From the NCBI RefSeq assembly GCF_004792665.1, contig NZ_SRZX01000001.1:1302001-1366000 (forward strand): DNA of 64,000 nt, read 5' to 3'. Position 1 is the first letter of the stretch. Every line of letters starts with the position of its first letter. A program made the position numbers and the translations under genes. A model generated the notes under the pieces. That model did not search any database. It saw only the letters and a list, made by a program, of their open reading frames with translations, and was not told the DNA's origin. The DNA comes from Marinobacter orientalis (GTDB lineage: Bacteria; Pseudomonadota; Gammaproteobacteria; Pseudomonadales; Oleiphilaceae). Of the stretch, positions 1-64,000 are shown piece after piece.

Positions 1-2874
1 GGCGTTGATATCACCGAAACCCTGATTCAGGTAAACAACGCACTGAGCCAGGTTTCCGACTATCCCACCAACGTGGACGAGCCGCGTATTGTCGCGGCCT
101 CTTTCTCCTCCAATGCATTCATGTATTTCCGGGTTTCCACGCTGCCCGACAATCCTCGGGAGCTGGATATCGATCTGATGCGGGATTTCGTGGAAGACCG
201 GGTTCGCCCCCGCATGGAAAGCGTGGCCGGGGTTTCGGAAGTGACAGTCGGCGGCGGTGCCGATCGCCAGATGCAGATCACTGTGGATGAGGCAAAACTG
301 GCGCAGCGCGGCCTTAGCCTGCTGGACCTACGGGATGCCATCACCAGCCGCAACCAGGATGTTTCCGGCGGCGAAGTGGACGCAGGCAAGCGCCGTTACC
401 TGCTGCGCACCGTGGGGCGATTCCGTGACCTTGACGAACTGCGCAACCTGGTTGTCTCCCGCACCGGCGACAGTGTGGTCCGGCTCTATGATGTGGCCAC
501 TGTGCGCCAGGACCATTCCCGTATCCGCCAACTGTCCTTTATCAATGGCCAGCGGGTTCTGGGCCTGCAGGTGCGCCGGGAAAGCGGCTCCAACGTCATC
601 GATATCAAACAGGCGATGCTGGAGGAAGTTGATGCCATCAACCGCGAGGTGCTGGAGCCGGAGGGCATGGAGCTGGCCCTGACCGCAGACGACGCCCGCT
701 ATGTGGAGGCTTCGGTTGCCAATGTCTGGACCAATCTGGGTATCGGCGCCGTGTTTGCCACTCTGGTGATGTTCCTGTTCCTGCGGTCGTCCCGGGCCAC
801 CTTCGTGGGCGTAGTGGGTATTCCCCTGTGCGCTATCGCCGCCTTCCTGGGACTGATGATCACCGGCCGCACCATCAACGTGATCTCCCTGGCCGGCGTC
901 GCCTTTGCCATCGGCATGACGGTGGACAACAGCATCGTGGTGCTGGAGAACATTGAACGCCACCGCCGCCTGGGCCTGGACCGCTTCGAGTCGGCGCTCA
1001 AAGGTGTGCAGGAAGTCTGGCCCGCGGTACTGGCCTCCACGATGACCACCATCCTCGTGTTTTTGCCGATCCTGTTTATCGAGGAAGAAGCCGGGCAGTT
1101 GTATTCCGATGTGGCCATTGCCATTTCGGCGGCCATTTTTGCATCAATGCTGGTGGCGGTCACGGTGATTCCCACCCTCAGTGCGCGGCTGGATTTCGGC
1201 AAGCGCAAAGGCGACATAGACCAGTATGGCAACACCGTGACACCGGGCTGGGGCACCAGAGTGGTTGCCGCCGTACGCTGGATGGTCAGTGGCACGGTCA
1301 GGCGGCTTGTGGTGATTATCGGAACAATTATGCTGAGTTTCTGGATCATTATTTTCCTGACGCCGCCGGCGGAATACCTGCCCGAGGGTGAGGAGCCCAA
1401 GACCTTCGCCTCCATGAGCGCCCCGCCAGGGTACAACCTGACCGAGATGGAAAGTATCGCCAAACAGGTGGAAGATCGCTTCCTGCCCCACGTCCGGGCG
1501 AACCGGGAAGCCTATGAGAGCGGCGAAACTCCGATTCCGCCGCTGGCCTACCTGAACATGCAGGTAAGCCCCACCAATGTGCGTATCATCGCAGAGACAA
1601 TCAACGCCCGTGATATTGAAGTGTTGATGGACCAAATCACCGGTTTCTATGAGCAGTTCCCGGGCATGCGGGCGTTTGCTGCCAAGGGCTCCATCATCTC
1701 CAGCAACGACGGTGGTACCCGCAGTATCAGCCTGGATATCTCCGGGCCGGACCTGGCCTCTATCTATGAAGTCGCCAACACAGCCTATGGCCGCGCCCAG
1801 ACGATTTTCGACAACCCCCGCATCCAGACCCGGCCCGCCACACTCTCCCTGGCCCAGCCACTGATCCAGGTGCGGCCGGACTGGGACCGGGCCGCGGAAC
1901 TGGGCCTTGATACCGAGGCAATCGGTTTCACCGTGGCCTCGCTGACCGAAGGCTCCTATGTGGACGACTTCTTTCTGGACGACGACAAGATCGACATTTA
2001 TATCTACGGCAGCGCAGGACGGAATCCGGGCCTGGACGAGTTGCCCGATGTGATGATTTACACCCCCCAGGGCGCGACGCTACCGCTGTCTAGCCTGGCC
2101 TCCATCGAGGAAACCGTGGATACCAGTACCGTACGACGGCTGGACGGTCGACGCACCGTAACCCTCAACGTAATCCCGCCAGACGATGTGCCGCTGGAGG
2201 CCGGTGTTGAACGGGTGCGCACAGAACTGCTGGGCGCCATGCGCGACAGCGGCGAATTACCCACGGGGGTATCCATCAACATCTCCGGCGCCAGCGACCA
2301 GCTCAATGCCACCCGCGATGCCCTGAGTGGTAATTTCATCATTGCGGTGGTGATCGTGTACCTGTTGCTGGTGGCGATCTTCGCCCACTGGGGCTTCCCG
2401 CTGCTGATTCTGACAGCGATTCCCCTGGGCATCGCCGGCGGCATCGTCGGTCTGGCACTGATGAATCTGGTAGGCGGCCTGCTGCCAAAAATTGGCCTGC
2501 TGCCCCTGAACCAGCCCTTCGACATGATCACCATGCTGGGCTTCCTGATTCTGATGGGTACGGTGGTCAACAACCCGATCCTGGTGGTGGAGCAGGCAAG
2601 GCAGAATCTGCGGCACCGGGACGTGTCGGTGGTGGATGCGGTCATCGGCGCCGTGGAAACCCGCCTGCGGCCCATTGCCATGACCACCCTGACCACCATC
2701 TGTGGCCTGTCACCACTGGTCTTCCTGCCGGGCGAAGGCACCGAGCTCTACCGCGGTGTTGGCGCCATCGTTCTCTTCGGCCTGGCCGGAGCGGCGACGG
2801 TGACCGTTACCTTCTTGCCGGCGCTTACGGTGTTTGTGCTTGGGTGGCGTCGTCGGCGGACTTCGGAGGTTTAG
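1..2874 (+). CDS. RND efflux transporter permease (5' truncated by window)
   Basis: Inner-membrane RND pump that would export drugs or other amphiphiles using the proton gradient, together with a periplasmic adaptor and an outer-membrane channel. The reading frame is open from base 1, so the gene starts upstream; 957 codons are visible and perhaps 60-80 are missing. The chain shows the two-fold RND plan: porter segment, TM block around visible residues 240-390 with GMTVDNSIVVLENIERH (Asp309 is the expected TM4 proton-relay acid), a second periplasmic segment around 460-760, and a second TM block with GTVVNNPILVVEQ. It is HAE1-like rather than a heavy-metal pump, but the substrate cannot be read. 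The adaptor gene should lie upstream, outside the window. The protein ends in a basic RRRR stretch. Confidence 0.93.
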   Translation, partial: GVDITETLIQVNNALSQVSDYPTNVDEPRIVAASFSSNAFMYFRVSTLPDNPRELDIDLMRDFVEDRVRPRMESVAGVSEVTVGGGADRQMQITVDEAKLAQRGLSLLDLRDAITSRNQDVSGGEVDAGKRRYLLRTVGRFRDLDELRNLVVSRTGDSVVRLYDVATVRQDHSRIRQLSFINGQRVLGLQVRRESGSNVIDIKQAMLEEVDAINREVLEPEGMELALTADDARYVEASVANVWTNLGIGAVFATLVMFLFLRSSRATFVGVVGIPLCAIAAFLGLMITGRTINVISLAGVAFAIGMTVDNSIVVLENIERHRRLGLDRFESALKGVQEVWPAVLASTMTTILVFLPILFIEEEAGQLYSDVAIAISAAIFASMLVAVTVIPTLSARLDFGKRKGDIDQYGNTVTPGWGTRVVAAVRWMVSGTVRRLVVIIGTIMLSFWIIIFLTPPAEYLPEGEEPKTFASMSAPPGYNLTEMESIAKQVEDRFLPHVRANREAYESGETPIPPLAYLNMQVSPTNVRIIAETINARDIEVLMDQITGFYEQFPGMRAFAAKGSIISSNDGGTRSISLDISGPDLASIYEVANTAYGRAQTIFDNPRIQTRPATLSLAQPLIQVRPDWDRAAELGLDTEAIGFTVASLTEGSYVDDFFLDDDKIDIYIYGSAGRNPGLDELPDVMIYTPQGATLPLSSLASIEETVDTSTVRRLDGRRTVTLNVIPPDDVPLEAGVERVRTELLGAMRDSGELPTGVSINISGASDQLNATRDALSGNFIIAVVIVYLLLVAIFAHWGFPLLILTAIPLGIAGGIVGLALMNLVGGLLPKIGLLPLNQPFDMITMLGFLILMGTVVNNPILVVEQARQNLRHRDVSVVDAVIGAVETRLRPIAMTTLTTICGLSPLVFLPGEGTELYRGVGAIVLFGLAGAATVTVTFLPALTVFVLGWRRRRTSEV

Positions 2875-2911
2875 TCTTGGTCGTCTGAGGCTTGGGGGGA
2901 GTCGCCGCTTC

Positions 2912-2991
2912 GGGGGTAGGTTATTTTTCTTTGGGAAAAGAACTCGCTGCGCTCAGACACCTTTTCCTGGCAGAAAAATAACCCTACCCCC
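2912..2991. repeat. Family A stem-loop repeat, copy 1
   Basis: An imperfect inverted repeat with arms at 2912-2940 and 2961-2991 encloses the 20-base loop AACTCGCTGCGCTCAGACAC. The same loop occurs at 58878-58897, flanked by different but again self-complementary arms. The arms start GGGGGTAGG and end CCTACCCCC. The position just after the RND stop codon fits a transcript-end hairpin or a REP-like element. There is no long T-run directly after the stem. Confidence 0.75.
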
Positions 2992-3097
2992 ACGCTCCAC
3001 CCGCCAGCAAGCAGTCTACAGTTTAAAGAGGACCCTTCAACAACGACCATAAAACATCACCACCCGGTCACAGGCCATCAGCTTCCGCCTCCATAAC

Positions 3098-3147
3098 AAA
3101 AAAAGCCGGAGCATCTATTCCCGGGGGAGGGAGTTCGATGATCCGGC
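3098..3147 (-). terminator. Rho-independent terminator for the SprT-like gene
   Basis: Read on the minus strand, 11-base arms (GCCGGATCATC pairing with GATGCTCCGGC, one mismatch) enclose a loop of about 21 bases and are followed by seven T. It lies about 250 bases past the stop of the SprT-like gene, so a long 3' untranslated region is implied. The long loop lowers confidence. Confidence 0.55.
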
Positions 3148-3393
3148 GTCAATGCCAACAACAATGATCTGATGGTCCGGCCGGTCCCTGGCCGGGAGGT
3201 TCTTCCCTGCCAAATACCAAGCGAACACTGTGCCAGAATTGGCGGTCTTTTATTTACAAAGAGTTATCGTTGTTCTGGTGGGAAAGATCAGCCGTGGGAT
3301 GCGCCCGCACAGTGCGATGCGCACCGGACCGGTGCTTACCGGTCAATTCGGCCGCCTGACAGAGGGTCGCGTGGCTGGATCTGGATTCAGACC

Positions 3394-4095
3394 TCAGTCA
3401 GTGAGCACGCGTAACAGGACCACTGGCACCCGATATCTCAAGCCACTGCATGGCCCCGTGCCCTCTACGGTGCAGGTTTTCCGGTTTGTCCGGATAATCC
3501 TGCCTTGCAGTTGTCGTTTGCCGGCACCAAATGCAACAGCGTCCCCCACTGACCATTTCGCCATCAGCTGGCGTGTATCCGGTGGCTGGATAGGCTCATC
3601 GGGCACGGGCATATCGGCACTTTCTGCCTGCTCCGCCAGATGGCGCCTGGCGGCATCGGCACCACCGCTGCCGTGAAGTTCATCCAGTATCCGGTAGAAA
3701 TACCTGTTATGTACCGATCCGCGATAACGCTGGCCGGAGACATGCTGGAGCAGGTGGGCAAATTCGTGGCAGCAGGTGTGGGCCAGAAGATTCAGTGTGG
3801 TGACCTCGCCGTCGAAGTACCCGCGCTGGCGTATCTCCCGCCCGGAAAGCCAGCCAGCGACCGCATCAGGCTGGTGCTTGGCCATGATCATGCGTCTGCC
3901 GTAGGTAATCTGGTGCTGTTTCAGACGCGGGTCGAAACGATGGTAGGTCGCCTGACCAGAACCGACCCGGCACAGCAGGGTTGTGGCTGGTATCTGTTTG
4001 CGGACCCACTGTTGTGCAGGCGACCAGAGAATTGCGTTGGTGGTGTCGCACATGATCTGGCCCAAACGGTGGGCAATCGGTAATTCAATAGTCAT
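3394..4095 (-). CDS. SprT-like zinc metalloprotease domain protein
   Basis: A 233-residue predicted zinc peptidase of the SprT-like family, soluble and probably cytoplasmic. The signature is HEFAHLLQH around residues 110-118, where the two His bind zinc and Glu is the general base. It is followed about 15 residues later by VHNRYFYRILDEL, whose His is the likely third ligand. The 60-70 residues after the domain include a basic GKRQLQGRIIRTNRKTC segment, like the C-terminal basic or zinc-finger region of SprT proteins, but without a clear four-cysteine finger. E. coli SprT is shorter (about 165 residues), so this is a longer relative. The natural substrate is unknown; eukaryotic SPRTN homologues cleave DNA-protein crosslinks. 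ATG start with a weak ribosome binding site. Not obviously co-transcribed with tonB, which lies 100 bases upstream on the same strand. Confidence 0.75.
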   Translation of the reverse strand: MTIELPIAHRLGQIMCDTTNAILWSPAQQWVRKQIPATTLLCRVGSGQATYHRFDPRLKQHQITYGRRMIMAKHQPDAVAGWLSGREIRQRGYFDGEVTTLNLLAHTCCHEFAHLLQHVSGQRYRGSVHNRYFYRILDELHGSGGADAARRHLAEQAESADMPVPDEPIQPPDTRQLMAKWSVGDAVAFGAGKRQLQGRIIRTNRKTCTVEGTGPCSGLRYRVPVVLLRVLTD

Positions 4096-4194
4096 GGGTC
4101 AGACGCACGCATAAGGAAGGGGATCAGGTGGGTATTGATAATACCGCGTGCAGGCCGTTCCGTAAAAGTCACAACGGGCCAGGTTATATTTGGC

Positions 4195-4931
<737 letters not shown>

Positions 4932-4932
<1 letters not shown>

Positions 4933-5342
4933 CAGCTGGCTGGCTCCGTCAGCAGGATGATCTCCTCGTAGCCACTGTCCTCAAGTACCCGCAGAAGTGC
5001 TTCCAGGTTAGCCATGGCAATGTCCTGTTCGGCCGCTATTTTCAGGGGGGATTCCTTAGCGGGAGCCGGTAGCACATTGGCAAGGCCTCCAGAGCCTACG
5101 GTCTGTCCGCCCACCTGCCAGTCGCCGGCTGCAGTAACCACCAGGTCTGCATGGGGCTGCTCATTGCCCGCCCCGCTTCCGGTACCAGGCAGGTCCGGCA
5201 GCGGCGTATCTGACAACTGGCCTGCCACAATAAAAAACATCAGTAACAGGAACACCAGGTTGATGAGCGGCAGCAGCGCATCTTCCAGGCGCTCCATGAG
5301 GCGCTTTCCGGATCTGGCCGGAGGTGGTACCAGATCACTCAT
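4932..5342 (-). CDS. exbD: ExbD/TolR-family proton channel subunit (second copy)
   Basis: A 136-residue ExbD-type protein with a short cytoplasmic N-terminus, one membrane helix (about residues 25-45; [18 protein letters not shown]) and a periplasmic domain. ExbD/TolR helices carry a conserved proton-binding Asp; here the equivalent place reads PLINLVF, with Asn where the upstream copy has Asp (PLIDVVF). This copy may therefore lack the proton carboxylate. It overlaps the upstream exbD by four bases (ATGA) and tonB by one. The pairing of a normal and an Asn variant suggests a mixed ExbD dimer or a specialised subunit; that is inference. Confidence 0.88.
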
Positions 5343-5740
5343 GGTTGCTCCGCGGGCTGCCGTGAGCGTTTCCAGTGGGTGGTGATGCCGCTGTCCGAAA
5401 AACGGCCGTAGGCTGTGGTGAAATCCGTCAGGCGCGTGGCGGAGGTGGTTGCCAGGTTGATTTCGTCGATGCCAGTGGCCTTCAGTTCGTTCACAAGGAC
5501 CTCAATATCGTAGATTTCACCTTTCCAGTTGGCCGCACCATCCCGTTGTACTGTTACCTCCGGCACGGGTTCCCCGGTGACCGGGCTGGTATCACCGGTG
5601 CTGTTGCTCAACTCCATGAAACTCACTGGCAGCAAGCGGCTGGTGAGCATGAAGAACACCAGCAGGATAAAAACCACATCGATCAGAGGCGTGATGCGGA
5701 TGGGGATCGGCCGCGCCGGCCTTGGCTCAACCAGTTGCAT
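5339..5740 (-). CDS. exbD: ExbD/TolR-family proton channel subunit (first copy)
   Basis: A 133-residue ExbD with the canonical N-terminal element ITPLIDVVFILLVFFMLTS, in which the membrane Asp is the proton-binding residue of the ExbB-ExbD motor. The periplasmic domain follows (about residues 45-130). The gene overlaps the 3' end of exbB by 14 bases and the next exbD by four, so all three are co-translated. Together with ExbB it energises TonB for uptake of ferric siderophores, haem or other large ligands. Confidence 0.92.
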   Translation of the reverse strand: MQLVEPRPARPIPIRITPLIDVVFILLVFFMLTSRLLPVSFMELSNSTGDTSPVTGEPVPEVTVQRDGAANWKGEIYDIEVLVNELKATGIDEINLATTSATRLTDFTTAYGRFSDSGITTHWKRSRQPAEQP

Positions 5741-6524
5741 TGGCCAGGCGGCCCTGCTGTCCGGCTGCGGAATAGTCTGAAAAGCGATGGTGTGCAGCGG
5801 CAGTATCCGCTGCCGTCCCCGGACTTTCCGGGGCTGCGTGGCTTTCAGATGTTGTCAGTGGCACCGACATCACACTCACCAGGGCGCTGTTAATGGTTTT
5901 CTGGATCCGGCGAAGGCGGAATTCGATCCAGGCGGCCAGAGCGGCAAACGGAATGGCAATCACCAGACCTGCGGCGGTGGTGGTGAGGGCTTCGTATATG
6001 CCCCCGCTCAACTGGGAAGCGTTAGCCCGGCCCTCGGTTGCAGCCATGGCACTGAAGGCTTCCATCATGCCCATAACCGTGCCCAGAAGGCCCAGCAGTG
6101 GCGCCAGCGCAGCAATAACTTCAATAATTTTCAGCGGCGCCTCGAAAGGTTCCAGGGCGTCATGGGCATCGCTGGCAACGGATTCCCGTATCTGTTGAGG
6201 GTCCGCAGCCTTCAGGCGGGCGTTCATGGTGTTGACCACCAGGTGATGCAGGGGATTCAGTCGGCTGTAACGACCGGCATTTTGCTCCAGCCGGCCAGGC
6301 ACCTCGCTGCAGGGCTTCTGTTGCCAAAGATTAATGGCATTTTTAAGTCTGGCAGTGAATCTGGGGGCAAAAAAAGCCCCGAACAGCATGAGGTAAACGA
6401 AGGTGACGATGCCCGCCACCGCAATTGCCAGCAGCACCATCATGACAGGGCCACCCATTTCCAGCAGCTGGCTGAGCGGGCCGGTGCTCATTCCGGTGGC
6501 GTCAGTGAGCAGTGAATCTGACAT
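5727..6524 (-). CDS. exbB: ExbB/TolQ/MotA proton channel protein
   Basis: A 265-residue ExbB-type protein. It has one membrane helix near residues 15-45 (VMMVLLAIAVAGIVTFVYLML), a cytoplasmic loop, and two C-terminal helices in the MotA/TolQ/ExbB domain (about 115-215), with LAPLLGLLGTVMGMMEAF and the TTAAGLVIAIPFAALAAW segment that lines the pore. I chose ATG at 6524 because GAGG lies six bases upstream; an in-frame TTG at 6536 would add four residues but has no ribosome binding site. It is the first gene of exbB-exbD-exbD-tonB, with a Fur-like site and promoter directly upstream. No TonB-dependent receptor gene lies nearby. Confidence 0.92.
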   Translation of the reverse strand: MSDSLLTDATGMSTGPLSQLLEMGGPVMMVLLAIAVAGIVTFVYLMLFGAFFAPRFTARLKNAINLWQQKPCSEVPGRLEQNAGRYSRLNPLHHLVVNTMNARLKAADPQQIRESVASDAHDALEPFEAPLKIIEVIAALAPLLGLLGTVMGMMEAFSAMAATEGRANASQLSGGIYEALTTTAAGLVIAIPFAALAAWIEFRLRRIQKTINSALVSVMSVPLTTSESHAAPESPGTAADTAAAHHRFSDYSAAGQQGRLANATG

Positions 6525-6554
6525 ATGGGGCCTCAATCGGTAAAATAGATCTAA

Positions 6555-6582
6555 ATAGTAACGATTATCATTGAATTTGCAA
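6555..6582 (-). promoter_or_regulatory. exbB promoter overlapped by a Fur box
   Basis: On the minus strand TTGCAA (6582-6577) and TACTAT (6560-6555) sit 16 bases apart as -35 and -10. Bases 6557-6575 match the E. coli Fur consensus at 13 of 19 positions, with a perfect TGATAAT half-site. The operator covers the spacer and touches the -10, the usual arrangement for iron-dependent repression. Confidence 0.65.
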
Positions 6583-6696
6583 GCCCCGTAACGTCACAAG
6601 CAGGTGCTGTCTGTTAGACTGCAATTGTCGGTCAATTACAACATCGGTGTTTTACCCTGTGAGTCAGGCCCCCAGCAGTTCCTGTGAAAAACCAAT

Positions 6697-9096
6697 ATGC
6701 CTGACCAATCGTTTCTCATTGTCCGGGGCTTCGTTCCTGTGTTGATGAAGCGTTGGTTTGCCAGTCTTGTCAATCGGGCCGTCGCCTTCGTTATTCTGGT
6801 TATTGTGCTCTCCGCGTTGGCAGTGGCACTGATCAGTTCCGTGGTCAGCCGCTCCGAGCTTGAGGCCCAGGCCAGGGTGCAGGTGGCAACCATTGCCGAC
6901 CTGGTTGCCAGTGATCTGGACACTCGCCTTGCACAACGCAGAGATACACTCTCCCATGTGGCCGAAGGACTTGCGATGGAGGAGCGTGTGCTGACCTCCC
7001 GCGCCCGCTTGCTTATCAGGCGCGAGATAGCGCTTCAGCATCTGTTTGATGCAATCTACCTTTTCGACGCCGATGGCAATGTCATTGCCGAACATCCGGA
7101 GCGATACCAGCAGGCCGGGCTGAACATCAGTGAGCGCGAGTACTTCCGGCAAACCTCCAGCCAGCTGGCCCCGGTGATCAGTGCCCCCTACGTCTCCAAT
7201 TATCAGGACCGGCCGGCCATCATGGTGACCGCGCCCATTTTCGACCATCGTCAGCGGTTTATCGGGGTTATCGGCGGCGCATTAATGCTGGCCGGGGACA
7301 ATTTCATGGAAGAAGTAAGCACGGTGCGCATCGGCAAGACGGGCTATATCGGTATCGCCACACGCAGTGGTGTCACCCTTGCCCACGGCCGCACCGGTGA
7401 AACCATGACGCCCCTGAGGCTGGAAAATCCGGTATTGCGTGACGCCATGGGCGGCTTTGAAGGCACCCTGAGAACCAGCAATCAGGAAGGTACCGAGACC
7501 ATCATGTCGGTACGGCAGATGTCCCAGGTGCCCTGGTTCGTGGCGGCGGTATGGCCAGCGCAGGAGGCTTATGCTCCGGTCAGCCGGCTGACAGACAGTT
7601 TTGTACAGGTGTTACTGATTGTCATTCTGGTGGTGGCGCCACTGGCGCTGATCGTGTTCCGGCGTCTGATGGCCCCGTTGCGCAATCTCGGTTTCCAGAT
7701 CAGTGAGCGTCATCTGGCTATCCGCACCGAGCCGGTGGAAGTGGCTGGTGGTTCGGAAATCCGTCAGGTGGCAGAAACCTTCAATACCGTAATGGAAGAA
7801 CGGGATGAGGTGCTGGCGTCACTGGCCGAGCGCGAGGCATTCTTCCGTTCTCTCACTCAAAGCGCCCCGATTGGCATCATCCAGACCGATGTGCTGGGCC
7901 GGATTGAATTTGTTAACCCGGCTTTCGAGCAGATTGTGGGCATTGACTCCAACGATCTTCTGCACAGCCGGCTGATTGACGGGGTCTATGAAGACGATCT
8001 TCCCGGTGCCGTAGACAAGTGGCGGGCAGCGCTGAGAAACAATGCCGTTTTCCGCGGCCGTTTCCGCCTGAAAACCCCTGAGGACCGGCCCCTGGTGTGG
8101 GCAGATGTAATGACGGCTGTCATCGGTACCGAAGAGCGAACGCTGGGGACGATTACAGTAATCCGGGATATAACCCACGAACTGGAAATCGAAGCGGAAC
8201 TGGCTGAAGAGCAGGAGCGGGCCGACAGCATACTTGGCGTTCTTCAGGAAGGCGTGCTGATGCTGGATGTCGACGGGTTTATCCGCTATGCCAATGACGC
8301 CGCCTGTGGCTTTCTGGGGCTGCCGGAAGGTTGTGAACAGGCCAATTTCTTTGAGCGCGCCGCGATAGAGAGCGATAACCAGCGTTGGCAGCCGGATGAT
8401 TTTCTCCGCAGCGCGGATGTGGACAGCCTTTATGCGACGATGAGAGACAATCAAGGGCGGGTCTTTGATGTGGACCTGGCCATGCTGCACCTGCACAGGG
8501 GCAGTGACCATCATCAGCTGATACTGGTGATCCGGGATGATAGCGAGCGCCGTCGTGAGGAAGAACGGCTGTCCTGGGAGGCAACCCATGACAGTCTCAC
8601 CGGGCTACTCAATCGACGTGCATTCAACTCGTCCCTGGTGAAATGCCTGGGCGACGCCAGTACAAAGGCTGTTGCCAGTGTGTTGATGCTGATTGACCTG
8701 GATTATTTCAAACCGGTCAATGACGAAGGTGGGCACCTGATGGGGGACGATCTGCTCAGGCGTCTTTCCGATCTGCTGCGGATATCGGTGCGGCAATCCG
8801 ATACGGTAGCACGCCTTGGTGGCGACGAATTCGGCATCATTCTGCCTGCCTGTGGTCTGGAGCGTGCCGCAGAACTGGCGGAAACCATTCGTCGGGGGGT
8901 TGAGTCCATTCGTATCGAGCAGGACGGTAAATCTTTCGGTGTCACCGCCAGTATCGGTCTGACGGAGATGTCCGAAGCCGATTCCGGTCCACGTGAGGTC
9001 ATGGCCAGGGCAGATGAAGGCAGCTATGCCGCCAAGGCCCGTGGTCGCAACCGGGTGGTCACCGTTTCTCCGCCGCCCCGGCATTGGCCTGACTGA
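6697..9096 (+). CDS. Membrane diguanylate cyclase, Cache-HAMP-PAS-PAS-GGDEF
   Basis: A 799-residue sensor that should make c-di-GMP from two GTP at the inner membrane. It has a membrane helix at about 25-48, a periplasmic Cache sensor (about 50-295, with YFRQTSSQLAPVISAPY), a second helix (about 303-325), a HAMP linker, two PAS domains (about 385-495 and 505-615) and a GGDEF domain (about 630-790). The catalytic motif is intact (LGGDEF near residue 709), and an inhibitory I-site RQSD lies five residues before it, so product inhibition is expected. The annotated ATG has only a weak ribosome binding site; Met17 (6745) is an alternative. It is divergent from exbB and shares that intergenic region. 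The ligand is unknown. Confidence 0.9.
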   Translation: MPDQSFLIVRGFVPVLMKRWFASLVNRAVAFVILVIVLSALAVALISSVVSRSELEAQARVQVATIADLVASDLDTRLAQRRDTLSHVAEGLAMEERVLTSRARLLIRREIALQHLFDAIYLFDADGNVIAEHPERYQQAGLNISEREYFRQTSSQLAPVISAPYVSNYQDRPAIMVTAPIFDHRQRFIGVIGGALMLAGDNFMEEVSTVRIGKTGYIGIATRSGVTLAHGRTGETMTPLRLENPVLRDAMGGFEGTLRTSNQEGTETIMSVRQMSQVPWFVAAVWPAQEAYAPVSRLTDSFVQVLLIVILVVAPLALIVFRRLMAPLRNLGFQISERHLAIRTEPVEVAGGSEIRQVAETFNTVMEERDEVLASLAEREAFFRSLTQSAPIGIIQTDVLGRIEFVNPAFEQIVGIDSNDLLHSRLIDGVYEDDLPGAVDKWRAALRNNAVFRGRFRLKTPEDRPLVWADVMTAVIGTEERTLGTITVIRDITHELEIEAELAEEQERADSILGVLQEGVLMLDVDGFIRYANDAACGFLGLPEGCEQANFFERAAIESDNQRWQPDDFLRSADVDSLYATMRDNQGRVFDVDLAMLHLHRGSDHHQLILVIRDDSERRREEERLSWEATHDSLTGLLNRRAFNSSLVKCLGDASTKAVASVLMLIDLDYFKPVNDEGGHLMGDDLLRRLSDLLRISVRQSDTVARLGGDEFGIILPACGLERAAELAETIRRGVESIRIEQDGKSFGVTASIGLTEMSEADSGPREVMARADEGSYAAKARGRNRVVTVSPPPRHWPD

Positions 9097-9116
9097 CCAG
9101 GCGTCCCGGGAAGACA

Positions 9117-9881
9117 TTACCACCAGCCCGCAGAGCCTCCTGCCTGCCATAGCAATCGCAGCGCCAGCAGTGTCAGCAGGACATTGAACACGCGGCTGAA
9201 GTGCCGGTTACTCATTGACCTGAGCACATGCAGCCCCAGCCAGGTGCCTGCGAAACCGAAAGCGATCATTGCCAGGATAAACAGGATCCAGTCCCGGAAC
9301 ATAAAACCCGCAAGCCCGAAAACCAGGGCTTTCGGGGCGTGCTGAAGTGTCATGGCGGTGGCAAACGTGGCCACGGTGGTGAAACGGTCGACATGCATCT
9401 GTTTGATGAAGGATGCCACCAGCGGGCCGGTCGCTCCTACAAACAGGGTAATGAAACTGGTAAGGCAGGAGGCCAGAAATATCCCGGGAGTGCCAAAGAC
9501 GCCGCGGGGCAATGCCGGCCCCCAGCACAGATAGAGTACAAACAGGCCAATGGTGACTTGCCACAGGTGAGTTGGCAGATCCACCAGTATCCATGCCCCC
9601 AGAGCTGCGCCCACCAGCACCCCCGGTGCGAAGGCAGCAATGGCCTTCCAGTCGGTATGGCGCCATGTCAGCGTCGCCCGCCCCGCGTTTGAGCCCAGCT
9701 GGATCATGCCATGCACCGGGATGATCGCCGCCGGCGGAATCCAGAATGCCATCAATACCAGTAACAGGAGGCCACCACCAGCGCCGAGACTCGCGGTAAT
9801 CATCGAGGTCATGACCGAGCACAGCAACAGGAAGCCCGCAGTTGTTGCACTCAGGCCTTGCGGAATCAGTGTCAGTTCCAA
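9117..9881 (-). CDS. TSUP-family (TauE/SafE) membrane permease
   Basis: A 254-residue polytopic protein of the TauE/SafE family, whose members move sulfite, sulfoacetate or other small organosulfur anions. It has about eight hydrophobic helices in two repeats, with the glycine-rich ASLGAGGGLLLLVLM at the start of the first repeat and FVGATGPLVASF at the start of the second. The start appears to be TTG at 9881 behind a G-rich stretch; no ATG lies close by in frame. The SLT-domain gene lies 15 bases upstream on the same strand, so they may be co-transcribed, though no functional link is evident. Substrate unknown. Confidence 0.85.
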   Translation of the reverse strand: MELTLIPQGLSATTAGFLLLCSVMTSMITASLGAGGGLLLLVLMAFWIPPAAIIPVHGMIQLGSNAGRATLTWRHTDWKAIAAFAPGVLVGAALGAWILVDLPTHLWQVTIGLFVLYLCWGPALPRGVFGTPGIFLASCLTSFITLFVGATGPLVASFIKQMHVDRFTTVATFATAMTLQHAPKALVFGLAGFMFRDWILFILAMIAFGFAGTWLGLHVLRSMSNRHFSRVFNVLLTLLALRLLWQAGGSAGWW

Positions 9882-9896
9882 TGCAGCCCCCCCGGG

Positions 9897-11015
9897 CTAT
9901 TCACAGAAAGGCGTAGCGCCCAGGCGCGCCGTTTCGCACAGTGCCTCGGTTGCAAGTTGCACGTCCGCCACATAGTACAGCGATGCCAGGCCGAAACGGT
10001 CCCGACCCAGATTATGAAACACCATGCCAAAAGCAATATCACCGGCGCTGAAGTTCTCGTGTTCGCTGGCAAAGTAGGCGGCCGGTTTCGACAGGGTTTC
10101 ATCCTCCAGCAGCGCGCTTACCCGGCCCGCACCGCCGTGGTAGGCCTGGACCAGCAGCAGGGTAAACAGCTGATCGCGTTTGTCTTCGGGCAGATCGCCA
10201 AAACGCTGGTTGAACGGCTCCCGCAGATTGCGGGCATTCTGGTTTGTTAACCTGAGGGCACAATCGATCTGTGCCAGCCGGTGCCAGTGGTTAGCCGGCT
10301 TGATCCGGCAGTCGCTGAGCGCCGAGGGAGACAGCTGCAGTATGCCTTTGGCATTTGCGGCGGAATGGGCCCTTTGCTGGCCGCTGCTTTCGATCAGTAT
10401 CTGGCCCGCAAGGTATTTTGGCAGGGTTGCGGGCAAGTTGTTTCGCTGCTGTTGTTGGCGGGTTCCATAGACATACATCAGGGCATCATGGAGAGGTCCG
10501 GGTTTCTCCTGTGCAGCAAATGAAAGATCGTCCCAGGCGCCCCAGATCAGCTCGGTGGGCAGTGTACCGAGATAACGGGCAACGGCTTCATCGAGGTTGA
10601 CATGGGGCTGGTCACAGGCGAGTGCGAAAGGGTAACCGGTCTCGCCCGGCCCACCGGCTGCCCAGCTATCCGCCCGGCCGCTGGCAGCGAGTGCAAGACG
10701 GGTATCGTTCAGGTGCTGCTGGGTCGCCTCGCGACTGCTTTCATCGTCAATATAGCCAAGGAACCGGCCGCGCATATCGAACAGAATATGCCGGTCCGTG
10801 TCAGAGCAGTACCCTGACTCTTTCAGAACCCAGCGCCGGATGGTGGTGATGTTGTGGTAAACCCCCTGGCTCACCCAGTAGGGCGAGCTGCGGATGATAT
10901 CGGTCCAGCTGTCCACCGGCTCTGGCGGCTGTTCGCTGGCGCCCGCAGTTGGTGTGATAATGGACGCGGCCATAAAAGCAGCAGCGAGTAAGCGACGTCC
11001 GGGACTCTTGTTCAT
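9897..11015 (-). CDS. Exported protein with lytic transglycosylase (SLT) domain
   Basis: A 372-residue periplasmic protein with a signal peptide (RRLLAAAFMAASIITPTAGA). In the C-terminal half GQILIESSGQQRAHSAANAK, followed by GILQLSPSAL, matches the goose-lysozyme/SLT pattern. Its Glu is the likely catalytic acid that would cleave the MurNAc-GlcNAc bond and leave the 1,6-anhydro product. The N-terminal 170 residues resemble nothing I can name. ATG at 11015 is preferred, with GAGGGA upstream, over an in-frame TTG six codons earlier. A peptidoglycan remodelling role is inferred from the domain only. The amidase is transcribed divergently 52 bases away. Confidence 0.75.
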   Translation of the reverse strand: MNKSPGRRLLAAAFMAASIITPTAGASEQPPEPVDSWTDIIRSSPYWVSQGVYHNITTIRRWVLKESGYCSDTDRHILFDMRGRFLGYIDDESSREATQQHLNDTRLALAASGRADSWAAGGPGETGYPFALACDQPHVNLDEAVARYLGTLPTELIWGAWDDLSFAAQEKPGPLHDALMYVYGTRQQQQRNNLPATLPKYLAGQILIESSGQQRAHSAANAKGILQLSPSALSDCRIKPANHWHRLAQIDCALRLTNQNARNLREPFNQRFGDLPEDKRDQLFTLLLVQAYHGGAGRVSALLEDETLSKPAAYFASEHENFSAGDIAFGMVFHNLGRDRFGLASLYYVADVQLATEALCETARLGATPFCE

Positions 11016-11067
11016 AGACGATGGTTCCCTCAATCTTCAGGGTTCAGAATAACAAACGGAATCGATC

Positions 11068-12555
11068 ATGAAGCAATCCGAATACCTCAGCTATGACGCA
11101 GTAGCGCTTGCAGACCTGGTTCGCCGCAAAGAAGTGTCAGCCCGTGAAGTCTGTGAGGCTGCCATTGAGCGGGCAGAGGCGGTGAATGGCAAGCTGAACG
11201 CGATCTGCTATCCCCAGTTCTCTGAAGCGCTGGACCAGGCCTGTCAGCCCGATGGTACCTTTTCCGGCGTTCCCATGCTGCTTAAAGATCTGGCCCAGGA
11301 GCAACAGGGGCATCCCTGTACGTTTGGCAGCCATGGCCTGAAAAATAACATCGCGCCACAGGATTCGGAGTATGTCCGGCGGGCCCGTGCCGGTGGACTG
11401 GTGTTTCTTGGCCGCACTGCGACCCCCGAGTTTGGCCTCAAGGCGGTGACAGAATCAAAGCTTTGGGGCGCGTCCCGCAATCCCTGGAATACCGACCTTA
11501 CTCCCGGTGGTTCCAGCGGTGGCTCCGCTGCTGCTGTGGCCGCGGGTATCGTACCCGTGGCGGGTGCCAATGATGGTGGCGGATCGATACGTATTCCGGC
11601 GGCCTATAACGGATTATTCGGGCTCAAGCCATCGCGCGGCCGGATTTCATCCGGCCCCTACGCCGGAGAGGCCTGGACCGGTGCGTCAATCGACCATGTG
11701 GTAACCCGCACCGTCCGTGACAGCGCGGCCATGCTCGACGTTCTGTCCGGCCCGGCGGTGGGGGATCCGTTCATCATCGCTCCGCCGTCAGCCCCCTATG
11801 CACAACTGATGCAGCAGGCACCGCGCCGGCTCAGAATCGGTGTCTTCACATCCTCTCCCTATGACACCGACGTGGCGAGGGAATATGTGGAGGCCGTGGA
11901 AGACACCGCGCGGCTGCTGGAGACGCTTGGACACCAGGTGGAATATGCCCGCCCGGAGTTCGACGGCATGGCGCTGGCGCGCTGTTATCTGGGCCTTTAT
12001 TTTGGCGAGGTATCAACCCTGATGGACAGGGCAAAAACCGGATTCGGCGCCAGGGATGAAGATTTTGAGCTGGATACCCGGCTGCTTGCCATGCTGGGCC
12101 GGTCAATGCCGTTGCCGGATTATGTAAAGCGGCGCCAGCAGTGGAATGACTTCGCGCGGGCGCTGGGGGCCTTTTTCCAGGGATATGACCTGTATCTGTG
12201 TCCCACGGCGGGGCAACTGCCTGCAAAGATCGGTGAGCTGGATACGCCTGGCCACCTGCAGGTGGCCGCCCGCCTGATGCTGAAGCTCAGGGCGGGTAAA
12301 CTGTTGCATCGCAGTGGCCAGGTGGATCAGATGGCGCTGGAAAACCTGGCCCGTACCCCGTTTACCCAGTTGGCGAACCTGACCGGCACACCGGCCATGT
12401 CGGTGCCCACGGTGTGGACAGCTTCCGGGCTGCCCGTCGGGGTCCAGTTCGGAGCGCCCCACGGCGACGAAGCGACTCTGTTGCAACTGGCGGCACAACT
12501 GGAAGAGGCCAGTCCGTGGTTTGGTCGCTACGAGCAGTTGGAGACGATGGCGTGA
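11068..12555 (+). CDS. Amidase signature family hydrolase
   Basis: A 495-residue amidase-signature enzyme, soluble and predicted to hydrolyse a carboxamide by the Ser-cisSer-Lys mechanism. The residues are visible: Lys73 in [10 protein letters not shown], Ser148 in the glycine-serine loop [14 protein letters not shown], and Ser172 in [11 protein letters not shown]. Length matches stand-alone amidases of the family. It is not GatA: it is alone, with no gatB or gatC beside it, and its C-terminal half (residues 230-400) differs from GatA. The substrate could be an aliphatic or aryl amide or an oligoamide; the sequence does not say. The ATG at 11068 is immediately preceded by a weak purine tract. 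Confidence 0.88.
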
Positions 12556-12704
12556 TGCTACGTACTGAAACAATAAATGACGTATTGTGATCCGTGATCA
12601 CCGCATCCACGTTTATCTTTATGGCCGGAACAGGCTATGCTGTGAAGCAGGGGGAACCCTTTCCCCCTGGAATATCCTGATGGCATCGAGGAGGCGAGCG
12701 TATT

Positions 12705-13337
12705 ATGAACCAACCGATGGCAATCGACGAACTGGTGTCTGTAGCACAGGCCGAAGCCATGGGGGAGCTTGATGCCCCGATGATGGCTATCGTTCTGTCC
12801 AGTGAACAAAGCTACGACTTGCCCATTAACTCTCTTGAAACCGATGCCGACAAGGCCCGCTGGGGACTGATCCTCCGCGCCGCCCGCGAGCATGTAGAGG
12901 CTGATGCGGTGGCCGTGCTGTATCCGGCGTGGACCACCATTCGCAATAAAAAGCCGGCAAAAGCCGACGCAATGTCCGAAGAAACCCCCGCCGCGGAAGA
13001 CCGCAGCGACGACCTGTTGCGGGGTGAAGATCCCGCCGAACCCATCGACACACTGTTTGTCCAGTTGCATACCCGCGACCGGATCTATTGGCGCGGCTTT
13101 GAGCAAATCCGTGATCCGAAGCACCAGCGGATCATCGGTTTCAAGCGTATCAAGGCCCTGTCTACGGAATATGGCCGCGATGAAGCGCCCTCCGTTACCT
13201 CCTGGCTCAACACCCTGTTTGAGCCCCTGCCGGACGAAGGCCAGGAAACTGATGTGGATATGGAGCTGGCGGATCTGCTGGAGGAACCGGAAGTCAGCGC
13301 GGCCCTGTATCCGCGCCAACTCCGCGCCCTGCATTGA
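12705..13337 (+). CDS. Hypothetical protein, no recognised domain
   Basis: A 210-residue soluble acidic protein with no signal peptide or membrane helix. It has a plausible start (ATG with GGAGG about ten bases upstream) and a normal codon pattern. The N-terminal half (ARWGLILRAAREHVEADAVAVLY) looks like a small alpha/beta domain. An acidic, low-complexity linker spans about 85-110, and the C-terminal part ends in an acidic helix (VDMELADLLEEPEVSAAL). I recognise no motif. It converges on the HDOD-GAF gene with a gap of 23 bases. Confidence 0.6.
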   Translation: MNQPMAIDELVSVAQAEAMGELDAPMMAIVLSSEQSYDLPINSLETDADKARWGLILRAAREHVEADAVAVLYPAWTTIRNKKPAKADAMSEETPAAEDRSDDLLRGEDPAEPIDTLFVQLHTRDRIYWRGFEQIRDPKHQRIIGFKRIKALSTEYGRDEAPSVTSWLNTLFEPLPDEGQETDVDMELADLLEEPEVSAALYPRQLRALH

Positions 13338-13360
13338 CACCAGGCCAGGGTTCGGATCGC

Positions 13361-14785
13361 TCAGTTCTTCGTCGCCAGCAAGGTGATGCAGAGCTGGGCG
13401 TTCTGGACCAGATGATTGAACGAGATCAGCTGTTCTTCGGAAGGCTGGTAATCATTGGCTGCGTTGTCCGCATAGAACAGCCCCACCAGGCGACCGTTGG
13501 CTTTCAGGGTGCCGACCAGTGCCGGCACCCGCGTCAGCCAGCGATCATAAGGGACGCCTTCCGGTCGTTTGTCCGGGAGGTAAATCGCGCTGGCAGAATG
13601 TGGCAGGAGCCGGCCTAATGGTCCGGTGCCGTCCCGGTTGATGGCCAACTGCTCGCGCCAGCCGTCGGTGCCCTTGCCACCGAGTTTGCGGGGCACCAGA
13701 CGGGTTCCGGAGCGGTCCCCCATCAACAGTACGACACGCTGCATTCCGACAGCCCTGTGAATACCTTCTATCACCAGTTGGCAGACTTCGTTAATGTCAG
13801 GTTTTTCGGTCAGGCTGCGGGTCAGATCCTGAAGAATGGCCAGTTGTAGCCGGGAGTCCACCGGCGGAGCTTCGACCTTCGCTGTTTTGCCCTCGCTCTG
13901 GTTACCGGGCATCAACTCCGTGACCTGGGGAATGCCCAGCGATACAGCCACCTTGGCGGCTTCGCCCGCGTTAACTTTGAGCTGGTCCCGGACTGTGGCC
14001 GGATTCTCGCCGATGTCCCTGCCAATCTTCTCCAGAACCTCGTCCATTTCCCGGCCGCTCCATCCGTTTTCGGACAGGCGCGCCATCTCTACCGAGTGGC
14101 GCACCAGACTGGACGCTACCGAATTGGCTTTGCCGGGTGATACCACTTCCTTGATGAACGGTCCCAGAGACCAGGCCTCTACCAGCCCCCGGGTGATTTC
14201 GGTGAAGGTGGCGTGAAGCACCTTCTTCTGGGCTTCTACCGGTGGTTCACCCTGCTCCAGTAGTGTCTCGAGTTCGGTGGCCTGTTCGGTTTCGCAGGAC
14301 CAGAACGCCAGCTCTCCGATATTCATCAGCAGTGCACCAATGAAAACCTCCTCCAGAGCCTGCTCATTCCGTTTCGGCAGCAGGCAGCGAGCCTGTACTG
14401 CAGCATGAATGGCCCGTGCCAGGCAGCGTAGCAAATGCGGCCGGTCATTCTTTTCCAGCAGGGTATCCACCAGCAGGGAAGAGATGGCCATGGATTTGAC
14501 TGAATCAAAACCGATCAGTGTGATGGCGCGGCTCACCGTGCTCACCTGTGTGCGTGTCTGGTTGTAGAACACCGTATTGGAAAGCCTCAGAACCTGGGAG
14601 GTGAGCTGGGCGTCATTGAGAATGACGTTGGCCAGCTCGTTGACGGTGCTGTTGCTGCTGTCTGTGAGCTCGTCGATTCTGCGCAGCGTATTCGCCAGCA
14701 CCGGCAGCTCAACTTTGCTGAGATAGGTTACCCATGCCTGGGTGGAGTTCATCCTTGCGGGCGGAGTTTCTGTTGTAGTGCTCAA
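13361..14785 (-). CDS. HDOD domain protein with C-terminal GAF-like domain
   Basis: A 474-residue soluble signalling protein. The N-terminal HDOD domain (about residues 15-210) is a catalytically dead relative of HD phosphohydrolases; ILNDAQLTSQVLRLSNTVFY and AITLIGFDSVKSMAISSLL are typical of the family. A helical linker follows, then a GAF-like sensor domain (about 300-465; VCQLVIEGIHRAVGMQRVVLLMGD). HDOD proteins usually act as scaffolds in two-component and c-di-GMP signalling. Start is uncertain: TTG at 14785 or ATG at 14752, neither with an ideal ribosome binding site. Divergent from metN. Confidence 0.85.
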   Translation of the reverse strand: MSTTTETPPARMNSTQAWVTYLSKVELPVLANTLRRIDELTDSSNSTVNELANVILNDAQLTSQVLRLSNTVFYNQTRTQVSTVSRAITLIGFDSVKSMAISSLLVDTLLEKNDRPHLLRCLARAIHAAVQARCLLPKRNEQALEEVFIGALLMNIGELAFWSCETEQATELETLLEQGEPPVEAQKKVLHATFTEITRGLVEAWSLGPFIKEVVSPGKANSVASSLVRHSVEMARLSENGWSGREMDEVLEKIGRDIGENPATVRDQLKVNAGEAAKVAVSLGIPQVTELMPGNQSEGKTAKVEAPPVDSRLQLAILQDLTRSLTEKPDINEVCQLVIEGIHRAVGMQRVVLLMGDRSGTRLVPRKLGGKGTDGWREQLAINRDGTGPLGRLLPHSASAIYLPDKRPEGVPYDRWLTRVPALVGTLKANGRLVGLFYADNAANDYQPSEEQLISFNHLVQNAQLCITLLATKN

Positions 14786-14989
14786 AATGGCGCGAGCCTC
14801 GGAATTGTTTTGATTACGTGCTTTTAATCTGCCAGTTTAGTCCAGTAGCCATGGCTGTGTCAGGTGGTCTGATGGTGTAAGGGGATATACCAAGACCGCG
14901 GATTCGGGTTTGACGCCGGTTTGGTTTATAATCGCCCGCTTTATTGCTGCACCCACAAGGCGCGGACAAGGCGCTCACAAGGCATAGCT

Positions 14990-15997
14990 GTGATTGTATT
15001 TGACCAGGTAAAGAAGTCATATCAGGTAGGTGGGCGGGCGATCCCCGCGTTGCACTCCACCAGTATGACCATCGAAACCGGCGAAGTGTTTGGTATCGTC
15101 GGGCATTCCGGCGCGGGAAAATCGACCCTCGTGCGCCTGATCAACCTGCTGGAACCGCCCACCGGCGGCCGCATCCTGATCGATGATGAAAACATCACCG
15201 GTTACAACGCCAGTGAACTGCGGGCCTTCCGCCGCAAGGTTGGCATGATTTTCCAGCATTTCAATCTGCTGTCCTCGAAAACCGTGGCCGACAACATCGC
15301 CTTTCCCATGAAACTGGCGGGTATCTATTCCCGCGCCGAGATCCGTGAGCGGGTGGATGAGCTGCTCAAGCGGGTCAGCCTGGCAGACCAGGCAAACAAA
15401 TACCCCTCGCAGCTTTCCGGCGGACAGAAACAGCGCGTGGGGATTGCCCGGGCGCTGGCCTGCCGCCCGACGATTCTGCTGTGTGACGAAGCCACCAGCG
15501 CCCTGGACCCGCAAACCACCCAGTCGGTGCTGAAACTGCTGGCAGACATCAACCGCGAGTTGGGACTGACCATTGTACTGATCACCCACGAAATGGACGT
15601 GGTGCGCCGGGTCTGCGACCGTGTGGCAGTGATGGATGCCGGCGAAGTGGTTGAAATGGGCGCGGTCAGCGACGTGTTCCTGCACCCGAAGCATCCGACA
15701 ACACGGGATTTTGTCTTCGAGAGCGAGAGCATCGACCGGGAAGAGATGCAACGGGACCTGGCACAGGCACCGGGACGCATCCTGCGCCTGACTTTCCGTG
15801 GCCAGTCCACCTACACGCCACTGCTGGGCAGTGTCGCACGGGAATCCGGCGTGGATTTCAGTATCCTCTCCGGCCGCATTGACCATATCAAGGACACCCC
15901 TTACGGCCAGCTTACCCTGTCGCTGGTGGGCGGCGATCTCGACATTGCCATGAACGCATTCGAAGCCGCAGATGTTCACGTGGAGGTACTGCGCTGA
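14990..15997 (+). CDS. metN: Methionine ABC importer ATP-binding subunit
   Basis: A 335-residue ATPase that powers uptake of D/L-methionine through MetI. The ABC domain shows Walker [10 protein letters not shown] (residues 38-46), signature [15 protein letters not shown] (about 140), Walker [13 protein letters not shown] and the switch His in LITHEMD. The C-terminal NIL regulatory domain (about 260-335), which binds methionine and shuts transport off from inside, is present. I chose GTG at 14990 because it gives the normal MetN length and has AAGG seven bases upstream; the open frame continues upstream into sequence that does not resemble MetN. A TATAAT at 14927-14932 is a candidate -10. The stop overlaps the metI start. 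No S-box or MetJ operator is seen. Confidence 0.94.
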
Positions 15998-16674
15998 TGG
16001 AAGCCTTGATGGAAAACCTGCTGACCAACGTAGACTGGACCGAAATCGGCTGGGCCAGCTGGGATACCCTGGTGATGGTGGGCATGTCACTGCTGTTCAG
16101 CGTACTGATCGGTTTGCCGCTGGGCGTAATGCTGTTCCTGTTCGGCAAACGGCAGCTGCTTGAGCAGCCGGTAGCCTACGCGGTGCTGTCATTCGTGGTA
16201 AACATACTGCGGTCCGTGCCTTTTATCATCCTGCTGATTGTAATGATCCCGTTTACCGTAATGCTGATCGGCACATCGCTGGGTGTGGCTGGTGCAATTC
16301 CACCATTAGTAGCCGGCGGGGCACCGTTCTTCGCACGGTTGGTGGAAACGTCGCTGAGAGAGGTAGACCGGGGAATCATTGAGGCCACACAGGCGATGGG
16401 CGCGACTGTAAAGCAGGTCGTGTTCGGTGCCTTGCTGCCCGAGGCTTTACCGGGCATCATCGCCGGTATCACAGTGACTGCCATCACACTGGTTTCCTAC
16501 GCGGCCATGTCCGGTGTCGTGGGTGGCGGCGGTCTCGGTGATCTCGCCATTCGCTTCGGCTATCAACGATTCCAGACCGATGTCATGGTGATTACCGTTG
16601 CTCTACTGGTCATTTTCGTTCAGCTGCTGCAAATGGCCGGCGATCGTCTCGTGCTGTATTTCAGCCGAAAATAG
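15997..16674 (+). CDS. metI: Methionine ABC importer permease
   Basis: A 225-residue permease with five predicted helices. It carries the EAA-type cytoplasmic loop (EATQAMGATVKQVVFGALLPEALPG, quoted only by its ends here: EATQAMGATV to LLPEALPG) through which MetN couples ATP hydrolysis. The starting ATG overlaps the TGA of metN by one base, so translation is coupled. It forms the MetI dimer across the inner membrane. A family B stem-loop repeat starts 19 bases after the stop and separates metI from metQ. Confidence 0.94.
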   Translation: MEALMENLLTNVDWTEIGWASWDTLVMVGMSLLFSVLIGLPLGVMLFLFGKRQLLEQPVAYAVLSFVVNILRSVPFIILLIVMIPFTVMLIGTSLGVAGAIPPLVAGGAPFFARLVETSLREVDRGIIEATQAMGATVKQVVFGALLPEALPGIIAGITVTAITLVSYAAMSGVVGGGGLGDLAIRFGYQRFQTDVMVITVALLVIFVQLLQMAGDRLVLYFSRK

Positions 16675-16692
16675 AAACAGTTCGACATAGGT

Positions 16693-16799
16693 ATTCGGTT
16701 GGAATCCCCTTCCGAAAACGTGGAGCGCCAGGGATGGCGCGACCGAGCCCTACATGGATGTATTCACGGGCGTTTTTCGGAAGGGGATTGCAATCGAAT
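16693..16799. repeat. Family B stem-loop repeat, copy 1 (between metI and metQ)
   Basis: Outer arms at 16693-16720 and 16771-16799 pair almost fully (innermost part AATCCCCTTCCGAAAA). Inside lie a small hairpin, GCGCCA-GGGA-TGGCGC (16725-16740), and the conserved core GAGCCCTACATGGATG followed by TATTCACGG. The same plan occurs at 57916-58023 and 63086-63195 with different arm sequences. Its place inside the met operon could reduce or stabilise part of the transcript. Confidence 0.8.
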
Positions 16800-16853
16800 G
16801 CCGTACTCCCAGACTGAATACATTGTTTGCAGTATCCAACAGGAGAACAATCT

Positions 16854-17636
16854 ATGAATTTCAAGAAAACGCTAGTAGGACTGGCCGCCGCAGCCACCTT
16901 CACCGGCGCCGTGTCCGCTGAAGAACTGTCGGTAGCAGCTACCCCGGTACCCCACGCTGAAATCCTGGAATTCGTGAAGCCGAAGCTGGCGGAACAGGGT
17001 GTGGAGCTGGATGTGAAGGTGTTCACCGATTACGTCCAGCCCAACGTGCAGGTAGACCAGAAACGGATGGACGCCAACTTCTTCCAGCATCAACCGTACC
17101 TGGACGAATTCAACGATGGCCGTGGTACCAACCTGGTCAGTGTTGTTGGCGTTCACGTTGAACCGTTCGGCGCCTATTCCAGCAAGATTGACTCACTGGA
17201 TGAACTCGAAGATGGCGCAACCGTTGCCATTCCCAACGACCCCACCAATGGCGGTCGCGCACTGTTGCTGCTGCAGAAAGCCGGCCTGATTACGCTGGAA
17301 GATGACAGCAAGATCACCGCCACGCCCCGTGATATTGCCGAGAACCCCAGGAACCTGGAGTTCAAGGAACTGGAAGCCGCAACCCTGCCGCGGATCCTCA
17401 ACCAGGTAGACCTGGCACTGATCAACACCAATTACGCGCTGGAAGCGGGACTCAAGCCGACTGACGATGCCCTGATCATTGAAGGCGCAGAATCACCTTA
17501 CGTGAACATCCTCGTGGCCCATGAAGACCGTGCGGATGAAGAGGCGATCCAAAAGCTCGCCGAGGCACTGACGTCGGAGGACGTAAAGCGCTTTATCGAA
17601 GAGAATTACGAAGGAGCCGTGGTTCCGGCATTCTGA
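16854..17636 (+). CDS. metQ: Methionine-binding protein of the MetNIQ importer
   Basis: A 260-residue periplasmic NlpA-family substrate-binding protein that delivers methionine to MetNI. The signal peptide ends near AVSA-EE (residue 21), and the body shows FVKPKLAEQGVELDVKVF and VFTDYVQPNVQVDQKRMDAN as in other MetQ proteins. There is no lipobox cysteine, so unlike E. coli MetQ it is probably soluble in the periplasm. ATG at 16854 is chosen because AGGAG lies eight bases upstream; an in-frame start at 16827 would add nine residues before the signal peptide. It is followed directly by a strong terminator. Confidence 0.93.
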   Translation: MNFKKTLVGLAAAATFTGAVSAEELSVAATPVPHAEILEFVKPKLAEQGVELDVKVFTDYVQPNVQVDQKRMDANFFQHQPYLDEFNDGRGTNLVSVVGVHVEPFGAYSSKIDSLDELEDGATVAIPNDPTNGGRALLLLQKAGLITLEDDSKITATPRDIAENPRNLEFKELEAATLPRILNQVDLALINTNYALEAGLKPTDDALIIEGAESPYVNILVAHEDRADEEAIQKLAEALTSEDVKRFIEENYEGAVVPAF

Positions 17637-17647
17637 ATTGAGGTGGT

Positions 17648-17686
17648 AAAACAGAAAAGCCGGGCGCGTGCCCGGCTTTTCTGTTT
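17648..17686. terminator. Bidirectional rho-independent terminator
   Basis: AAACAGAAAAGCCGGGC pairs with GCCCGGCTTTTCTGTTT around a CGT-like loop, and the A and T tracts lie inside the arms. It therefore serves metQ on the plus strand and the peroxiredoxin gene on the minus strand. Confidence 0.92.
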
Positions 17687-17713
17687 AAGCAGATCGGTTT
17701 TCCGTGTCCGTGA

Positions 17714-18367
17714 TCACTCACCGCTCCAGTTCGAGCGTGGGTCCGGCGTCATCCTCAGGTAGGATTTTACCGCCTTGTATCCCTGCGGGAAACGCTGCTT
17801 GATTTCATCCTCATCCTGTAGCGACGGCACGATGACGACATCGCCGCCAACCTCCCAGTTGCCCGGCGTAGCAACCTTGTGTTCGTCGGTCATCTGCAAC
17901 GAGTCGATCACCCGCAGTACTTCGTTGAAGTTGCGACCGGTGCTTGCCGGGTAGGTGATGGTCAGGCGAATTTTCTTGTTCGGGTCGATCACGAACAGCG
18001 AGCGCACCGTGAGGCTGCTGTCAGCCTCGGGGTGGATCATGTCGTACAGCGCCGACACCTTGCGGTCCTGATCGGCAATGATCGGGAAGTTGACAGAGCA
18101 ACCCTGGGTTTCGTTGATGTCCTTTATCCACTCCTTGTGAGAGTCCACCGGGTCAACACTCAGTGCGACAGCCTTGACGTTTCGCTTGGCGAACTCGTCC
18201 TTGAGTTTGGCAGTCAGCCCCAGTTCAGTGGTACAGACAGGGGTAAAGTCTGCCGGGTGGGAAAACAGTACGCCCCAGCTATCCCCAAGCCACTCGTGGA
18301 AGCGGATCGGACCTTCACTGGAGTCCTGCTCAAAATCAGGTGCGGTATCTCCCAGACGTAAACTCAT
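17714..18367 (-). CDS. 1-Cys (Prx6-type) peroxiredoxin
   Basis: A 217-residue thiol peroxidase that reduces hydrogen peroxide, organic peroxides or peroxynitrite. Peroxidatic Cys45 sits in HPADFTPVCTTELG, and the C-terminal dimerisation region includes PADFTP-type surroundings and the late GDVVIVP element, as in Prx6. Length is normal for the family. No CxxC or clear resolving cysteine near the C-terminus is seen. ATG at 18367 is chosen because GGAGG lies nine bases upstream; longer in-frame starts give an extension without similarity. The cytoplasmic reductant is not evident from the neighbours. Confidence 0.92.
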   Translation of the reverse strand: MSLRLGDTAPDFEQDSSEGPIRFHEWLGDSWGVLFSHPADFTPVCTTELGLTAKLKDEFAKRNVKAVALSVDPVDSHKEWIKDINETQGCSVNFPIIADQDRKVSALYDMIHPEADSSLTVRSLFVIDPNKKIRLTITYPASTGRNFNEVLRVIDSLQMTDEHKVATPGNWEVGGDVVIVPSLQDEDEIKQRFPQGYKAVKSYLRMTPDPRSNWSGE

Positions 18368-18507
18368 GGTATTTCCTCCATTGGTGTTACCAGATCCCGG
18401 CTCGGGAAAACGCCGGAAAAGACAATAAGTACCTGCCACATACTATGGTGACGGATGGAGGAAAAACCAAGGGTGGTTGATCCAGGCCATCCGTCAACAG
18501 GCTGGCA

Positions 18508-19866
18508 TCAGCGTGCGCCAACGGAGCGTTCTTTCTCGAAATGCTCCCGTGTCAGTCTGAACACAACGGGGCTGAGTAACAGCAGGGCCACCAGATTCGG
18601 CAGTGCCATCATGGCGTTGAGCGTGTCGGCGATCAGCCAGATCAGGCCGAGATTGATCGTGGCCCCCACCGGAATAGCAAGAATCCAGATAACGCGGTAA
18701 GGCACAATGGCTCTCACACCGAACAGGAACTCGATACACCGCTCGCCATAGAATGACCAGCCAATAATCGTCGTAAAGGCAAAAATTGCCAGGGAAATGG
18801 CGACAACGTAATTACCGAAACCTGGCAGGCCGCTTTCAAAAGCCAGTGAAGTCAGCGAAGCACCGGTTTCACCGGAGGTCCAGGCTCCGGAACTGATGAT
18901 TACCAGTCCGGTGATGGTGCACACGATAATGGTATCGATGAAGGTGCCCAGCATGGCGACCATGCCCTGATTGATCGGACTTCTGGTTTGCGCCGCAGCG
19001 TGGGCAATGGGAGCAGAGCCCAGGCCCGCCTCGTTGGAGAAAATACCCCGGGCCACACCGAAGCGAATGGCAGCCCATACCGCCGCGCCTGCAAAGCCAC
19101 CCTCGGCAGCTACCGGGCTGAAGGCGTGGGTGAACACCATGGCGATGGCGCCCGGGAGCTGGTTGGCGTTTACCGCCAGTACCACCAGGCCTACCAGAAC
19201 ATAGGCGATGGCCATAAAGGGCACCAGTGCACTTGCAACGTGTCCGATGCGCTTGATACCGCCAATGAGCACCAGGCCTACCAGGACCATCAGGATAAGG
19301 CCCGTTATCCAGTGCGGCAGGTTGAAGCTGCTCTGCAGTACATCCGCCACCGAGTTGGCCTGTACGGTGTTGCCGATACCGAAGGCAGCGATCGCAGCGA
19401 ATACGGCAAACAGGACCCCCAGCCAGGCCCACTTTTTTCCCAGCCCGTTGCGGATGTAATACATCGGGCCACCTACATGAGCGCCGCGCTCATCGACTTC
19501 CCGGTACCGGACTGCAAGTACCGCCTCGGAGTATTTTGTGGCCATGCCTACCAGGGCGGTCAGCCACATCCAGAACAGGGCGCCCGGGCCACCGAGGAAC
19601 ACGGCCGTCGCCACACCGGCAATGTTACCGGTGCCCACCGTGGCCGAAAGCGCTGTCATCAGTGCCTGGAACGGCGGTATCTCACCGTCGGATTCAGCAC
19701 CGGTGCGGCCCTTCCACATCAGCCGGAAACCGGCACCGAGTTTCAACACCGGCATCAGTTTCAGGCCCAGGCTCAGGAACAGCCCGACACCGAGAATCAT
19801 TACCAGCATGGGCGGGCCCCATACCAGTCCGTTGATGCTGCTTACAAAAGATTCAAAGGCTTCCAT
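18508..19866 (-). CDS. Sodium:alanine/glycine symporter (AGCS family)
   Basis: A 452-residue secondary transporter that brings in alanine or glycine with sodium. It has about eleven hydrophobic helices. Family hallmarks are GAGFRLMWKG near residue 45, PFQALMTALSATVGTGNIAGVATAV (about 64-88) and the NEAGLGSAPIAHAAA motif near residue 275. ATG start with GGGAGA five bases upstream. It is followed, 140 bases on, by the peroxiredoxin gene on the same strand, but that gene has its own ribosome binding site and probably its own promoter. Confidence 0.92.
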   Translation of the reverse strand: MEAFESFVSSINGLVWGPPMLVMILGVGLFLSLGLKLMPVLKLGAGFRLMWKGRTGAESDGEIPPFQALMTALSATVGTGNIAGVATAVFLGGPGALFWMWLTALVGMATKYSEAVLAVRYREVDERGAHVGGPMYYIRNGLGKKWAWLGVLFAVFAAIAAFGIGNTVQANSVADVLQSSFNLPHWITGLILMVLVGLVLIGGIKRIGHVASALVPFMAIAYVLVGLVVLAVNANQLPGAIAMVFTHAFSPVAAEGGFAGAAVWAAIRFGVARGIFSNEAGLGSAPIAHAAAQTRSPINQGMVAMLGTFIDTIIVCTITGLVIISSGAWTSGETGASLTSLAFESGLPGFGNYVVAISLAIFAFTTIIGWSFYGERCIEFLFGVRAIVPYRVIWILAIPVGATINLGLIWLIADTLNAMMALPNLVALLLLSPVVFRLTREHFEKERSVGAR

Positions 19867-20094
19867 GGGGATCTCCCTGTGTGTCTGCCATGGTTTGAAG
19901 GCGCCCGCTGCGAAAACCGGGGCCGGATTTTCGCTTTGCGTAAGCGTATAACCCGTTGAGTTTAGACACTTATCGCCACCTGTAAATATCAGTGGTCAAG
20001 AATTCTTTCTTCCGGCGCCCGGTCGGTCTGCAAAGTTATTGGATCCGGGGGTTATCGGGTTAAGCTGTAGCCCGGTTTATCAGGAGTTTCATTC

Positions 20095-21006
20095 ATGCCC
20101 GAAAGCTTTCATGTTCCGGCCGGTAACCTGTCTTTCTGTGTGGAAACCCGCGGCAATCCTGCCGGTGAGCCGGTGATATTCGTCATGGGATTGGGGGCAC
20201 AGATGACGCTCTGGCCGGAGGCCTTACTGGATCATTACGCCGATGAAGGTTTCCGGGTGATCCGGTTCGATAACCGGGACATCGGCCTGTCTTCCCATTT
20301 GAAAGATCGCCTCGAAGGACATCCCGTTGCGGTAATGGCCAGGCACCGGATGGGGCTGCCGATCCCGGCCCCCTATACCCTTCATGACATGGCCAGTGAT
20401 GTGTGTCAGGTGATGGATGCTCTGGGCCTGGCAAGTGCCCATCTGGTGGGCGTTTCCATGGGTGGCATGATCAGCCAGCTGGTAGCAGCGAATCACCCGG
20501 AGCGGGTACGCTCCGCCACCCTGATAATGACATCCACCAACAGCCCGCGTTTGCCGATGCCAAAATCACAGCTGATCTGGCGCCTGGCGGGCATTGGCTC
20601 CAAAGGACACGATGAGGCAACGGTGGTGGCACGCTCCCTGGACTTCTGGAAGGCCATCCAGAGCCCCGGTTTTCCGCCGCGGGAACAGGAGGTGAGGGAG
20701 CGGATCGTACGGGATTACCGCCGCAGCTATCACCCTGCGGGCATCCTCAGGCAGACTCGTGCCATTCTTGCTACAGGCAGCCTGTCATCGGCGACACGCC
20801 GTATCCGGGTGCCGGTATCGGTAATTCATGGCAAAGATGATCCGCTGGTCCGGCCGGTGGCAGCGGAGCAGTTGGGTTACCTGATGCCCCACGCCCGCAT
20901 TGAAATGATCAAGGGTATGGGCCATGACCTTCCGCAACCATTACTGGTGCAGTTTGCGGCCATTGGCTTCGAGACTATGGCTCAGTCGTCTGCTAACGGC
21001 AGCTGA
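20095..21006 (+). CDS. Alpha/beta hydrolase
   Basis: A 303-residue alpha/beta-hydrolase-fold enzyme, cytoplasmic. The nucleophile elbow is GVSMGGM (Ser near residue 120), the acid lies in HGKDDPLV and the catalytic His in GMGHDLP near the C-terminus. An oxyanion-type stretch, VMGLGAQMT, follows strand 3. It resembles the esterase/haloperoxidase-like group; the substrate cannot be predicted. ATG with AGGAG nine bases upstream. It stands alone. Confidence 0.85.
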   Translation: MPESFHVPAGNLSFCVETRGNPAGEPVIFVMGLGAQMTLWPEALLDHYADEGFRVIRFDNRDIGLSSHLKDRLEGHPVAVMARHRMGLPIPAPYTLHDMASDVCQVMDALGLASAHLVGVSMGGMISQLVAANHPERVRSATLIMTSTNSPRLPMPKSQLIWRLAGIGSKGHDEATVVARSLDFWKAIQSPGFPPREQEVRERIVRDYRRSYHPAGILRQTRAILATGSLSSATRRIRVPVSVIHGKDDPLVRPVAAEQLGYLMPHARIEMIKGMGHDLPQPLLVQFAAIGFETMAQSSANGS

Positions 21007-21125
21007 TCCCTGGCCCGAAAGCGAAACAGAACACGGTTGTGGGGTTTATACTTCCAGTTTCCGCCCCCATTGCCTATGTTTATAGAGGGACGAATCGGGA
21101 ATATTAATGCTCAGGGAGCCTGCCG

Positions 21126-21548
21126 ATGCAATCGTTGAAAGTATCCGATGTCATGTGGAACCACATCGAGCCCATTCGTTGTGGTACGCCCTTGACCAAA
21201 GTGGTTAAAACGCTGCTCCACAATCACGTCACCGGATTGCCGGTGGTGGATGATCACCGCAGAGTTATAGGTTTTATCTCGGAGCAGGACTGCATCCATG
21301 CCCTGCTGGTGAGTAGCTATCATCGCGAAGGCGATCCGACAGTCGATGATGTCATGTTCCGCAACCCGGTGACCATATCACCGGAAATGTCCGTGGTGGA
21401 CCTGGCCCAGAACCTGGGAGCCGGAAAACCCAAGGTGTATCCGGTGGTTGACCACAACCGGTTGATTGGAATTGTAACCAGAACGGCTATCCTGTCGGAG
21501 CTGGCAAAAGCCAGTTTTGGCATAGACGTTCCGAAATACGCATTGTGA
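21126..21548 (+). CDS. CBS-domain protein
   Basis: A 140-residue protein made of two CBS motifs (about residues 8-60 and 75-132; GTPLTKVVKTLLHNHVTGLP and VVDLAQNLGAGKPKVYPVVD). These form one Bateman module, which normally binds adenine nucleotides as an energy or SAM sensor. No other domain is present, so it probably works through a protein partner. ATG with GGGAG about nine bases upstream. The S-formylglutathione hydrolase gene follows after 24 bases and may share the transcript. Confidence 0.85.
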   Translation: MQSLKVSDVMWNHIEPIRCGTPLTKVVKTLLHNHVTGLPVVDDHRRVIGFISEQDCIHALLVSSYHREGDPTVDDVMFRNPVTISPEMSVVDLAQNLGAGKPKVYPVVDHNRLIGIVTRTAILSELAKASFGIDVPKYAL

Positions 21549-21572
21549 AATACCCAAGACCCAGAGGTGACC

Positions 21573-22418
21573 ATGGAACTGCTCTCCACCAACGTCTGTT
21601 TTGACGGTGAACACCGTCGCTACCGGCACCATTCGGCGGCACTGGACTGTGACATGGAGTTCGCGGTTTATCTGCCTCCTGCTGCGCTGGGCACCAACGC
21701 CCACCCGGTACCCGCGCTCTACTGGCTGTCGGGGCTGACCTGCACCGATCAGAATTTCATGCAGAAGGCTGGCGCCCAGAAGAAGGCGGCGCGGCTTGGG
21801 ATGGCGCTGGTGTGCCCGGATACCAGCCCCAGGGGGCTGAACCTGCCCGGCGAGCATGACAGTTATGATTTCGGCAGTGGTGCCGGGTTTTACGTGAACG
21901 CCACCCGCCAGCCCTGGGCGCCCCACTACCGCATGTACGATTATGTGGTGAAAGAGCTGCCGCAGCTTGTGGAGGGTCATCTGCCGGTGACGGAGGACCG
22001 GAGCATCAGTGGCCACTCCATGGGCGGCCACGGTGCGCTGATTGCAGCGCTGAAGAATCCGGGGCGGTACAAGTCGGTGTCTGCGTTTGCTCCCGTTGCC
22101 AACCCCAGCGAATGCCCCTGGGGGCAGAAAGCGTTCAGCGGATATCTCGGTGACGACAGGAGGGCATGGGAAGAGTGGGATGCCACGCTGCTGATCCCCA
22201 CCGCCAGGGAACGTTTACCGCTGCTGGTGGATCAGGGCACCGCAGACGAGTTTCTTGATACCCAGCTCAATCCGGATGCCCTGGCGGACGCCTGCGAAAA
22301 AGCGCATCACCACATCAACTTGCGGATGCACCGTGGCTATGACCATAGCTACTTTTTCATCGCTTCGTTTATTGACGAACACCTGGAGCATCACGCCGAT
22401 GCTCTCGGGCTGAAATGA
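21573..22418 (+). CDS. fghA: S-formylglutathione hydrolase
   Basis: A 281-residue serine esterase (esterase D family) that hydrolyses S-formylglutathione to formate and glutathione, the second step of glutathione-dependent formaldehyde detoxification. The N-terminal region shows YWLSGLTCTDQNFMQKAGAQ, the nucleophile is in SGHSMGGHGAL (Ser near 148), the acid in DQGTADEFL and the His in RGYDHSYFFI. Length is typical. ATG at 21573 with AGAGGTG upstream is preferred to GTG two codons earlier. The usual partner, the class III alcohol dehydrogenase gene, is not in the window. Confidence 0.93.
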   Translation: MELLSTNVCFDGEHRRYRHHSAALDCDMEFAVYLPPAALGTNAHPVPALYWLSGLTCTDQNFMQKAGAQKKAARLGMALVCPDTSPRGLNLPGEHDSYDFGSGAGFYVNATRQPWAPHYRMYDYVVKELPQLVEGHLPVTEDRSISGHSMGGHGALIAALKNPGRYKSVSAFAPVANPSECPWGQKAFSGYLGDDRRAWEEWDATLLIPTARERLPLLVDQGTADEFLDTQLNPDALADACEKAHHHINLRMHRGYDHSYFFIASFIDEHLEHHADALGLK

Positions 22419-22430
22419 AATAGCCGCTCG

Positions 22431-23555
22431 CTACTGGCGAAATCCCCAAAGCAGTCCGAAGTCCATTGAGGGCATCACTTCGGGCTGCTCCACAGACCTG
22501 ACGTTGAATTCCAGCAGGCTGCAATCCCGCTCGACCGGCGCTCTGTAACGTTTGCCTCGTGTATCGATGATCGCTCTGGCGAACGGCCCCCGGTGCCGGT
22601 GGGGCCGTCTCACAATCACCGCGACCTCGTTGTTGGCGAGCTTTACCAGTGTACCCGGCGGGTATTCTGTAAGGACTGTCAGCAGAGCCCGGGGAATCGC
22701 CGGGCGGAATTTGCCATCGGCCAGAGAAGTGATCAGCTTGCGGGCCTCGACAACGTTCATCCGCTCACGGTAGGCACGGCGCGTAATCATCGCGACATAG
22801 CGCTCTGCCAGTGCCAGGATTTCCGCTTCACCGCGGATATCAGTTCCACTGAGCCCGTGAGGATAACCCGAGCCGTCTGCCTGTTCGTGATGCTGGGCGA
22901 TGATCTTCAGCAACAGCGGGCTGGTGATGTCGGCCTCTTTCAATGCCTGAATACTCCGCTGCGGGTGTCTGCGGATGACCGCGCGCTGGTCGTCAGTCAA
23001 AACCCGGTTCGAGGCATTCAGCTTGTCGGCTACCGGCACCAGCGCCAGGTTTGCTGTCAGCGCTGCGCTGACCAGTACGGCGGTGCGCTTGTCATCAAGC
23101 CCGAACTGGCGCGCGGTAAGCTGGCAGAGAATACCGTAGAACAGGATCTGTTCGTGGATGGTGGGCTCGATGGAGTAGAGGTGTACCAGCGCCAGGCTGG
23201 CCTCCGCTGACTGCTGACACATCTGGTCGATGATCCGGGACAGGCCCAGCACCCGCTTCAGCGCGCTCTCATCCCGTTCGGTAATGGCATTGATGGTCGA
23301 CTCCAGTGTCTGCAACAACGCCGGGTATTCTGCAAACGGATTGCGTAAGCCGGTATCGTCGAGTACTTCATCCTGTGGGCGCTCAATCTTGCGGGGCTGG
23401 AACCGGCCGCGCTCGAATAACTGTTCCAGTTGGGTATCGTTGTGTATGACGTACCCCTGACGCAACAGCACATTGCCGTCGGCATCGTAGACCGTCCAGG
23501 GCAGGGGTTTGCCAATGGTCAATGCGCCGGGTGCGATACGGACAAGATTCGGCAC
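22431..23555 (-). CDS. Degenerate HD-GYP domain protein
   Basis: A 374-residue soluble protein related to c-di-GMP phosphodiesterases of the HD-GYP type. The GYP part is well kept (HHEQADGSGYPHGL, about residues 235-248), but the HD pair expected in AALLHDIGK is replaced by AALTANLALVPV. The metal Asp of the usual ADVFDA segment is also missing (ALAERYVAMI). Three of the metal-binding positions are thus gone, so hydrolysis is unlikely and a binding or scaffold role is inferred. The C-terminal domain (about 305-374) resembles the small domain found after HD-GYP in many gammaproteobacteria. GTG start at 23555 with AGGAAG upstream. It follows the nine-gene signalling operon after 96 bases. Confidence 0.8.
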   Translation of the reverse strand: MPNLVRIAPGALTIGKPLPWTVYDADGNVLLRQGYVIHNDTQLEQLFERGRFQPRKIERPQDEVLDDTGLRNPFAEYPALLQTLESTINAITERDESALKRVLGLSRIIDQMCQQSAEASLALVHLYSIEPTIHEQILFYGILCQLTARQFGLDDKRTAVLVSAALTANLALVPVADKLNASNRVLTDDQRAVIRRHPQRSIQALKEADITSPLLLKIIAQHHEQADGSGYPHGLSGTDIRGEAEILALAERYVAMITRRAYRERMNVVEARKLITSLADGKFRPAIPRALLTVLTEYPPGTLVKLANNEVAVIVRRPHRHRGPFARAIIDTRGKRYRAPVERDCSLLEFNVRSVEQPEVMPSMDFGLLWGFRQ

Positions 23556-23651
23556 TCTGTCGCTTCCTAACTTATAGTATGATGGTTAAGTCTAACCTCG
23601 AATCCTTGCTCAACTCCAGAGAGGGCTGGCCATTCCTTGCCGGGGGGCAGA

Positions 23652-26525
23652 TCAGCTGACGGTGGCCCGATAATAGAGAAACGCCTGCTGGATGTGTTCC
23701 CGGATCTGCTGGTCGTCCCAGGGTTTGGTCAGGAACCTGTAGATGGCGCCCTCGTTGATGGCGTCAGTAACTGACTTCAGGTCGGTATAGCCGGACAGTA
23801 CAATGCGGACGGTCTCCGGATGAATGGCTTTGACCTCACTCAGAAAGTCGGTACCGGACATCTCCGGCATGCGCTGGTCGGAGACAATCACCTGCACCTG
23901 ATGTGCTGCCAGAAGGCTGAACGCCTCTTTTACGCTGGTAGTAGTCAGTATGCGATAACCGTCGCGGCGCAGTACCCGGGTCAGCGCCCGCAGTATGTTT
24001 TCCTCGTCATCCAGCAATAGCAGCGTGCGATCCTGATCACTGTTGGCATCGGTACGGGGTGCCAACCGGTTTCCCGACACCTGGTTATTGAGAAACATCA
24101 GCAGATCATCAAACGGCATGGGCCTGGCAAAAGCGAAACCCTGAAGAAGGTCACAATGGTTTTTGCGCAGGTAGGCTGCATGTGCCTCGGTTTCGACGCC
24201 CTCGGCCACCACTTCCAGGCCCAGGTGATGAGCCATGGAGATGACACCCTGGGTGATGGCGGCATCGCTGCGGTTTTCGATGACATCCCTGATGAATGAC
24301 CGGTCAATCTTGATCTTGTTGGCGGGCAGCAGCTTGATGTAACTGAGGCTGGAAAAGCCGGTTCCGAAATCATCGATGGCAATGTGTACCCCGAGTTCGC
24401 GAATGGTATGGAGGGTATTGATGACAAGGTCTGTATCCAGAAGGATGGCAGATTCCACCACCTCGAGCTCGAGACTTTCCGGAGGAAGGCCGGAGGCCCT
24501 CAGGGCGTTGGTGACCGTTTGGATAAAACCTTCCTTGCGGAGCTGGATCGGTGAGACGTTGACTGAGATCGAGCAATGCCGGAAGCCGCGGGAATGGAGG
24601 TGCACCATATCGCGGCAGGCTTTTCTCAGGACCCACTCGCCCAGCGCGATAATCTGCCCGGTTTCCTCCGCCAGCGGCACAAAGTCGCCCGGGGAAATCA
24701 GCCCCCGGACGGGATGCTGCCAGCGGACAAGAGCCTCGACGTTGCGGGTCTGTCCGCTGCGGGCATCCACCAGCGGCTGGTAATAGACCGAAAGCTGCTC
24801 CTGGTCGATGGCATCCTGCAGTTCGTTACGCAGGGCAACGCGGAAGCTGGCCTCCTCGTTGAACTCCTGGGAGAACCATTGATAGGTATTACGGCCCTGC
24901 TGCTTGGCGCGGTACATGGCCAGGTCTGCCTGTTGCAGCAACGCCATGGGTTTTTCAATGCTGCCGTCGGTGGTTGAGATACCGGCACTGGCGGTAAGAT
25001 GAACGGTTTCGCCATCCAGATGGTAGGGGCTGGCAATTTCGTGAATAGCACTCTCCACCACAATCACCGCGTCCTCTGCCTGGGCCAGATCAGGCAGTAA
25101 TATGATGAACTCGTCACCGCTGATCCGGGCAACGGTGTCACCAGAACGCACCAGCGCGTTCAGGCGCCTGCCCACTTCGATCAGCAACTGGTCCCCCAGG
25201 CGATGGCCGAGGGAGTCATTGATAAGTTTGAAACCGTCCAGGTCAACAAATAACAGCGCGATAGTCCGACCGTAGCGCCGGGATAACTGGCAGGCCTGGC
25301 TCAGGCGGTCTTCCAGCAGGGACCGGTTTGGCAGCCCGGTAAGCACATCATGGCTGATATTGAATGCCAGCTCGTGCTCCGCGGATTTGCGTTCCGAGAT
25401 GTCGTTCTGAACGCCAATGAAATGGGTGATCTCGCCATCGTCATCGAACATCGGGGAGATGTACAGGTCGTTCCAGAAAGGCGCGCCATCCTTGCGGTAG
25501 TTTCTCAGAACTGCAGAGACGTCAGCGCCCTTTTTCAGTCCGCGTCTTATTTCTCCGAGTCCCTGCTCGTTGCTCAGGTCAAAATCGCTACCCTGCAGGA
25601 AACGGCAGTTCTTGCCGAAAGCCTCATCAGCACTGTAGCCGGTGATTTTTTCGAATGCCCTGTTGACGTAGATAATGGGCAAATCATCCTGCCGGGCATC
25701 GGTGATGATGATGCCGTTGGAGCTCGATTCGATACTGCGCTTGAAAAGCCGCAGCTGCCGGCTGTTATCCAGCTGGGAGGTCACATCGGTAATCATCAAA
25801 ACCTTCAGCGGGCGATGGTTGATGGTCATGCTGGTGCTGACCACTTCCACAACCATTTCCCGACCGTCACGGCGCTGGTGTCTTTTGAGTATCCCTCCTT
25901 CCCTCAGCAGAATGCCCTCGGATGAAAGCCTGGGCAGTGTGTGATCAGCGGCTCGAAGCCTGTTCAGGGTCAGACCGGTGATCTCCTCATTGCTGTATCC
26001 ATAGAGAACCCGGGCAGCTTCATTCATGGAAACCAGCGCCTGGGAATCCGGTTCCATCAGGCACATCGGCGCGGGGTTGTTCTCGAACAGCAGCCGGTAG
26101 TGGCTCTCACTGGTCGCCAGGCTTTCTGTGGCCATCGCCCTGTCGATGGCGTAGCGGATGCTGCGGATCAGCGTGTGCCCGTCAACGGTCCCCTTGACCA
26201 GATAATCCGCCGCCCCCAGTTCTACAGCGCGGACATCCAGCTCATCATCACCCTGTCCGGTCAGCAGAATGAAAGGGGTAGTGATGTTGCGCTCCCGGGC
26301 CTGCTGAATCAACTCGATCCCGGAATCGGGGCCCAGGCGAAGATCCACCAGTGCCACCGCGTAATCCCCTGTCTCCAGAGCGGCGATGCCTTCACGGTAT
26401 GAGTCTACCCAATCCAGCCGGGTGCTGACCGGGCTGCTGTCCTGGAGCAGGTCGAGGGTGATCAGGTAATCGTCTTCGTCGTCTTCAATCAGCAGGATGC
26501 GCAGCAAGGGATCATTCTCGGTCAT
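23652..26525 (-). CDS. REC-PAS-PAS-GGDEF-EAL-REC hybrid response regulator
   Basis: A 957-residue soluble protein that could both make and break c-di-GMP under phosphorylation control. Order: receiver (phospho-Asp61 in ALVDLRLGP), two PAS domains (about 145-260 and 270-390), GGDEF (about 395-560; motif SGDEF near 469 with I-site RSGD before it), EAL (about 580-820) and a second receiver (about 830-950; Asp near 881 in IVSDQRMP). The EAL catalytic set looks complete: EALVRWQHP, ELEVVESAIL, IDDFGTGFSSL, KIDRSFIRD and VVAEGVETE. The cyclase motif has Ser for the first Gly, which is sometimes still active. Receivers at both ends are unusual. It overlaps the upstream response regulator by 14 bases and is the last gene of the operon. 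Confidence 0.9.
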   Translation of the reverse strand: MTENDPLLRILLIEDDEDDYLITLDLLQDSSPVSTRLDWVDSYREGIAALETGDYAVALVDLRLGPDSGIELIQQARERNITTPFILLTGQGDDELDVRAVELGAADYLVKGTVDGHTLIRSIRYAIDRAMATESLATSESHYRLLFENNPAPMCLMEPDSQALVSMNEAARVLYGYSNEEITGLTLNRLRAADHTLPRLSSEGILLREGGILKRHQRRDGREMVVEVVSTSMTINHRPLKVLMITDVTSQLDNSRQLRLFKRSIESSSNGIIITDARQDDLPIIYVNRAFEKITGYSADEAFGKNCRFLQGSDFDLSNEQGLGEIRRGLKKGADVSAVLRNYRKDGAPFWNDLYISPMFDDDGEITHFIGVQNDISERKSAEHELAFNISHDVLTGLPNRSLLEDRLSQACQLSRRYGRTIALLFVDLDGFKLINDSLGHRLGDQLLIEVGRRLNALVRSGDTVARISGDEFIILLPDLAQAEDAVIVVESAIHEIASPYHLDGETVHLTASAGISTTDGSIEKPMALLQQADLAMYRAKQQGRNTYQWFSQEFNEEASFRVALRNELQDAIDQEQLSVYYQPLVDARSGQTRNVEALVRWQHPVRGLISPGDFVPLAEETGQIIALGEWVLRKACRDMVHLHSRGFRHCSISVNVSPIQLRKEGFIQTVTNALRASGLPPESLELEVVESAILLDTDLVINTLHTIRELGVHIAIDDFGTGFSSLSYIKLLPANKIKIDRSFIRDVIENRSDAAITQGVISMAHHLGLEVVAEGVETEAHAAYLRKNHCDLLQGFAFARPMPFDDLLMFLNNQVSGNRLAPRTDANSDQDRTLLLLDDEENILRALTRVLRRDGYRILTTTSVKEAFSLLAAHQVQVIVSDQRMPEMSGTDFLSEVKAIHPETVRIVLSGYTDLKSVTDAINEGAIYRFLTKPWDDQQIREHIQQAFLYYRATVS

Positions 26526-26988
26526 GGTGTTCCGGTCTTGTTGGCAGGGTCACTGTGCATTTCCAGTAGTTCGTCAGCGACGAGACTACATCCAGCAATC
26601 CTGAATAGCTTGATGGCTTGACAATGTAGGAATTAGCCCCGGCGGCATAACAGTGACGAATGTCATCCTCATTGCCCGAGGTCGTCATGACAACTGTCGG
26701 GATTGTTTGCAATCCGGGGTCGGACTTGATCTCCCGCAGCGCCTCCCGGCCGTCTTTCAGTGGCATATTGAGGTCCAGCAGTATCAGGTCCGGGCATCCG
26801 GAGGGTGCGTCAAGCTCGTCCGGAAGTGCCTCCTCTCCGTTGAGGATGCGCATCAGCTGTACGCCATCGTGAGCGAAGCAGATCCGGCAGTCATGACAGC
26901 GCTCCGCGAAAGCCTCCTTCATCATCAGTCGGTCGTCGGGGTCATCCTCGGCAATCAGGATGATCGGTGATAGTTTCGAATCAGTCAT
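26512..26988 (-). CDS. Single-domain response regulator (Rcp1-like)
   Basis: A 158-residue stand-alone receiver. Acid pocket EDDPDD (residues 14-19), phospho-Asp72 in LILLDLNMP, Thr in VVMTTSG, Lys in YIVKPSS. The insertion between strands 2 and 3 and the pattern LNMPLKDGREALREIK are typical of small regulators paired with phytochrome-like or PAS histidine kinases. The kinase of that type is the gene directly upstream, overlapping by eight bases, so that kinase is the likely phosphodonor. There is no output domain, so it should relay phosphate or bind a target. AAGGAAG ribosome binding site. Confidence 0.9.
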   Translation of the reverse strand: MTDSKLSPIILIAEDDPDDRLMMKEAFAERCHDCRICFAHDGVQLMRILNGEEALPDELDAPSGCPDLILLDLNMPLKDGREALREIKSDPGLQTIPTVVMTTSGNEDDIRHCYAAGANSYIVKPSSYSGLLDVVSSLTNYWKCTVTLPTRPEHHDRE

Positions 26989-29900
26989 TGGCGCTTCCTT
27001 TCATCCGTTTACTGATTGGAAAGTGAATACGGAAAGTCGTTCCGTGATCGACTTCGCTCTCGACAGAGACCTTGGCGTTGTGGCGGTCCAGTATCTTTTT
27101 CACGATAGCGAGACCGATGCCGGAGCCGGGGAAGGCCTGTTTGTGCAGCTGCTGAAAAGGTTGGAAAAGCTTTTCAGTGTAGCGCTCGTCAAACCCCACA
27201 CCATTGTCACTGACAACCAGGGTCCAATGGTCTGCCGTGCCGTAATCAGGGTAAATCGACACACCGGGGTTTTGGCCCGGCTTGTGAAATTTTATGGCGT
27301 TGCTCAGCAGGTTCTGGAACACCTGGCGAAGCTGGGTGGCGTCACCGGTGATGGAGGGCAGAGAGCTGGCATCGATTACCGCGTTTTCCCGGGAGATAAC
27401 CGTCTCCATGTCCTGCAGTACCTCAGACAGAATGCGGTCAGTGTCGCAAAGGGTCAATGGTTGTGCCCGGGTAGTCACTCTTGAGTAGGTGAGCAGATCC
27501 TGGATCAGGGACTGCATGCGCCTGGCAGCTGATTGCATCCGTTGCAGATAGTCCTGTTCCCGGTCATCAAATCGGTCTGGCCGGGTTAGCAGGCGGTCTG
27601 AAAATGCCTGGATCTTGCGCAGGGGTTCCTGGAGGTCATGGGAGGCGACAAAGGCGAAATCCTGTAGCTCCCGGTTGCTGCGTTCCAGCTCGGCCATCGT
27701 CTGTTCCAGTTTCAGTTGCGCCTGTTTTCGCTCGTTTATACTGCGATAGTAGACGGCCAGGCCTTCATCCGAGGGGTAGGCACTGACCTCCAGCCAGGTA
27801 TCCAGGGGCGCGTAACAGGCTTCAAAGGAAACAGACTCACCGGTCTCCATGGCGTGCCGGTATTGGCGCTCAAATTCACTATCCTGTGCTGCCGGGAACA
27901 TTTCCCAGAGGGTCCTGCCTAAAAGCGCATCACGGCTTTCATTGAGCAATTCCTCCGAACGCTGGTTGACGTAGGTGAAACACCATTCACGATCGAGGGT
28001 AAAAAAGGCATCGGTGATGCTCTCGAAGATGATGGACTGCCGCTCGGCAAATCGCCGGATCTGGTCCATGGCCTGATGTGAGGCCGTGATGTCCTGCAGG
28101 CCGCCCTGGATCTGGATGATCCCGCCATCCTCGTCCCTGACGGCCTGACCGATCACCCGGACCCACCGTAAACGGCCGAGCCAGGTACGAATCTGCACTT
28201 CCTCATCGAAGGAAATGCCGCTCTGTATACACAATTTAACGGCATCAGTTATGGCTTTGCGGCTATCCGGTGTGTAGAGCGTGAGTGCCTCATCAAGGGC
28301 TGGCACCTCACCAACCGGCATCTCGAAAATATCGAACATGGCATGGGACCAGCGGGTTTGCCCGCTAGCCACATCCAGCACCCAGCCACCGATGCGGGCG
28401 GCCTTTTCGGCAATTTTCAGCAGGGTTTCACTTTCACGAAGCTTTTCCTGGGTGTGCCGCATTTCCGTGGTGTCACGGCCTACCACATAAATGAGATCGT
28501 CCGAGCTGAGGATGGCGCTGAACTCAAGCCAGTGCTGAGTGGTGTTCTTGTTGATTAACCGGACCAGAAGGCCTCTGACAGTCTGTCCGGTTATCACTGC
28601 AGCCACCGCCTCCTCGACTTTGGGCTGATCATCCTCATGGATCAGTTGCATGTAGGAAGTGCCCAATAATTCCTCGCGTTCATAGCCGAGTACATCTACA
28701 AAGGCGTTGTTGAGTTCAAAAAAGTAGCTGTTCAGATCGACAATGCAGAACATGTCCGGTGATAACGAGAAAAACTGTTCCCGCTCCCGCATCAGTGTTT
28801 CCGCCATCAGCTGGTCGGTCATATCCCGGCCTACACAGAACAGAGCCTGGTCTTCATTGGACCATTCAGCCGTCCAGGACAGAGTTACGATATGGCCGTC
28901 CCGGTGAAGCATGTGGTTGCGAAAGCCATCACTGACCCGGCGTTCGCCGGCCATGAGTTTTCGCATCTCTTCTGCCGTGGCTTCGCGGTCTATATCCGGG
29001 ATCAGAACGTCATAGGCTCCGCCAATAAGTTCCTCCGGCCGATAACCCAGAATATCCTCCGCAGCGGGATTGATGGACGTGAACCGGCCTTTTGCATCGA
29101 TTGAACACAGGATGTCCCGGGAAAACTCCATGATGCGTTCGTTGGCCTGCCTGAATGACATCTCGCGGGACAGGTGGGCATTCACGGTTTGGTTGAGCTT
29201 GCGCAGGCTGCGGAAGCGGCGCTCGGATTCGCGCCAGAAAAGCTGGCTGAGCATCATCAGAAAACTGAGTATCAGGCCGGTAAACAGGACCATTGGCGGG
29301 AGATAGAGAACGGTCGCGGGAAGCACGCCTTCCCGTGCGTAAACGTCAATTCGCCACTGGCTGTCGTGGTCAGAATGTGTATGGCGGGTTGCCAGTGGAA
29401 TTGCCGGGCCTCCGGATGTATCCGGGGAAAGGTGGAAAACCGGAATGTTCCGGTAATAGACCCTCACGCTCAGGTCACCATCGTAGTGCTGAAGCAGGCT
29501 GCTATAGGCATCTTCCAGATCAATAACGGCGAAGATGACCCAGGGCTTTCCGGTCACGGCCCTGGCTGGAGCGGCGATCATGGCATACATGCGGCCGCTC
29601 TCATCCGGTTGGGGCGGACTGAGATGCGTACCACTGGAGCTGATCACTTGATCCAGCCATTTCTGGTTGTCCGGTATCTGCAGAAAACTGTCGAGCCAGC
29701 GCCGGTATTGCTCTCCCCGGGAATCGGCCCTCAGAAGTTGTTGGCCCGGATCCAGGATGCCAATAAGCCGGATTTCACGGAAGTCGTTCAGGTAACCCTG
29801 TACGTCCTGTTCCCAGTCTCCCTGTGCCGGCATACCTGTCAGCAATTGCTGGCGTTCGGCCAGCCGTCGGATCAGCGCCAGATCGTCATTGAAGGTCGCT

Positions 29901-30619
29901 GTACTGGAAGCCCTCAACTGCTCAGCCAGAACCTCCGCCCGGTCTTGCAGGCTATCGCTGTTCTGGACACGCATGGCGTGCCAGGTGACTGTTGTCAGTG
30001 CTATGCCAAAGGCACCGACCAGTACCAGCCTCGCCGAAAAATTCGGTAGATCGCGGCGGTGAATGGTGTGGAGGAATGGCAAAACCATGCCCGCCAGGAT
30101 AGCCAGTGGGCTGACAATAATGGTTGATTGCGGAATGGTGCCAAGGCTGAAGGCCTGGAGTGGCGGATACCAGTAGGAAAACAATGAAAGCAGGCCCAGT
30201 GCCATGACAAGCAGGCCGCATGCCAGCCCCACATGCCTCCCCCTGGGAAGGTAGATTACCGCCAGCAGGGCGAGTTCCGTCAGCAGAACCACCAGCAGCA
30301 GAGGCGTGCTGATGGCGAGGATTTCCAGCGATTCTGTAGCCGGGATGCGAGGCAAGACAGCCTGGCAAAGGGCGATGATACTGGTCAGGCAGGCCAGTGC
30401 CACGGCCGTCGTTGTTCTGCGAAACACCAGCGCCAGGAGAGAGGTACCGAGCAACACGGAGACCAGCCCGCCGCCTGGCGATAGCGAAACCCGCCCATTG
30501 GCACTGTCGTTCAGGGAGAAATGATCGAACAGGATCACCAGCCCGATGGCCATGAGAGCAATGGCCAGGGACAGCACAAGGCAGAACCGTCCGATGACCG
30601 GGTTGCGCATCTCGCTCAT
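26981..30619 (-). CDS. Membrane multi-PAS sensor histidine kinase
   Basis: A 1212-residue sensor kinase. The N-terminus has about seven membrane helices (residues 8-225), then a periplasmic sensor region (about 230-440) and one more helix (about 445-475). Four or so PAS domains follow (about 490-970), each with the fold words typical of PAS plus PAC, for example GYRPEELIGGAYDVLIPD and GYEREELLGTSYMQLIHED. HisKA has the phospho-acceptor His994 in FVASHDLQEPLRK, the phytochrome/Rcp1-partner style. HATPase spans about 1090-1205 (NAIKFHKPG, DNGVGFDE, GSGIGLAIVKKI). The start overlaps the stop of the REC-ATPase gene by four bases. No receiver or HPt is attached. The signal is unknown. Confidence 0.9.
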   Translation of the reverse strand: MSEMRNPVIGRFCLVLSLAIALMAIGLVILFDHFSLNDSANGRVSLSPGGGLVSVLLGTSLLALVFRRTTTAVALACLTSIIALCQAVLPRIPATESLEILAISTPLLLVVLLTELALLAVIYLPRGRHVGLACGLLVMALGLLSLFSYWYPPLQAFSLGTIPQSTIIVSPLAILAGMVLPFLHTIHRRDLPNFSARLVLVGAFGIALTTVTWHAMRVQNSDSLQDRAEVLAEQLRASSTATFNDDLALIRRLAERQQLLTGMPAQGDWEQDVQGYLNDFREIRLIGILDPGQQLLRADSRGEQYRRWLDSFLQIPDNQKWLDQVISSSGTHLSPPQPDESGRMYAMIAAPARAVTGKPWVIFAVIDLEDAYSSLLQHYDGDLSVRVYYRNIPVFHLSPDTSGGPAIPLATRHTHSDHDSQWRIDVYAREGVLPATVLYLPPMVLFTGLILSFLMMLSQLFWRESERRFRSLRKLNQTVNAHLSREMSFRQANERIMEFSRDILCSIDAKGRFTSINPAAEDILGYRPEELIGGAYDVLIPDIDREATAEEMRKLMAGERRVSDGFRNHMLHRDGHIVTLSWTAEWSNEDQALFCVGRDMTDQLMAETLMREREQFFSLSPDMFCIVDLNSYFFELNNAFVDVLGYEREELLGTSYMQLIHEDDQPKVEEAVAAVITGQTVRGLLVRLINKNTTQHWLEFSAILSSDDLIYVVGRDTTEMRHTQEKLRESETLLKIAEKAARIGGWVLDVASGQTRWSHAMFDIFEMPVGEVPALDEALTLYTPDSRKAITDAVKLCIQSGISFDEEVQIRTWLGRLRWVRVIGQAVRDEDGGIIQIQGGLQDITASHQAMDQIRRFAERQSIIFESITDAFFTLDREWCFTYVNQRSEELLNESRDALLGRTLWEMFPAAQDSEFERQYRHAMETGESVSFEACYAPLDTWLEVSAYPSDEGLAVYYRSINERKQAQLKLEQTMAELERSNRELQDFAFVASHDLQEPLRKIQAFSDRLLTRPDRFDDREQDYLQRMQSAARRMQSLIQDLLTYSRVTTRAQPLTLCDTDRILSEVLQDMETVISRENAVIDASSLPSITGDATQLRQVFQNLLSNAIKFHKPGQNPGVSIYPDYGTADHWTLVVSDNGVGFDERYTEKLFQPFQQLHKQAFPGSGIGLAIVKKILDRHNAKVSVESEVDHGTTFRIHFPISKRMKGSAND

Positions 30620-32862
30620 TCGTTAAGCACCTGGGGCCCCAGCAATCTCAGAATTTCCTCAGGGGTAGTCAGTCCATCCCGGAGTTTCTCCAGCGCATCG
30701 TCCAGCAGTACCCGCATACCCTGTTCCCGGGCAATGGACTCGATCTGCATGGCGCTGGCGCCTTCGGTGATGGCAATTCGTAATTGCTGGTTCATGGTGA
30801 GCACTTCATGGATCGCTACCCGGCCCTTGTAGCCCTTATGGCACTTGTCGCAGCCCTTGCCGCGGTAAAAGACAAGTTCCGGCGCCATGAATTCAGGCCC
30901 CAGCTGTTCCAGAGTTTCCGTAGGGGCGTCCGTCTGCTCGCAGCAATGGGGGCAGATTCGCCGCACCAGGCGCTGGGCAATGATGGCCTCCAGGGTCGAA
31001 GCCAGCACGAACGGCTTCAGGTCAAGATCCAGCAGGCGTGCCACAGTGGCGGAGGCGGAACTGGTGTGCAGGGTGGAGTACACCAGATGGCCGGTCATGG
31101 CGGCATGGAAGGCCACATCGGCGGTTTCCTCGTCGCGGATTTCTCCCAGCAGGATCACGTCCGGGTCCTGTCGCAGAATCGCGCGCAGTACACTGGCAAA
31201 GCTCAGACCGATCCGGTCCTTTACCGGTACCTGGCCGGCCATGTCGACGTGAAATTCCACCGGATCTTCAATGGTGACGTAATTACGCTCCGGCGAGGCA
31301 TTGTGTTGCAGCAGGGCGTAGAGCGTCGTGGTCTTGCCGCTGCCGGTGGGGCCGGTGGCCAGAATAATGCCCTGGGGCTTGGCGACCACGTGCATCAGGC
31401 GCTTGAGATTGTGTTCTGACAGGCCCATGTCTTCCAGGGACTGTGCCGAGGACTGGCGCTCCAGTACCCGCATGACCACCTTCTCGCCGTTGATGGTGGG
31501 CAGGGTGGAAATCCGCAGGTCGACGATCTTCATCGGCGTCTTGACGGTAATGCGCCCGTCCTGGGGTTTGCGGCGTTCGGTAATGTCCAGCTCCGCCATC
31601 ACCTTGATGCGGGATACCACAGACATCAACAGGTTGGTGGGGATGTGGATCTTGTCCTGCAGCACCCCGTCAATCCGGTAACGTACCACCAGCGATTTGG
31701 TGCGGGGATGGACGTGAATGTCGCTGGCCCCGAGGCGCAGGGCTTCAAGGATGATGGCATTGACCAGGCGAATCGCCGGTGGCTCCTCGGAGCTTCCCAG
31801 CAGCTGCTCCAGGGACTCCTTGTCACTGTCTTCATCCAGAACGATTTCGATGCCCTCATAGGGGTCATCAGTGCCGACCTTGGTGGCAATATCGTCCAGC
31901 TCGCTGGTTTCGCCGAAAACTTCCGTCAGCTTGGCCTGCATCCGGGTGGTTTCGCACAGTAACGGATGGATGGTGTACCCGGTCATGAACCCCAGTTCGT
32001 CGATCAGATTCACATCCATCGGGTCTACCATCGCCAGCCGCAGTCGCTGGCCCTGTACCCGCAGCGGCAATACCAGCTGACGGGTGCAGATTTTCTTGGG
32101 AACCAGCGACATCAGTGCCGGGTCCGGCTGGAATTCACGCAGATCAATTTCCTCGAACAGCATGTCATCCCGCAACATTTCAAAGACCTTGCGGAAATCG
32201 ACCCACTCATGCTTGAGTAACTGACGAATCACCGGGGTTTTCTCGCTCTGCATCTCCCGGTGCAGCTGCTGGATCTGCTGCGGATTCAGCCAGCCCTTCT
32301 TGTGCAGCAGTATGGCAAGCTGGCTGCGGTTGGTGGCTGTCAGCTTGCTGATGGTCTCCAGGTCTTTGTGCTGTTTTTTGGTCTGTTGTTCCAGTGCCCG
32401 GGTACGCTGGATGAGCTCGTACTGCTCCAGGGCCAGGGCGATGGTCAGGCGGATGTCGTCATCGTTCCAGGGCTTGAGAATGAATCGGTAAACCGCCCCC
32501 TCTTTGATGGAGCCCATGACAGCGTCGGTATTGGCATGGCCGGTGAGCATGATGCGGATGGTGTTTGGCCAACGCTCACGTACTTCCCGCAGTAGTTCGC
32601 TGCCGTTCATGTGGGGCATCATGAAGTCGGTCATGATCAGCTCCACCGGCTGCTTCTCCATGATACGCAGGGCTTCATTGCCGTTGCTGGCAAACAGCAG
32701 CTCGTAATTCTCGCGCTGGAAAACCCGGCGCAGGGAAGCCAGGATGTTGGGCTCGTCATCGACCAGCAGCAGACGGTAGGGTGCTTTCTTTTGTTCAGCC
32801 ACCGGCGGGGATTTATCGTCCGGGTCCTGGTTGAAAAACAATGACGCGTAGCGTTTGGCCAT
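30616..32862 (-). CDS. Receiver domain fused to a PilB/GspE-type assembly ATPase
   Basis: A 748-residue fusion. An N-terminal receiver (about residues 28-150, phospho-Asp79 in IMTDFMMP, YRFILKPWND near its end) is joined by a helical linker to a GspE/PilB N-terminal (MshEN-like) domain (about 180-330) and a type II/IV secretion ATPase (about 365-730). The ATPase looks active: Walker A GPTGSGKTT with Lys510, Walker B region PDVILLGEIRDEET, and a Cys4 zinc motif (CPHC to GCDKCHKGYKG, about 634-680). The Cys4 motif marks extension or secretion ATPases, not the PilT retraction type. No gspF, pilC, pseudopilin or secretin gene is near. ATG at 32862 with AAGG upstream is preferred to TTG at 32868. 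Phosphorylation could gate the motor; that is inference. Confidence 0.9.
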   Translation of the reverse strand: MAKRYASLFFNQDPDDKSPPVAEQKKAPYRLLLVDDEPNILASLRRVFQRENYELLFASNGNEALRIMEKQPVELIMTDFMMPHMNGSELLREVRERWPNTIRIMLTGHANTDAVMGSIKEGAVYRFILKPWNDDDIRLTIALALEQYELIQRTRALEQQTKKQHKDLETISKLTATNRSQLAILLHKKGWLNPQQIQQLHREMQSEKTPVIRQLLKHEWVDFRKVFEMLRDDMLFEEIDLREFQPDPALMSLVPKKICTRQLVLPLRVQGQRLRLAMVDPMDVNLIDELGFMTGYTIHPLLCETTRMQAKLTEVFGETSELDDIATKVGTDDPYEGIEIVLDEDSDKESLEQLLGSSEEPPAIRLVNAIILEALRLGASDIHVHPRTKSLVVRYRIDGVLQDKIHIPTNLLMSVVSRIKVMAELDITERRKPQDGRITVKTPMKIVDLRISTLPTINGEKVVMRVLERQSSAQSLEDMGLSEHNLKRLMHVVAKPQGIILATGPTGSGKTTTLYALLQHNASPERNYVTIEDPVEFHVDMAGQVPVKDRIGLSFASVLRAILRQDPDVILLGEIRDEETADVAFHAAMTGHLVYSTLHTSSASATVARLLDLDLKPFVLASTLEAIIAQRLVRRICPHCCEQTDAPTETLEQLGPEFMAPELVFYRGKGCDKCHKGYKGRVAIHEVLTMNQQLRIAITEGASAMQIESIAREQGMRVLLDDALEKLRDGLTTPEEILRLLGPQVLNE

Positions 32863-32871
32863 GATCAATCC

Positions 32872-34017
32872 TTAGCGGACTGGCAGGGAAAGGGTAACAC
32901 GGGTGCCCTTGCCTTCCCTGCTGTCGATCTGAATGGTGCCCCGGTGAGCGCGCACAGTATCCCGGGCGACGGTCAGGCCCAGGCCGGTGCCGGCTCCCAC
33001 TGGCCGGCTGGTGAAAAAAGCGTCAAAGACCTGTTCGCGAATGTCTTCGGCAATACCGCAGCCGTTGTCCTGAATTACCACCCGGACACCGTCACTGTCG
33101 ACACTGGTTTTTGCGAGGATTCGCCCGCCCTGAGTCCCCTGTTCCCCGGCCCTGAGTGCCTGTGCAGCATTGTCGAGCAGGTTGTAAAAGGTTTGTGATA
33201 GCCGTGACGGATGGCCGGAAATCTTCGGCAGCTCGCCTGGCTTTTCCAGGATGTCCAGATCCTGGCCATATTCGGTCTGGAGCAGATGCACGGCACTGGA
33301 CAGCAACTCGTTGACGTCACACAGGGTATAGTCAGCCTGATCAATGCTGGAGAAGGTTTTCAGGTCCGACACGATGCTGGCGATGCGGCTGGCACCGTCG
33401 GACGATTCTCCGATCAGGTCGGCGAAGTCGTCCAGCAGTTCCCGGTTCTGATCTGTGTCCGGTACCATCTGCCGCAGATCGCTGACATATTCACCGGCTA
33501 CCTTGAGGTTGCTGGACATGAAACCGATCGGGTTGTTGATCTCATGGGCCACGCCGGCCGCCAGCTGCCCGACGGAGCGCAGTCGGGCACTTTCATAAAG
33601 GTCCATCTGCGCCTGTTTGATCACTGCGACCTGTTCGTCCACCTTGTCCTGCAGCTGGCTGGAGAGTGCACGGTAACGGGCTTCCGAGGCCTTCAGCGCC
33701 TCGTTCTGTTTCTGAAGCTCGGCGTAGCTGGCCTCGGTGGTGTCGTGGTGCAGGTTCGCGGCCAGCCGGTACTTGGCAATAAACATCATCAGAAAGGACA
33801 CCAGATCGGCGGCAGCGAGACGTTCCTGCCCGGAACTGCCACCAGACAGCCAACCCACTGTTTCCAGGTTGAATTCCAGCGCCACCGCGCCGCTATCCCG
33901 GTTTCCGCTGATCTCGACCGGTTCGCGGCACAGCGCGCTGAGCATGCGGTTCAGGCGCTTCAGCTGATCACTGGTGAGCAGATCTTCGAGAGTGGGATCA
34001 TCTTCAAAGTTACGCAC
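32872..34017 (-). CDS. Soluble sensor histidine kinase
   Basis: A 381-residue cytoplasmic histidine kinase with no membrane helix. An N-terminal region of about 90 residues has no recognised fold; a coiled coil (about 95-140) leads into HisKA with His158 in GVAHEINNPIGF. HATPase follows (about 255-380; NLLDNAAQAL, DNGCGIAEDI, GTGLGLTVARD). The class is the NtrB/HisKA_4-like group shared with the kinase at 36559. It overlaps the upstream MglA-like gene by eight bases when started at GTG 34017, which has GAGGA seven bases upstream; GTG 34029 would give four more residues. It is the probable donor for the receivers in the operon. Confidence 0.88.
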   Translation of the reverse strand: MRNFEDDPTLEDLLTSDQLKRLNRMLSALCREPVEISGNRDSGAVALEFNLETVGWLSGGSSGQERLAAADLVSFLMMFIAKYRLAANLHHDTTEASYAELQKQNEALKASEARYRALSSQLQDKVDEQVAVIKQAQMDLYESARLRSVGQLAAGVAHEINNPIGFMSSNLKVAGEYVSDLRQMVPDTDQNRELLDDFADLIGESSDGASRIASIVSDLKTFSSIDQADYTLCDVNELLSSAVHLLQTEYGQDLDILEKPGELPKISGHPSRLSQTFYNLLDNAAQALRAGEQGTQGGRILAKTSVDSDGVRVVIQDNGCGIAEDIREQVFDAFFTSRPVGAGTGLGLTVARDTVRAHRGTIQIDSREGKGTRVTLSLPVR

Positions 34018-34678
34018 GGTTTTCCTCACTGGCGGCGCTCAGTTGCCGGATAAAGGTGTCGCGATCAATACCGTGATCCGTGTGCAGCGCAAATTCCCTG
34101 TCTACCTCGGTATAAAGCCGGTCGAGAAGCACCCGGAAGGTGTCGATAACGCCCTTGCCATGGAGGGCGGATGCCATTTGCAGCGGTGCCCAGGGGGTCC
34201 CGGCCCATCGCTGCTGGAGTTCAGCGTCGCCGACCACTCCGGGAAGATCGCGTTTGTTGAACTGGACCGCCATCGGCAGGCTGTCGATATCCAGCCCGAC
34301 CTTGTCCAGGTTTTCTTCCAGGTTTCCGAACGCCGTGGCGTTGTTGTCCTGCTGGCCGGCCTGGGAGTCTGCTACAAAAACCACGGCATCCGCCCGGGAC
34401 AGAACCGCCTTGCGTGTACTGTCGTGCTGGACCTGGCCTGGTACGGTGTACAGCTTCAAGCGTAGATCCAGCCCGGAGTCGCCTTTCAGTCCGATCGGCA
34501 ACATGTCGAAGAACAGGGTGCGGTCGTCGCGGGTTTCCAGCACCATCAGCTCGCCCTTGCGCTGGGGGTTCAGCAGGGAATGCAGTTGCATCAGGTTGGT
34601 GGTTTTACCGCTCAGTGCGGGGCCGTAAAAAACCACCTTGAGAGCCAGCCTGTTTTCTTCAGGGCTATGATCCGCCAT
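34010..34678 (-). CDS. mglA: MglA-type small Ras-like GTPase
   Basis: A 222-residue GTPase closely resembling Myxococcus MglA, the switch that sets the leading cell pole and recruits type IV pilus and gliding machinery. G1 is GPALSGKTTN (Lys25), the catalytic loop is YTVPGQV with Gln82, DSQ follows the family-typical VVFVADSQ, and G4 is NKRDLP (Asn141, Asp144). The C-terminal extension (about 195-222) is longer than in Myxococcus MglA. No mglB (Roadblock GAP) gene lies in the operon. AGAGG ribosome binding site; ten bases after the upstream response regulator. Linkage to a PilB-like motor and several receivers supports a polarity or motor-control role, which is inference. Confidence 0.9.
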   Translation of the reverse strand: MADHSPEENRLALKVVFYGPALSGKTTNLMQLHSLLNPQRKGELMVLETRDDRTLFFDMLPIGLKGDSGLDLRLKLYTVPGQVQHDSTRKAVLSRADAVVFVADSQAGQQDNNATAFGNLEENLDKVGLDIDSLPMAVQFNKRDLPGVVGDAELQQRWAGTPWAPLQMASALHGKGVIDTFRVLLDRLYTEVDREFALHTDHGIDRDTFIRQLSAASEENRA

Positions 34679-34688
34679 CAGAGCCTCT

Positions 34689-35213
34689 TCACTGTTGGCC
34701 GATCAGCACGGAGCCGTCAGCATCGCGCTGGACACGGGTAATGCCCGGGTTGTCCTTCTCCAGGCGCAGCAGTTCCTGCTCCCGGGCCCTGATCATCCGG
34801 CGCTGGGCATCCACTTCGTCCAGCAGTCGCCGGTTTTCGGACTTCAGCTCATAGATATCGATGGCGGATTTGATGGCAGCGACAACTTCATAGTCGTCCC
34901 AGGGCTTGGACAGGTAGCGATAGACTTCCGCCTGGTTAATGGCCTTGATCATGGAGTTGCGGTCGCCGTAGGCACTGAGCACCAGGCGCATGGCATCCGG
35001 TTGGCGCTGCTTGGCAAACTGCAGATAGGTCACGCCATCGGCCGTGGGCATCTGATAGTCAGAAATGATGGCAGCGTAGTTGTGCTCCAGTAGCCCTCCC
35101 AGCGCCGCCTCAACGTTGTCGTAGGCGTGGATTTCCCAGCCGTGTGGGCGCAGCAGGCGCTTGAGGGCATTGAGGATGTTCGGTTCGTCATCCACCAGCT
35201 GAATCTTGATCAT
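34689..35213 (-). CDS. Response regulator with C-terminal coiled coil
   Basis: A 174-residue protein: receiver at residues 1-120 (Asp8/Asp9, phospho-Asp52 in IISDYQMP, Lys103 in YRYLSKPWDD), then a helical coiled coil (about 125-160; SENRRLLDEVDAQRRMIRAREQEL) and a short polar tail. There is no DNA-binding or enzyme domain. In MglA systems a receiver protein (RomR) acts as polar adaptor; this protein could do that here, but RomR similarity outside the receiver is not evident. Its start overlaps the upstream gene's stop by four bases (ATGA). Confidence 0.88.
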   Translation of the reverse strand: MIKIQLVDDEPNILNALKRLLRPHGWEIHAYDNVEAALGGLLEHNYAAIISDYQMPTADGVTYLQFAKQRQPDAMRLVLSAYGDRNSMIKAINQAEVYRYLSKPWDDYEVVAAIKSAIDIYELKSENRRLLDEVDAQRRMIRAREQELLRLEKDNPGITRVQRDADGSVLIGQQ

Positions 35214-36556
35214 GAAACTTTCTCCGTTTCTTCCTCGTCCGGGCGGTGCACATATACTGTGTAGCGGGTGCCGTCCGGTTCGCCTTTCTCGAACGCCACC
35301 AGTTTGTCAATGAGTATGGATGTCAGTTCCTTGCCTTCGTTCAGCAACAGCATGCCGGAGGCGGCATAAAGGTTGCGGGCCAGTACCATGCCGGCCTCCA
35401 GCCGCAGGGTGTCGAGGGCCACGATATCCGGATCTTCATGTTCCACGTCCGGAGCCACCTCAATGCATACTTCCAGGAAACGATCTGCAATCTCGGGATC
35501 GTAAAGCCGGTCCCGATATCGCTTGATCAGCTTCAGGGCGTTGTCCCTGGGAACCCTGCGCTCCAGAATCAGACCGTATTGCAACTCGATGAAATCCACC
35601 GCCAGCCTCAGGATTCTGGACCCCAGCGGAATCCCGGTGCCTTCCAGTCTTTCGGGCACCCCGTAGCCATTCCATTTTTCCTGATGATGCCGGATGATCC
35701 GGGCGGTTTCTTTCAGGGGCTCCAGTGCCATTAACAGCTGTTCACTGTTGACCGGATATTTCAGGTACTCCAGGCGCTGCTCTTTGGTCAGCAGGTCAGA
35801 CGGAGCCCTGAACAGCTCGTCGGGCCAGCCCAGCTTGCCGAGATTGTAGAGAGCGGCAGCCATGTAGAGGTCCCGGGAGAGGTCTTCGTCAAGCTGGTGG
35901 TATTCAGCGTAGGCCTTCACCAGCGCGATCACCCTGGTATTGGGCTGGCGGTTGGCCGGCAGGCGTTTGTTGATCAGCGTGGAGAAGACCTCGGTGGCGG
36001 TGACATAGCTGTGTTTCAGCTCTTTGTAAGCCACATCGAGCATGTCAGCGGTTTCCTTCAGCTCCTCGGTGCGGGCCTGTACCTTGTCTTCCAGGCTGGC
36101 ATTGAGTGCCTGCAATTCCCTGTTCTGCTTGCGGGTCAGTTTTTCCAGGGCCAGCCGGCGACGTTCCGAATACTGGAACGCAAGGGCCTGGCGGATCACC
36201 AGTTTCAGCTCCTCGTCGTCCCAGGGCTTGCTGATGTAACGGTAAATCTGGCCGTCATTGATGGCCTTGATGGTGGAATTGATGTCGGTGTAGCCGGTGA
36301 GCAGTATGCGAATACACCACGGCCACTTTTTCTTGATCCCGGACAGCAGGGTAGGGCCATCCATGCCCGGCATGCGGGCATCCGAAATCACCAGGTCGAA
36401 TTTCTGCTCATTGAGCAGTGCCAGCGCGTCCTCGCCGGATGTGGCCGTGACGATGTCGTAAGGCTCCCTGCGCAGTGTCCGTTGCAGACTGCGGAGGATG
36501 TTTTCCTCGTCATCCACCAGCAGCAGGTTGGCCCGGGAGGGAAAAGAATCTGACAT
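35210..36556 (-). CDS. Response regulator with degenerate HD-GYP output domain
   Basis: A 448-residue protein: receiver at about 8-130 (phospho-Asp59 in VISDARMP, YRYISKPWDD), coiled coil (about 140-185), and an HD-GYP-like domain (about 190-370). As in RpfG, the fold would be a c-di-GMP phosphodiesterase, but the motifs are eroded. The HD pair in LLHDIGK is replaced by ALYNLGK, and HHERWDGSGYP is replaced by HHQEKWNGYGVP. It is therefore probably inactive as an enzyme and acts as a binding or relay module. The last 70 residues match the tail of the protein at 22431 only loosely (LEAGMVLARNLYAASGMLLL). It lies two bases after the upstream kinase gene. Confidence 0.87.
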   Translation of the reverse strand: MSDSFPSRANLLLVDDEENILRSLQRTLRREPYDIVTATSGEDALALLNEQKFDLVISDARMPGMDGPTLLSGIKKKWPWCIRILLTGYTDINSTIKAINDGQIYRYISKPWDDEELKLVIRQALAFQYSERRRLALEKLTRKQNRELQALNASLEDKVQARTEELKETADMLDVAYKELKHSYVTATEVFSTLINKRLPANRQPNTRVIALVKAYAEYHQLDEDLSRDLYMAAALYNLGKLGWPDELFRAPSDLLTKEQRLEYLKYPVNSEQLLMALEPLKETARIIRHHQEKWNGYGVPERLEGTGIPLGSRILRLAVDFIELQYGLILERRVPRDNALKLIKRYRDRLYDPEIADRFLEVCIEVAPDVEHEDPDIVALDTLRLEAGMVLARNLYAASGMLLLNEGKELTSILIDKLVAFEKGEPDGTRYTVYVHRPDEEETEKVS

Positions 36557-36558
36557 GG

Positions 36559-37422
36559 TCAGCTCCCTGCTTTGTCCGCTGCGGCCTCGGGCTGCTTCAG
36601 TGGCAGTGAGATGCGAAAGCAGGTGCCCTTTCCGGTAGAGGCATGTTCGGCAGTGATACTGCCGCTGTGTTTCTGGACGATGTTAAACGACAGGGACAGG
36701 CCCAGCCCGGTACCCTTGCCCACGGGTTTTGTGGTGAAAAAGGGCTCGAAAATCCGGTGCAGGTTCTCCCGGGCTATCCCCTTGCCGTTATCCTCGACTT
36801 CAACGACGGCCCAATCACCGTCGCAGCGGGTACGAACGATGATTTCACCAAAATCCTCAATGGCGTGAGCAGCGTTTACCAGCAGATTCATGACCACCTG
36901 GTTGATCTGGGAACTGATGCATTCCACTTCCGGCAGGTCGCCAAACTCCCTGGTCACGGTGGCTTTGTATTTCAGCTCGTTGTTGACCACGTTCAGGGTG
37001 GTTTCAATCCCGCGGTGCAGATCCGCCGGTTTGAATTCCTCGTCCTCGATATGGGAGAAATCCTTCATTGCTGAAATGATGGTTTTGACGCGCTCGATAC
37101 CCTCCCGGGATTCCGCCAGCAGATCCTTAAGGTCACCCTTCAAAAAGCTGTAATCTATATTCTTTTTAATCGCGCTCAGGTCATCCAGCGATGCCCCGGC
37201 ATCCACCGCATCGGTGAGCCTGAACAGATCTTCCAGATAGGTGCCCAGGCTTTGCAGGTTGGAATAGACATAGCCCACCGGGTTATTGATTTCATGGGCA
37301 ACGCCCGCCGCCAGTTGCCCGATAGCCGCGAGCTTCTCGGACTGAAGCAACTGCCGGTTTGCCTGCTCCAGCCTGGCGTTCAGCTGATCCTGCTGTGATG
37401 ATCCGGGATTGATGTCTGACAT
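36559..37422 (-). CDS. Soluble sensor histidine kinase, first gene of the operon
   Basis: A 287-residue compact kinase without sensor domain or membrane helix: a short coiled coil (about 8-35), HisKA with His43 in GVAHEINNPVGYVYSNL, a long helical insert, and HATPase (about 165-280; NLLVNAAHAI, DNGKGIAREN, GTGLGLSLSFNIVQ). It is the same class as the kinase at 32872. The start is uncertain: ATG at 37422 gives a clean N-terminus, GTG at 37482 adds 20 residues; neither has a strong ribosome binding site. With no sensor, it may respond through a bound partner. The diguanylate cyclase gene is divergent. Confidence 0.86.
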   Translation of the reverse strand: MSDINPGSSQQDQLNARLEQANRQLLQSEKLAAIGQLAAGVAHEINNPVGYVYSNLQSLGTYLEDLFRLTDAVDAGASLDDLSAIKKNIDYSFLKGDLKDLLAESREGIERVKTIISAMKDFSHIEDEEFKPADLHRGIETTLNVVNNELKYKATVTREFGDLPEVECISSQINQVVMNLLVNAAHAIEDFGEIIVRTRCDGDWAVVEVEDNGKGIARENLHRIFEPFFTTKPVGKGTGLGLSLSFNIVQKHSGSITAEHASTGKGTCFRISLPLKQPEAAADKAGS

Positions 37423-37774
37423 AATGATAGCCCGTTCGGCGGATTGCTCCGGGATTCCGGAAAAGCCAGCTTGCAGTGACACGCAATACGTTTAATCGAA
37501 ATGTGAGTTTATTGTTGTCCATGTGGGGGGCAGTATAGGGGTTTTGAGCAGTCATCAACGTAACATTTGGTATCCGGATTATTGGTTTATTTATCCGGTT
37601 ATGCTGATCAGAAGATCGCTGAACATTGAAGTTTTGTTAAATGTGGCTGGTCAGATCTCGGACAGCCGGATATTGGGCTATGATAGTTTGCTAATGAGGC
37701 TTCAGCCGGAACAGGCCCGGGGAACACTGAGGTCGGAAAGTGTAGTCGGGGCGGCCCGTATTCCGGTGAGCATT

Positions 37775-38785
37775 ATGTTCTATCGTCTGAAAACTGATTT
37801 CCGGCTGTCGATTATTACCCTGTTGGCAACCAGCGGGCTTCTCGGTATCACGCCGTTTGCGGTGATGCGTTTTTTGCAGGGCAATATACTGGCCGGCGTG
37901 GTTGATCTGATCATCATGCTCTTCATCACCGCATGCATGGTGTACGCCTGGGCGAGCGGAGATACCGCCCGCAGCGGTTTTTTCATGGCAGTGGTAGCTT
38001 GCGCCGGTGCAGTGACCGCGGGCGCTGTCGTGGGGGAGGCGGGCCTGTTCTGGCTCTATCCCTGCCTGGTAACCAGTTTTTTTCTTACTGAGCCGCGCTA
38101 TGCGATATTCATCAATATGGCTGCCGTCGTTGCACTGATGGTGCATGGCGTTGCCTTCAGTTCAACAGTCCAGATGTGGTCTTTTGCAGCCACCGCGGTT
38201 GTCGTGAGTTGTTGTGCCCTCGCTTTTGCCCATCGTAATGAGGACCAGCGGGAGCGTCTGGCGCACCTGGCGACCATTGACCCACTGACCGGAGTCAAGA
38301 ACCGCCGCTCCATGGATGAAGAGTTGTCAGTAGCGACTGCCAGTGCGGCCAGGACAGGCATCTCCTATGGCCTGGTGCTGCTGGATATTGATCATTTCAA
38401 AAAGGTTAACGATGCTCACGGCCACAGTGTCGGGGACGAAGTGCTGAAGGATCTGGTGGCACTGATTGGGCAGAATATCCGCAAATCCGATCAGCTGTTC
38501 CGGTTCGGCGGTGAGGAATTCGTACTGTTGATGAGCGGCGTGGATCAGGCCGGGCTAAGGGCAGTGATGCATAACCTGCAGCAGATCATGCATAAGTTCC
38601 TGAAGCACCCGGGCGGCAAGGTGACGGCCTCGTTTGGTGTCGCCCTGTTAAAAAATGGAGAGGCGCCTGAAGACTGGCTGGTAAGGGCCGATGAGGCGCT
38701 TTATAAAGCCAAGTCCAGCGGCCGCGACCAGATTGTTTACGCAGAGGAGGTGGATTCCGGGGAAACAGCGGCAGAACCGGCCTGA
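37775..38785 (+). CDS. Membrane diguanylate cyclase
   Basis: A 336-residue c-di-GMP synthase with about five or six membrane helices in the first 150 residues and a GGDEF domain (about 165-320). The active motif is FGGEEF near residue 245, and the inhibitory site RKSD lies five residues before it. The domain start shows IDPLTGVKNRRSMDEEL. I chose ATG at 37775 because GGTGAG lies upstream and the protein then starts just before the first helix; the open frame extends to 37523 with no similarity or ribosome binding site. About 350 bases separate this start from the divergent kinase start. It ends six bases before the convergent MATE gene. Confidence 0.87.
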   Translation: MFYRLKTDFRLSIITLLATSGLLGITPFAVMRFLQGNILAGVVDLIIMLFITACMVYAWASGDTARSGFFMAVVACAGAVTAGAVVGEAGLFWLYPCLVTSFFLTEPRYAIFINMAAVVALMVHGVAFSSTVQMWSFAATAVVVSCCALAFAHRNEDQRERLAHLATIDPLTGVKNRRSMDEELSVATASAARTGISYGLVLLDIDHFKKVNDAHGHSVGDEVLKDLVALIGQNIRKSDQLFRFGGEEFVLLMSGVDQAGLRAVMHNLQQIMHKFLKHPGGKVTASFGVALLKNGEAPEDWLVRADEALYKAKSSGRDQIVYAEEVDSGETAAEPA

Positions 38786-38790
38786 GCGCC

Positions 38791-40182
38791 TCAGCTTTCC
38801 GGTTCCGGGGCAAACAGGAACAGCCGCAATCCCAGCAGGATGCTGGCGGAAGCAAGCCCGCCTGTCAGCCCCACCCAGAAGCCGGCGGCGCCCATCGCCG
38901 GCAGCAGCCAGTCAGTAAAGGTCAGCACCCATCCCAGTGGCAAACCCACGCCCCAGAACGAAAACAGCATGATGAACATGGGGATGCCGGTGTCCTTGTA
39001 ACCCCGCAGGGCGCTGATGCAGGTTACCTGGATAACATCGGCGATCTGGAAAAAGGCGGCATACACCAGCAACGTCACCGTCACGGCCCGCACATCGCCA
39101 TCACCGGTATATAACGCTGCAATTCCGTCAGCAAAGACAAACAGCAGAATGGCAAAGACCAGTGCCACAGACGCAGCCAGAATCAGCGAGCTGCGGGCGA
39201 TGAGCCTGGCGGTGTCCGGCGCTCTGGCCCCGACCAGGAAGCTCACCCGAAGGGTCAGTGCCATACCGATGCTCAGCGGCAGCATGAACAGCAGCGACAC
39301 CACGTTCAGGGCAATCTGGTGTCCGGCAACGATTACCGGGCCCAGGGGGGCGAGAAACAGCGCGATCACCGAGAACATGCTGGCTTCCACGAAGATGGTA
39401 AAACCAATGGGAACGCCCAGGCGCAGAATATAGCGAATGCCCTCGGCGTTCGGCTTTGCCCAGTCAGCAAGCAGGTGAAATCGTCGGTAGACAGCACTGC
39501 GGTTGAGGTAGGTCAGCAGCGCAATGGCGGCTACGCCGTTGGAGATTGAAGTAGCCCACCCACAGCCGATGCCGCCCATGGCCGGAAGCCCGAGCTTGCC
39601 ATAGATGAAAATGTAGTTGAGAGGCAGATTGATGAGGGTGCCCAGCACCGAAAACGCCATGATCACCCGTGTATGCCCCAGCCCGTCCGTCAGCCCCCGC
39701 AATGCCATCATCAGCAGCATGGCGGGTATGCCCCAGGCAAAGGCATCAAGGTAGCCCTGGCTGATACGGGCAGTGTTGGCGTCCAGGTTCAGTGCGTTCA
39801 GCACCGGATGTACGTTGGTCAGCAGCAGGATCATAACCGCTGAGCCACCCGCGGCGATATACAGTCCCTGCCAAGTGGCCGGCATGATTTTTTCGGTGGT
39901 GCGGGCGCCGTTGTAGCCGGAAATGATCGGCTGCAGTGCGCCCAATAGCCCCATGAAAAACAGGAAAACCGGCATCCACAGGCTGCTGCCGATGCCCACT
40001 GCGGCCAGGTCCTCGGCGCTGGCGTGGCCGGCCATCACGGTATCGATCACGCCATTGGCCATCTGCGCCACCTGGGCGATCAGAATGGGGCCGCCGAGAA
40101 TCGCCAGGGTGCGCCATTCGGTCAGCGTGCGCCGGATCAGCGGCTGGCGGACTTCGGGTAATGGCTGATGGACTTCATCCAT
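38791..40182 (-). CDS. MATE-family multidrug/sodium antiporter (NorM-like)
   Basis: A 463-residue inner-membrane exporter with twelve helices in two halves. It expels cationic drugs or dyes using sodium or proton gradients. The first half shows GPILIAQVAQMANGVIDTVMAG, close to NorM/YdhE. The second half shows GVPIGFTIFVEASMFSVIALF. ATG at 40182 gives a normal NorM length; the open frame runs upstream to 40290 in sequence without similarity. Convergent with the diguanylate cyclase gene and divergent from the DMT transporter gene. No regulator is attached. Confidence 0.92.
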   Translation of the reverse strand: MDEVHQPLPEVRQPLIRRTLTEWRTLAILGGPILIAQVAQMANGVIDTVMAGHASAEDLAAVGIGSSLWMPVFLFFMGLLGALQPIISGYNGARTTEKIMPATWQGLYIAAGGSAVMILLLTNVHPVLNALNLDANTARISQGYLDAFAWGIPAMLLMMALRGLTDGLGHTRVIMAFSVLGTLINLPLNYIFIYGKLGLPAMGGIGCGWATSISNGVAAIALLTYLNRSAVYRRFHLLADWAKPNAEGIRYILRLGVPIGFTIFVEASMFSVIALFLAPLGPVIVAGHQIALNVVSLLFMLPLSIGMALTLRVSFLVGARAPDTARLIARSSLILAASVALVFAILLFVFADGIAALYTGDGDVRAVTVTLLVYAAFFQIADVIQVTCISALRGYKDTGIPMFIMLFSFWGVGLPLGWVLTFTDWLLPAMGAAGFWVGLTGGLASASILLGLRLFLFAPEPES

Positions 40183-40368
40183 GGAATTGGTTGTCCGGCT
40201 GCAGATTGAAACGGAATGAATCAGAAAAGCGGGATGGTACCTTATTACCGGCCACAGGTGGCACAGGGTGTTGGCACGGACGGTGTACACGGCCGCAAGG
40301 TACGGGGTAAAGTGCCGCTCCTATCAAACGCGTTATCAATCCCGGTATCAATTTCAGGTGCAGTGGAC

Positions 40369-41241
40369 ATGGGTCTTCTGGTTTTTGTAACTGTTCTGTG
40401 GGCATTTTCGTTCAGTCTGATCGGGGAATTTCTGGCCGGTCAGGTGGACAGCGACTTCGCCGTGTTGACCCGCGTAGTGCTTGCCGCCCTGGTGTTTCTG
40501 CCGCTGACCCGCTGGCGGGGGGTACCGGGCGGTTTGAAGCTGGGCGTTCTGGTGACCGGCATGCTGCAGTTTGGCATCACCTATCTGTGCCTCTATCGTT
40601 CGTTCAGTTATCTGACTGTGCCGGAGGTCCTGCTGTTCACTATCTTCACGCCCCTGTATGTCACCCTGATTGACGATGCGCTCTACCGGCGTTTTTCTCC
40701 GGTAGCCCTGATTGCTGCCGCTGTAGCCACGCTGGGGGCGGGCATTATCCGTTACGATGGTCTCAGCCAGGGCTTTATCACCGGCTTCCTGTTGCTGCAG
40801 GTGGCCAACTTCACCTTCGCAGCGGGCCAGGTGGGGTACAAGCACACCATGATGCGGTTCCTGACCAATGTGCCGGCTTATCGTACCTTCGGCTACTTCT
40901 TCTTCGGCGCACTGATCATCGCGCTGCCATCGTTCCTGATATTCGGGGATGCCAGCCGCCTGCCAACCACCTCCCTGCAGTGGGGCATTCTCGCCTGGCT
41001 GGGACTGGCGGCCTCAGGTCTGGGCCTGTTCCTGTGGAACCGCGGCGCGTGCGCTGTGGATGCCGGCACACTGGCCATTATGAACAACGCCCTCGTGCCT
41101 GCGGGTCTCATTGTCAACCTGTTGATCTGGAACCGCGATGCCGATCTGTTGCGGCTGGCACTGGGCGGTGGTGTGATTGCCCTGTCCCTGTGGCTGAACG
41201 CCCGCTTCCACCCGCGGGCCCGATTGGCGTCCTCGAGATAA
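40369..41241 (+). CDS. DMT-superfamily (EamA) transporter
   Basis: A 290-residue transporter with ten hydrophobic helices in two EamA repeats (about 5-135 and 150-285). It is close to the carboxylate/amino acid/amine transporter group (2.A.7.3). Typical stretches are FITGFLLLQVANFTFAAGQV and the late LWNRGACAVDAGTLAIMNNA. ATG at 40369 is chosen with AGGTG upstream, because the first helix starts immediately; the open frame upstream to 40216 looks non-coding. Substrate and direction cannot be read. Confidence 0.88.
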   Translation: MGLLVFVTVLWAFSFSLIGEFLAGQVDSDFAVLTRVVLAALVFLPLTRWRGVPGGLKLGVLVTGMLQFGITYLCLYRSFSYLTVPEVLLFTIFTPLYVTLIDDALYRRFSPVALIAAAVATLGAGIIRYDGLSQGFITGFLLLQVANFTFAAGQVGYKHTMMRFLTNVPAYRTFGYFFFGALIIALPSFLIFGDASRLPTTSLQWGILAWLGLAASGLGLFLWNRGACAVDAGTLAIMNNALVPAGLIVNLLIWNRDADLLRLALGGGVIALSLWLNARFHPRARLASSR

Positions 41242-41297
41242 GTATCTGCATTTATTAAGGTTCTTCGAATCTCTGCCGTTACACTCCTTCACGCAGC

Positions 41298-41338
41298 GTA
41301 ACCTTTAATAAATATCAATAGTATTTGTTAAAGGTTAC
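41298..41338. promoter_or_regulatory. 17-base inverted repeat upstream of the Aer-like gene
   Basis: GTAACCTTTAATAAATA and TATTTGTTAAAGGTTAC pair with one mismatch around TCAATAG. The site is AT-rich, has no T tail, and lies 57 bases before the chemoreceptor start, so an operator fits better than a terminator for the DMT gene. A related half-element, TTTATTAAGGTT, occurs just upstream, near 41252. Confidence 0.5.
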
Positions 41339-41394
41339 CGTCTCGCTCCCCTGTTTTACCCTTATGGTCAGACCTGAGTCAGCAAGGTTCACTT

Positions 41395-42972
41395 ATGCGC
41401 AATAATCTCCCGGTAACCCATCGTGAAGTCAGAATGCCCGAGGGTGGCCGACTAATCACCACCACCGATACCAGTGGCGTCATCACCTACTGCAACGACG
41501 AGTTTGTGGCTATCAGTGGCTTTGCCAGGGAAGAGCTGGTGGGCCAGCCCCACAACGTGATTCGCCATCCTGATATGCCGCCGGTGGTATTCCGGGGCAT
41601 GTGGGAATACCTCAAGGCTGGCAAGTCCTGGATGGGTGTGGTGAAGAACCGCACCAAAACCGGGGATTATTACTGGGTCAGCGCCTACGTCACCCCGATC
41701 CTCGAGAACGGGAAAATGGTCGGTTACGAATCCGTGCGGGTTGCGCCCACCCGTGAACAGGTGGCCAGGGCCGAAAAACTGTACCTGAAAATTTCCAGGG
41801 GAGGCAGCGCGATTGATCCGCGAAGCTGGCTGCTTGCCGTACTGAGGTCAAATTGGCCTTTTGTTCTGTCGCTCATCCTGAGTCTGGGTGCTTTAACCAG
41901 CCTGGGTAATACCTGGCCGACGGTGTTGATCATTGTAGTGGGGCATCTGCTGGCGGCCGGGTTGACCGTGAATTCGGTAACCAGCCGGTTACAGGGCATT
42001 CTCGACCTGCGCCCTGATGCCTTCAGCGATGCCGTTGTGGCCAGGACCTACAGCGACGAAAGCGGTCTGTTTTCGCAACTGGCCATGCTGATCATAAGTG
42101 AGAAGGCGCGGATCCGTACCGCCCTGGCCCGAATTGATGACCAGGCGGAGCTGCTCTATGAGCAGACCAGAACCAGCCACGGCTACATCAGCGAGGGCGC
42201 CGGGGCCATTGCCAGACAGCGGGCCGAAACCGACCAGACTGCTTCGGCGGTGAACGAGATGACCGCGTCTGTCCAGCAAGTGACAGAAACCGTCAACGCC
42301 AACGCCAGGGTGGCGGAAGAGGCCAACCGCATGGCAGCCACCGGCAGTGAGCGCAGTGGCGAGGCTCTGACGGCCATTGAAAAACTGGTCACCCGGGTGA
42401 ACGGTATTGGGTCGGCGATTGAAAAGCTCGGGGCTTCCACCGAAAGCATCGGTGAGGCGGCGAGCCTGATATCAGACATTGCAGAACAGACCAACCTGCT
42501 GGCACTGAACGCTGCTATTGAGGCGGCTCGTGCCGGTGAGCAGGGGCGTGGCTTTGCCGTGGTAGCGGATGAAGTAAGATCGCTCGCCCGTCGCACGCGG
42601 GATTCCACAGTGCGTATTCAGCATGTGATTGATGACTTCCGCAACCAGGTACAAGAGGCTGTTCAGGCTACCCGTGAAGGCGAGCAGGATGCCGGCAAGG
42701 GCCTGGATAAAGTCCGGGGAGCGGAGGCATCGCTGCAGGAAATCGTGTCGTCGATTCAGAATATTTCCGACAGCTTTATCAGTATGTCAGCGACCTTCGA
42801 GGAACAGAGCCAGGTGTCCGAGGAGATCAATCACCAGATTGTCAATATTGCCGACCTGGCTGACCACAGTAACCAGAAAGCGGAATCGGCCAAGCAAAGC
42901 AGCGACCACCTGAGTGGCATGTCCAGAGGCCTGAAGGATCTGGTGTCCCGCTTCGTCAGCAAAAATGGTTAG
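41395..42972 (+). CDS. Aer-like PAS methyl-accepting chemotaxis protein
   Basis: A 525-residue energy-taxis type receptor. The N-terminal cytoplasmic PAS domain (about 15-120) contains [20 protein letters not shown] and the [15 protein letters not shown] stretch typical of Aer, where FAD is bound. Two close membrane helices follow (about 145-195), then a methyl-accepting signalling domain (about 230-520) with the hairpin tip [20 protein letters not shown]. It would report redox or oxygen state to CheA/CheW. No CheR-binding pentapeptide is seen at the C-terminus. ATG start. The inverted repeat at 41298-41338 is a candidate regulatory site. No che genes are nearby. Confidence 0.92.
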
Positions 42973-43125
42973 TTATTGGTCAGGTGCCGGCGATTCCCTG
43001 ATGCCGGCGCCGCGACTGGCTGGCATCCTGTGCCCACTGCTGGCAAAATCCCGCCCAATAGCTGAAGCACGTCTTCGGCATACTTTTTAAAATCGATTCA
43101 TCAGCGAAAAGCACAGGATGAAACA

Positions 43126-44508
43126 ATGACTACGTCAAAATCGAACCCGATCCATCGTGGCCTGTGGTCCTCCCGGATGGCCTTTATCCTGGCTGCGACC
43201 GGTTCGGCCGTCGGCCTGGGCAATATCTGGAAATTCCCCTATGTAACTGGCGAGAATGGCGGTGGCGCCTTCGTGCTGGTTTACCTGTTGTGTATCGCCA
43301 TTGTTGGTATTCCCATCATGATGGCGGAAGTGTTCATCGGCCGGAATGGCCGGCATAACCCCATTACCAGTTTCCGCCTGGTGGCCGAGCGCAACCTGGC
43401 ATCACCGGCATGGCGGATTTCCGCCATTGTAGGGGTGCTGGCCGCGTTTATTATCCTGTCGTTCTACTCGGTGATCGGGGGCTGGGCCGCTTCCTATGTC
43501 GGTCATGCGGCCATGGGCGATTTTACCGGCCAGAGCGCTGATGCCATTGGCGAGCTGTTTGGCGGCCTGTTGGCCAGTCCGGTCACGCTCCTGATATGGC
43601 ACAGCATCTTCATGGCGCTGGTCATTTTCGTTGTCGCCCGTGGTCTCAAGTCGGGCCTGGAACGGGCAGTGACCATTCTGATGCCGGCGCTGTTTGTGCT
43701 GCTGCTGGTTGCGGTTGGCTACGCCACCACTACTGGCCATTTCGGCGAGGCTGTCGCCTTCCTCTTTACGCCGGACTTCAGCGCCCTGACAATTCAGGGG
43801 GTGCTGGTTGCCCTTGGCCACGCATTTTTCACATTGAGCCTGGGCATGGCAATCATGATGGCGTATGGCTCCTATCTTGCTGACGACATATCCATCGGCC
43901 GCACCGCGGTCACCGTTTCCATTATGGATACCGTGGTTGCACTGATGGCCGGTCTGGCGATCTTTCCTGTGGTATTTGCCAATGGCCTTGAAGCCGGCGC
44001 CGGCCCTGGCCTGATCTTCCAGACCCTGCCGCTGGCCTTTGGCCAGATGCCCATGGGTAGCGTGTTTGGCGCCCTGTTCTTTGTGCTGCTGCTGTTCGCG
44101 GCCTGGACGTCGGCTATTTCCCTGCTGGAACCGGTGGTGGAATGGCTGGAAGACAAGCTGATCCTTGGCCGCGTGGGTAGCACAGTTGTGGTGGGACTTG
44201 CCTGCTGGTTGCTGGGAATTGCTTCGATCCTCTCCCTGAACGAGTGGTCCGGCTTTGCGCCGCTGGGCATGTTCGAGCGCTTCGAAGGCAATACCATTTT
44301 CGATCTGCTCGACTTCTTCACCGCGAACGTGATGCTGCCGCTGTCCGGCCTGCTGACCGCCCTGTTCGTGGGCTGGTTTGTGGCGAAAGAGTCGCTGCAG
44401 AGCAACCTGGCCCTGGAAGGAGCAAGCTTTACCCTCTGGTATAACCTGGTTCGCTACGTGACTCCGGTTGCGGTGGCCATTGTGTTTATCTATAACCTGA
44501 TGGCGTGA
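43126..44508 (+). CDS. Neurotransmitter:sodium symporter (NSS/LeuT family)
   Basis: A 460-residue LeuT-fold transporter, probably for amino acids or amino-acid-like solutes with sodium. The N-terminal hallmark ATGSAVGLGNIWKFPYVTG (about 19-37) covers the sodium and substrate sites of TM1. GGGAFVLVYLLC follows in TM2, and the family-typical TM6 stretch FTLSLGMAIMMAYGSYL lies near residue 240. Eleven helices are predicted. Start ATG has GGATG-type purines about nine bases upstream. A strong terminator follows the gene. Confidence 0.92.
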   Translation: MTTSKSNPIHRGLWSSRMAFILAATGSAVGLGNIWKFPYVTGENGGGAFVLVYLLCIAIVGIPIMMAEVFIGRNGRHNPITSFRLVAERNLASPAWRISAIVGVLAAFIILSFYSVIGGWAASYVGHAAMGDFTGQSADAIGELFGGLLASPVTLLIWHSIFMALVIFVVARGLKSGLERAVTILMPALFVLLLVAVGYATTTGHFGEAVAFLFTPDFSALTIQGVLVALGHAFFTLSLGMAIMMAYGSYLADDISIGRTAVTVSIMDTVVALMAGLAIFPVVFANGLEAGAGPGLIFQTLPLAFGQMPMGSVFGALFFVLLLFAAWTSAISLLEPVVEWLEDKLILGRVGSTVVVGLACWLLGIASILSLNEWSGFAPLGMFERFEGNTIFDLLDFFTANVMLPLSGLLTALFVGWFVAKESLQSNLALEGASFTLWYNLVRYVTPVAVAIVFIYNLMA

Positions 44509-44543
44509 TGGTCATTTAATAAGGCCCATCACCCGTAAAATCG

Positions 44544-44579
44544 AAAAGGCCCGGCATAATTAATGCCGGGCCTTTTTTG
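44544..44579 (+). terminator. Rho-independent terminator after the NSS transporter gene
   Basis: AAAGGCCCGGCAT pairs with ATGCCGGGCCTTT around a short AATTA-type loop and is followed by a T-run (TTTTTT at 44573-44578). It can work in both directions. Confidence 0.93.
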
Positions 44580-44605
44580 TTCTGTGTCACCCTGGGCTTT
44601 ATACT
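44577..44605 (+). promoter_or_regulatory. Candidate sigma-70 promoter of the FixJ-type regulator gene
   Basis: TTGTTC (44577-44582) and TATACT (44600-44605) are 17 bases apart. The -35 overlaps the T-run of the preceding terminator, and the -10 ends 33 bases before the start codon at 44639. Confidence 0.45.
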
Positions 44606-44638
44606 GCATCTGATAAACATTTTTTGTGTTGGCAAGGA

Positions 44639-45289
44639 ATGACTGATACCTACCTCCAGATCACCCAAACTTACAGTGGAATCACTGTCCATGTGGTGGA
44701 TGATGATCTCGGGATTCGCCACTCCTTACGCCGCCTGCTAAGGCGCGCCGGCTATACCGTGCAGATTCACTCGGACCCGCTGGTTTTTCTCGAGGCTTAT
44801 GATGGTAGCCCTGGTTGTCTGATTCTCGATCTTGCAATGCCGAAAATGCGCGGTGAGGCGCTTCTGGAGCTGATCAGAAAGCGTAACCTGAACCTTGTTG
44901 TACTGGTGTTGACCGGGCACGCGACTATAAAGACCGCGGTCCGGGTGACACAGTCTGGTGCCATGGATGTCCTGGAGAAGCCCATTGATAACGACCAGCT
45001 GTTGCTGAAGGTAAAAGAGGTGCTGGGCAAGGGGCAGAAATTTTTCGCACAGTATGCGCTAGCGCAGGACTTTCGCCAGCGGTGTGAAGCTTTGACTGCC
45101 CGTGAGAGTGAGGTAATGGATCTCATGTTGGCGGGCCTGACCAGCCAACAGATCGGTGAGCGTCTGGGGAACAGCAAGAAAACGGTGGATATCCATCGCA
45201 GTCGCGTCATGCAGAAAATGGGCGTGACAAGTATCACCGAGCTGATCATGGAGTGGACGCTTCTATCCGACAGCCGGCCTGGTAGTTAG
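44639..45289 (+). CDS. FixJ/NarL-type response regulator
   Basis: A 216-residue DNA-binding regulator: receiver at about 15-130 (VVDDDLGIRHSL, phospho-Asp64 in LILDLAMPKM, Lys in VLEKPID) and a C-terminal LuxR-type helix-turn-helix at about 145-205 (LTARESEVMDLMLAGLTSQQIGERLGNSKKTVDIHRSRVM, named only by its ends here: LTARESEVMDL to KTVDIHRSRVM). This matches FixJ/TodT/StyR regulators. No histidine kinase gene adjoins it, so it is an orphan. It lies just before the fimbrial locus on the same strand and may control it. The start is ATG 44639 with a close AAGG; GTG at 44627 is possible. Confidence 0.88.
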   Translation: MTDTYLQITQTYSGITVHVVDDDLGIRHSLRRLLRRAGYTVQIHSDPLVFLEAYDGSPGCLILDLAMPKMRGEALLELIRKRNLNLVVLVLTGHATIKTAVRVTQSGAMDVLEKPIDNDQLLLKVKEVLGKGQKFFAQYALAQDFRQRCEALTARESEVMDLMLAGLTSQQIGERLGNSKKTVDIHRSRVMQKMGVTSITELIMEWTLLSDSRPGS

Positions 45290-45437
45290 GCCCTCCGGTG
45301 GTGAAACCCAGTCATTCTGACCTATAGGGATCCGTACCTACGTTTGAGCGTTGTTCGTTGCGTGGCTGGTTAATCCTCATACACTGGAGTCGAGTGGCAC
45401 TGACTGCAGGCGCCACAATCTGTCTGAGGAAGTTACT

Positions 45438-45980
45438 ATGTGCAAAGTAAACAATAAGTTCAGCCTCTCCCTCCTTCGTGCCGGTGTTGTATTCATGGCG
45501 GCCATTCCCGCTGTCAGTTTCGGTGCCGATGCAACGACCCAAAGTTCAGCTACGGTGATTGAGCCAATTGCCATCACCAAAGCGGCAGACCTGGTGTTCG
45601 GCGATTTTGCGCCTGGAGCCGGCGGAACCGTTACTGTCTCAACCAGTGGCGCACGCACGGCAGGTGGCACCATTCTGTCTACGGCAGGAAACACGCCGAC
45701 AGCCGCCAAGTTTGACGTTACTGGTAATGCGGATTCCACATACTCAATCAGTCTGACTGCTCCAGCCTCTCTTTCCGACGGCGCTGCGACACCCAATACC
45801 ATGGCGCTCGCTGTTTTCAGTGATTTGGATGCTTCAAACACAATTTCGGGACAGGTCAGCTCTGGCACATTAACCGCAGGTGCCCAGTCTGTTTATCTTG
45901 GTGGCGAGTTGACAGTTGGAGCTGGTCAGGTGGCCGGCACCTATACGGGCGATATCACCGTAACGGTTGAATATAACTGA
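45438..45980 (+). CDS. DUF4402 fimbrial-type subunit, copy 1
   Basis: A 180-residue exported protein with a signal peptide (LLRAGVVFMAAIPAVSFG-AD) and a DUF4402 beta-sandwich domain rich in Gly, Thr and Ser. Landmarks are ADLVFGDFAPGAGGTVTVS near the N-terminus, FDVTGNADSTYSISL in the middle and VAGTYTGDITVTVEYN at the end; the terminal alternating pattern is like a donor-strand-exchange subunit. It is probably the major structural subunit, since it comes first and has the best ribosome binding site (GAGGAAG). It is followed by a second DUF4402 gene, a chaperone and an usher. Confidence 0.85.
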   Translation: MCKVNNKFSLSLLRAGVVFMAAIPAVSFGADATTQSSATVIEPIAITKAADLVFGDFAPGAGGTVTVSTSGARTAGGTILSTAGNTPTAAKFDVTGNADSTYSISLTAPASLSDGAATPNTMALAVFSDLDASNTISGQVSSGTLTAGAQSVYLGGELTVGAGQVAGTYTGDITVTVEYN

Positions 45981-46063
45981 TCTCCCCATTCAATTCTCAC
46001 GCCGGATACGGTGGTCGGCTAAGTCCTCTTTAGTAAGGCATCAGTCGAACGAGGAGCAGTTCC

Positions 46064-46531
46064 ATGGCACAGAACCCGGCCATCATTCTGTTTATTCTGC
46101 TCCTCTTTTTCAGCTCACATCTGCCTGCACAGGAAGCGCTTGCCATCGGGGCAGTCCGGTCGCTCTCCTTTGGTAGCCTGGTGGCAGGCGGAGGGGGGAG
46201 TGTGACGATTTCCCCGGCAGGCCACAGAACGGCTGGCGGCTCCGTCATACTGATACCCTCCGTGCCGGGGCATGCTGCGGATTTCTCCCTCCAGGGGGAT
46301 CCGGATGCGACCTTTTACGTCGATCTTCCCTCCGACGGTTCCGTGAAACTCGTTGGTCCCGGCGCAGATCTGTCGTTGACAGGCTTCACCAGCGAACCAG
46401 CTGGAGCAGGTGGACAGCTCAATAGTGGAGGAACCCTGGATCTCTCTGTCGGGGCCACCCTGGAGGTGGGAAGTGGGCAGTCGCCGGGAGATTACGAAGG
46501 TAGTTTCACGGTCATCGTCAACTACAACTGA
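46064..46531 (+). CDS. DUF4402 fimbrial-type subunit, copy 2
   Basis: A 155-residue exported protein with a signal peptide (IILFILLLFFSSHLPAQEALA) and the same DUF4402 plan as its neighbour: LSFGSLVAGGGGSVTISPAG, FSLQGDPDATFYVDL and the terminal DYEGSFTVIVNYN. It is shorter and diverged, so it may be a minor, tip or adaptor subunit. GAGGAG ribosome binding site. The gap to the first copy is 83 bases and to the chaperone gene 54 bases. Confidence 0.83.
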   Translation: MAQNPAIILFILLLFFSSHLPAQEALAIGAVRSLSFGSLVAGGGGSVTISPAGHRTAGGSVILIPSVPGHAADFSLQGDPDATFYVDLPSDGSVKLVGPGADLSLTGFTSEPAGAGGQLNSGGTLDLSVGATLEVGSGQSPGDYEGSFTVIVNYN

Positions 46532-46585
46532 ACGCGGTTACCTGAAATTCGCTGTTGGGGTAATCATGGTATCAAGGGGCTTTTA

Positions 46586-47440
46586 ATGAAGAGATTGTTT
46601 CCGTGGCGGGCCTGCCGCTCCAACAACCGCATCGGTGCCGTTGTCGGTTGTGTGGCCCTACTGTTGCCGATGCTGGCATTTGCCGAACTGATGATCTATC
46701 CGACGAGGCTGGTTGTTGAAGGAAATCAGCGAGCGACCAAAGTCGAGCTGATCAATAACAGCAATCAGAAGGCGACTTACCGGATCACGTTGGTGAACCG
46801 GCGTATGGACGAGTTCGGCGCGTTTTCGGAAGTTGACGTTGCGCGCCCTGACGAGCAGTTCGCGATTGATATGCTGAGGTATTCTCCCCGCCAGGTAACC
46901 CTGCCGCCTGGGGCTGGTCAGACCGTCCGGATCATGGTCCGCAAGCCTGCCGGCCTTGCTGTAGGAGAATACCGGTCTCACCTGATGTTCAGTCGCCAAC
47001 CCGATGTGGATGGCATGCAACATAGCAACACCGGAAGTGACACAGACGGTGTGGGTGTAAAAGTCCGGACTCTTGTGGGTGCCACCATCCCGGTTATTGT
47101 CCGCCATGGAGCTACCGAGGCAAAGGTTCAGCTGGAAGACCTTGAGCTCGGGATTCAGGGCGACAGGGCGATTCTTGGGTTTACCATCGAGCGTGATGGT
47201 AGCCGCTCAGTCTATGGGGACATCCTGGCAACCTTCATCCCCGAGCAGGGCCCTCCTGTTGTGGCAGGCAGAGCCAATGGGGTGGCTGTCTATACTCCCA
47301 ATGCCAAGCGAGCGGCATCGATATTGCTGGACCAGTTGGACGTCAACGAGATCAGGCATGGGACTCTCCGGCTGGTCTATAAGGAGCAAGCAGAAGATGG
47401 CGCACGGGTATTGGCAGAGCGCTTGCTGAAGGTGCCTTAA
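46586..47440 (+). CDS. Periplasmic fimbrial chaperone (PapD-like fold)
   Basis: A 284-residue chaperone with a signal peptide ending near LAFA-EL (about residue 34) and two immunoglobulin-like domains. The N-domain contains YPTRLVVEGNQRATKVELIN and the G1-strand region MLRYSPRQVTLPPGAGQTVR, where hydrophobic residues complete the subunit fold by donor-strand complementation. The conserved Arg/Lys pocket is not certain. It resembles non-classical (archaic or CS1-like) chaperones more than PapD itself. It should hold the DUF4402 subunits and pass them to the usher gene that starts five bases later. Confidence 0.82.
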   Translation: MKRLFPWRACRSNNRIGAVVGCVALLLPMLAFAELMIYPTRLVVEGNQRATKVELINNSNQKATYRITLVNRRMDEFGAFSEVDVARPDEQFAIDMLRYSPRQVTLPPGAGQTVRIMVRKPAGLAVGEYRSHLMFSRQPDVDGMQHSNTGSDTDGVGVKVRTLVGATIPVIVRHGATEAKVQLEDLELGIQGDRAILGFTIERDGSRSVYGDILATFIPEQGPPVVAGRANGVAVYTPNAKRAASILLDQLDVNEIRHGTLRLVYKEQAEDGARVLAERLLKVP

Positions 47441-47445
47441 AGTTC

Positions 47446-50400
47446 GTGAATACGTGGACTTCCATGTTTCCCGGAAAGGGGCTGATATGTGCCACCAGTC
47501 GTTGCCTATCGCTATTGGCTCTTATGTCTGTTGTCCCTCCCCTGTGGGCCGCTCAGCCGCAATCGCTCTTCAGCCTGATGTTGCTGGAGGTCCGGTTGGG
47601 GACCGAGGTGCTGGCGGAAGCCATACCCGCGTATGATACCGGGGACCATGTTCTTGTTCCTTTAGGCGAACTGTCGCGAATACTGACCCTGGCGGTACAG
47701 GCTCGCCCTGCTGAGGGGGTTGCCAGCGGCTACATCATCGACAGGGACCGCACGTTCAGCCTGAGCATAGGCGATGCCCGGGTAACCCTGTCCGGGAAAA
47801 CCCTGGCCCTCGATTCCAGCCTTGTGGTCGCAGAGCCGGACGATATCTACGTTGCGGAAACATTAATCGAGCAGTGGTTTCCCGTAGAACTGGATATCCG
47901 GCGATTCAGTCAGGTACTCAGTGTCACTGCTCTTGAGGAGCTGCCGCTGCAGGCTCGGGCCCGAAGACAGAGTGGAGCCGCTGTTGCCGGCCACACCGGT
48001 CGGTATGAGGCCCCGATGTACAACCTGCATGCCTCTCCCTATGGCGTGGTGGATGCCCCCTTCATAGACCAGACCCTGGCCACGGGGATAAGAAGCAGTG
48101 ACGGTAACCGGGTTGCAGACACCCGCTACACGGCCTTTGTTACCGGTGACCTGCTGGGTCTTGAGTCTTCCTTCTACATTGCGGAAGGCACCCGGGATTC
48201 GGAGTTTCGAGGCACCATGGGCAGGACGCATCCCGGGGGAGAGCTGCTGGGGCCGCTCAAGGCACGGTCATACAGGTTCGGTAGCCTGGTATCGCCAAAC
48301 GTTGAGAACCTCACCAGCGGGCGCAGTGGCGAAGGTGTTCTGATCAGTAACCGGGCCCCTGACTCAACCTGTCAGTTTCGACAGCCAGACGTTTGATGGT
48401 GACCTGGCTCCGGGCTGGGATGTGGAGCTTTACTACAACGGAACGCTTATCGATTTCCGGGTGCCGGATGAAGATGGGCGGTACCGCTTTGAAGACCTGC
48501 CACTGAGTTACGGGCGTAATGATTTCCGGCTTGTTTTTAATGGCCCGCTGGGCCAGACCCGAACGGAAGAGTACCGCTATAACCTGGACAGTTCTCTGGT
48601 TCGTCCTGGTGAGGTGAACTACAACTTCGTGGCTCATAATGACGAATTCGGGCAGCCAGGCTCCATTGCCCAACTCGAATTCGGCCTCACCGGAAAAACC
48701 ACCGTCAGCACAAGCTATGTCAGCGCCTTCACGGGCGGTACCGAGCGTCATTACGGTACCCTGGGTGTGCGCACGTTCCTGGGCTCCTATGCGCTGGATA
48801 CAAGCTACATCCAGGCAAACGACGGGGGGCGACTCTGGGGGGTTGGAGTCCAGACCAGTGTCTTCGGAGTTGCACTCGATGCAGACCGGTTCATCCTTCA
48901 GGACTTTGTCAGTGATGAATTCCTGCCGGTCCCGGATCCGGTAAGCATTCGTGACGAAGTCAGGCTCTCGGGAAGACTGCCCCTGGGTGCACAGACTCAA
49001 CTCCCGGTCGTGTTGTCGGTACGTCGTGACCAACTCGAATCGGGGGAGGTGGAAACCGAGCTGAACTTCAGGACTTCAGCCTACGTGCGTCGGACGGCGC
49101 TTACCAACACCCTCAGCTGGCAGGACCGGCCATCCTATGATCGCCTGCAGGGAAGTCTGCTGGTGAGTCGCCGGTTCCTCGGTCTGGGGTTCCGGAGTGT
49201 CGTTAACTACGATGTTATCCCTGGCAGCGATGTCACCTCCGTATCGCTGACCGGAGATTATGACCTTGCCCGAGGGTACCGCATTACAGGCGGAGGTACA
49301 CACCACCTCAACAACTCCGTCACCCTGTGGAACGCCGGGTTTTCCAAAAGCCTTGGTCGTTATGGGCTTGGTGTAACCGGGCAATATGCAACAGACGGAG
49401 ATTATGGTGTCGGGCTGCGCTTTTTTCTGGGACTGGGCCGCGACGGCAGGCACACCAACTGGAATCTCGCCGCCCAGCCAATGGCTGGATACGGTGTCGC
49501 CTCTGTCCAGGTGTTCGTTGACGAGAACGGTAATAATGTCATGGACGCGGGCGAAGTGCCGGTTGCCGGGGTTGGCTTTCTGGTCAATGGCGCATACCGG
49601 GAAGCGACTACGAACGAAGCCGGGATAGCCCGAATCGAACGCCTGTCTGTCAATCGCTACGTCGATATCGCTATCAATCAGTCGAGTCTTATCGACCCCC
49701 AGTGGCAGCCGGCCATACCCGGCGTAAGCCTGATGCCTCGGCCTGGCCACGTCATCAAACTGGATTTGCCGATTCGGCTGACGAGCGAGATCGACGGCAC
49801 GGTTTTCCTGTTGAACGAGGAGGCTGAAGAAGCGGACCGGGGCGTGGGTGGAATTCAGCTTCAGTTACTTGATGAGTCCATGGAAGTTGTTGCCACGACC
49901 GCGACAGCGTGGGACGGGTTCTATATATTCTCGGCAATTGCGCCAGGGCAGTACTGGATGCAGGTTAACCCGGAGCAAATACGGAAAGAAGGCTGGGAAA
50001 CTCCCGGATTTCGCGTGGTGGATGTGCCGACCAGTGGAGATTTTGTCAGTGGCGTGGACTTTTGGCTCGCTAAAGATTTGCCCGCCAGCAATAAAGAAGC
50101 AATGAAGAGCAGGAACGTAAAGGCCGCTGGGCAGACGAGGGCCGCCGATAAACCGTCAGCGATCGATCACTCATGGGTCTCACGACAACCGGAGGACAAC
50201 TTCACGATACAGCTATCAACGGTTGGCTCGAGGTCGAGTCTGGCCCACTTCCTAACAGAACACGGGATTGCCAGACAGGCCGCTGTCGTAGAATCCAGCC
50301 ATAACGGTAAAGTCCGGTATTTGGTGGTTTACGGAAGTTACGCCAATTACGGCGCGGCTCGCGGCGCCTTTCTGAATCTTCCGGATTCTTTGCGCAAGGC

Positions 50401-50449
50401 AGAGCCCTGGATTCGTCGGTTTGCGGAAATCCAGGGCATGAAGGGCTGA
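47446..50449 (+). pseudogene. Fimbrial usher with C-terminal SPOR domain, interrupted by a +1 frameshift
   Basis: Two frames together encode one protein: 47446-48396 (316 residues) and an overlapping +1 frame continuing to 50449. The frame changes at GGG 48353-48355, directly before CCCC. Removing one G joins SNR to PLTQPVSFDSQTFDGDLAPG without loss and gives exactly 1000 residues. Order: signal peptide, N-terminal domain (about 35-180), outer-membrane beta-barrel with usher middle region (about 195-690; LAPGWDVELYYNGTLIDFRV), two beta-sandwich Cna-B/SdrD-like domains (about 690-870; VFVDENGNNVMDAGEVPVAG) and a SPOR-like domain (about 910-1000; FTIQLSTVGSRSSL, YLVVYGSYANYGAARGAF, AEPWIRRFAEIQ). 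As given, the gene would be inactive, unless the extra base is a sequencing error in a homopolymer. Normal codon use on both sides argues for a very recent event or an error. Confidence 0.82.
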
Positions 50450-50524
50450 GGTAATGACGTCTGGAATGCTTACAGACTGGCGGTTTGGTAGCTGGCCTGC
50501 AGTGAAATGGCACGACCTTCCGGG

Positions 50525-51106
50525 TCAGTAGTCGCCATCCTCACTTGTTACCGAGCGAAGCGCGTCCATGTGCGGCCGAACAGCACGCTTGCCCTCTTCC
50601 GGCGCATTGGCCGCCTGCTCGTAGGCGGACATGGCACCGCCCATCATCTCCCGCATCTGCTGTTTCTGGGCTTCACTCATGTTGGGGTTGTTGTTGATTT
50701 CCTCCATGGCCCTGGCCATTTCGCGGTTTGCCTCCCCGGACTGTTCGCCCATTTCCAGTGCGCTCCATGCGCGGAAAATCCGGTCACCGGTTCGTCCCCA
50801 GTCTTCGGCGCTGGAGAAGCCGTGTTGCTGCACTACATCCTCCATCCTGTTGTAGGCATCATGGCCTTTCCTCTTTTCAACCGAGGAAGAAAACAGGCGT
50901 GACATATCGGGCATTTCTGCGGCTTCTTCTTCGGCGGACAGGTCATCGGTCAGTTCATCAAATTCTTCTTCCATGTCCTGAAGGGCTTCCAGGCTGCTGA
51001 TGAACGAACGGATGGTCTGGTCTGTCAGTGTTTCGGCATTAGCCGCCAGAGGAGTGAGCAAAAGCAGGCAGACAAGGGCCAGCAGGAAGGGGTGTAACGG
51101 TTTCAT
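50525..51106 (-). CDS. Hypothetical exported helical protein
   Basis: A 193-residue protein with a clear signal peptide (MKPLHPFLLALVCLLLLTPLAANA). The mature part is hydrophilic, strongly helical and rich in Glu, Met and Ala (EALQDMEEEFDELTDDLSAE; MSEAQKQQMREMMGGAMSAYEQAA). No domain is recognised; a periplasmic location is inferred. Good ribosome binding site (AAGGAGA) before ATG at 51106. It converges on the usher gene, and a 10-base inverted repeat lies just upstream of the start. It may be transcribed from the TRAP operon or on its own. Confidence 0.7.
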   Translation of the reverse strand: MKPLHPFLLALVCLLLLTPLAANAETLTDQTIRSFISSLEALQDMEEEFDELTDDLSAEEEAAEMPDMSRLFSSSVEKRKGHDAYNRMEDVVQQHGFSSAEDWGRTGDRIFRAWSALEMGEQSGEANREMARAMEEINNNPNMSEAQKQQMREMMGGAMSAYEQAANAPEEGKRAVRPHMDALRSVTSEDGDY

Positions 51107-51125
51107 GAGAACATCTCCTTGTGGT

Positions 51126-51158
51126 GGGAACTCCCGCTTCCATCAGGAGGGAGTTCCC
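51126..51158. promoter_or_regulatory. Perfect 10-base inverted repeat upstream of the exported helical protein gene
   Basis: GGGAACTCCC and GGGAGTTCCC flank 13 bases. There is no T-run on either strand, so it is not a standard terminator for dctM. It is 20 bases from the start codon at 51106 and could be an operator or a 5' leader hairpin. Confidence 0.4.
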
Positions 51159-51231
51159 TTAAGGTAGTTCTCTGTTAACCGGGCCGCAATACCTTTGCGC
51201 AATGCATCGGTCAAAGTCAGACCGGATCGGC

Positions 51232-52542
51232 TCAGAAGAGCAGATCCGGCAGGTAGGTAGCGATTTCCGGAAACACCATAAGACAGCCAATACCCACGAT
51301 CTGGATGAGCACGAAGGGTATAACCGATCGGTAAATGTCGCCCATGGTTATCCCGGGCGGCACCACTCCTTTCAGGTAGAAGAGGTTGAACCCGAACGGC
51401 GGCGTCATATAGCCGATTTCCATGTTGATCACGAACAGTATGCCGAACCAGATCGGATCAAAGCCCATGGACGCAACGATAGGCGTGAACACTGGCAGGG
51501 TGATCAGCATGATGCCAACCGGGTCCAGCACCATGCCCAACAGGAAGACAATCAGCATCATGAAGATGATGACCGCCCAGGGGCCGCCGGGAATGGACTG
51601 GATCATGCCTTCGATCATCGGTTGCGCGCCCATGCTCTGGTAGGCGGCACTGAACGCGTGTGCCGCAAACAGGATCCACATGATCATGCCCGTTAGCTTG
51701 AACGTCCGCACTGACGCATCTTTGATCAGCTCGATGTTCAGGGCGCGGTAGACCGCGGCCGAGATCAGAGCCCCCAATACACCCATAGCAGCCGCCTCGG
51801 TGGGCGTGGTGATGCCTCCGATGATCGAGCCGAGTACCATGAACACCACCATGATCGGTAGCACCACGGAGCGCAGGGCCGCGAACTTTTCAGACCAGGT
51901 GCCCCGCTCTTCCTTGGGCAGGTCCGGAGCCAGATGCGGCTGCAGGTAGCAGCGGATCAGCACGTACGCCGAGGTAAGAACCATCAGCATGATCCCCGGC
52001 AATATGCCGGCTGCGAACATCTTGCCCACCGACACACCGGTGATGAGGGCATAAAGAATCATCAGGATGGACGGCGGGATGAGTACGCCCCAGCCACCGC
52101 CGGTGTTGATGACCCCAAGCACCATCTTCTTGTCGTAGCCACGCTCCAGCATGGCCGGCAGGGCGATGGTACCCATGGCGACAACGGCGGCACCACTGAT
52201 ACCGACCATTGCTGCAAATATCGCACAGATAACCAGGGTGCCAATGGCCAGTCCGCCGCGGACGCCCCCGAACCACAGGTGCATCATCCGGTAGAGGTCC
52301 CGGGCGACCCCGGTTCGCTCCAGAATCATGGCCATGAACACAAACAGAGGAATGGCGACCAGGGTAAAGCTTCCCATGGTGCTCCAGATCTGTGACGCCA
52401 CCAGGTAGAAGGAGTCGAAGCCCCAGGTGAAGTAGAGAAACACCACGGAAACGCCGCCAAGGACGAACGCCAGTGGTAGGCCCAGTACCAGGAAAAACAG
52501 CAACGAGCCGAAGAAAAGCAGAGTCATCACTTCAATGCTCAT
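51232..52542 (-). CDS. dctM: TRAP transporter large permease (DctM)
   Basis: A 436-residue membrane subunit of a TRAP transporter that moves a carboxylate-type solute using the sodium gradient. It has about twelve helices. Family stretches include LVLGLPLAFVLGGVSVVFLY near the start, GGGWGVLIPPSILMILYALITG (named by its parts GGGWGVLIPPS and MILYALITG) near residue 145, GGITTPTEAAAMGVLGALIS near 255 and LLGMVLDPVGIMLITLPVF. The start overlaps the dctQ stop by four bases (ATGA). The DUF1271-type fusion of M and Q is not present; they are separate genes. Confidence 0.93.
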   Translation of the reverse strand: MSIEVMTLLFFGSLLFFLVLGLPLAFVLGGVSVVFLYFTWGFDSFYLVASQIWSTMGSFTLVAIPLFVFMAMILERTGVARDLYRMMHLWFGGVRGGLAIGTLVICAIFAAMVGISGAAVVAMGTIALPAMLERGYDKKMVLGVINTGGGWGVLIPPSILMILYALITGVSVGKMFAAGILPGIMLMVLTSAYVLIRCYLQPHLAPDLPKEERGTWSEKFAALRSVVLPIMVVFMVLGSIIGGITTPTEAAAMGVLGALISAAVYRALNIELIKDASVRTFKLTGMIMWILFAAHAFSAAYQSMGAQPMIEGMIQSIPGGPWAVIIFMMLIVFLLGMVLDPVGIMLITLPVFTPIVASMGFDPIWFGILFVINMEIGYMTPPFGFNLFYLKGVVPPGITMGDIYRSVIPFVLIQIVGIGCLMVFPEIATYLPDLLF

Positions 52543-53090
52543 GTGTGGTCCTCCGGCAGTTCTTCCGGTTCAGGTTCGGGCTGGTAGTAACTGAGGTTGA
52601 AAGCAATGGCAATGTCCTGCAGCAGTTTCACAATACCCTGCAGGATCAGTAACAGGGTGGCGGCCGGGATAAAGGCTTTGACCGGCCAGATAGGGGGGTT
52701 CCAGGCCGAGTTCGATGTTTCCCGGCCACTGAAGGATTCCCAGGCCATGTCGACGCCAAAGTAAAACAGTGCCAGCGTGAAGATGAAAAACAGGATTGAG
52801 GTAAACAGGTCAAGAAAGGCACGAGTACGGCGGCTGAACTTCGAGTAGACCAGATCAACGTTGACGTGGCCGTTATGAGACAGCAAATAGCCTCCGGCCA
52901 TGAGGCCGTAAATCCCGAAAAGCAACTGGGTCAACTCGCCCGTCCAGGACAGTGGTGACTCGAGCAAATATCGAAAAGCCACCCCTGTGATCAATAACAG
53001 GAACATGACCATGACCAGATAGGAGAACCACCGGCCGAGCAGGTTATTGAGCCGGGTCACTCCAGTCATGAATGCGGTTAGAGCGCGCAT
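52539..53090 (-). CDS. dctQ: TRAP transporter small permease (DctQ)
   Basis: A 183-residue four-helix membrane protein that forms the scaffold for DctM. It shows VMFLLLITGVAFRYLLESPLSW and ELTQLLFGIYGLMAGGYLL, typical of the small subunit, and NGHVNVDLVY before the third helix. It has an acidic proline-rich tail (QPEPEPEELPEDHT). GGAGGG ribosome binding site. It follows dctP after 88 bases that contain a terminator, so it and dctM probably receive only read-through transcription. Confidence 0.92.
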   Translation of the reverse strand: MRALTAFMTGVTRLNNLLGRWFSYLVMVMFLLLITGVAFRYLLESPLSWTGELTQLLFGIYGLMAGGYLLSHNGHVNVDLVYSKFSRRTRAFLDLFTSILFFIFTLALFYFGVDMAWESFSGRETSNSAWNPPIWPVKAFIPAATLLLILQGIVKLLQDIAIAFNLSYYQPEPEPEELPEDHT

Positions 53091-53144
53091 TTTGTCCCTC
53101 CGCCTTTAAAAGCTTGGTTGATAAGAGTATGAGTGCAAATAAAA

Positions 53145-53163
53145 ACCGGGCGTAGCGCCCGGT
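53145..53163 (-). terminator. Intra-operon terminator between dctP and dctQ
   Basis: On the minus strand ACCGGGCG-CTA-CGCCCGGT is followed by TTTTT. It lies 15 bases past the dctP stop. Partial termination here would give more binding protein than permease. Confidence 0.85.
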
Positions 53164-53178
53164 CTTGTTCTTGCCCGC

Positions 53179-54225
53179 TTACAGTCGGCCGAGTTGCTTC
53201 AGGTATTCCTTGACCATCTCAACAGCCTTCGCTGCGTTATCGCTGGTCTTGGCTTCCTCGTCCCAGAACTTCTGGGCCACTTCAAGCATGTGATCCTGAA
53301 CATCTTGCGGAAGTGTGTTGATCTCAACACCTTCCTCGGCTATGGCCTTCTGAAGCGTTACCTTTTCCTTGTGCTCATACTCGTTGGTGCGCACCCAGAA
53401 CTGCTCTTTCAGGGCGTCCTTGACGGTGGCCTGCATATTTTCAGGCAGTGCGTCGAGTGCTTTCTGGCTGACGATGATGACGTCGGTACCCGCAACGTTC
53501 AGGGCGGGCTTGACGTGATACTTCGCTACTTCGTACAGAGACATGCTGTAAGCGCCCTGGGCAGCACCCCAGTGGGCGCCGTCAACGATGCCCGAATCCA
53601 GGGCTGAGTAGAGCTCGGCACCGGTAATGTAGGTTGTGGCTGCACCGGCTTCATCCAGGAATTTCTCCAATGCACCGGAGGAGCGGATCTTGAGTTTCTT
53701 CAGATCCTCAACGCTTTTGATTGGTTCCTTGACCACCATCTCGGTCTGGTAGACCTTGTCGGTGGCCCAGTAGACGTTATGTTCAGCGGCTTCTTCCCGC
53801 AGCATCTCCTCAAAACCCATATTCATATGGAAGTAGGCGGCTTCGGCAGGGGTCTGGAACGCCAGCGGCAAACCGGAGGCAACGCCGGCCAGGCTGATCT
53901 TGTTCTGAGCGTAAGCCGGGGAGATGGTGCCCATCTCCAGAATGCCACGGCTCACGGCGTTAAAGGTTTCCGTGGGCTTGAACAGGGCGCCGGATTCGTA
54001 CAGCTCGAGTTTCAGGCGGCCGTCGGTGCGTTCCTCCAGCACATCTTTCAGTCGGCCCAGGCTGTCCTTGTAGGAAGAGCTGGCGCCCGGCCAGTGGGAC
54101 TGAACTTTCCAGGTAAAGGTTTCCTCGGCGGCAACCGGCGCGCTGGCCAGGGCAGCAGTCAGGCCCAGGGTCATGGCCGAGGCATAAACCGTAAGGGATT
54201 TTCTGGCGGTGATTAGCATCTTCAT
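53179..54225 (-). CDS. dctP: TRAP transporter solute-binding protein (DctP)
   Basis: A 348-residue periplasmic binding protein. The signal peptide ends at ASAPVAA-EE (about residue 28). The body follows the DctP family (WKVQSHWPGASSSYKDSLGR; GALFKPTETFNAVSRGILEMG). The ligand-carboxylate arginine is expected in KLKIRSSGALEKF (Arg near residue 180). The W-P-G-A-S pattern and general similarity point to a keto-acid or other carboxylate, but which one is unclear. ATG at 54225 with GAGG upstream is chosen; the frame continues 40 codons upstream without meaning. A candidate promoter lies further upstream on the minus strand (TTGCAA, 16 bases, TAGATT). Confidence 0.92.
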   Translation of the reverse strand: MKMLITARKSLTVYASAMTLGLTAALASAPVAAEETFTWKVQSHWPGASSSYKDSLGRLKDVLEERTDGRLKLELYESGALFKPTETFNAVSRGILEMGTISPAYAQNKISLAGVASGLPLAFQTPAEAAYFHMNMGFEEMLREEAAEHNVYWATDKVYQTEMVVKEPIKSVEDLKKLKIRSSGALEKFLDEAGAATTYITGAELYSALDSGIVDGAHWGAAQGAYSMSLYEVAKYHVKPALNVAGTDVIIVSQKALDALPENMQATVKDALKEQFWVRTNEYEHKEKVTLQKAIAEEGVEINTLPQDVQDHMLEVAQKFWDEEAKTSDNAAKAVEMVKEYLKQLGRL

Positions 54226-54438
54226 TGTTGGACCTCGATCGTTATTGTGGTAGTTGTCTGTCTTGGCTTTGTTTCGCTCTGCAGAACTAGTGATTGCAGA
54301 ATGAATCCGTGTATCTGAATCTATCACACACTTTGCTTTTTGCAATAGGGTGCAAGCGGATATTCTGTTACAGACTTCCAGGACTCACGGGAAGTATAGT
54401 GACTATTGCGCGCTGTAAGGCTGGACATGTCCATCTCG

Positions 54439-56034
54439 TCATCTCTTGCGCCAGTCTGCCCGAAGCTCCCGTTTCAGAACCTTGCCGATGGAAGACCGGG
54501 GAAGTTCCGCGCGAAACTCAATGGCCGCCATGCGCTGGGCCTTGCCCAGCTGTGCGTTCGCCCAGTCCAGCAGTTCAGCCTCGCTGATGTCGCCACCTTC
54601 GCTGCGGGGCTTCAGCACTACCAGTCCCAGGGGTGTTTCACCCCACTGCTCACTGGGAGTGCCGATGACGGCGGCATCGGCCACCGCCGGGTGTGCCAGC
54701 AGCACATTCTCCAGATCCACCGCATAGATATTGAAGCCGCCCGAGATGATCATGTCCTTGCGGCGGTCCAGGATGTAGACAAAACCATCCTCATCCACAC
54801 GGCCCATATCCCCGCTGCGATAGAACACCAGCCCGTCCGGGCTGGTCCAGAGCATGCTCCGGGTCTGGTCGTCCCGGTTAACGTAGCCTCGCATCATGGA
54901 GATCGCACGGCCCACAATTTCGCCGGTTTCTCCTCTTGGCAGTTCGTTGCCCTGATCGTCGATCACCCGCACCTCGGCGCCCTCGGTCGGCACTCCGACG
55001 GAATCCCATTTATCGGGGTGGGCGGCACAGTCGAGGCAGGTGGAGATGCCGCCTTCGGTGAGGCCGTATACCTCGCGGATGTTGCCCGGCCAGCGGGCCA
55101 AGGCGTCGCGGATGACTTCGGCACGCAGTGGGGCGCTGGTGCACAGCTTGAGCTGGAACGCGGAGAGGTCGAAACGGTCGAATTCCGGGTCCGCCAGAAT
55201 GCGCTGGTACTGCACCGGTACCAGCATGGCGTGGGTAACACGGTGGTGCTCGGCCAGTTCCAGGAACCGCCGGGCATCGAAGCGGGCCATCAGGATCAGC
55301 GTACCGCCATTGAACAGAGTGGGCAGTACTGACACCAGCGTGGTGTTGGAGTACAGCGGTGTCGACACCAGGTTCACCGCGTTACCGTCCAGTCCGAAGC
55401 GGCTCATGCGCACCATCTGGCGTTGGCGGAACCGGTAATCATGGAGAATGCCCTTGGGTGTGCCGGTGGTGCCGGAGCTGTAAATGATGTTGAAGGGGTG
55501 GTCGAGGGTCACTTGTGCCGGCCTCGCCTCGGAACCGGTTTGGCCAAGCCACTGGTTCAGGCCGTTCAGCCCCTCGTCATCTGTGTCCAGGCTGATGCAT
55601 CCCGCTGCTGTGAGCTGGTCCAGCTTGCCTGCCATCGCGTCCAGCAGCGGCAGATTTTTTTCCGAAACAAACAGAAAGCGGGCAGCGCAATCGTTGACCA
55701 TCAGCGCGAGGCTGCCACCACTGGCCATGCCTGATAACGGCACCACGCAGCCGCCGGCCACCAGCGTGGCCAGATACACAGCCACTGCCTCAAACCGGTT
55801 CTCTGACAGCAATGCGACGGTGTCGCCTTCCTTCAACCCTTCGACCCGCAAGCGATTGGCAATGCGGTTGGTCAGGCACACCAGTTCGCGCCAGCTGACG
55901 CTGCTTCGGTCGTCGATCAGGGCGGTCTGGTGGGGGCGTACCGCAGCCAGCTCCTGGATGCGCTCGCCGATGGGCTCCATGGTTTCTTCGGGGTCCACCG
56001 GTGCATGCACGGACATTTGCATCAAGCTTTCCAT
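54439..56034 (-). CDS. Acyl-CoA synthetase / AMP-dependent ligase
   Basis: A 531-residue enzyme that joins a carboxylic acid to CoA through an acyl-AMP. The AMP-binding motif is IIYSSGTTGTPKGIL near residue 180. The central A5-like element is EVYGLTEGG. The C-terminal domain shows YRSGDMGRVDEDGFVYILDRRKDM (given by its ends YRSGDMGR and ILDRRKDM) and the late catalytic Lys in SSIGKVLKREL. Length and order match medium or long-chain and aryl acyl-CoA ligases. It is on the minus strand and divergent from the thioesterase operon, so the intergenic region 56035-56198 may hold a shared control region. Confidence 0.9.
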   Translation of the reverse strand: MESLMQMSVHAPVDPEETMEPIGERIQELAAVRPHQTALIDDRSSVSWRELVCLTNRIANRLRVEGLKEGDTVALLSENRFEAVAVYLATLVAGGCVVPLSGMASGGSLALMVNDCAARFLFVSEKNLPLLDAMAGKLDQLTAAGCISLDTDDEGLNGLNQWLGQTGSEARPAQVTLDHPFNIIYSSGTTGTPKGILHDYRFRQRQMVRMSRFGLDGNAVNLVSTPLYSNTTLVSVLPTLFNGGTLILMARFDARRFLELAEHHRVTHAMLVPVQYQRILADPEFDRFDLSAFQLKLCTSAPLRAEVIRDALARWPGNIREVYGLTEGGISTCLDCAAHPDKWDSVGVPTEGAEVRVIDDQGNELPRGETGEIVGRAISMMRGYVNRDDQTRSMLWTSPDGLVFYRSGDMGRVDEDGFVYILDRRKDMIISGGFNIYAVDLENVLLAHPAVADAAVIGTPSEQWGETPLGLVVLKPRSEGGDISEAELLDWANAQLGKAQRMAAIEFRAELPRSSIGKVLKRELRADWRKR

Positions 56035-56198
56035 TTTTCGACCTTTTGGTGTTATCGTGTTTTATCTAGTGAAATCATCTTTCGTTAATATTGACTCAAA
56101 ACCGCAAGGCGTGACAAATTACCTCGACGTGAATTTTGTGATGGCGCGAATAAACCACAAAACACGGTCTCTCTTAACCTGCCGGGAATGGAACTGTA

Positions 56199-56639
56199 AT
56201 GAGTGAACAAGAACCTCTGTTTGCCGATGGAACAGACCTGCCGGGCTTCCACAGCCTGCTGGGTTATCGTCAGGTGTCCTGGGAAGAGAACGAAGCGGTG
56301 CTGGAACTGACACTGGAGCCACGGCACCTGAACCTGGGCGGAGTGATCCACGGAGGTGTGCTTACCTCTCTGCTGGACATTGTGCTGGCCCAGGCCGGCA
56401 CCCATTGCCCTTACCCCGGGCGGATGCGCAAGGCCATCACCCTGACCCTGACCACCACCTTCACGGGCCAGTGTTCCGGCGGAACCATAACCGTCACCGG
56501 TCGCAAGCGCGCCGGCGGCACCCGCATATTCAACAGCACCGGCGAGGTTCATGACGACAAGGGCAATCTGTTGGCCATCGCCGAGGGTACGTTCCGGATT
56601 CGGTCCGGCAGCGACAAACCGGAGGGCGTTCCGATCTGA
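56199..56639 (+). CDS. PaaI-family hotdog thioesterase
   Basis: A 146-residue hotdog-fold protein with the PaaI signature [23 protein letters not shown] (given by its ends: NLGGVIHGG and [10 protein letters not shown]), where Asp or the neighbouring His/Asn positions do the hydrolysis of acyl-CoA. It is probably a homotetramer in the cytoplasm. It heads the forward operon of acyl-CoA genes and could release CoA from stalled intermediates. ATG start with a GGAA purine run about nine bases upstream. Substrate unknown. Confidence 0.87.
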
Positions 56640-56683
56640 CGGAACGGTTACCGAATCAACGCCAATACCAAGAGGAAGCGGAC

Positions 56684-57886
56684 ATGTTTGAACTGTCTGA
56701 CAAAGCGAAACAACTGCAGGCGCAGCTGAACGAGTTCATGGATGCTTACATCTATCCGAACGAGCACAAGCACCATGAGCAGGTCGAGCAGGCAGAGAAT
56801 CGCTGGGCGCCGGTGCCGATCATCGAGGAATTGAAGTCGAAGGCGAAAGCGGCGGGTCTGTGGAACCTGTTCCTGCCGGAAAGTGAGTTTGGTGCCGGGC
56901 TGACCAACTACGAATACGCGCACCTGTGTGAGGTGATGGGCCGTTCTGCCATGGCGCCGGAAGTGTTCAACTGCTCCGCGCCGGACACCGGCAACATGGA
57001 AACCATCGCCCGTTACGGTAACAAGGAACAGCAGGAGCAATGGCTGAAGCCCCTGCTCAATGGCGAAATCCGCTCCTGTTTCTCCATGACCGAGCCCGAC
57101 GTGGCCTCTTCGGATGCCACCAACATCGCCTGTGAAATCCGCCGCGAGGGCGATGAGTATGTGATCAATGGTCGCAAGTGGTGGTCGTCTGGCGCCATGA
57201 CGACCACCTCGAAAATTGCCATTGTCATGGGCAAGACCAATCCGGACGCTGAGAAGCATCAGCAGCAGTCGATGATCCTGGTGCCGCTGGATACCCCGGG
57301 TGTGAAGATGATTCGTTCGCTGACGGTATTCGGCTACGACCATGCGCCCCATGGCCATGCGGAGATTCACTACGAGAACGTGCGGGTGCCGGTGGAGAAT
57401 ATTCTGCTGGGTGAGGGCCGTGGTTTCGAAATCGCCCAGGGCCGCCTCGGGCCGGGCCGTATCCACCATTGCATGCGCACCATTGGTGTCGCCGAGCGCG
57501 CACTGGAGCTGATGTGCAAGCGTGCCAATGCCCGCGAAGCCTTTGGCAGGCCGCTGTCCGGTTTCGATTCCATCCGCAAGGACATCGCCCGCAGCCGTAT
57601 CGAGATTGAGCAGGCGCGGCTGATGACGCTGAAAGCGGCGCACATGATGGATACTGTCGGTAACAAGGTTGCCCGTCAGGAGATCGCGATGATCAAGGTG
57701 ATTGCGCCGAATATGGCGCTGAACGTTCTGGATCGTGCCATTCAGGTTCACGGTGGTGCCGGTGTGTCCCAGGACACCTTCCTGGCGGAAGCCTGGGCCA
57801 AGGTGCGGACCCTGCGGTTGGCGGACGGGCCCGATGAGGTGCACCTGGACTCTGTGGCCAAGATTGAGCTTCGTCAGTATCGCTAA
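56684..57886 (+). CDS. Acyl-CoA dehydrogenase, ACAD10/11-like
   Basis: A 400-residue flavoenzyme that removes two hydrogens from an acyl-CoA and passes electrons to ETF. The FAD loop shows [16 protein letters not shown] (about 128-143), the middle [17 protein letters not shown], and the C-terminus [20 protein letters not shown] and [16 protein letters not shown]. The ADGPDEVH ending, in place of the usual EGTSEI, is typical of ACAD10/11-like enzymes. These work on 4-phosphoacyl-CoA made from 4-hydroxyacyl-CoA by an APH-like kinase, and such a kinase gene lies downstream (58988). AGAGGAAG ribosome binding site. It follows the thioesterase after 44 bases. Confidence 0.91.
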
Positions 57887-57915
57887 AGATTTTCGGCCCG
57901 ATTCGTCGGGTGCAT

Positions 57916-58023
57916 GAACGACCGGGGAGGCACCTGCCGGGACACGCCGTGAATACGTCCGTGTAGGCTTGAGCAAAACATCCATGTTTTGCACAGTCCC
58001 GGCAGGTGCCTCCCCGGTCGTTC
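57916..58023. repeat. Family B stem-loop repeat, copy 2
   Basis: Perfect 28-base arms (57916-57943 and 57996-58023; innermost part CACCTGCCGGGAC) enclose 52 bases. These hold a second hairpin, GCAAAAC-ATCCAT-GTTTTGC, and the conserved core, which reads AGCCTACACGGACG then TATTCACGG on the minus strand. It sits between the dehydrogenase and SDR genes, in the opposite orientation to the copies at 16693 and 63086. Confidence 0.85.
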
Positions 58024-58051
58024 CCCAAGCATTGAGCATGAGGATCGAACT

Positions 58052-58819
58052 ATGACTAATCCGCTTTTTGACATGACCGGAAAAGTCGCACTGATCACCG
58101 GTTCCACCAAAGGCATCGGCCGTTCTATCGCCGAGGAAATGGCCCGTCTGGGCGCCAAAGTGGTGATTTCCAGTCGCAAGGCCGATGCCTGTGAACAGGT
58201 CGCCAATGAGCTGAAGGCGCAAGGCTACGAAGCCATCGCCATTCCCTGCCATGTGGGCAGGAAAGAGGACCTGCAGAACCTGGTGGACAAGACCAACGAA
58301 GCCTGGGGTGCCATCGACGTGCTGGTGTGCAACGCCGCCACTAACCCGGTGTACGGCACCACCGCCGAAATGACCGACGACGCCTGGGACAAGATCATGG
58401 ACACCAACGTCAAAGGCACTTTCTGGCTGACCAACATGGTGCTGCCGCAGATGGCAGAGAAAGGCGAAGGCGCGGTTGTTCTCCTGTCCAGCATCGCCGG
58501 CATCCGTGGTAATACCACCATCGGTACCTACGGCGTATCCAAAGCCGCCGAAGCGGCGCTGGCCCGTAATCTGGCAGTGGAGTGGGGACCGAAAGGCATC
58601 CGCGTGAACAGCATCGCCCCCGGCCTGATCAAAACCGACTTTGCCAAGGCTCTTTGGGAAGATCCGGTTCGCGTCAAACGCGCCGAAGACAAGACCCCAC
58701 TCAGGCGAATCGGCGAGCCGGTGGACATCGCTGGCCTGGCGGTCTTTCTTGCAACAAAGGCCAGTGCCTACATCACCGGCCAGGTCATTGTAGCCGACGG
58801 TGGTGAGACCATTTGCTGA
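58052..58819 (+). CDS. Short-chain dehydrogenase/reductase
   Basis: A 255-residue classical SDR, NAD(P)(H)-dependent, cytoplasmic. Nucleotide motif TGSTKGIG (residues 16-23), NAATNP with Asn94, catalytic Ser147, Tyr160 and Lys164 (YGVSK), and the family ending YITGQVIVADGG. It is likely a 3-hydroxyacyl-CoA or alcohol dehydrogenase of the pathway encoded around it. ATG at 58052 with GAGGA nine bases upstream; an earlier in-frame start lies inside the repeat and is not used. It is separated from both neighbours by stem-loop repeats. Confidence 0.92.
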   Translation: MTNPLFDMTGKVALITGSTKGIGRSIAEEMARLGAKVVISSRKADACEQVANELKAQGYEAIAIPCHVGRKEDLQNLVDKTNEAWGAIDVLVCNAATNPVYGTTAEMTDDAWDKIMDTNVKGTFWLTNMVLPQMAEKGEGAVVLLSSIAGIRGNTTIGTYGVSKAAEAALARNLAVEWGPKGIRVNSIAPGLIKTDFAKALWEDPVRVKRAEDKTPLRRIGEPVDIAGLAVFLATKASAYITGQVIVADGGETIC

Positions 58820-58852
58820 GGATTGCCTTCAAGAGTGGGGAGGCCGGCGGGC

Positions 58853-58922
58853 GAGGTGCCTTTCTTCCGGGAAAAAGAACTCGCTGCGCTCAGACACCTT
58901 TTTCCCTGCACAAAGGCACCCC
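58853..58922. repeat. Family A stem-loop repeat, copy 2
   Basis: Arms of 25 bases at 58853-58877 and 58898-58922 pair at 21 positions around the loop AACTCGCTGCGCTCAGACAC, identical to the loop at 2941-2960. The arms begin GAGGTGCC and end GGCACCCC, unlike copy 1. It lies 33 bases after the SDR stop and 65 bases before the kinase start. Confidence 0.8.
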
Positions 58923-58987
58923 ACCCACCGTCCGCAGAACTGTTTGCAGGCTGTGACGCATAAAGATAAAGAAGGTTGAATCGCATC

Positions 58988-60052
58988 ATGAGTATGACTC
59001 CGGAATTGGTAGAGGTTTTGCCAGCACACAAGTTTGACGAGTCCCGACTCCTGGAATGGCTTCAGAAATCGCTGCCGGATTTTGGTAGCCGCATGGACGT
59101 CAAACAATTTCAGGGCGGGCAGTCCAATCCGACCTTTTTGCTGGACACCGACAGCGGGCTATACGTGCTGCGTAAAAAGCCATCTGGGAAAACACTGCCC
59201 TCTGCTCATATGGTCGAGCGGGAATACAAAGTCATGCGCGCGCTGTCCGAACACACCAGCGTGCCGGTGCCGAAGACCAGGGCCCTGTGTGAAGACAGTA
59301 CCATCATCGGCACACCGTTCTATGTCATGGACTATCTGGAAGGCCGCATCGTCAGCCATCCGGCTCTCAGGGCGCTGGATCGTCAAGAGAGGATGCCCGC
59401 GCATTACTCCGCCATTGATACCCTGGCGGCGCTGCACGCAGTAGACGTTCATCAGGTGGGCCTTGGGGACTATGGCCGTCCGGAAGGCTATGTGGCACGT
59501 CAGGTCGCTCGCTGGAGCAAGCAGTACCTGGCGGCCAAGACCGATGACATGCCGGCGATGGATAAGCTCATGGAATGGCTGCCGCAGAATCTGCCGTCCA
59601 CCGACGAGTGTGCCATCGCCCATGGCGACTACCGTTTTGGCAATCTGATGCTGGCTCCGGACAAACCCGAGGTCATCGCCATTCTGGACTGGGAACTGTC
59701 CACACTTGGGCACCCGCTGGCGGATCTGGCCTATTACTGCCTGCCTTACCACCTGCCTTCGGACATGGAAGGGATGCGCGGCTTGCAGGGCGAAGACCTG
59801 GAAGCATTGGGTATTCCCGACGAGCAGGAAACCATCGCCCGCTACTGTCAGCAGAGTGGCCGTGACGGCATTGCCGACTGGCATGTCTTCCTGTCGTTTT
59901 CGCTGTTCCGCCTGGCGGCCATTCTGCAGGGCGTTTATGCCCGTGCGTTGCAGGGCAATGCTGCCAACGCCGATGCATTGCAGGTTGGCAGGAGGGCGAG
60001 CCTGCTGGCGGAGGCCGGCTGGCGGATTGCCAGTGAGGGTGAACGGTCATGA
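58988..60052 (+). CDS. APH-like acyl-CoA kinase (ACAD10/11 N-terminal domain type)
   Basis: A 354-residue phosphotransferase of the aminoglycoside-phosphotransferase fold. The phosphoryl-transfer loop is HGDYRFGN and the metal Asp lies in ILDWELSTLG, about residues 210-235. GQSNPTFLLDTDSGLYVLRKKP in the N-lobe (named by its parts GQSNPTF and YVLRKKP) is typical of the ACAD10/11 kinase group, not of antibiotic resistance enzymes. In that group the enzyme phosphorylates the hydroxyl of 4-hydroxyacyl-CoA so the partner dehydrogenase can eliminate it; that role here is inference, supported by the ACAD11-like gene upstream. ATG at 58988. The stop overlaps the surE start by four bases (ATGA). Confidence 0.87.
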   Translation: MSMTPELVEVLPAHKFDESRLLEWLQKSLPDFGSRMDVKQFQGGQSNPTFLLDTDSGLYVLRKKPSGKTLPSAHMVEREYKVMRALSEHTSVPVPKTRALCEDSTIIGTPFYVMDYLEGRIVSHPALRALDRQERMPAHYSAIDTLAALHAVDVHQVGLGDYGRPEGYVARQVARWSKQYLAAKTDDMPAMDKLMEWLPQNLPSTDECAIAHGDYRFGNLMLAPDKPEVIAILDWELSTLGHPLADLAYYCLPYHLPSDMEGMRGLQGEDLEALGIPDEQETIARYCQQSGRDGIADWHVFLSFSLFRLAAILQGVYARALQGNAANADALQVGRRASLLAEAGWRIASEGERS

Positions 60053-60828
60053 ATGAGCCCATGGTCAAATGCATCCTGATCACCAACGACGACGGTATCA
60101 ACGCCCCCGGCCTGAAGGTACTGGAGCAGATCGCCCGCAACCTCGCCGAGGAAGTCTGGGTGGTGGCGCCGGAGCATGACCGCAGTGGCGCCGGCCAGAG
60201 TATCTCCATCCATGATCCGTTGCGGGTGTATGAGCAGGGTGACAGGCGTTATGCGGTTTCCGGTACACCGGCGGACTGTGTGTTGTATTCGCTGGCCCAG
60301 TGGTTCGGGGAAACTCCGCCCGATCTGGTGCTGTCGGGGGTGAACTGCGGCGCCAATATCAGCGATTCGGTGCAGTATTCCGGCACTGTGGGCGCGGTGC
60401 TCAGCGCCGAGCACATGGGCATACCGGCGATTGCCTTGAGCCAGGCTTTTTTGAGCCGCGAAGGTGTGGACTGGTCGCCGGTATCTGCCTTTGGGGAATC
60501 CGTGGTGCGTCAGTTGTGGCAGCCGGGACAGAGCTGGGCGTGGAACGTGAATTTCCCGGCCTGCGAGGTAGCGGGCATCACCCAGGCGCGCTGGTGCCGG
60601 CAGTCCACCGGCTCAATCCAGCGTGCGCGTCTGCTGGCGGGCCAGGATGCCCGAAGCCTGCCGTACTGGTGGCTGGGGTTTGATCGCAGCTCCCGCCACA
60701 TTGTGGCGCCGGATGAAGACGTCAGCGTGTTGCGGGGGAAAGCCATCGCCATCACGCCATTGCGCCACGGGGAGCCCCTGCCCGGCGGCACTGAAGCTTT
60801 CGATCTGGCCGCAACAGCGGCTCACTGA
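60049..60828 (+). CDS. surE: SurE-family 5'/3'-nucleotidase
   Basis: A 259-residue metal-dependent phosphatase of the SurE family. The acid pair lies in LITNDDGINAPGL (Asp14, Asp15), Ser in SGAGQSIS and the conserved Asn in SGVNCGANISDSVQYSGTVG (about residues 95-115). Length is typical. SurE usually lies with pcm, nlpD and rpoS in gammaproteobacteria; here it is coupled to the acyl-CoA kinase gene through an ATGA overlap. It is either a second SurE or a phosphatase recruited to the pathway, perhaps returning a wrongly phosphorylated intermediate. The family call is firm, the role is inference. Confidence 0.91.
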   Translation: MNEPMVKCILITNDDGINAPGLKVLEQIARNLAEEVWVVAPEHDRSGAGQSISIHDPLRVYEQGDRRYAVSGTPADCVLYSLAQWFGETPPDLVLSGVNCGANISDSVQYSGTVGAVLSAEHMGIPAIALSQAFLSREGVDWSPVSAFGESVVRQLWQPGQSWAWNVNFPACEVAGITQARWCRQSTGSIQRARLLAGQDARSLPYWWLGFDRSSRHIVAPDEDVSVLRGKAIAITPLRHGEPLPGGTEAFDLAATAAH

Positions 60829-60850
60829 ACCGGATAAAGGAATCACAACA

Positions 60851-62518
60851 ATGACATTTACACGCCATTACGCCGTTTGGCCGAGAGAGCTGCCCAAGAG
60901 CATGGCGCTGCCCCGGACCAGCGTGTTTACCAATCTGGAAATTTCTGCGTGGCGTTATCCGGATCGCACCGCGATTATTTTTTACGATGCGTCGATGACC
61001 TACAGCCGCCTGTTCCGGGAGGTGGAGGCGATGGCCGGTTACCTGCGGGCTCAGGGTGTGGTAAAAGGCGACCGGGTGTTGCTGTACATGCAGAACTCTC
61101 CCCAGTACGTGGTTGCCTATTACGCCATTCTGCGTGCGGATGCCATAGTGATTCCGGTTAACCCGATGAACCGGACGGCGGAACTGGAGCACTACGCTGC
61201 TGATACCGGTGCCAATGTCTGCCTGGCGGGCCAGGAACTGACCGGCTTTATCGTTCCTTTGCTGGAAACCACCGATCTCAACCACATAGTGGTAGCTTCC
61301 TACAGTACGTATATCAGCACGGATACCGATCTGGATCTGCCGGCGGAAGTTGCAGCGCTGCCCTGGTCGCAACAGGTGGACGGCGTGGTTAGCTGGGAGC
61401 AGGCGCTGGCGGCGGATAACATCCCGTCAGCCCACACCGCCGGCCCGGATGATCTCGCCGTTATTCCCTACAGTTCCGGCACTACTGGTGCGCCCAAGGG
61501 CTGCATGCACACCCACCGCAGCGTGATGGCCACTGCCGTGCACCGGGCGTTCTGGAACCTCAGCACCGCCAACACGGTGCAACTGGCCACCCTGCCGTTC
61601 TTCCACGTCACCGGCATGACCGGTTCCATGAACAGTCCCATCTACAGCGGTTCCACCACGGTTATCATGACCCGCTGGGATCGCACCACTGCGGCCCGAT
61701 TGATCGAGCGTTACCGGGTCACCGGCTGGACCAACATTGTCACCATGGCGGTGGATTTCCTGTCCAACCCGGACATCGGCCAGTACGACCTGAGCAGTCT
61801 GAACACCATCGGCGGTGGTGGGGCAGCCATGCCGGAATCGGTCGCTGCCAAGCTCAAGACCATGACCGGCCTGGACTACATCGAGGGTTACGGGCTGTCG
61901 GAAACCATGGCGGCCACTCACATCAATCCGCCGAATCGTCCCAGGCCCCAGTGCCTCGGCATTCCGGTGTTTGATGTCGACAGCCGCATCATCGATCTGG
62001 AAACCCTGGAAGAGAAAGGCCCGGGTGAGGTGGGTGAAATTGTCTCGAACGGTCCGCAGGTGACCCAGGGTTACTGGAAGCGCCCGGCCGAAACCGAAGC
62101 TGCCTTTGTGGAAATCGACGGCAAACGCTTCTTCCGTACCGGGGATCTCGCCTATTACGACGAAGAGGGTTATTTCTTCATGGTGGATCGGGTCAAGCGG
62201 ATGATCAACGCCTCGGGTTACAAGGTCTGGCCATCGGAAGTGGAAGGGCTGATGTACCGGCACCCGGGTATTCACGAAGTGTGCATCATTTCCTCGCCGC
62301 ACCCCAGGCGGGGGGAGACCGTGAAGGCGTGCATCGTACTTACGCCTGAGGCGGAAGGCAGCACCACGGAAGCGGATATCGTCAGCTGGTGCAAAGAGCA
62401 GATGGCAGTCTACAAAGTGCCTGAAATCGTCCAGTTTGTGGATAAGCTGCCGAAGTCCCCTACGGGCAAGCTGATGTGGCGGTCACTGCAGGAAGAGGAG
62501 TGGGAGGCCAAAGGCTGA
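60851..62518 (+). CDS. Long-chain acyl-CoA synthetase (AMP-binding)
   Basis: A 555-residue fatty acyl-CoA ligase. The P-loop-like motif is IPYSSGTTGAPKGCM near residue 210, the A5-like element is EGYGLSETMAAT, the C-terminal domain shows RTGDLAYYDEEGYFFMVDRV (exactly 20), and the catalytic Lys is in SPTGKLMWRSL at the end. ATG at 60851 follows AAAGGA nine bases upstream; the open frame starts earlier inside surE and is not used there. It follows surE after 22 bases and is the last gene of the forward operon. It should activate the substrate that the dehydrogenase, SDR and kinase process. It has a different sequence from the ligase at 54439, so a different chain length or shape is likely. Confidence 0.92.
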   Translation: MTFTRHYAVWPRELPKSMALPRTSVFTNLEISAWRYPDRTAIIFYDASMTYSRLFREVEAMAGYLRAQGVVKGDRVLLYMQNSPQYVVAYYAILRADAIVIPVNPMNRTAELEHYAADTGANVCLAGQELTGFIVPLLETTDLNHIVVASYSTYISTDTDLDLPAEVAALPWSQQVDGVVSWEQALAADNIPSAHTAGPDDLAVIPYSSGTTGAPKGCMHTHRSVMATAVHRAFWNLSTANTVQLATLPFFHVTGMTGSMNSPIYSGSTTVIMTRWDRTTAARLIERYRVTGWTNIVTMAVDFLSNPDIGQYDLSSLNTIGGGGAAMPESVAAKLKTMTGLDYIEGYGLSETMAATHINPPNRPRPQCLGIPVFDVDSRIIDLETLEEKGPGEVGEIVSNGPQVTQGYWKRPAETEAAFVEIDGKRFFRTGDLAYYDEEGYFFMVDRVKRMINASGYKVWPSEVEGLMYRHPGIHEVCIISSPHPRRGETVKACIVLTPEAEGSTTEADIVSWCKEQMAVYKVPEIVQFVDKLPKSPTGKLMWRSLQEEEWEAKG

Positions 62519-62552
62519 CTCGCCGTTCCACTGATCACGCAGTCCGTACCCC

Positions 62553-62580
62553 CATAAATAAGGGACCGCCTGGCGGCCCC
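62553..62580 (-). terminator. Weak terminator after the MaoC-like gene
   Basis: On the minus strand GGGGCCGCCAGGCGGTCCC forms a short GC-rich hairpin followed by TTATTTAT. It lies six bases past the stop of the MaoC-like gene. The T-run is broken, so efficiency is doubtful. Confidence 0.4.
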
Positions 62581-62585
62581 TCGAT

Positions 62586-63041
62586 CTAAGCCACGTACAT
62601 CACCAGATTTTCCGCCACACAGGCAGGCTTGTCCTCACCCTGAATCTCCACCGTGGTCCTGTAGGTGGCCAGGGTGCGCCGGTCGTCCACTCTGGTCACA
62701 TCCATCAGTTCCATTTTACTGCGGATAGCCGACCCGGACTTCACTGCGGCGGGGAAGCGTAGCTTGTCTATCCCGTAGTTGATGCTGGCGCTTTTGCCCT
62801 GCACGTTGATCACCTGCTGATTCAACAGAGGAATCAGGGAGGCGGTGAGAAAACCGTGGGCCACAGTACTCTTCCAGGGTGATTCACGCCTTGCCCGTTC
62901 GACATCCAGATGAATCCACTGGTGGTCGCCCGTGGCATCGGCAAAAGCCTGAATCATCTCCTGGGTGACGGTTTTCCATGGACTGTGGCCAATCAAAGAA
63001 CCCTTATGCTTTTCCAGATCGTTCAGCTCAACCGAAAGCAT
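62586..63041 (-). CDS. MaoC-like hotdog hydratase
   Basis: A 151-residue R-specific enoyl-CoA hydratase/dehydratase type protein. The family motif is visible as FADATGDHQWIHLDVERA (about residues 30-47), where the Asp and His are the hydratase pair. GWKTVTQ-like text before it and TVAHGFLTASL after it are typical. It would add water to trans-2-enoyl-CoA. AAGGA ribosome binding site. It is separated from the aldolase gene upstream by the family B repeat, and both are on the minus strand opposite the ligase operon. Confidence 0.88.
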   Translation of the reverse strand: MLSVELNDLEKHKGSLIGHSPWKTVTQEMIQAFADATGDHQWIHLDVERARRESPWKSTVAHGFLTASLIPLLNQQVINVQGKSASINYGIDKLRFPAAVKSGSAIRSKMELMDVTRVDDRRTLATYRTTVEIQGEDKPACVAENLVMYVA

Positions 63042-63085
63042 GCCTGCATCCTTAAATCGAGAGTTGGCAAAGACTTGATGCAGAA

Positions 63086-63195
63086 GCCATGGAAGGACGA
63101 CACCTTTCCGGGACCGTCAAAAACATGGATGTTTTTGTCGAGCGTACAGGGACGTATTCACAGCGTGTCCCGGAAAGGTGTCGTCCTTCCATGGC
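63086..63195. repeat. Family B stem-loop repeat, copy 3
   Basis: Perfect 29-base arms (63086-63114 and 63167-63195; innermost part CACCTTTCCGGGAC) enclose 52 bases. These hold the inner hairpin CAAAAAC-ATGGAT-GTTTTTG and the conserved core GAGCGTACAGGGACG then TATTCACAG. It lies between the MaoC-like and aldolase genes. Confidence 0.87.
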
Positions 63196-63221
63196 GCACC
63201 AGGCACCAGCTTGCGAGAAAG

Positions 63222-63989
63222 TCAGACCGCGTACCCGGGATTCTTGCTATCCAGAAGCCGCACCAGAGCCGGCCAGGTCAAAGCCGCCGCACTACCCAGC
63301 GCCTGAGATTGATCCGCCGTGGTCTGAATGGCCTGCTCCGAGGGCATACAGGTGGGCCCGCAACTCTGGGCCTTGACCTGGATCTCACAAGCCTTCATCA
63401 GGAAATACAGATAGGTGAAGGTCTCCGGAACATCTTTCCCTGCCGTCAGCACACCATGGTTGCGCAACATCATCATCGACTTGTCGCCGAGATCGTTGAT
63501 CAGCCGCTCCCGCTCATCCAGATTCAGGGCCACGCCTTCATAGTCGTGATAGCTCAAATGGTTCAGACACAGCATCGCCGTCTGGCTCAGGGGCAGCAGG
63601 CCATCCCGGTGGGCCGATACCGCCACACCATCGGGTGCGTGCAGGTGCATCACCGCGCCCGCGTCTTCCCGGCCCATGTGCACGGCACTGTGAATGGTAA
63701 AGCCGGCCGGGTTCACACGGCTCAGGCCACCGGATTGCACCACCTCGCCGTCCCGGTCGACCTTCACCAGTGACGACGCGGTGATTTCATGGAACAGCAG
63801 GCCGTAAGGATTGATCAGGAAATGGTGCTCCGGCCCCGGTACCCGCGCGGACAGGTGGGTGAACACCAGGTCGTCCCAGCCGAACAGGGCCACCAGACGA
63901 TAGGCCGCAGCCAGCTCGGTACGCACCTTCCATTCGGCTTTCTTCAGGTCCTGCTGTGCTGACTGGTTGCTGGTCTTTGTCATGGTCAT
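63222..63989 (-). CDS. Class II aldolase/adducin-family protein
   Basis: A 255-residue zinc-dependent class II aldolase domain protein. The metal ligands are visible: the pair of His in AVMHLHAPDG near residue 115 and the His in RNHGVLTAG near 180. FTHLSARVPGPEHHFLINPYG near residue 45 is the family N-terminal signature (given by its start FTHLSARVP and its end FLINPYG). It belongs to the group often annotated as class II aldolase/adducin with unknown substrate rather than L-fuculose-phosphate aldolase. The start is near the window edge: ATG at 63989, or 63983, or GTG at 63995. Any upstream promoter is outside the window. Confidence 0.84.
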   Translation of the reverse strand: MTMTKTSNQSAQQDLKKAEWKVRTELAAAYRLVALFGWDDLVFTHLSARVPGPEHHFLINPYGLLFHEITASSLVKVDRDGEVVQSGGLSRVNPAGFTIHSAVHMGREDAGAVMHLHAPDGVAVSAHRDGLLPLSQTAMLCLNHLSYHDYEGVALNLDERERLINDLGDKSMMMLRNHGVLTAGKDVPETFTYLYFLMKACEIQVKAQSCGPTCMPSEQAIQTTADQSQALGSAAALTWPALVRLLDSKNPGYAV

Positions 63990-64000
63990 TTGCACCGCCC

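Follow-up and report, generated by a model that had tools for sequence, protein, structure and literature searches.

In Myxococcus xanthus, the small GTPase MglA acts on pilus extension through the placement of the ATPase PilB, which MglA-GTP brings about together with SgmX (PMC7519303). This MglA falls into Group 1, which is defined by an intrinsic arginine in G2 and the sequence TVPGQ in G3, and so does SofG, an orphan GTPase of the same species that has no known cognate GAP and is tied to the positioning of PilB and PilT (PMC4316618). Pilus ATPases can also be direct targets of receiver proteins, as described for the light-dependent PATAN-CheY regulators of cyanobacteria, of which the CheY-like PixE binds PilB1 in Synechocystis (PMC9090330). 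Histidine kinases and small GTPases share an operon in the actinobacterial conservons (Cvn, AGPS; PMC13343842). How a Group 1 MglA switches without MglB is an open question, and outside Myxococcus the choice of the place and time of pilus formation is understood in just a few species.

Here, we describe an operon of Marinobacter orientalis that may bear on the switching of Group 1 MglA in the absence of MglB. Among the matches listed, no operon of this kind was described in the titles and abstract openings of open-licence PMC articles.

Organization of the operon

The window, by which we mean the whole stretch of 64,000 nucleotides that was analysed, contains nine consecutive ORFs that run on the minus strand from 37422 down to 23652.

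36559..37422, minus strand: gene 1, histidine kinase HK1 (HisKA and HATPase, Pfam)
35210..36556, minus strand: gene 2, REC-HD-GYP of the NosR family NF053512 (REC and HD_5, Pfam; NCBIfam)
34689..35213, minus strand: gene 3, REC and coiled coil, the C-terminal tail conserved and of PGIT type (REC, Pfam)
34010..34678, minus strand: gene 4, MglA, Group 1 small GTPase by its motifs (Arg53, TVPGQ with Gln82, NKRD)
32872..34029, minus strand: gene 5, histidine kinase HK5 (HisKA/HATPase, Pfam)
30616..32868, minus strand: gene 6, REC-PilB ATPase (REC, MshEN and T2SSE, Pfam)
26981..30619, minus strand: gene 7, multi-PAS histidine kinase (three PAS stretches and HisKA/HATPase, Pfam)
26512..26988, minus strand: gene 8, stand-alone REC (Pfam)
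23652..26525, minus strand: gene 9, REC-PAS-LOV-GGDEF(SGDEF)-EAL-REC, the LOV domain being predicted (two REC, two PAS, GGDEF and EAL, Pfam)

An earlier sequence-only reading had proposed nine close-packed genes on one strand, which these coordinates and the eight junction distances confirm (+2, -4, +10, -20, +3, -4, -8 and -14 bases from junction 1/2 to 8/9, negative values being overlaps). Pfam likewise upheld its domain assignments for all nine genes, including the kinase domains of the kinases that it had called soluble or membrane-bound; the solubility and membrane labels themselves were judged by eye, as was the hydrophobic N-terminus of gene 7. Between 22300 and 37800, promoter-like sites were found in no excess (5 against 6.7 expected) and terminator-like sites slightly above expectation (17 against 12.4, sd 3.5); one weak terminator-like site, at 36562-36550 of the minus strand, falls on the junction of genes 1 and 2.

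A conserved MglA-kinase-ATPase core

Of the 84 loci whose downstream DNA could be read, 80 kept the order mglA, HK5, REC-ATPase; the loci come from Marinobacter, Pseudomonas/Stutzerimonas, methanotrophs, Thiobacillus, Gallionella and others. A locus was counted as in order when HK5 lay at most 400 bases from where MglA ends and REC-PilB began to match 700-2500 bases after that point, a definition that takes in four loci with damaged ATPases (L047, L050, L055, L056), one ATPase cut by its contig, a split HK5 (L073) and a locus with another receiver gene in between (L081). The named loci are the best 80 by score of at least 560, include near-duplicate Marinobacter and are not a random sample.

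In a class sample of 274 genomes, two independent searches found a full-length REC-ATPase in six genomes and an intact close MglA in the same six (Fisher p 1.3e-11); as one of the searches scored no more than seven candidates in each genome, it may have missed some cases. Because the Pfam Arf model had failed to find the window's MglA in a whole-genome search, returning two other matches, later searches used the MglA protein itself. The check set out in the sequence-only reading, whether mglA and the REC-ATPase gene stay together in other genomes, was passed both in the loci and in the six genomes.

The nine genes as a unit had to be given up, as conservation extends to fewer of them. Genes 7-9 were mostly added in Marinobacter, and outside this genus and some Pseudomonas-type and other loci they are not fixed; gene 7, mostly from Marinobacter, occurs also in some Pseudomonas-type and a few other loci. 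On sequence comparison, the core consists of MglA, HK5 and the REC-ATPase, usually with an HK1-type kinase and a REC-HD-GYP protein. Of 55 loci flanked by at least 9 kb in both directions, 38 contain gene 3, whose PGIT-type tail is conserved across 52 relatives and the window.

MglA and its putative partner kinase

The motifs of gene 4 identify it as a Group 1 MglA: Arg53, Thr78, Gly81 and Gln82 were kept in all 85 rows that passed length and coverage filters (84 loci and the window). Its Pfam Arf-like GTPase score (21.4 bits) is just below the cut-off of 22.3, and the family profile matched M. xanthus MglA at E 1.7e-54 and the MglA of 3t12 at E 2.8e-51. The operon resembles the M. xanthus MglA/MglB/RomR/SgmX module in its Group 1 MglA with an intrinsic arginine finger and in the involvement of receiver proteins, and we count the action of M. 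xanthus MglA on PilB placement as a further likeness. It differs in lacking MglB and in uniting kinases with an ATPase that carries its own REC in a single operon. SofG, which also has no known cognate GAP, provides a second parallel, but here the GTPase gene is fixed next to kinase and ATPase genes.

No MglB (Robl_LC7) or roadblock domain was found by Pfam in the ten window genes scanned, and 42 of 55 module genomes gave no roadblock match; the 13 of 55 other module genomes with any such match compare with 8 of 25 controls, which were hand-picked class genomes with pilM matches. The host has one PF03259 match elsewhere in its genome, far from the operon and adjoining ferredoxin/globin-like and ABC/phosphatase-like ORFs (named by eye); it is at most a candidate MglB. 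The lack of a roadblock domain in the operon and the Group 1 motifs also rule against a conservon, since conservons have their own Group 2 GTPase, the CvnB roadblock protein and CvnC, and the abstract describing them mentions no receiver-ATPase (PMC13343842).

The HK5 gene overlaps mglA by 20 bases, and its product has an N-terminal alpha-beta-beta-beta-alpha domain followed by a long helix and the kinase domains. The N-terminal domain had no Pfam match and no Foldseek match in the PDB at E ≤0.001; with a best value of 0.16, an MglB/roadblock fold is unsupported. The 50 matches listed for the full-length HK5 model are histidine kinases and related sensors. The HK5 alignment took in 67 of 79 available sequences. 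Distances of HK5 and MglA were correlated (r 0.90), but gene order and correlated distances also follow from shared descent, which weakens this link between the two proteins. For HK1, the best NCBIfam match was T2SS_HK NF038348 (307 bits, under the cut-off of 450), and an AHEINNP-type H-box was present in 73 of 73 homologues examined.

The REC-ATPase and its proposed link to the type IVa pilus machine

Gene 6 shares with the extension ATPases PilB, MshE and GspE a T2SSE domain (PF00437, 428.6 bits, cut-off 24.9) with Walker, Asp-box and His-box motifs and zinc cysteines. Across 74 loci and the window, REC Asp81 and the zinc cysteines were conserved in 75 of 75 rows and the Walker-A lysine in 74, and the ATPase motifs were intact in all rows except four Halomonadaceae. 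It is set apart by its N-terminal REC, by scores below the cut-offs of both the PilB model TIGR02538 (561.1 bits against 675.65) and the GspE model TIGR02533 (542.2 against 630.25), by the lack of a platform of its own in the host and by its phylogeny: the REC-ATPases formed a separate clade of 27 rows (support 100/100, stem of 1.32 changes per column) in a tree built without L047 and L056, which did not fit the Walker-A pattern used, and without the contig-cut L172. As in the PixE system, a receiver may act on the ATPase directly and light may be an input, but PixE is a separate protein, whereas here receiver and ATPase form one protein and a small GTPase is encoded alongside.

The MshEN domain of gene 6 scored 75.1 bits, over its cut-off. 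The c-di-GMP-binding motif of MshEN is RLG...G...L..Q; in this family the expected Arg is replaced by Gln and the expected Gly by Ala (70 of 75 rows each), making c-di-GMP sensing by the ATPase through the canonical motif doubtful.

All four T2SSF proteins of the host adjoin other ATPases, so the REC-ATPase has no private platform gene. In a PDB profile search, its nearest solved structures were PilB (528 bits) and then GspE (466). PilM exceeded its cut-off in 49 of 50 module genomes as against 196 of 268 non-module class genomes (p 1.5e-5, a value that ignores kinship, completeness and genome reduction, PilM being generally common). The 50 genomes were chosen from the 80 loci, omitting mostly near-duplicate Marinobacter and short contigs, and include L049 and L054, which have MglA-HK5 and no ATPase. 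The link to a pilus motor suggested by the sequence-only reading therefore gains indirect support from the orphan ATPase, its nearest structure and the PilM count; its function, the phosphorelay wiring and the identity of the motor are what we infer. The host also carries GspE/GspF-like and Tad-like genes, named by position and size.

Accessory signalling genes

Gene 2 matched the NosR-type REC-HD-GYP family NF053512 at 550.3 bits (cut-off 400) and, as had been noted from the sequence, its HD-GYP domain is degenerate, with Tyr-Asn in place of His-Asp; because of this replacement the domain is probably non-catalytic in the window. Among the 60 rows of the family (59 loci and the window), the His was kept in 27, the Asp in 23 and the phospho-Asp in all 60.

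LOV domains, which sense blue light, carry the motif GxNCRFLQ with the adduct cysteine. The second PAS domain of gene 9 contains GKNCRFLQ, overlooked in the first reading, and is on that basis a predicted LOV domain; approximately residues 260-387 match the YtvA and LOV-kinase models, below their whole-protein cut-offs. Of the 19 Marinobacter orthologues whose alignment starts at the N-terminus, 18 carry the motif; among all related proteins the count is 27 of 40.

Proposed mechanism and alternatives

At the level of sequence, the gene order is kept, the GTPase, kinase and receiver motifs are intact, and pilM often co-occurs. We propose, with about as much confidence as doubt, that the core serves in signalling and that its task is to gate or place an alternative ATPase of the extension type at the cell's ordinary type IVa pilus machine. 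In this model, MglA would cycle GTP without MglB, and HK5, its most constant neighbour, would be its partner, acting either as effector or, through its N-terminal domain, as a substitute GAP. HK5 would phosphorylate the REC of the ATPase, and the phosphorylated REC-ATPase, localized by MglA-GTP, would engage PilC and change the pole or time of pilus extension. In Marinobacter, blue light and c-di-GMP are probable additional inputs, by way of the GGDEF-EAL protein with its predicted LOV domain. More tentatively, and as a possibility rather than an expectation, the operon may represent a widespread proteobacterial system of MglB-free Group 1 MglA, in which a dedicated kinase reads and perhaps drives the GTP cycle via a new N-terminal domain and signals by phosphorylation to a second pilus motor through the receiver that this motor carries, blue light being an input in Marinobacter. 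Since the genes for GTPase, kinase, receiver and motor adjoin one another in marine bacteria that can be cultured, both MglB-free switching and the choice of pilus place and time are open to simple deletions.

The REC-ATPase could instead be a regulator and no motor itself, dampening extension through mixed PilB hexamers or competition for PilC, so that the REC is what matters. Among nine Halomonadaceae loci, the ATPase site is damaged in four and the gene is missing from two, all six retaining MglA and the kinase, so that the system can be kept where no ATPase is active; in L047, L050, L055 and L056, residues of Walker A, Walker B or the His-box are damaged and the REC phospho-Asp is kept. 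This pattern and the long clade stem favour a regulator, but the catalytic motifs are practically invariant in the remaining rows, from which we argue that ATP hydrolysis is selected, and we regard a regulator as unlikely. The Halomonadaceae, in which the ATPase is intact, damaged or absent while MglA and the kinase stay intact, offer a ready-made natural comparison.

Somewhat more doubtful is that MglA and HK5 form a general, rather conservon-like switch, with the ATPase as just one output among several. In L049 and L054 the pair is retained although the ATPase is missing; a GGDEF-EAL gene is next, and neither genome gave a REC-PilB match elsewhere at E 1e-40. Conservons likewise link a kinase with a small GTPase (PMC13343842). 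However, the ATPase is in order in 80 of the 84 readable loci, the ten window genes scanned contain no CvnB-type roadblock domain, and the MglA motifs are of Group 1 rather than Group 2.

It is improbable that the ATPase powers another machine, either type II secretion or an unrecognized filament. Its GspE score is near its PilB score (542 vs 561 bits) and the host has the GspE/GspF-like and Tad-like genes; against this, the PDB profile search places PilB over GspE, and PilM is present in 49 of 50 module genomes. The least credible reading is that signalling genes came together by chance and share no function. For the MglA-HK5-ATPase triad it is contradicted by the constant order in 80 of 84 loci and by the matching occurrence in 274 genomes; it may yet hold for genes 7-9, which differ between lineages.

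Neighbouring genes

We clustered 525 other ORFs from 82 loci, omitting the near-duplicates L021, L028, L057 and L067. No pilus or secretion structural gene was recognized among the neighbour families recurring in at least 4 of the 82 loci, most of which were named by eye; the earlier claim that such genes are lacking holds for these families, single neighbour ORFs being outside the annotation. Two recurrent families were confirmed by Pfam, DUF6901 (12 loci) and HDOD (11 loci), and others, named by eye, include transporters, a PAS-chemoreceptor and an aldehyde dehydrogenase.

Gene content and layout of the operon

The nine genes that the sequence-only reading took for a single operon do adjoin one another on the minus strand (37422 to 23652), with junctions ranging from a 20-base overlap to a 10-base gap. 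Their products, named from Pfam and NCBIfam matches, are listed below with the two flanking genes.

Genes of the operon and its flanks
37523-38785, plus strand: GGDEF gene, divergent, upstream of the operon
Gene 1, minus strand: kinase HK1
Gene 2, minus strand: REC-HD-GYP, NosR family
Gene 3, minus strand: REC-coiled coil
Gene 4, minus strand: MglA
Gene 5, minus strand: kinase HK5
Gene 6, minus strand: REC-MshEN-T2SSE (REC-ATPase)
Gene 7, minus strand: multi-PAS kinase
Gene 8, minus strand: REC
Gene 9, minus strand: REC-PAS-LOV-GGDEF-EAL-REC
22431-23555, minus strand: HD_5 gene, downstream of gene 9 after a 96-base gap

The HD_5 gene, which by eye retains the HHE/DGSGYP part and has an unrecognisable HD motif, may extend the operon. 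A GGDEF-like frame also lies upstream on the opposite strand in several Marinobacter loci.

Conservation of the core gene order

A scan of genome contigs returned at least 560 relatives, of which the best 80 were retained; the closest named loci among these, at 94% MglA identity, were Marinobacter vulgaris, M. azerbaijanicus and M. denitrificans, which places the host in or next to Marinobacter. Together with six further loci they made 86 that carry MglA, and 84 were readable, the contigs of L040 and L075 ending too early. The triad of MglA, HK5 and REC-ATPase is ordered on one strand in 80 of the 84, so the arrangement is not confined to this genome, and the conserved neighbourhood expected from the sequence-only reading is borne out. 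The exceptions are L049 and L054 (no ATPase), L078 (no recognisable HK5 frame) and L017 (only a truncated MglA).

Around this core, accessory genes were tallied across the whole locus and both strands in the 55 loci that extend 9 kb or more on each side. An HK1-type kinase was found in 53, REC-HD-GYP in 42, a GGDEF-EAL protein in 39, REC-coiled coil in 38, and a stand-alone receiver resembling the last REC of gene 9 in 14. Genes 7-9 are present mainly in Marinobacter, plus some Pseudomonas-type and other genomes. DUF6901 proteins (12 loci) and HDOD proteins (11 loci) also recur near the module, for example at L045:4551-5237 (minus strand) and L075:2-811 (plus strand).

In a class sample of 274 evenly drawn genomes, MglA relatives occurred in nine: six intact and close (the window included), one truncated (G036) and two distant (approximately 30% identical). 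In the reverse search with REC-ATPase residues 1-349, scoring up to seven candidates per genome, a full-length match was found in only six genomes, the same six that carry an intact close MglA (Fisher p 1.3e-11, or 1.5e-10 when the two distant relatives are counted). Among the matches listed, the remaining 24 of 30 genomes matched in the receiver part only, in frames mostly of REC-HD-GYP size; G036, scored in full, had no REC-ATPase match at E 1e-40.

MglA and its likely partner

The MglA family profile matched solved MglA proteins (E 1.7e-54 and 2.8e-51). Group 1 is defined by Arg in G2 and TVPGQ in G3 (PMC4316618), residues retained in 85/85 aligned rows, window included; every aligned locus has Arg53 and Gln82 in its MglA row. 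The operon GTPase is a genuine MglA. Distant MglA-like domains (approximately 30% identity) also occur in open frames of approximately 490 aa in two other genomes (L010 and L011).

A Pfam scan found no roadblock (MglB-type, Robl_LC7) gene in the operon. Roadblock matches were found in 13 of 55 other module genomes, with none at E 0.001 in 42, and in 8 of 25 hand-picked controls, counts in which short genes of draft genomes can be missed. Most likely, the module MglA works without MglB. The one Robl_LC7 protein of the host genome (4.0 Mb) has a different context: its gene (L100:1411-1818, minus strand) adjoins a second small ORF of equal length and, by eye, ferredoxin/globin-like and ABC/phosphatase-like ORFs, with no MglA in the 3.2 kb inspected.

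HK5 is the most constant MglA neighbour, following it in 82 of 84 readable loci; it is split in L073, unrecognised in L078 and lacking in L017, where MglA is truncated. Its H-box His-Glu is invariant in a 67-sequence alignment, and a stricter motif pattern fits 78 of 81 HK5 proteins. The model built from the 67 sequences had a mean pLDDT of 87.5; the N-terminal domain alone (residues 8-108; pLDDT 86.4, pTM 0.72) is predicted to follow an alpha-beta-beta-beta-alpha order, for which Foldseek found nothing in the PDB at E 0.001 or better. HK5 is the best candidate for the partner of MglA. The MglA, HK5 and ATPase distance matrices correlate (r 0.84-0.90), as expected for co-inherited genes, and are therefore no proof of contact.

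The REC-ATPase and its decay in Halomonadaceae

The REC phospho-Asp and four zinc cysteines are present in 75/75 rows, and the Walker-A lysine in 74/75. A tree of 54 sequences groups the REC-ATPases in a single clade (27 rows, support 100/100) with a long stem, separate from the PilB-like and GspE-like proteins of the host. The host has eight T2SSE (assembly ATPase) matches against only four T2SSF (platform) proteins; the names PilB/PilC, GspE/GspF and Tad for these ATPases and platforms were read from position and size. Every T2SSF protein lies close to another ATPase, which leaves the REC-ATPase either to use a borrowed platform or to work in some other way. The host has a further orphan T2SSE ATPase (L124:1435-2724, minus strand; 429 aa), which is flanked, by eye, by aldo/keto-reductase-like and sugar-epimerase-like genes, with no T2SSF match on its contig.

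PilM exceeded the cut-off in 49 of 50 genomes with the module, the sole miss being a 2.3 Mb MAG (L048), and in 202 of the 274 genomes of the class sample; once its six module genomes are removed, the class count is 196 of 268 (49/50 versus 196/268, p 1.5e-5, uncorrected for kinship or completeness).

Titles or tree labels assign nine loci to Halomonadaceae. Four of them, L047, L050, L055 and L056, carry damage in Walker A, Walker B or His-box residues and retain the REC phospho-Asp; in L049 and L054 the ATPase gene is missing next to MglA, and the rest of the genome gave no REC-PilB match at E 1e-40; L062, L065 and L067 fall outside the set of damaged rows. As MglA and HK5 are kept beside a damaged or absent ATPase, ATP hydrolysis can be lost while the GTPase-kinase pair persists.

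Proposed mechanism

The best reading is that kinase signals would set the phosphorylation state of the REC-ATPase receiver and MglA-GTP its location, and that the REC-ATPase, so set, would act at the ordinary type IVa pilus. In Myxococcus, PilB is reported to be brought to the pole by MglA-GTP/SgmX (PMC7519303), and in Synechocystis PilB1 is bound by a CheY-like protein (PMC9090330), whereas in the module receiver and motor form a single chain. Pilus control by MglA, control of PilB by a receiver, and operons that join a kinase to a GTPase are each known; their combination is probably new, as literature searches, judged by title or start of abstract, yielded no description of it. Group 1 members are reported in beta- and gamma-Proteobacteria, with widely varying neighbourhoods (PMC4316618); the part of that paper covered here makes no mention of the MglA-kinase-REC-ATPase arrangement.

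Gene 9

The C-terminal REC of gene 9 shares 47-70% (mostly 56-70%) identity with stand-alone receivers beside the triad elsewhere, and may be an older receiver component fused to a GGDEF-EAL protein. Scans of two such stand-alone receiver proteins gave weak PAS matches after the receiver, of which one fell under the Pfam cut-off. In gene 9 the EAL motif is present and GGDEF reads SGDEF; a LOV motif occurs in 18 of the 19 Marinobacter orthologues whose alignment begins at the N-terminus, and 27 of 40 related proteins in all carry it. Judged from these motifs, gene 9 probably lowers c-di-GMP under blue-light control in Marinobacter.
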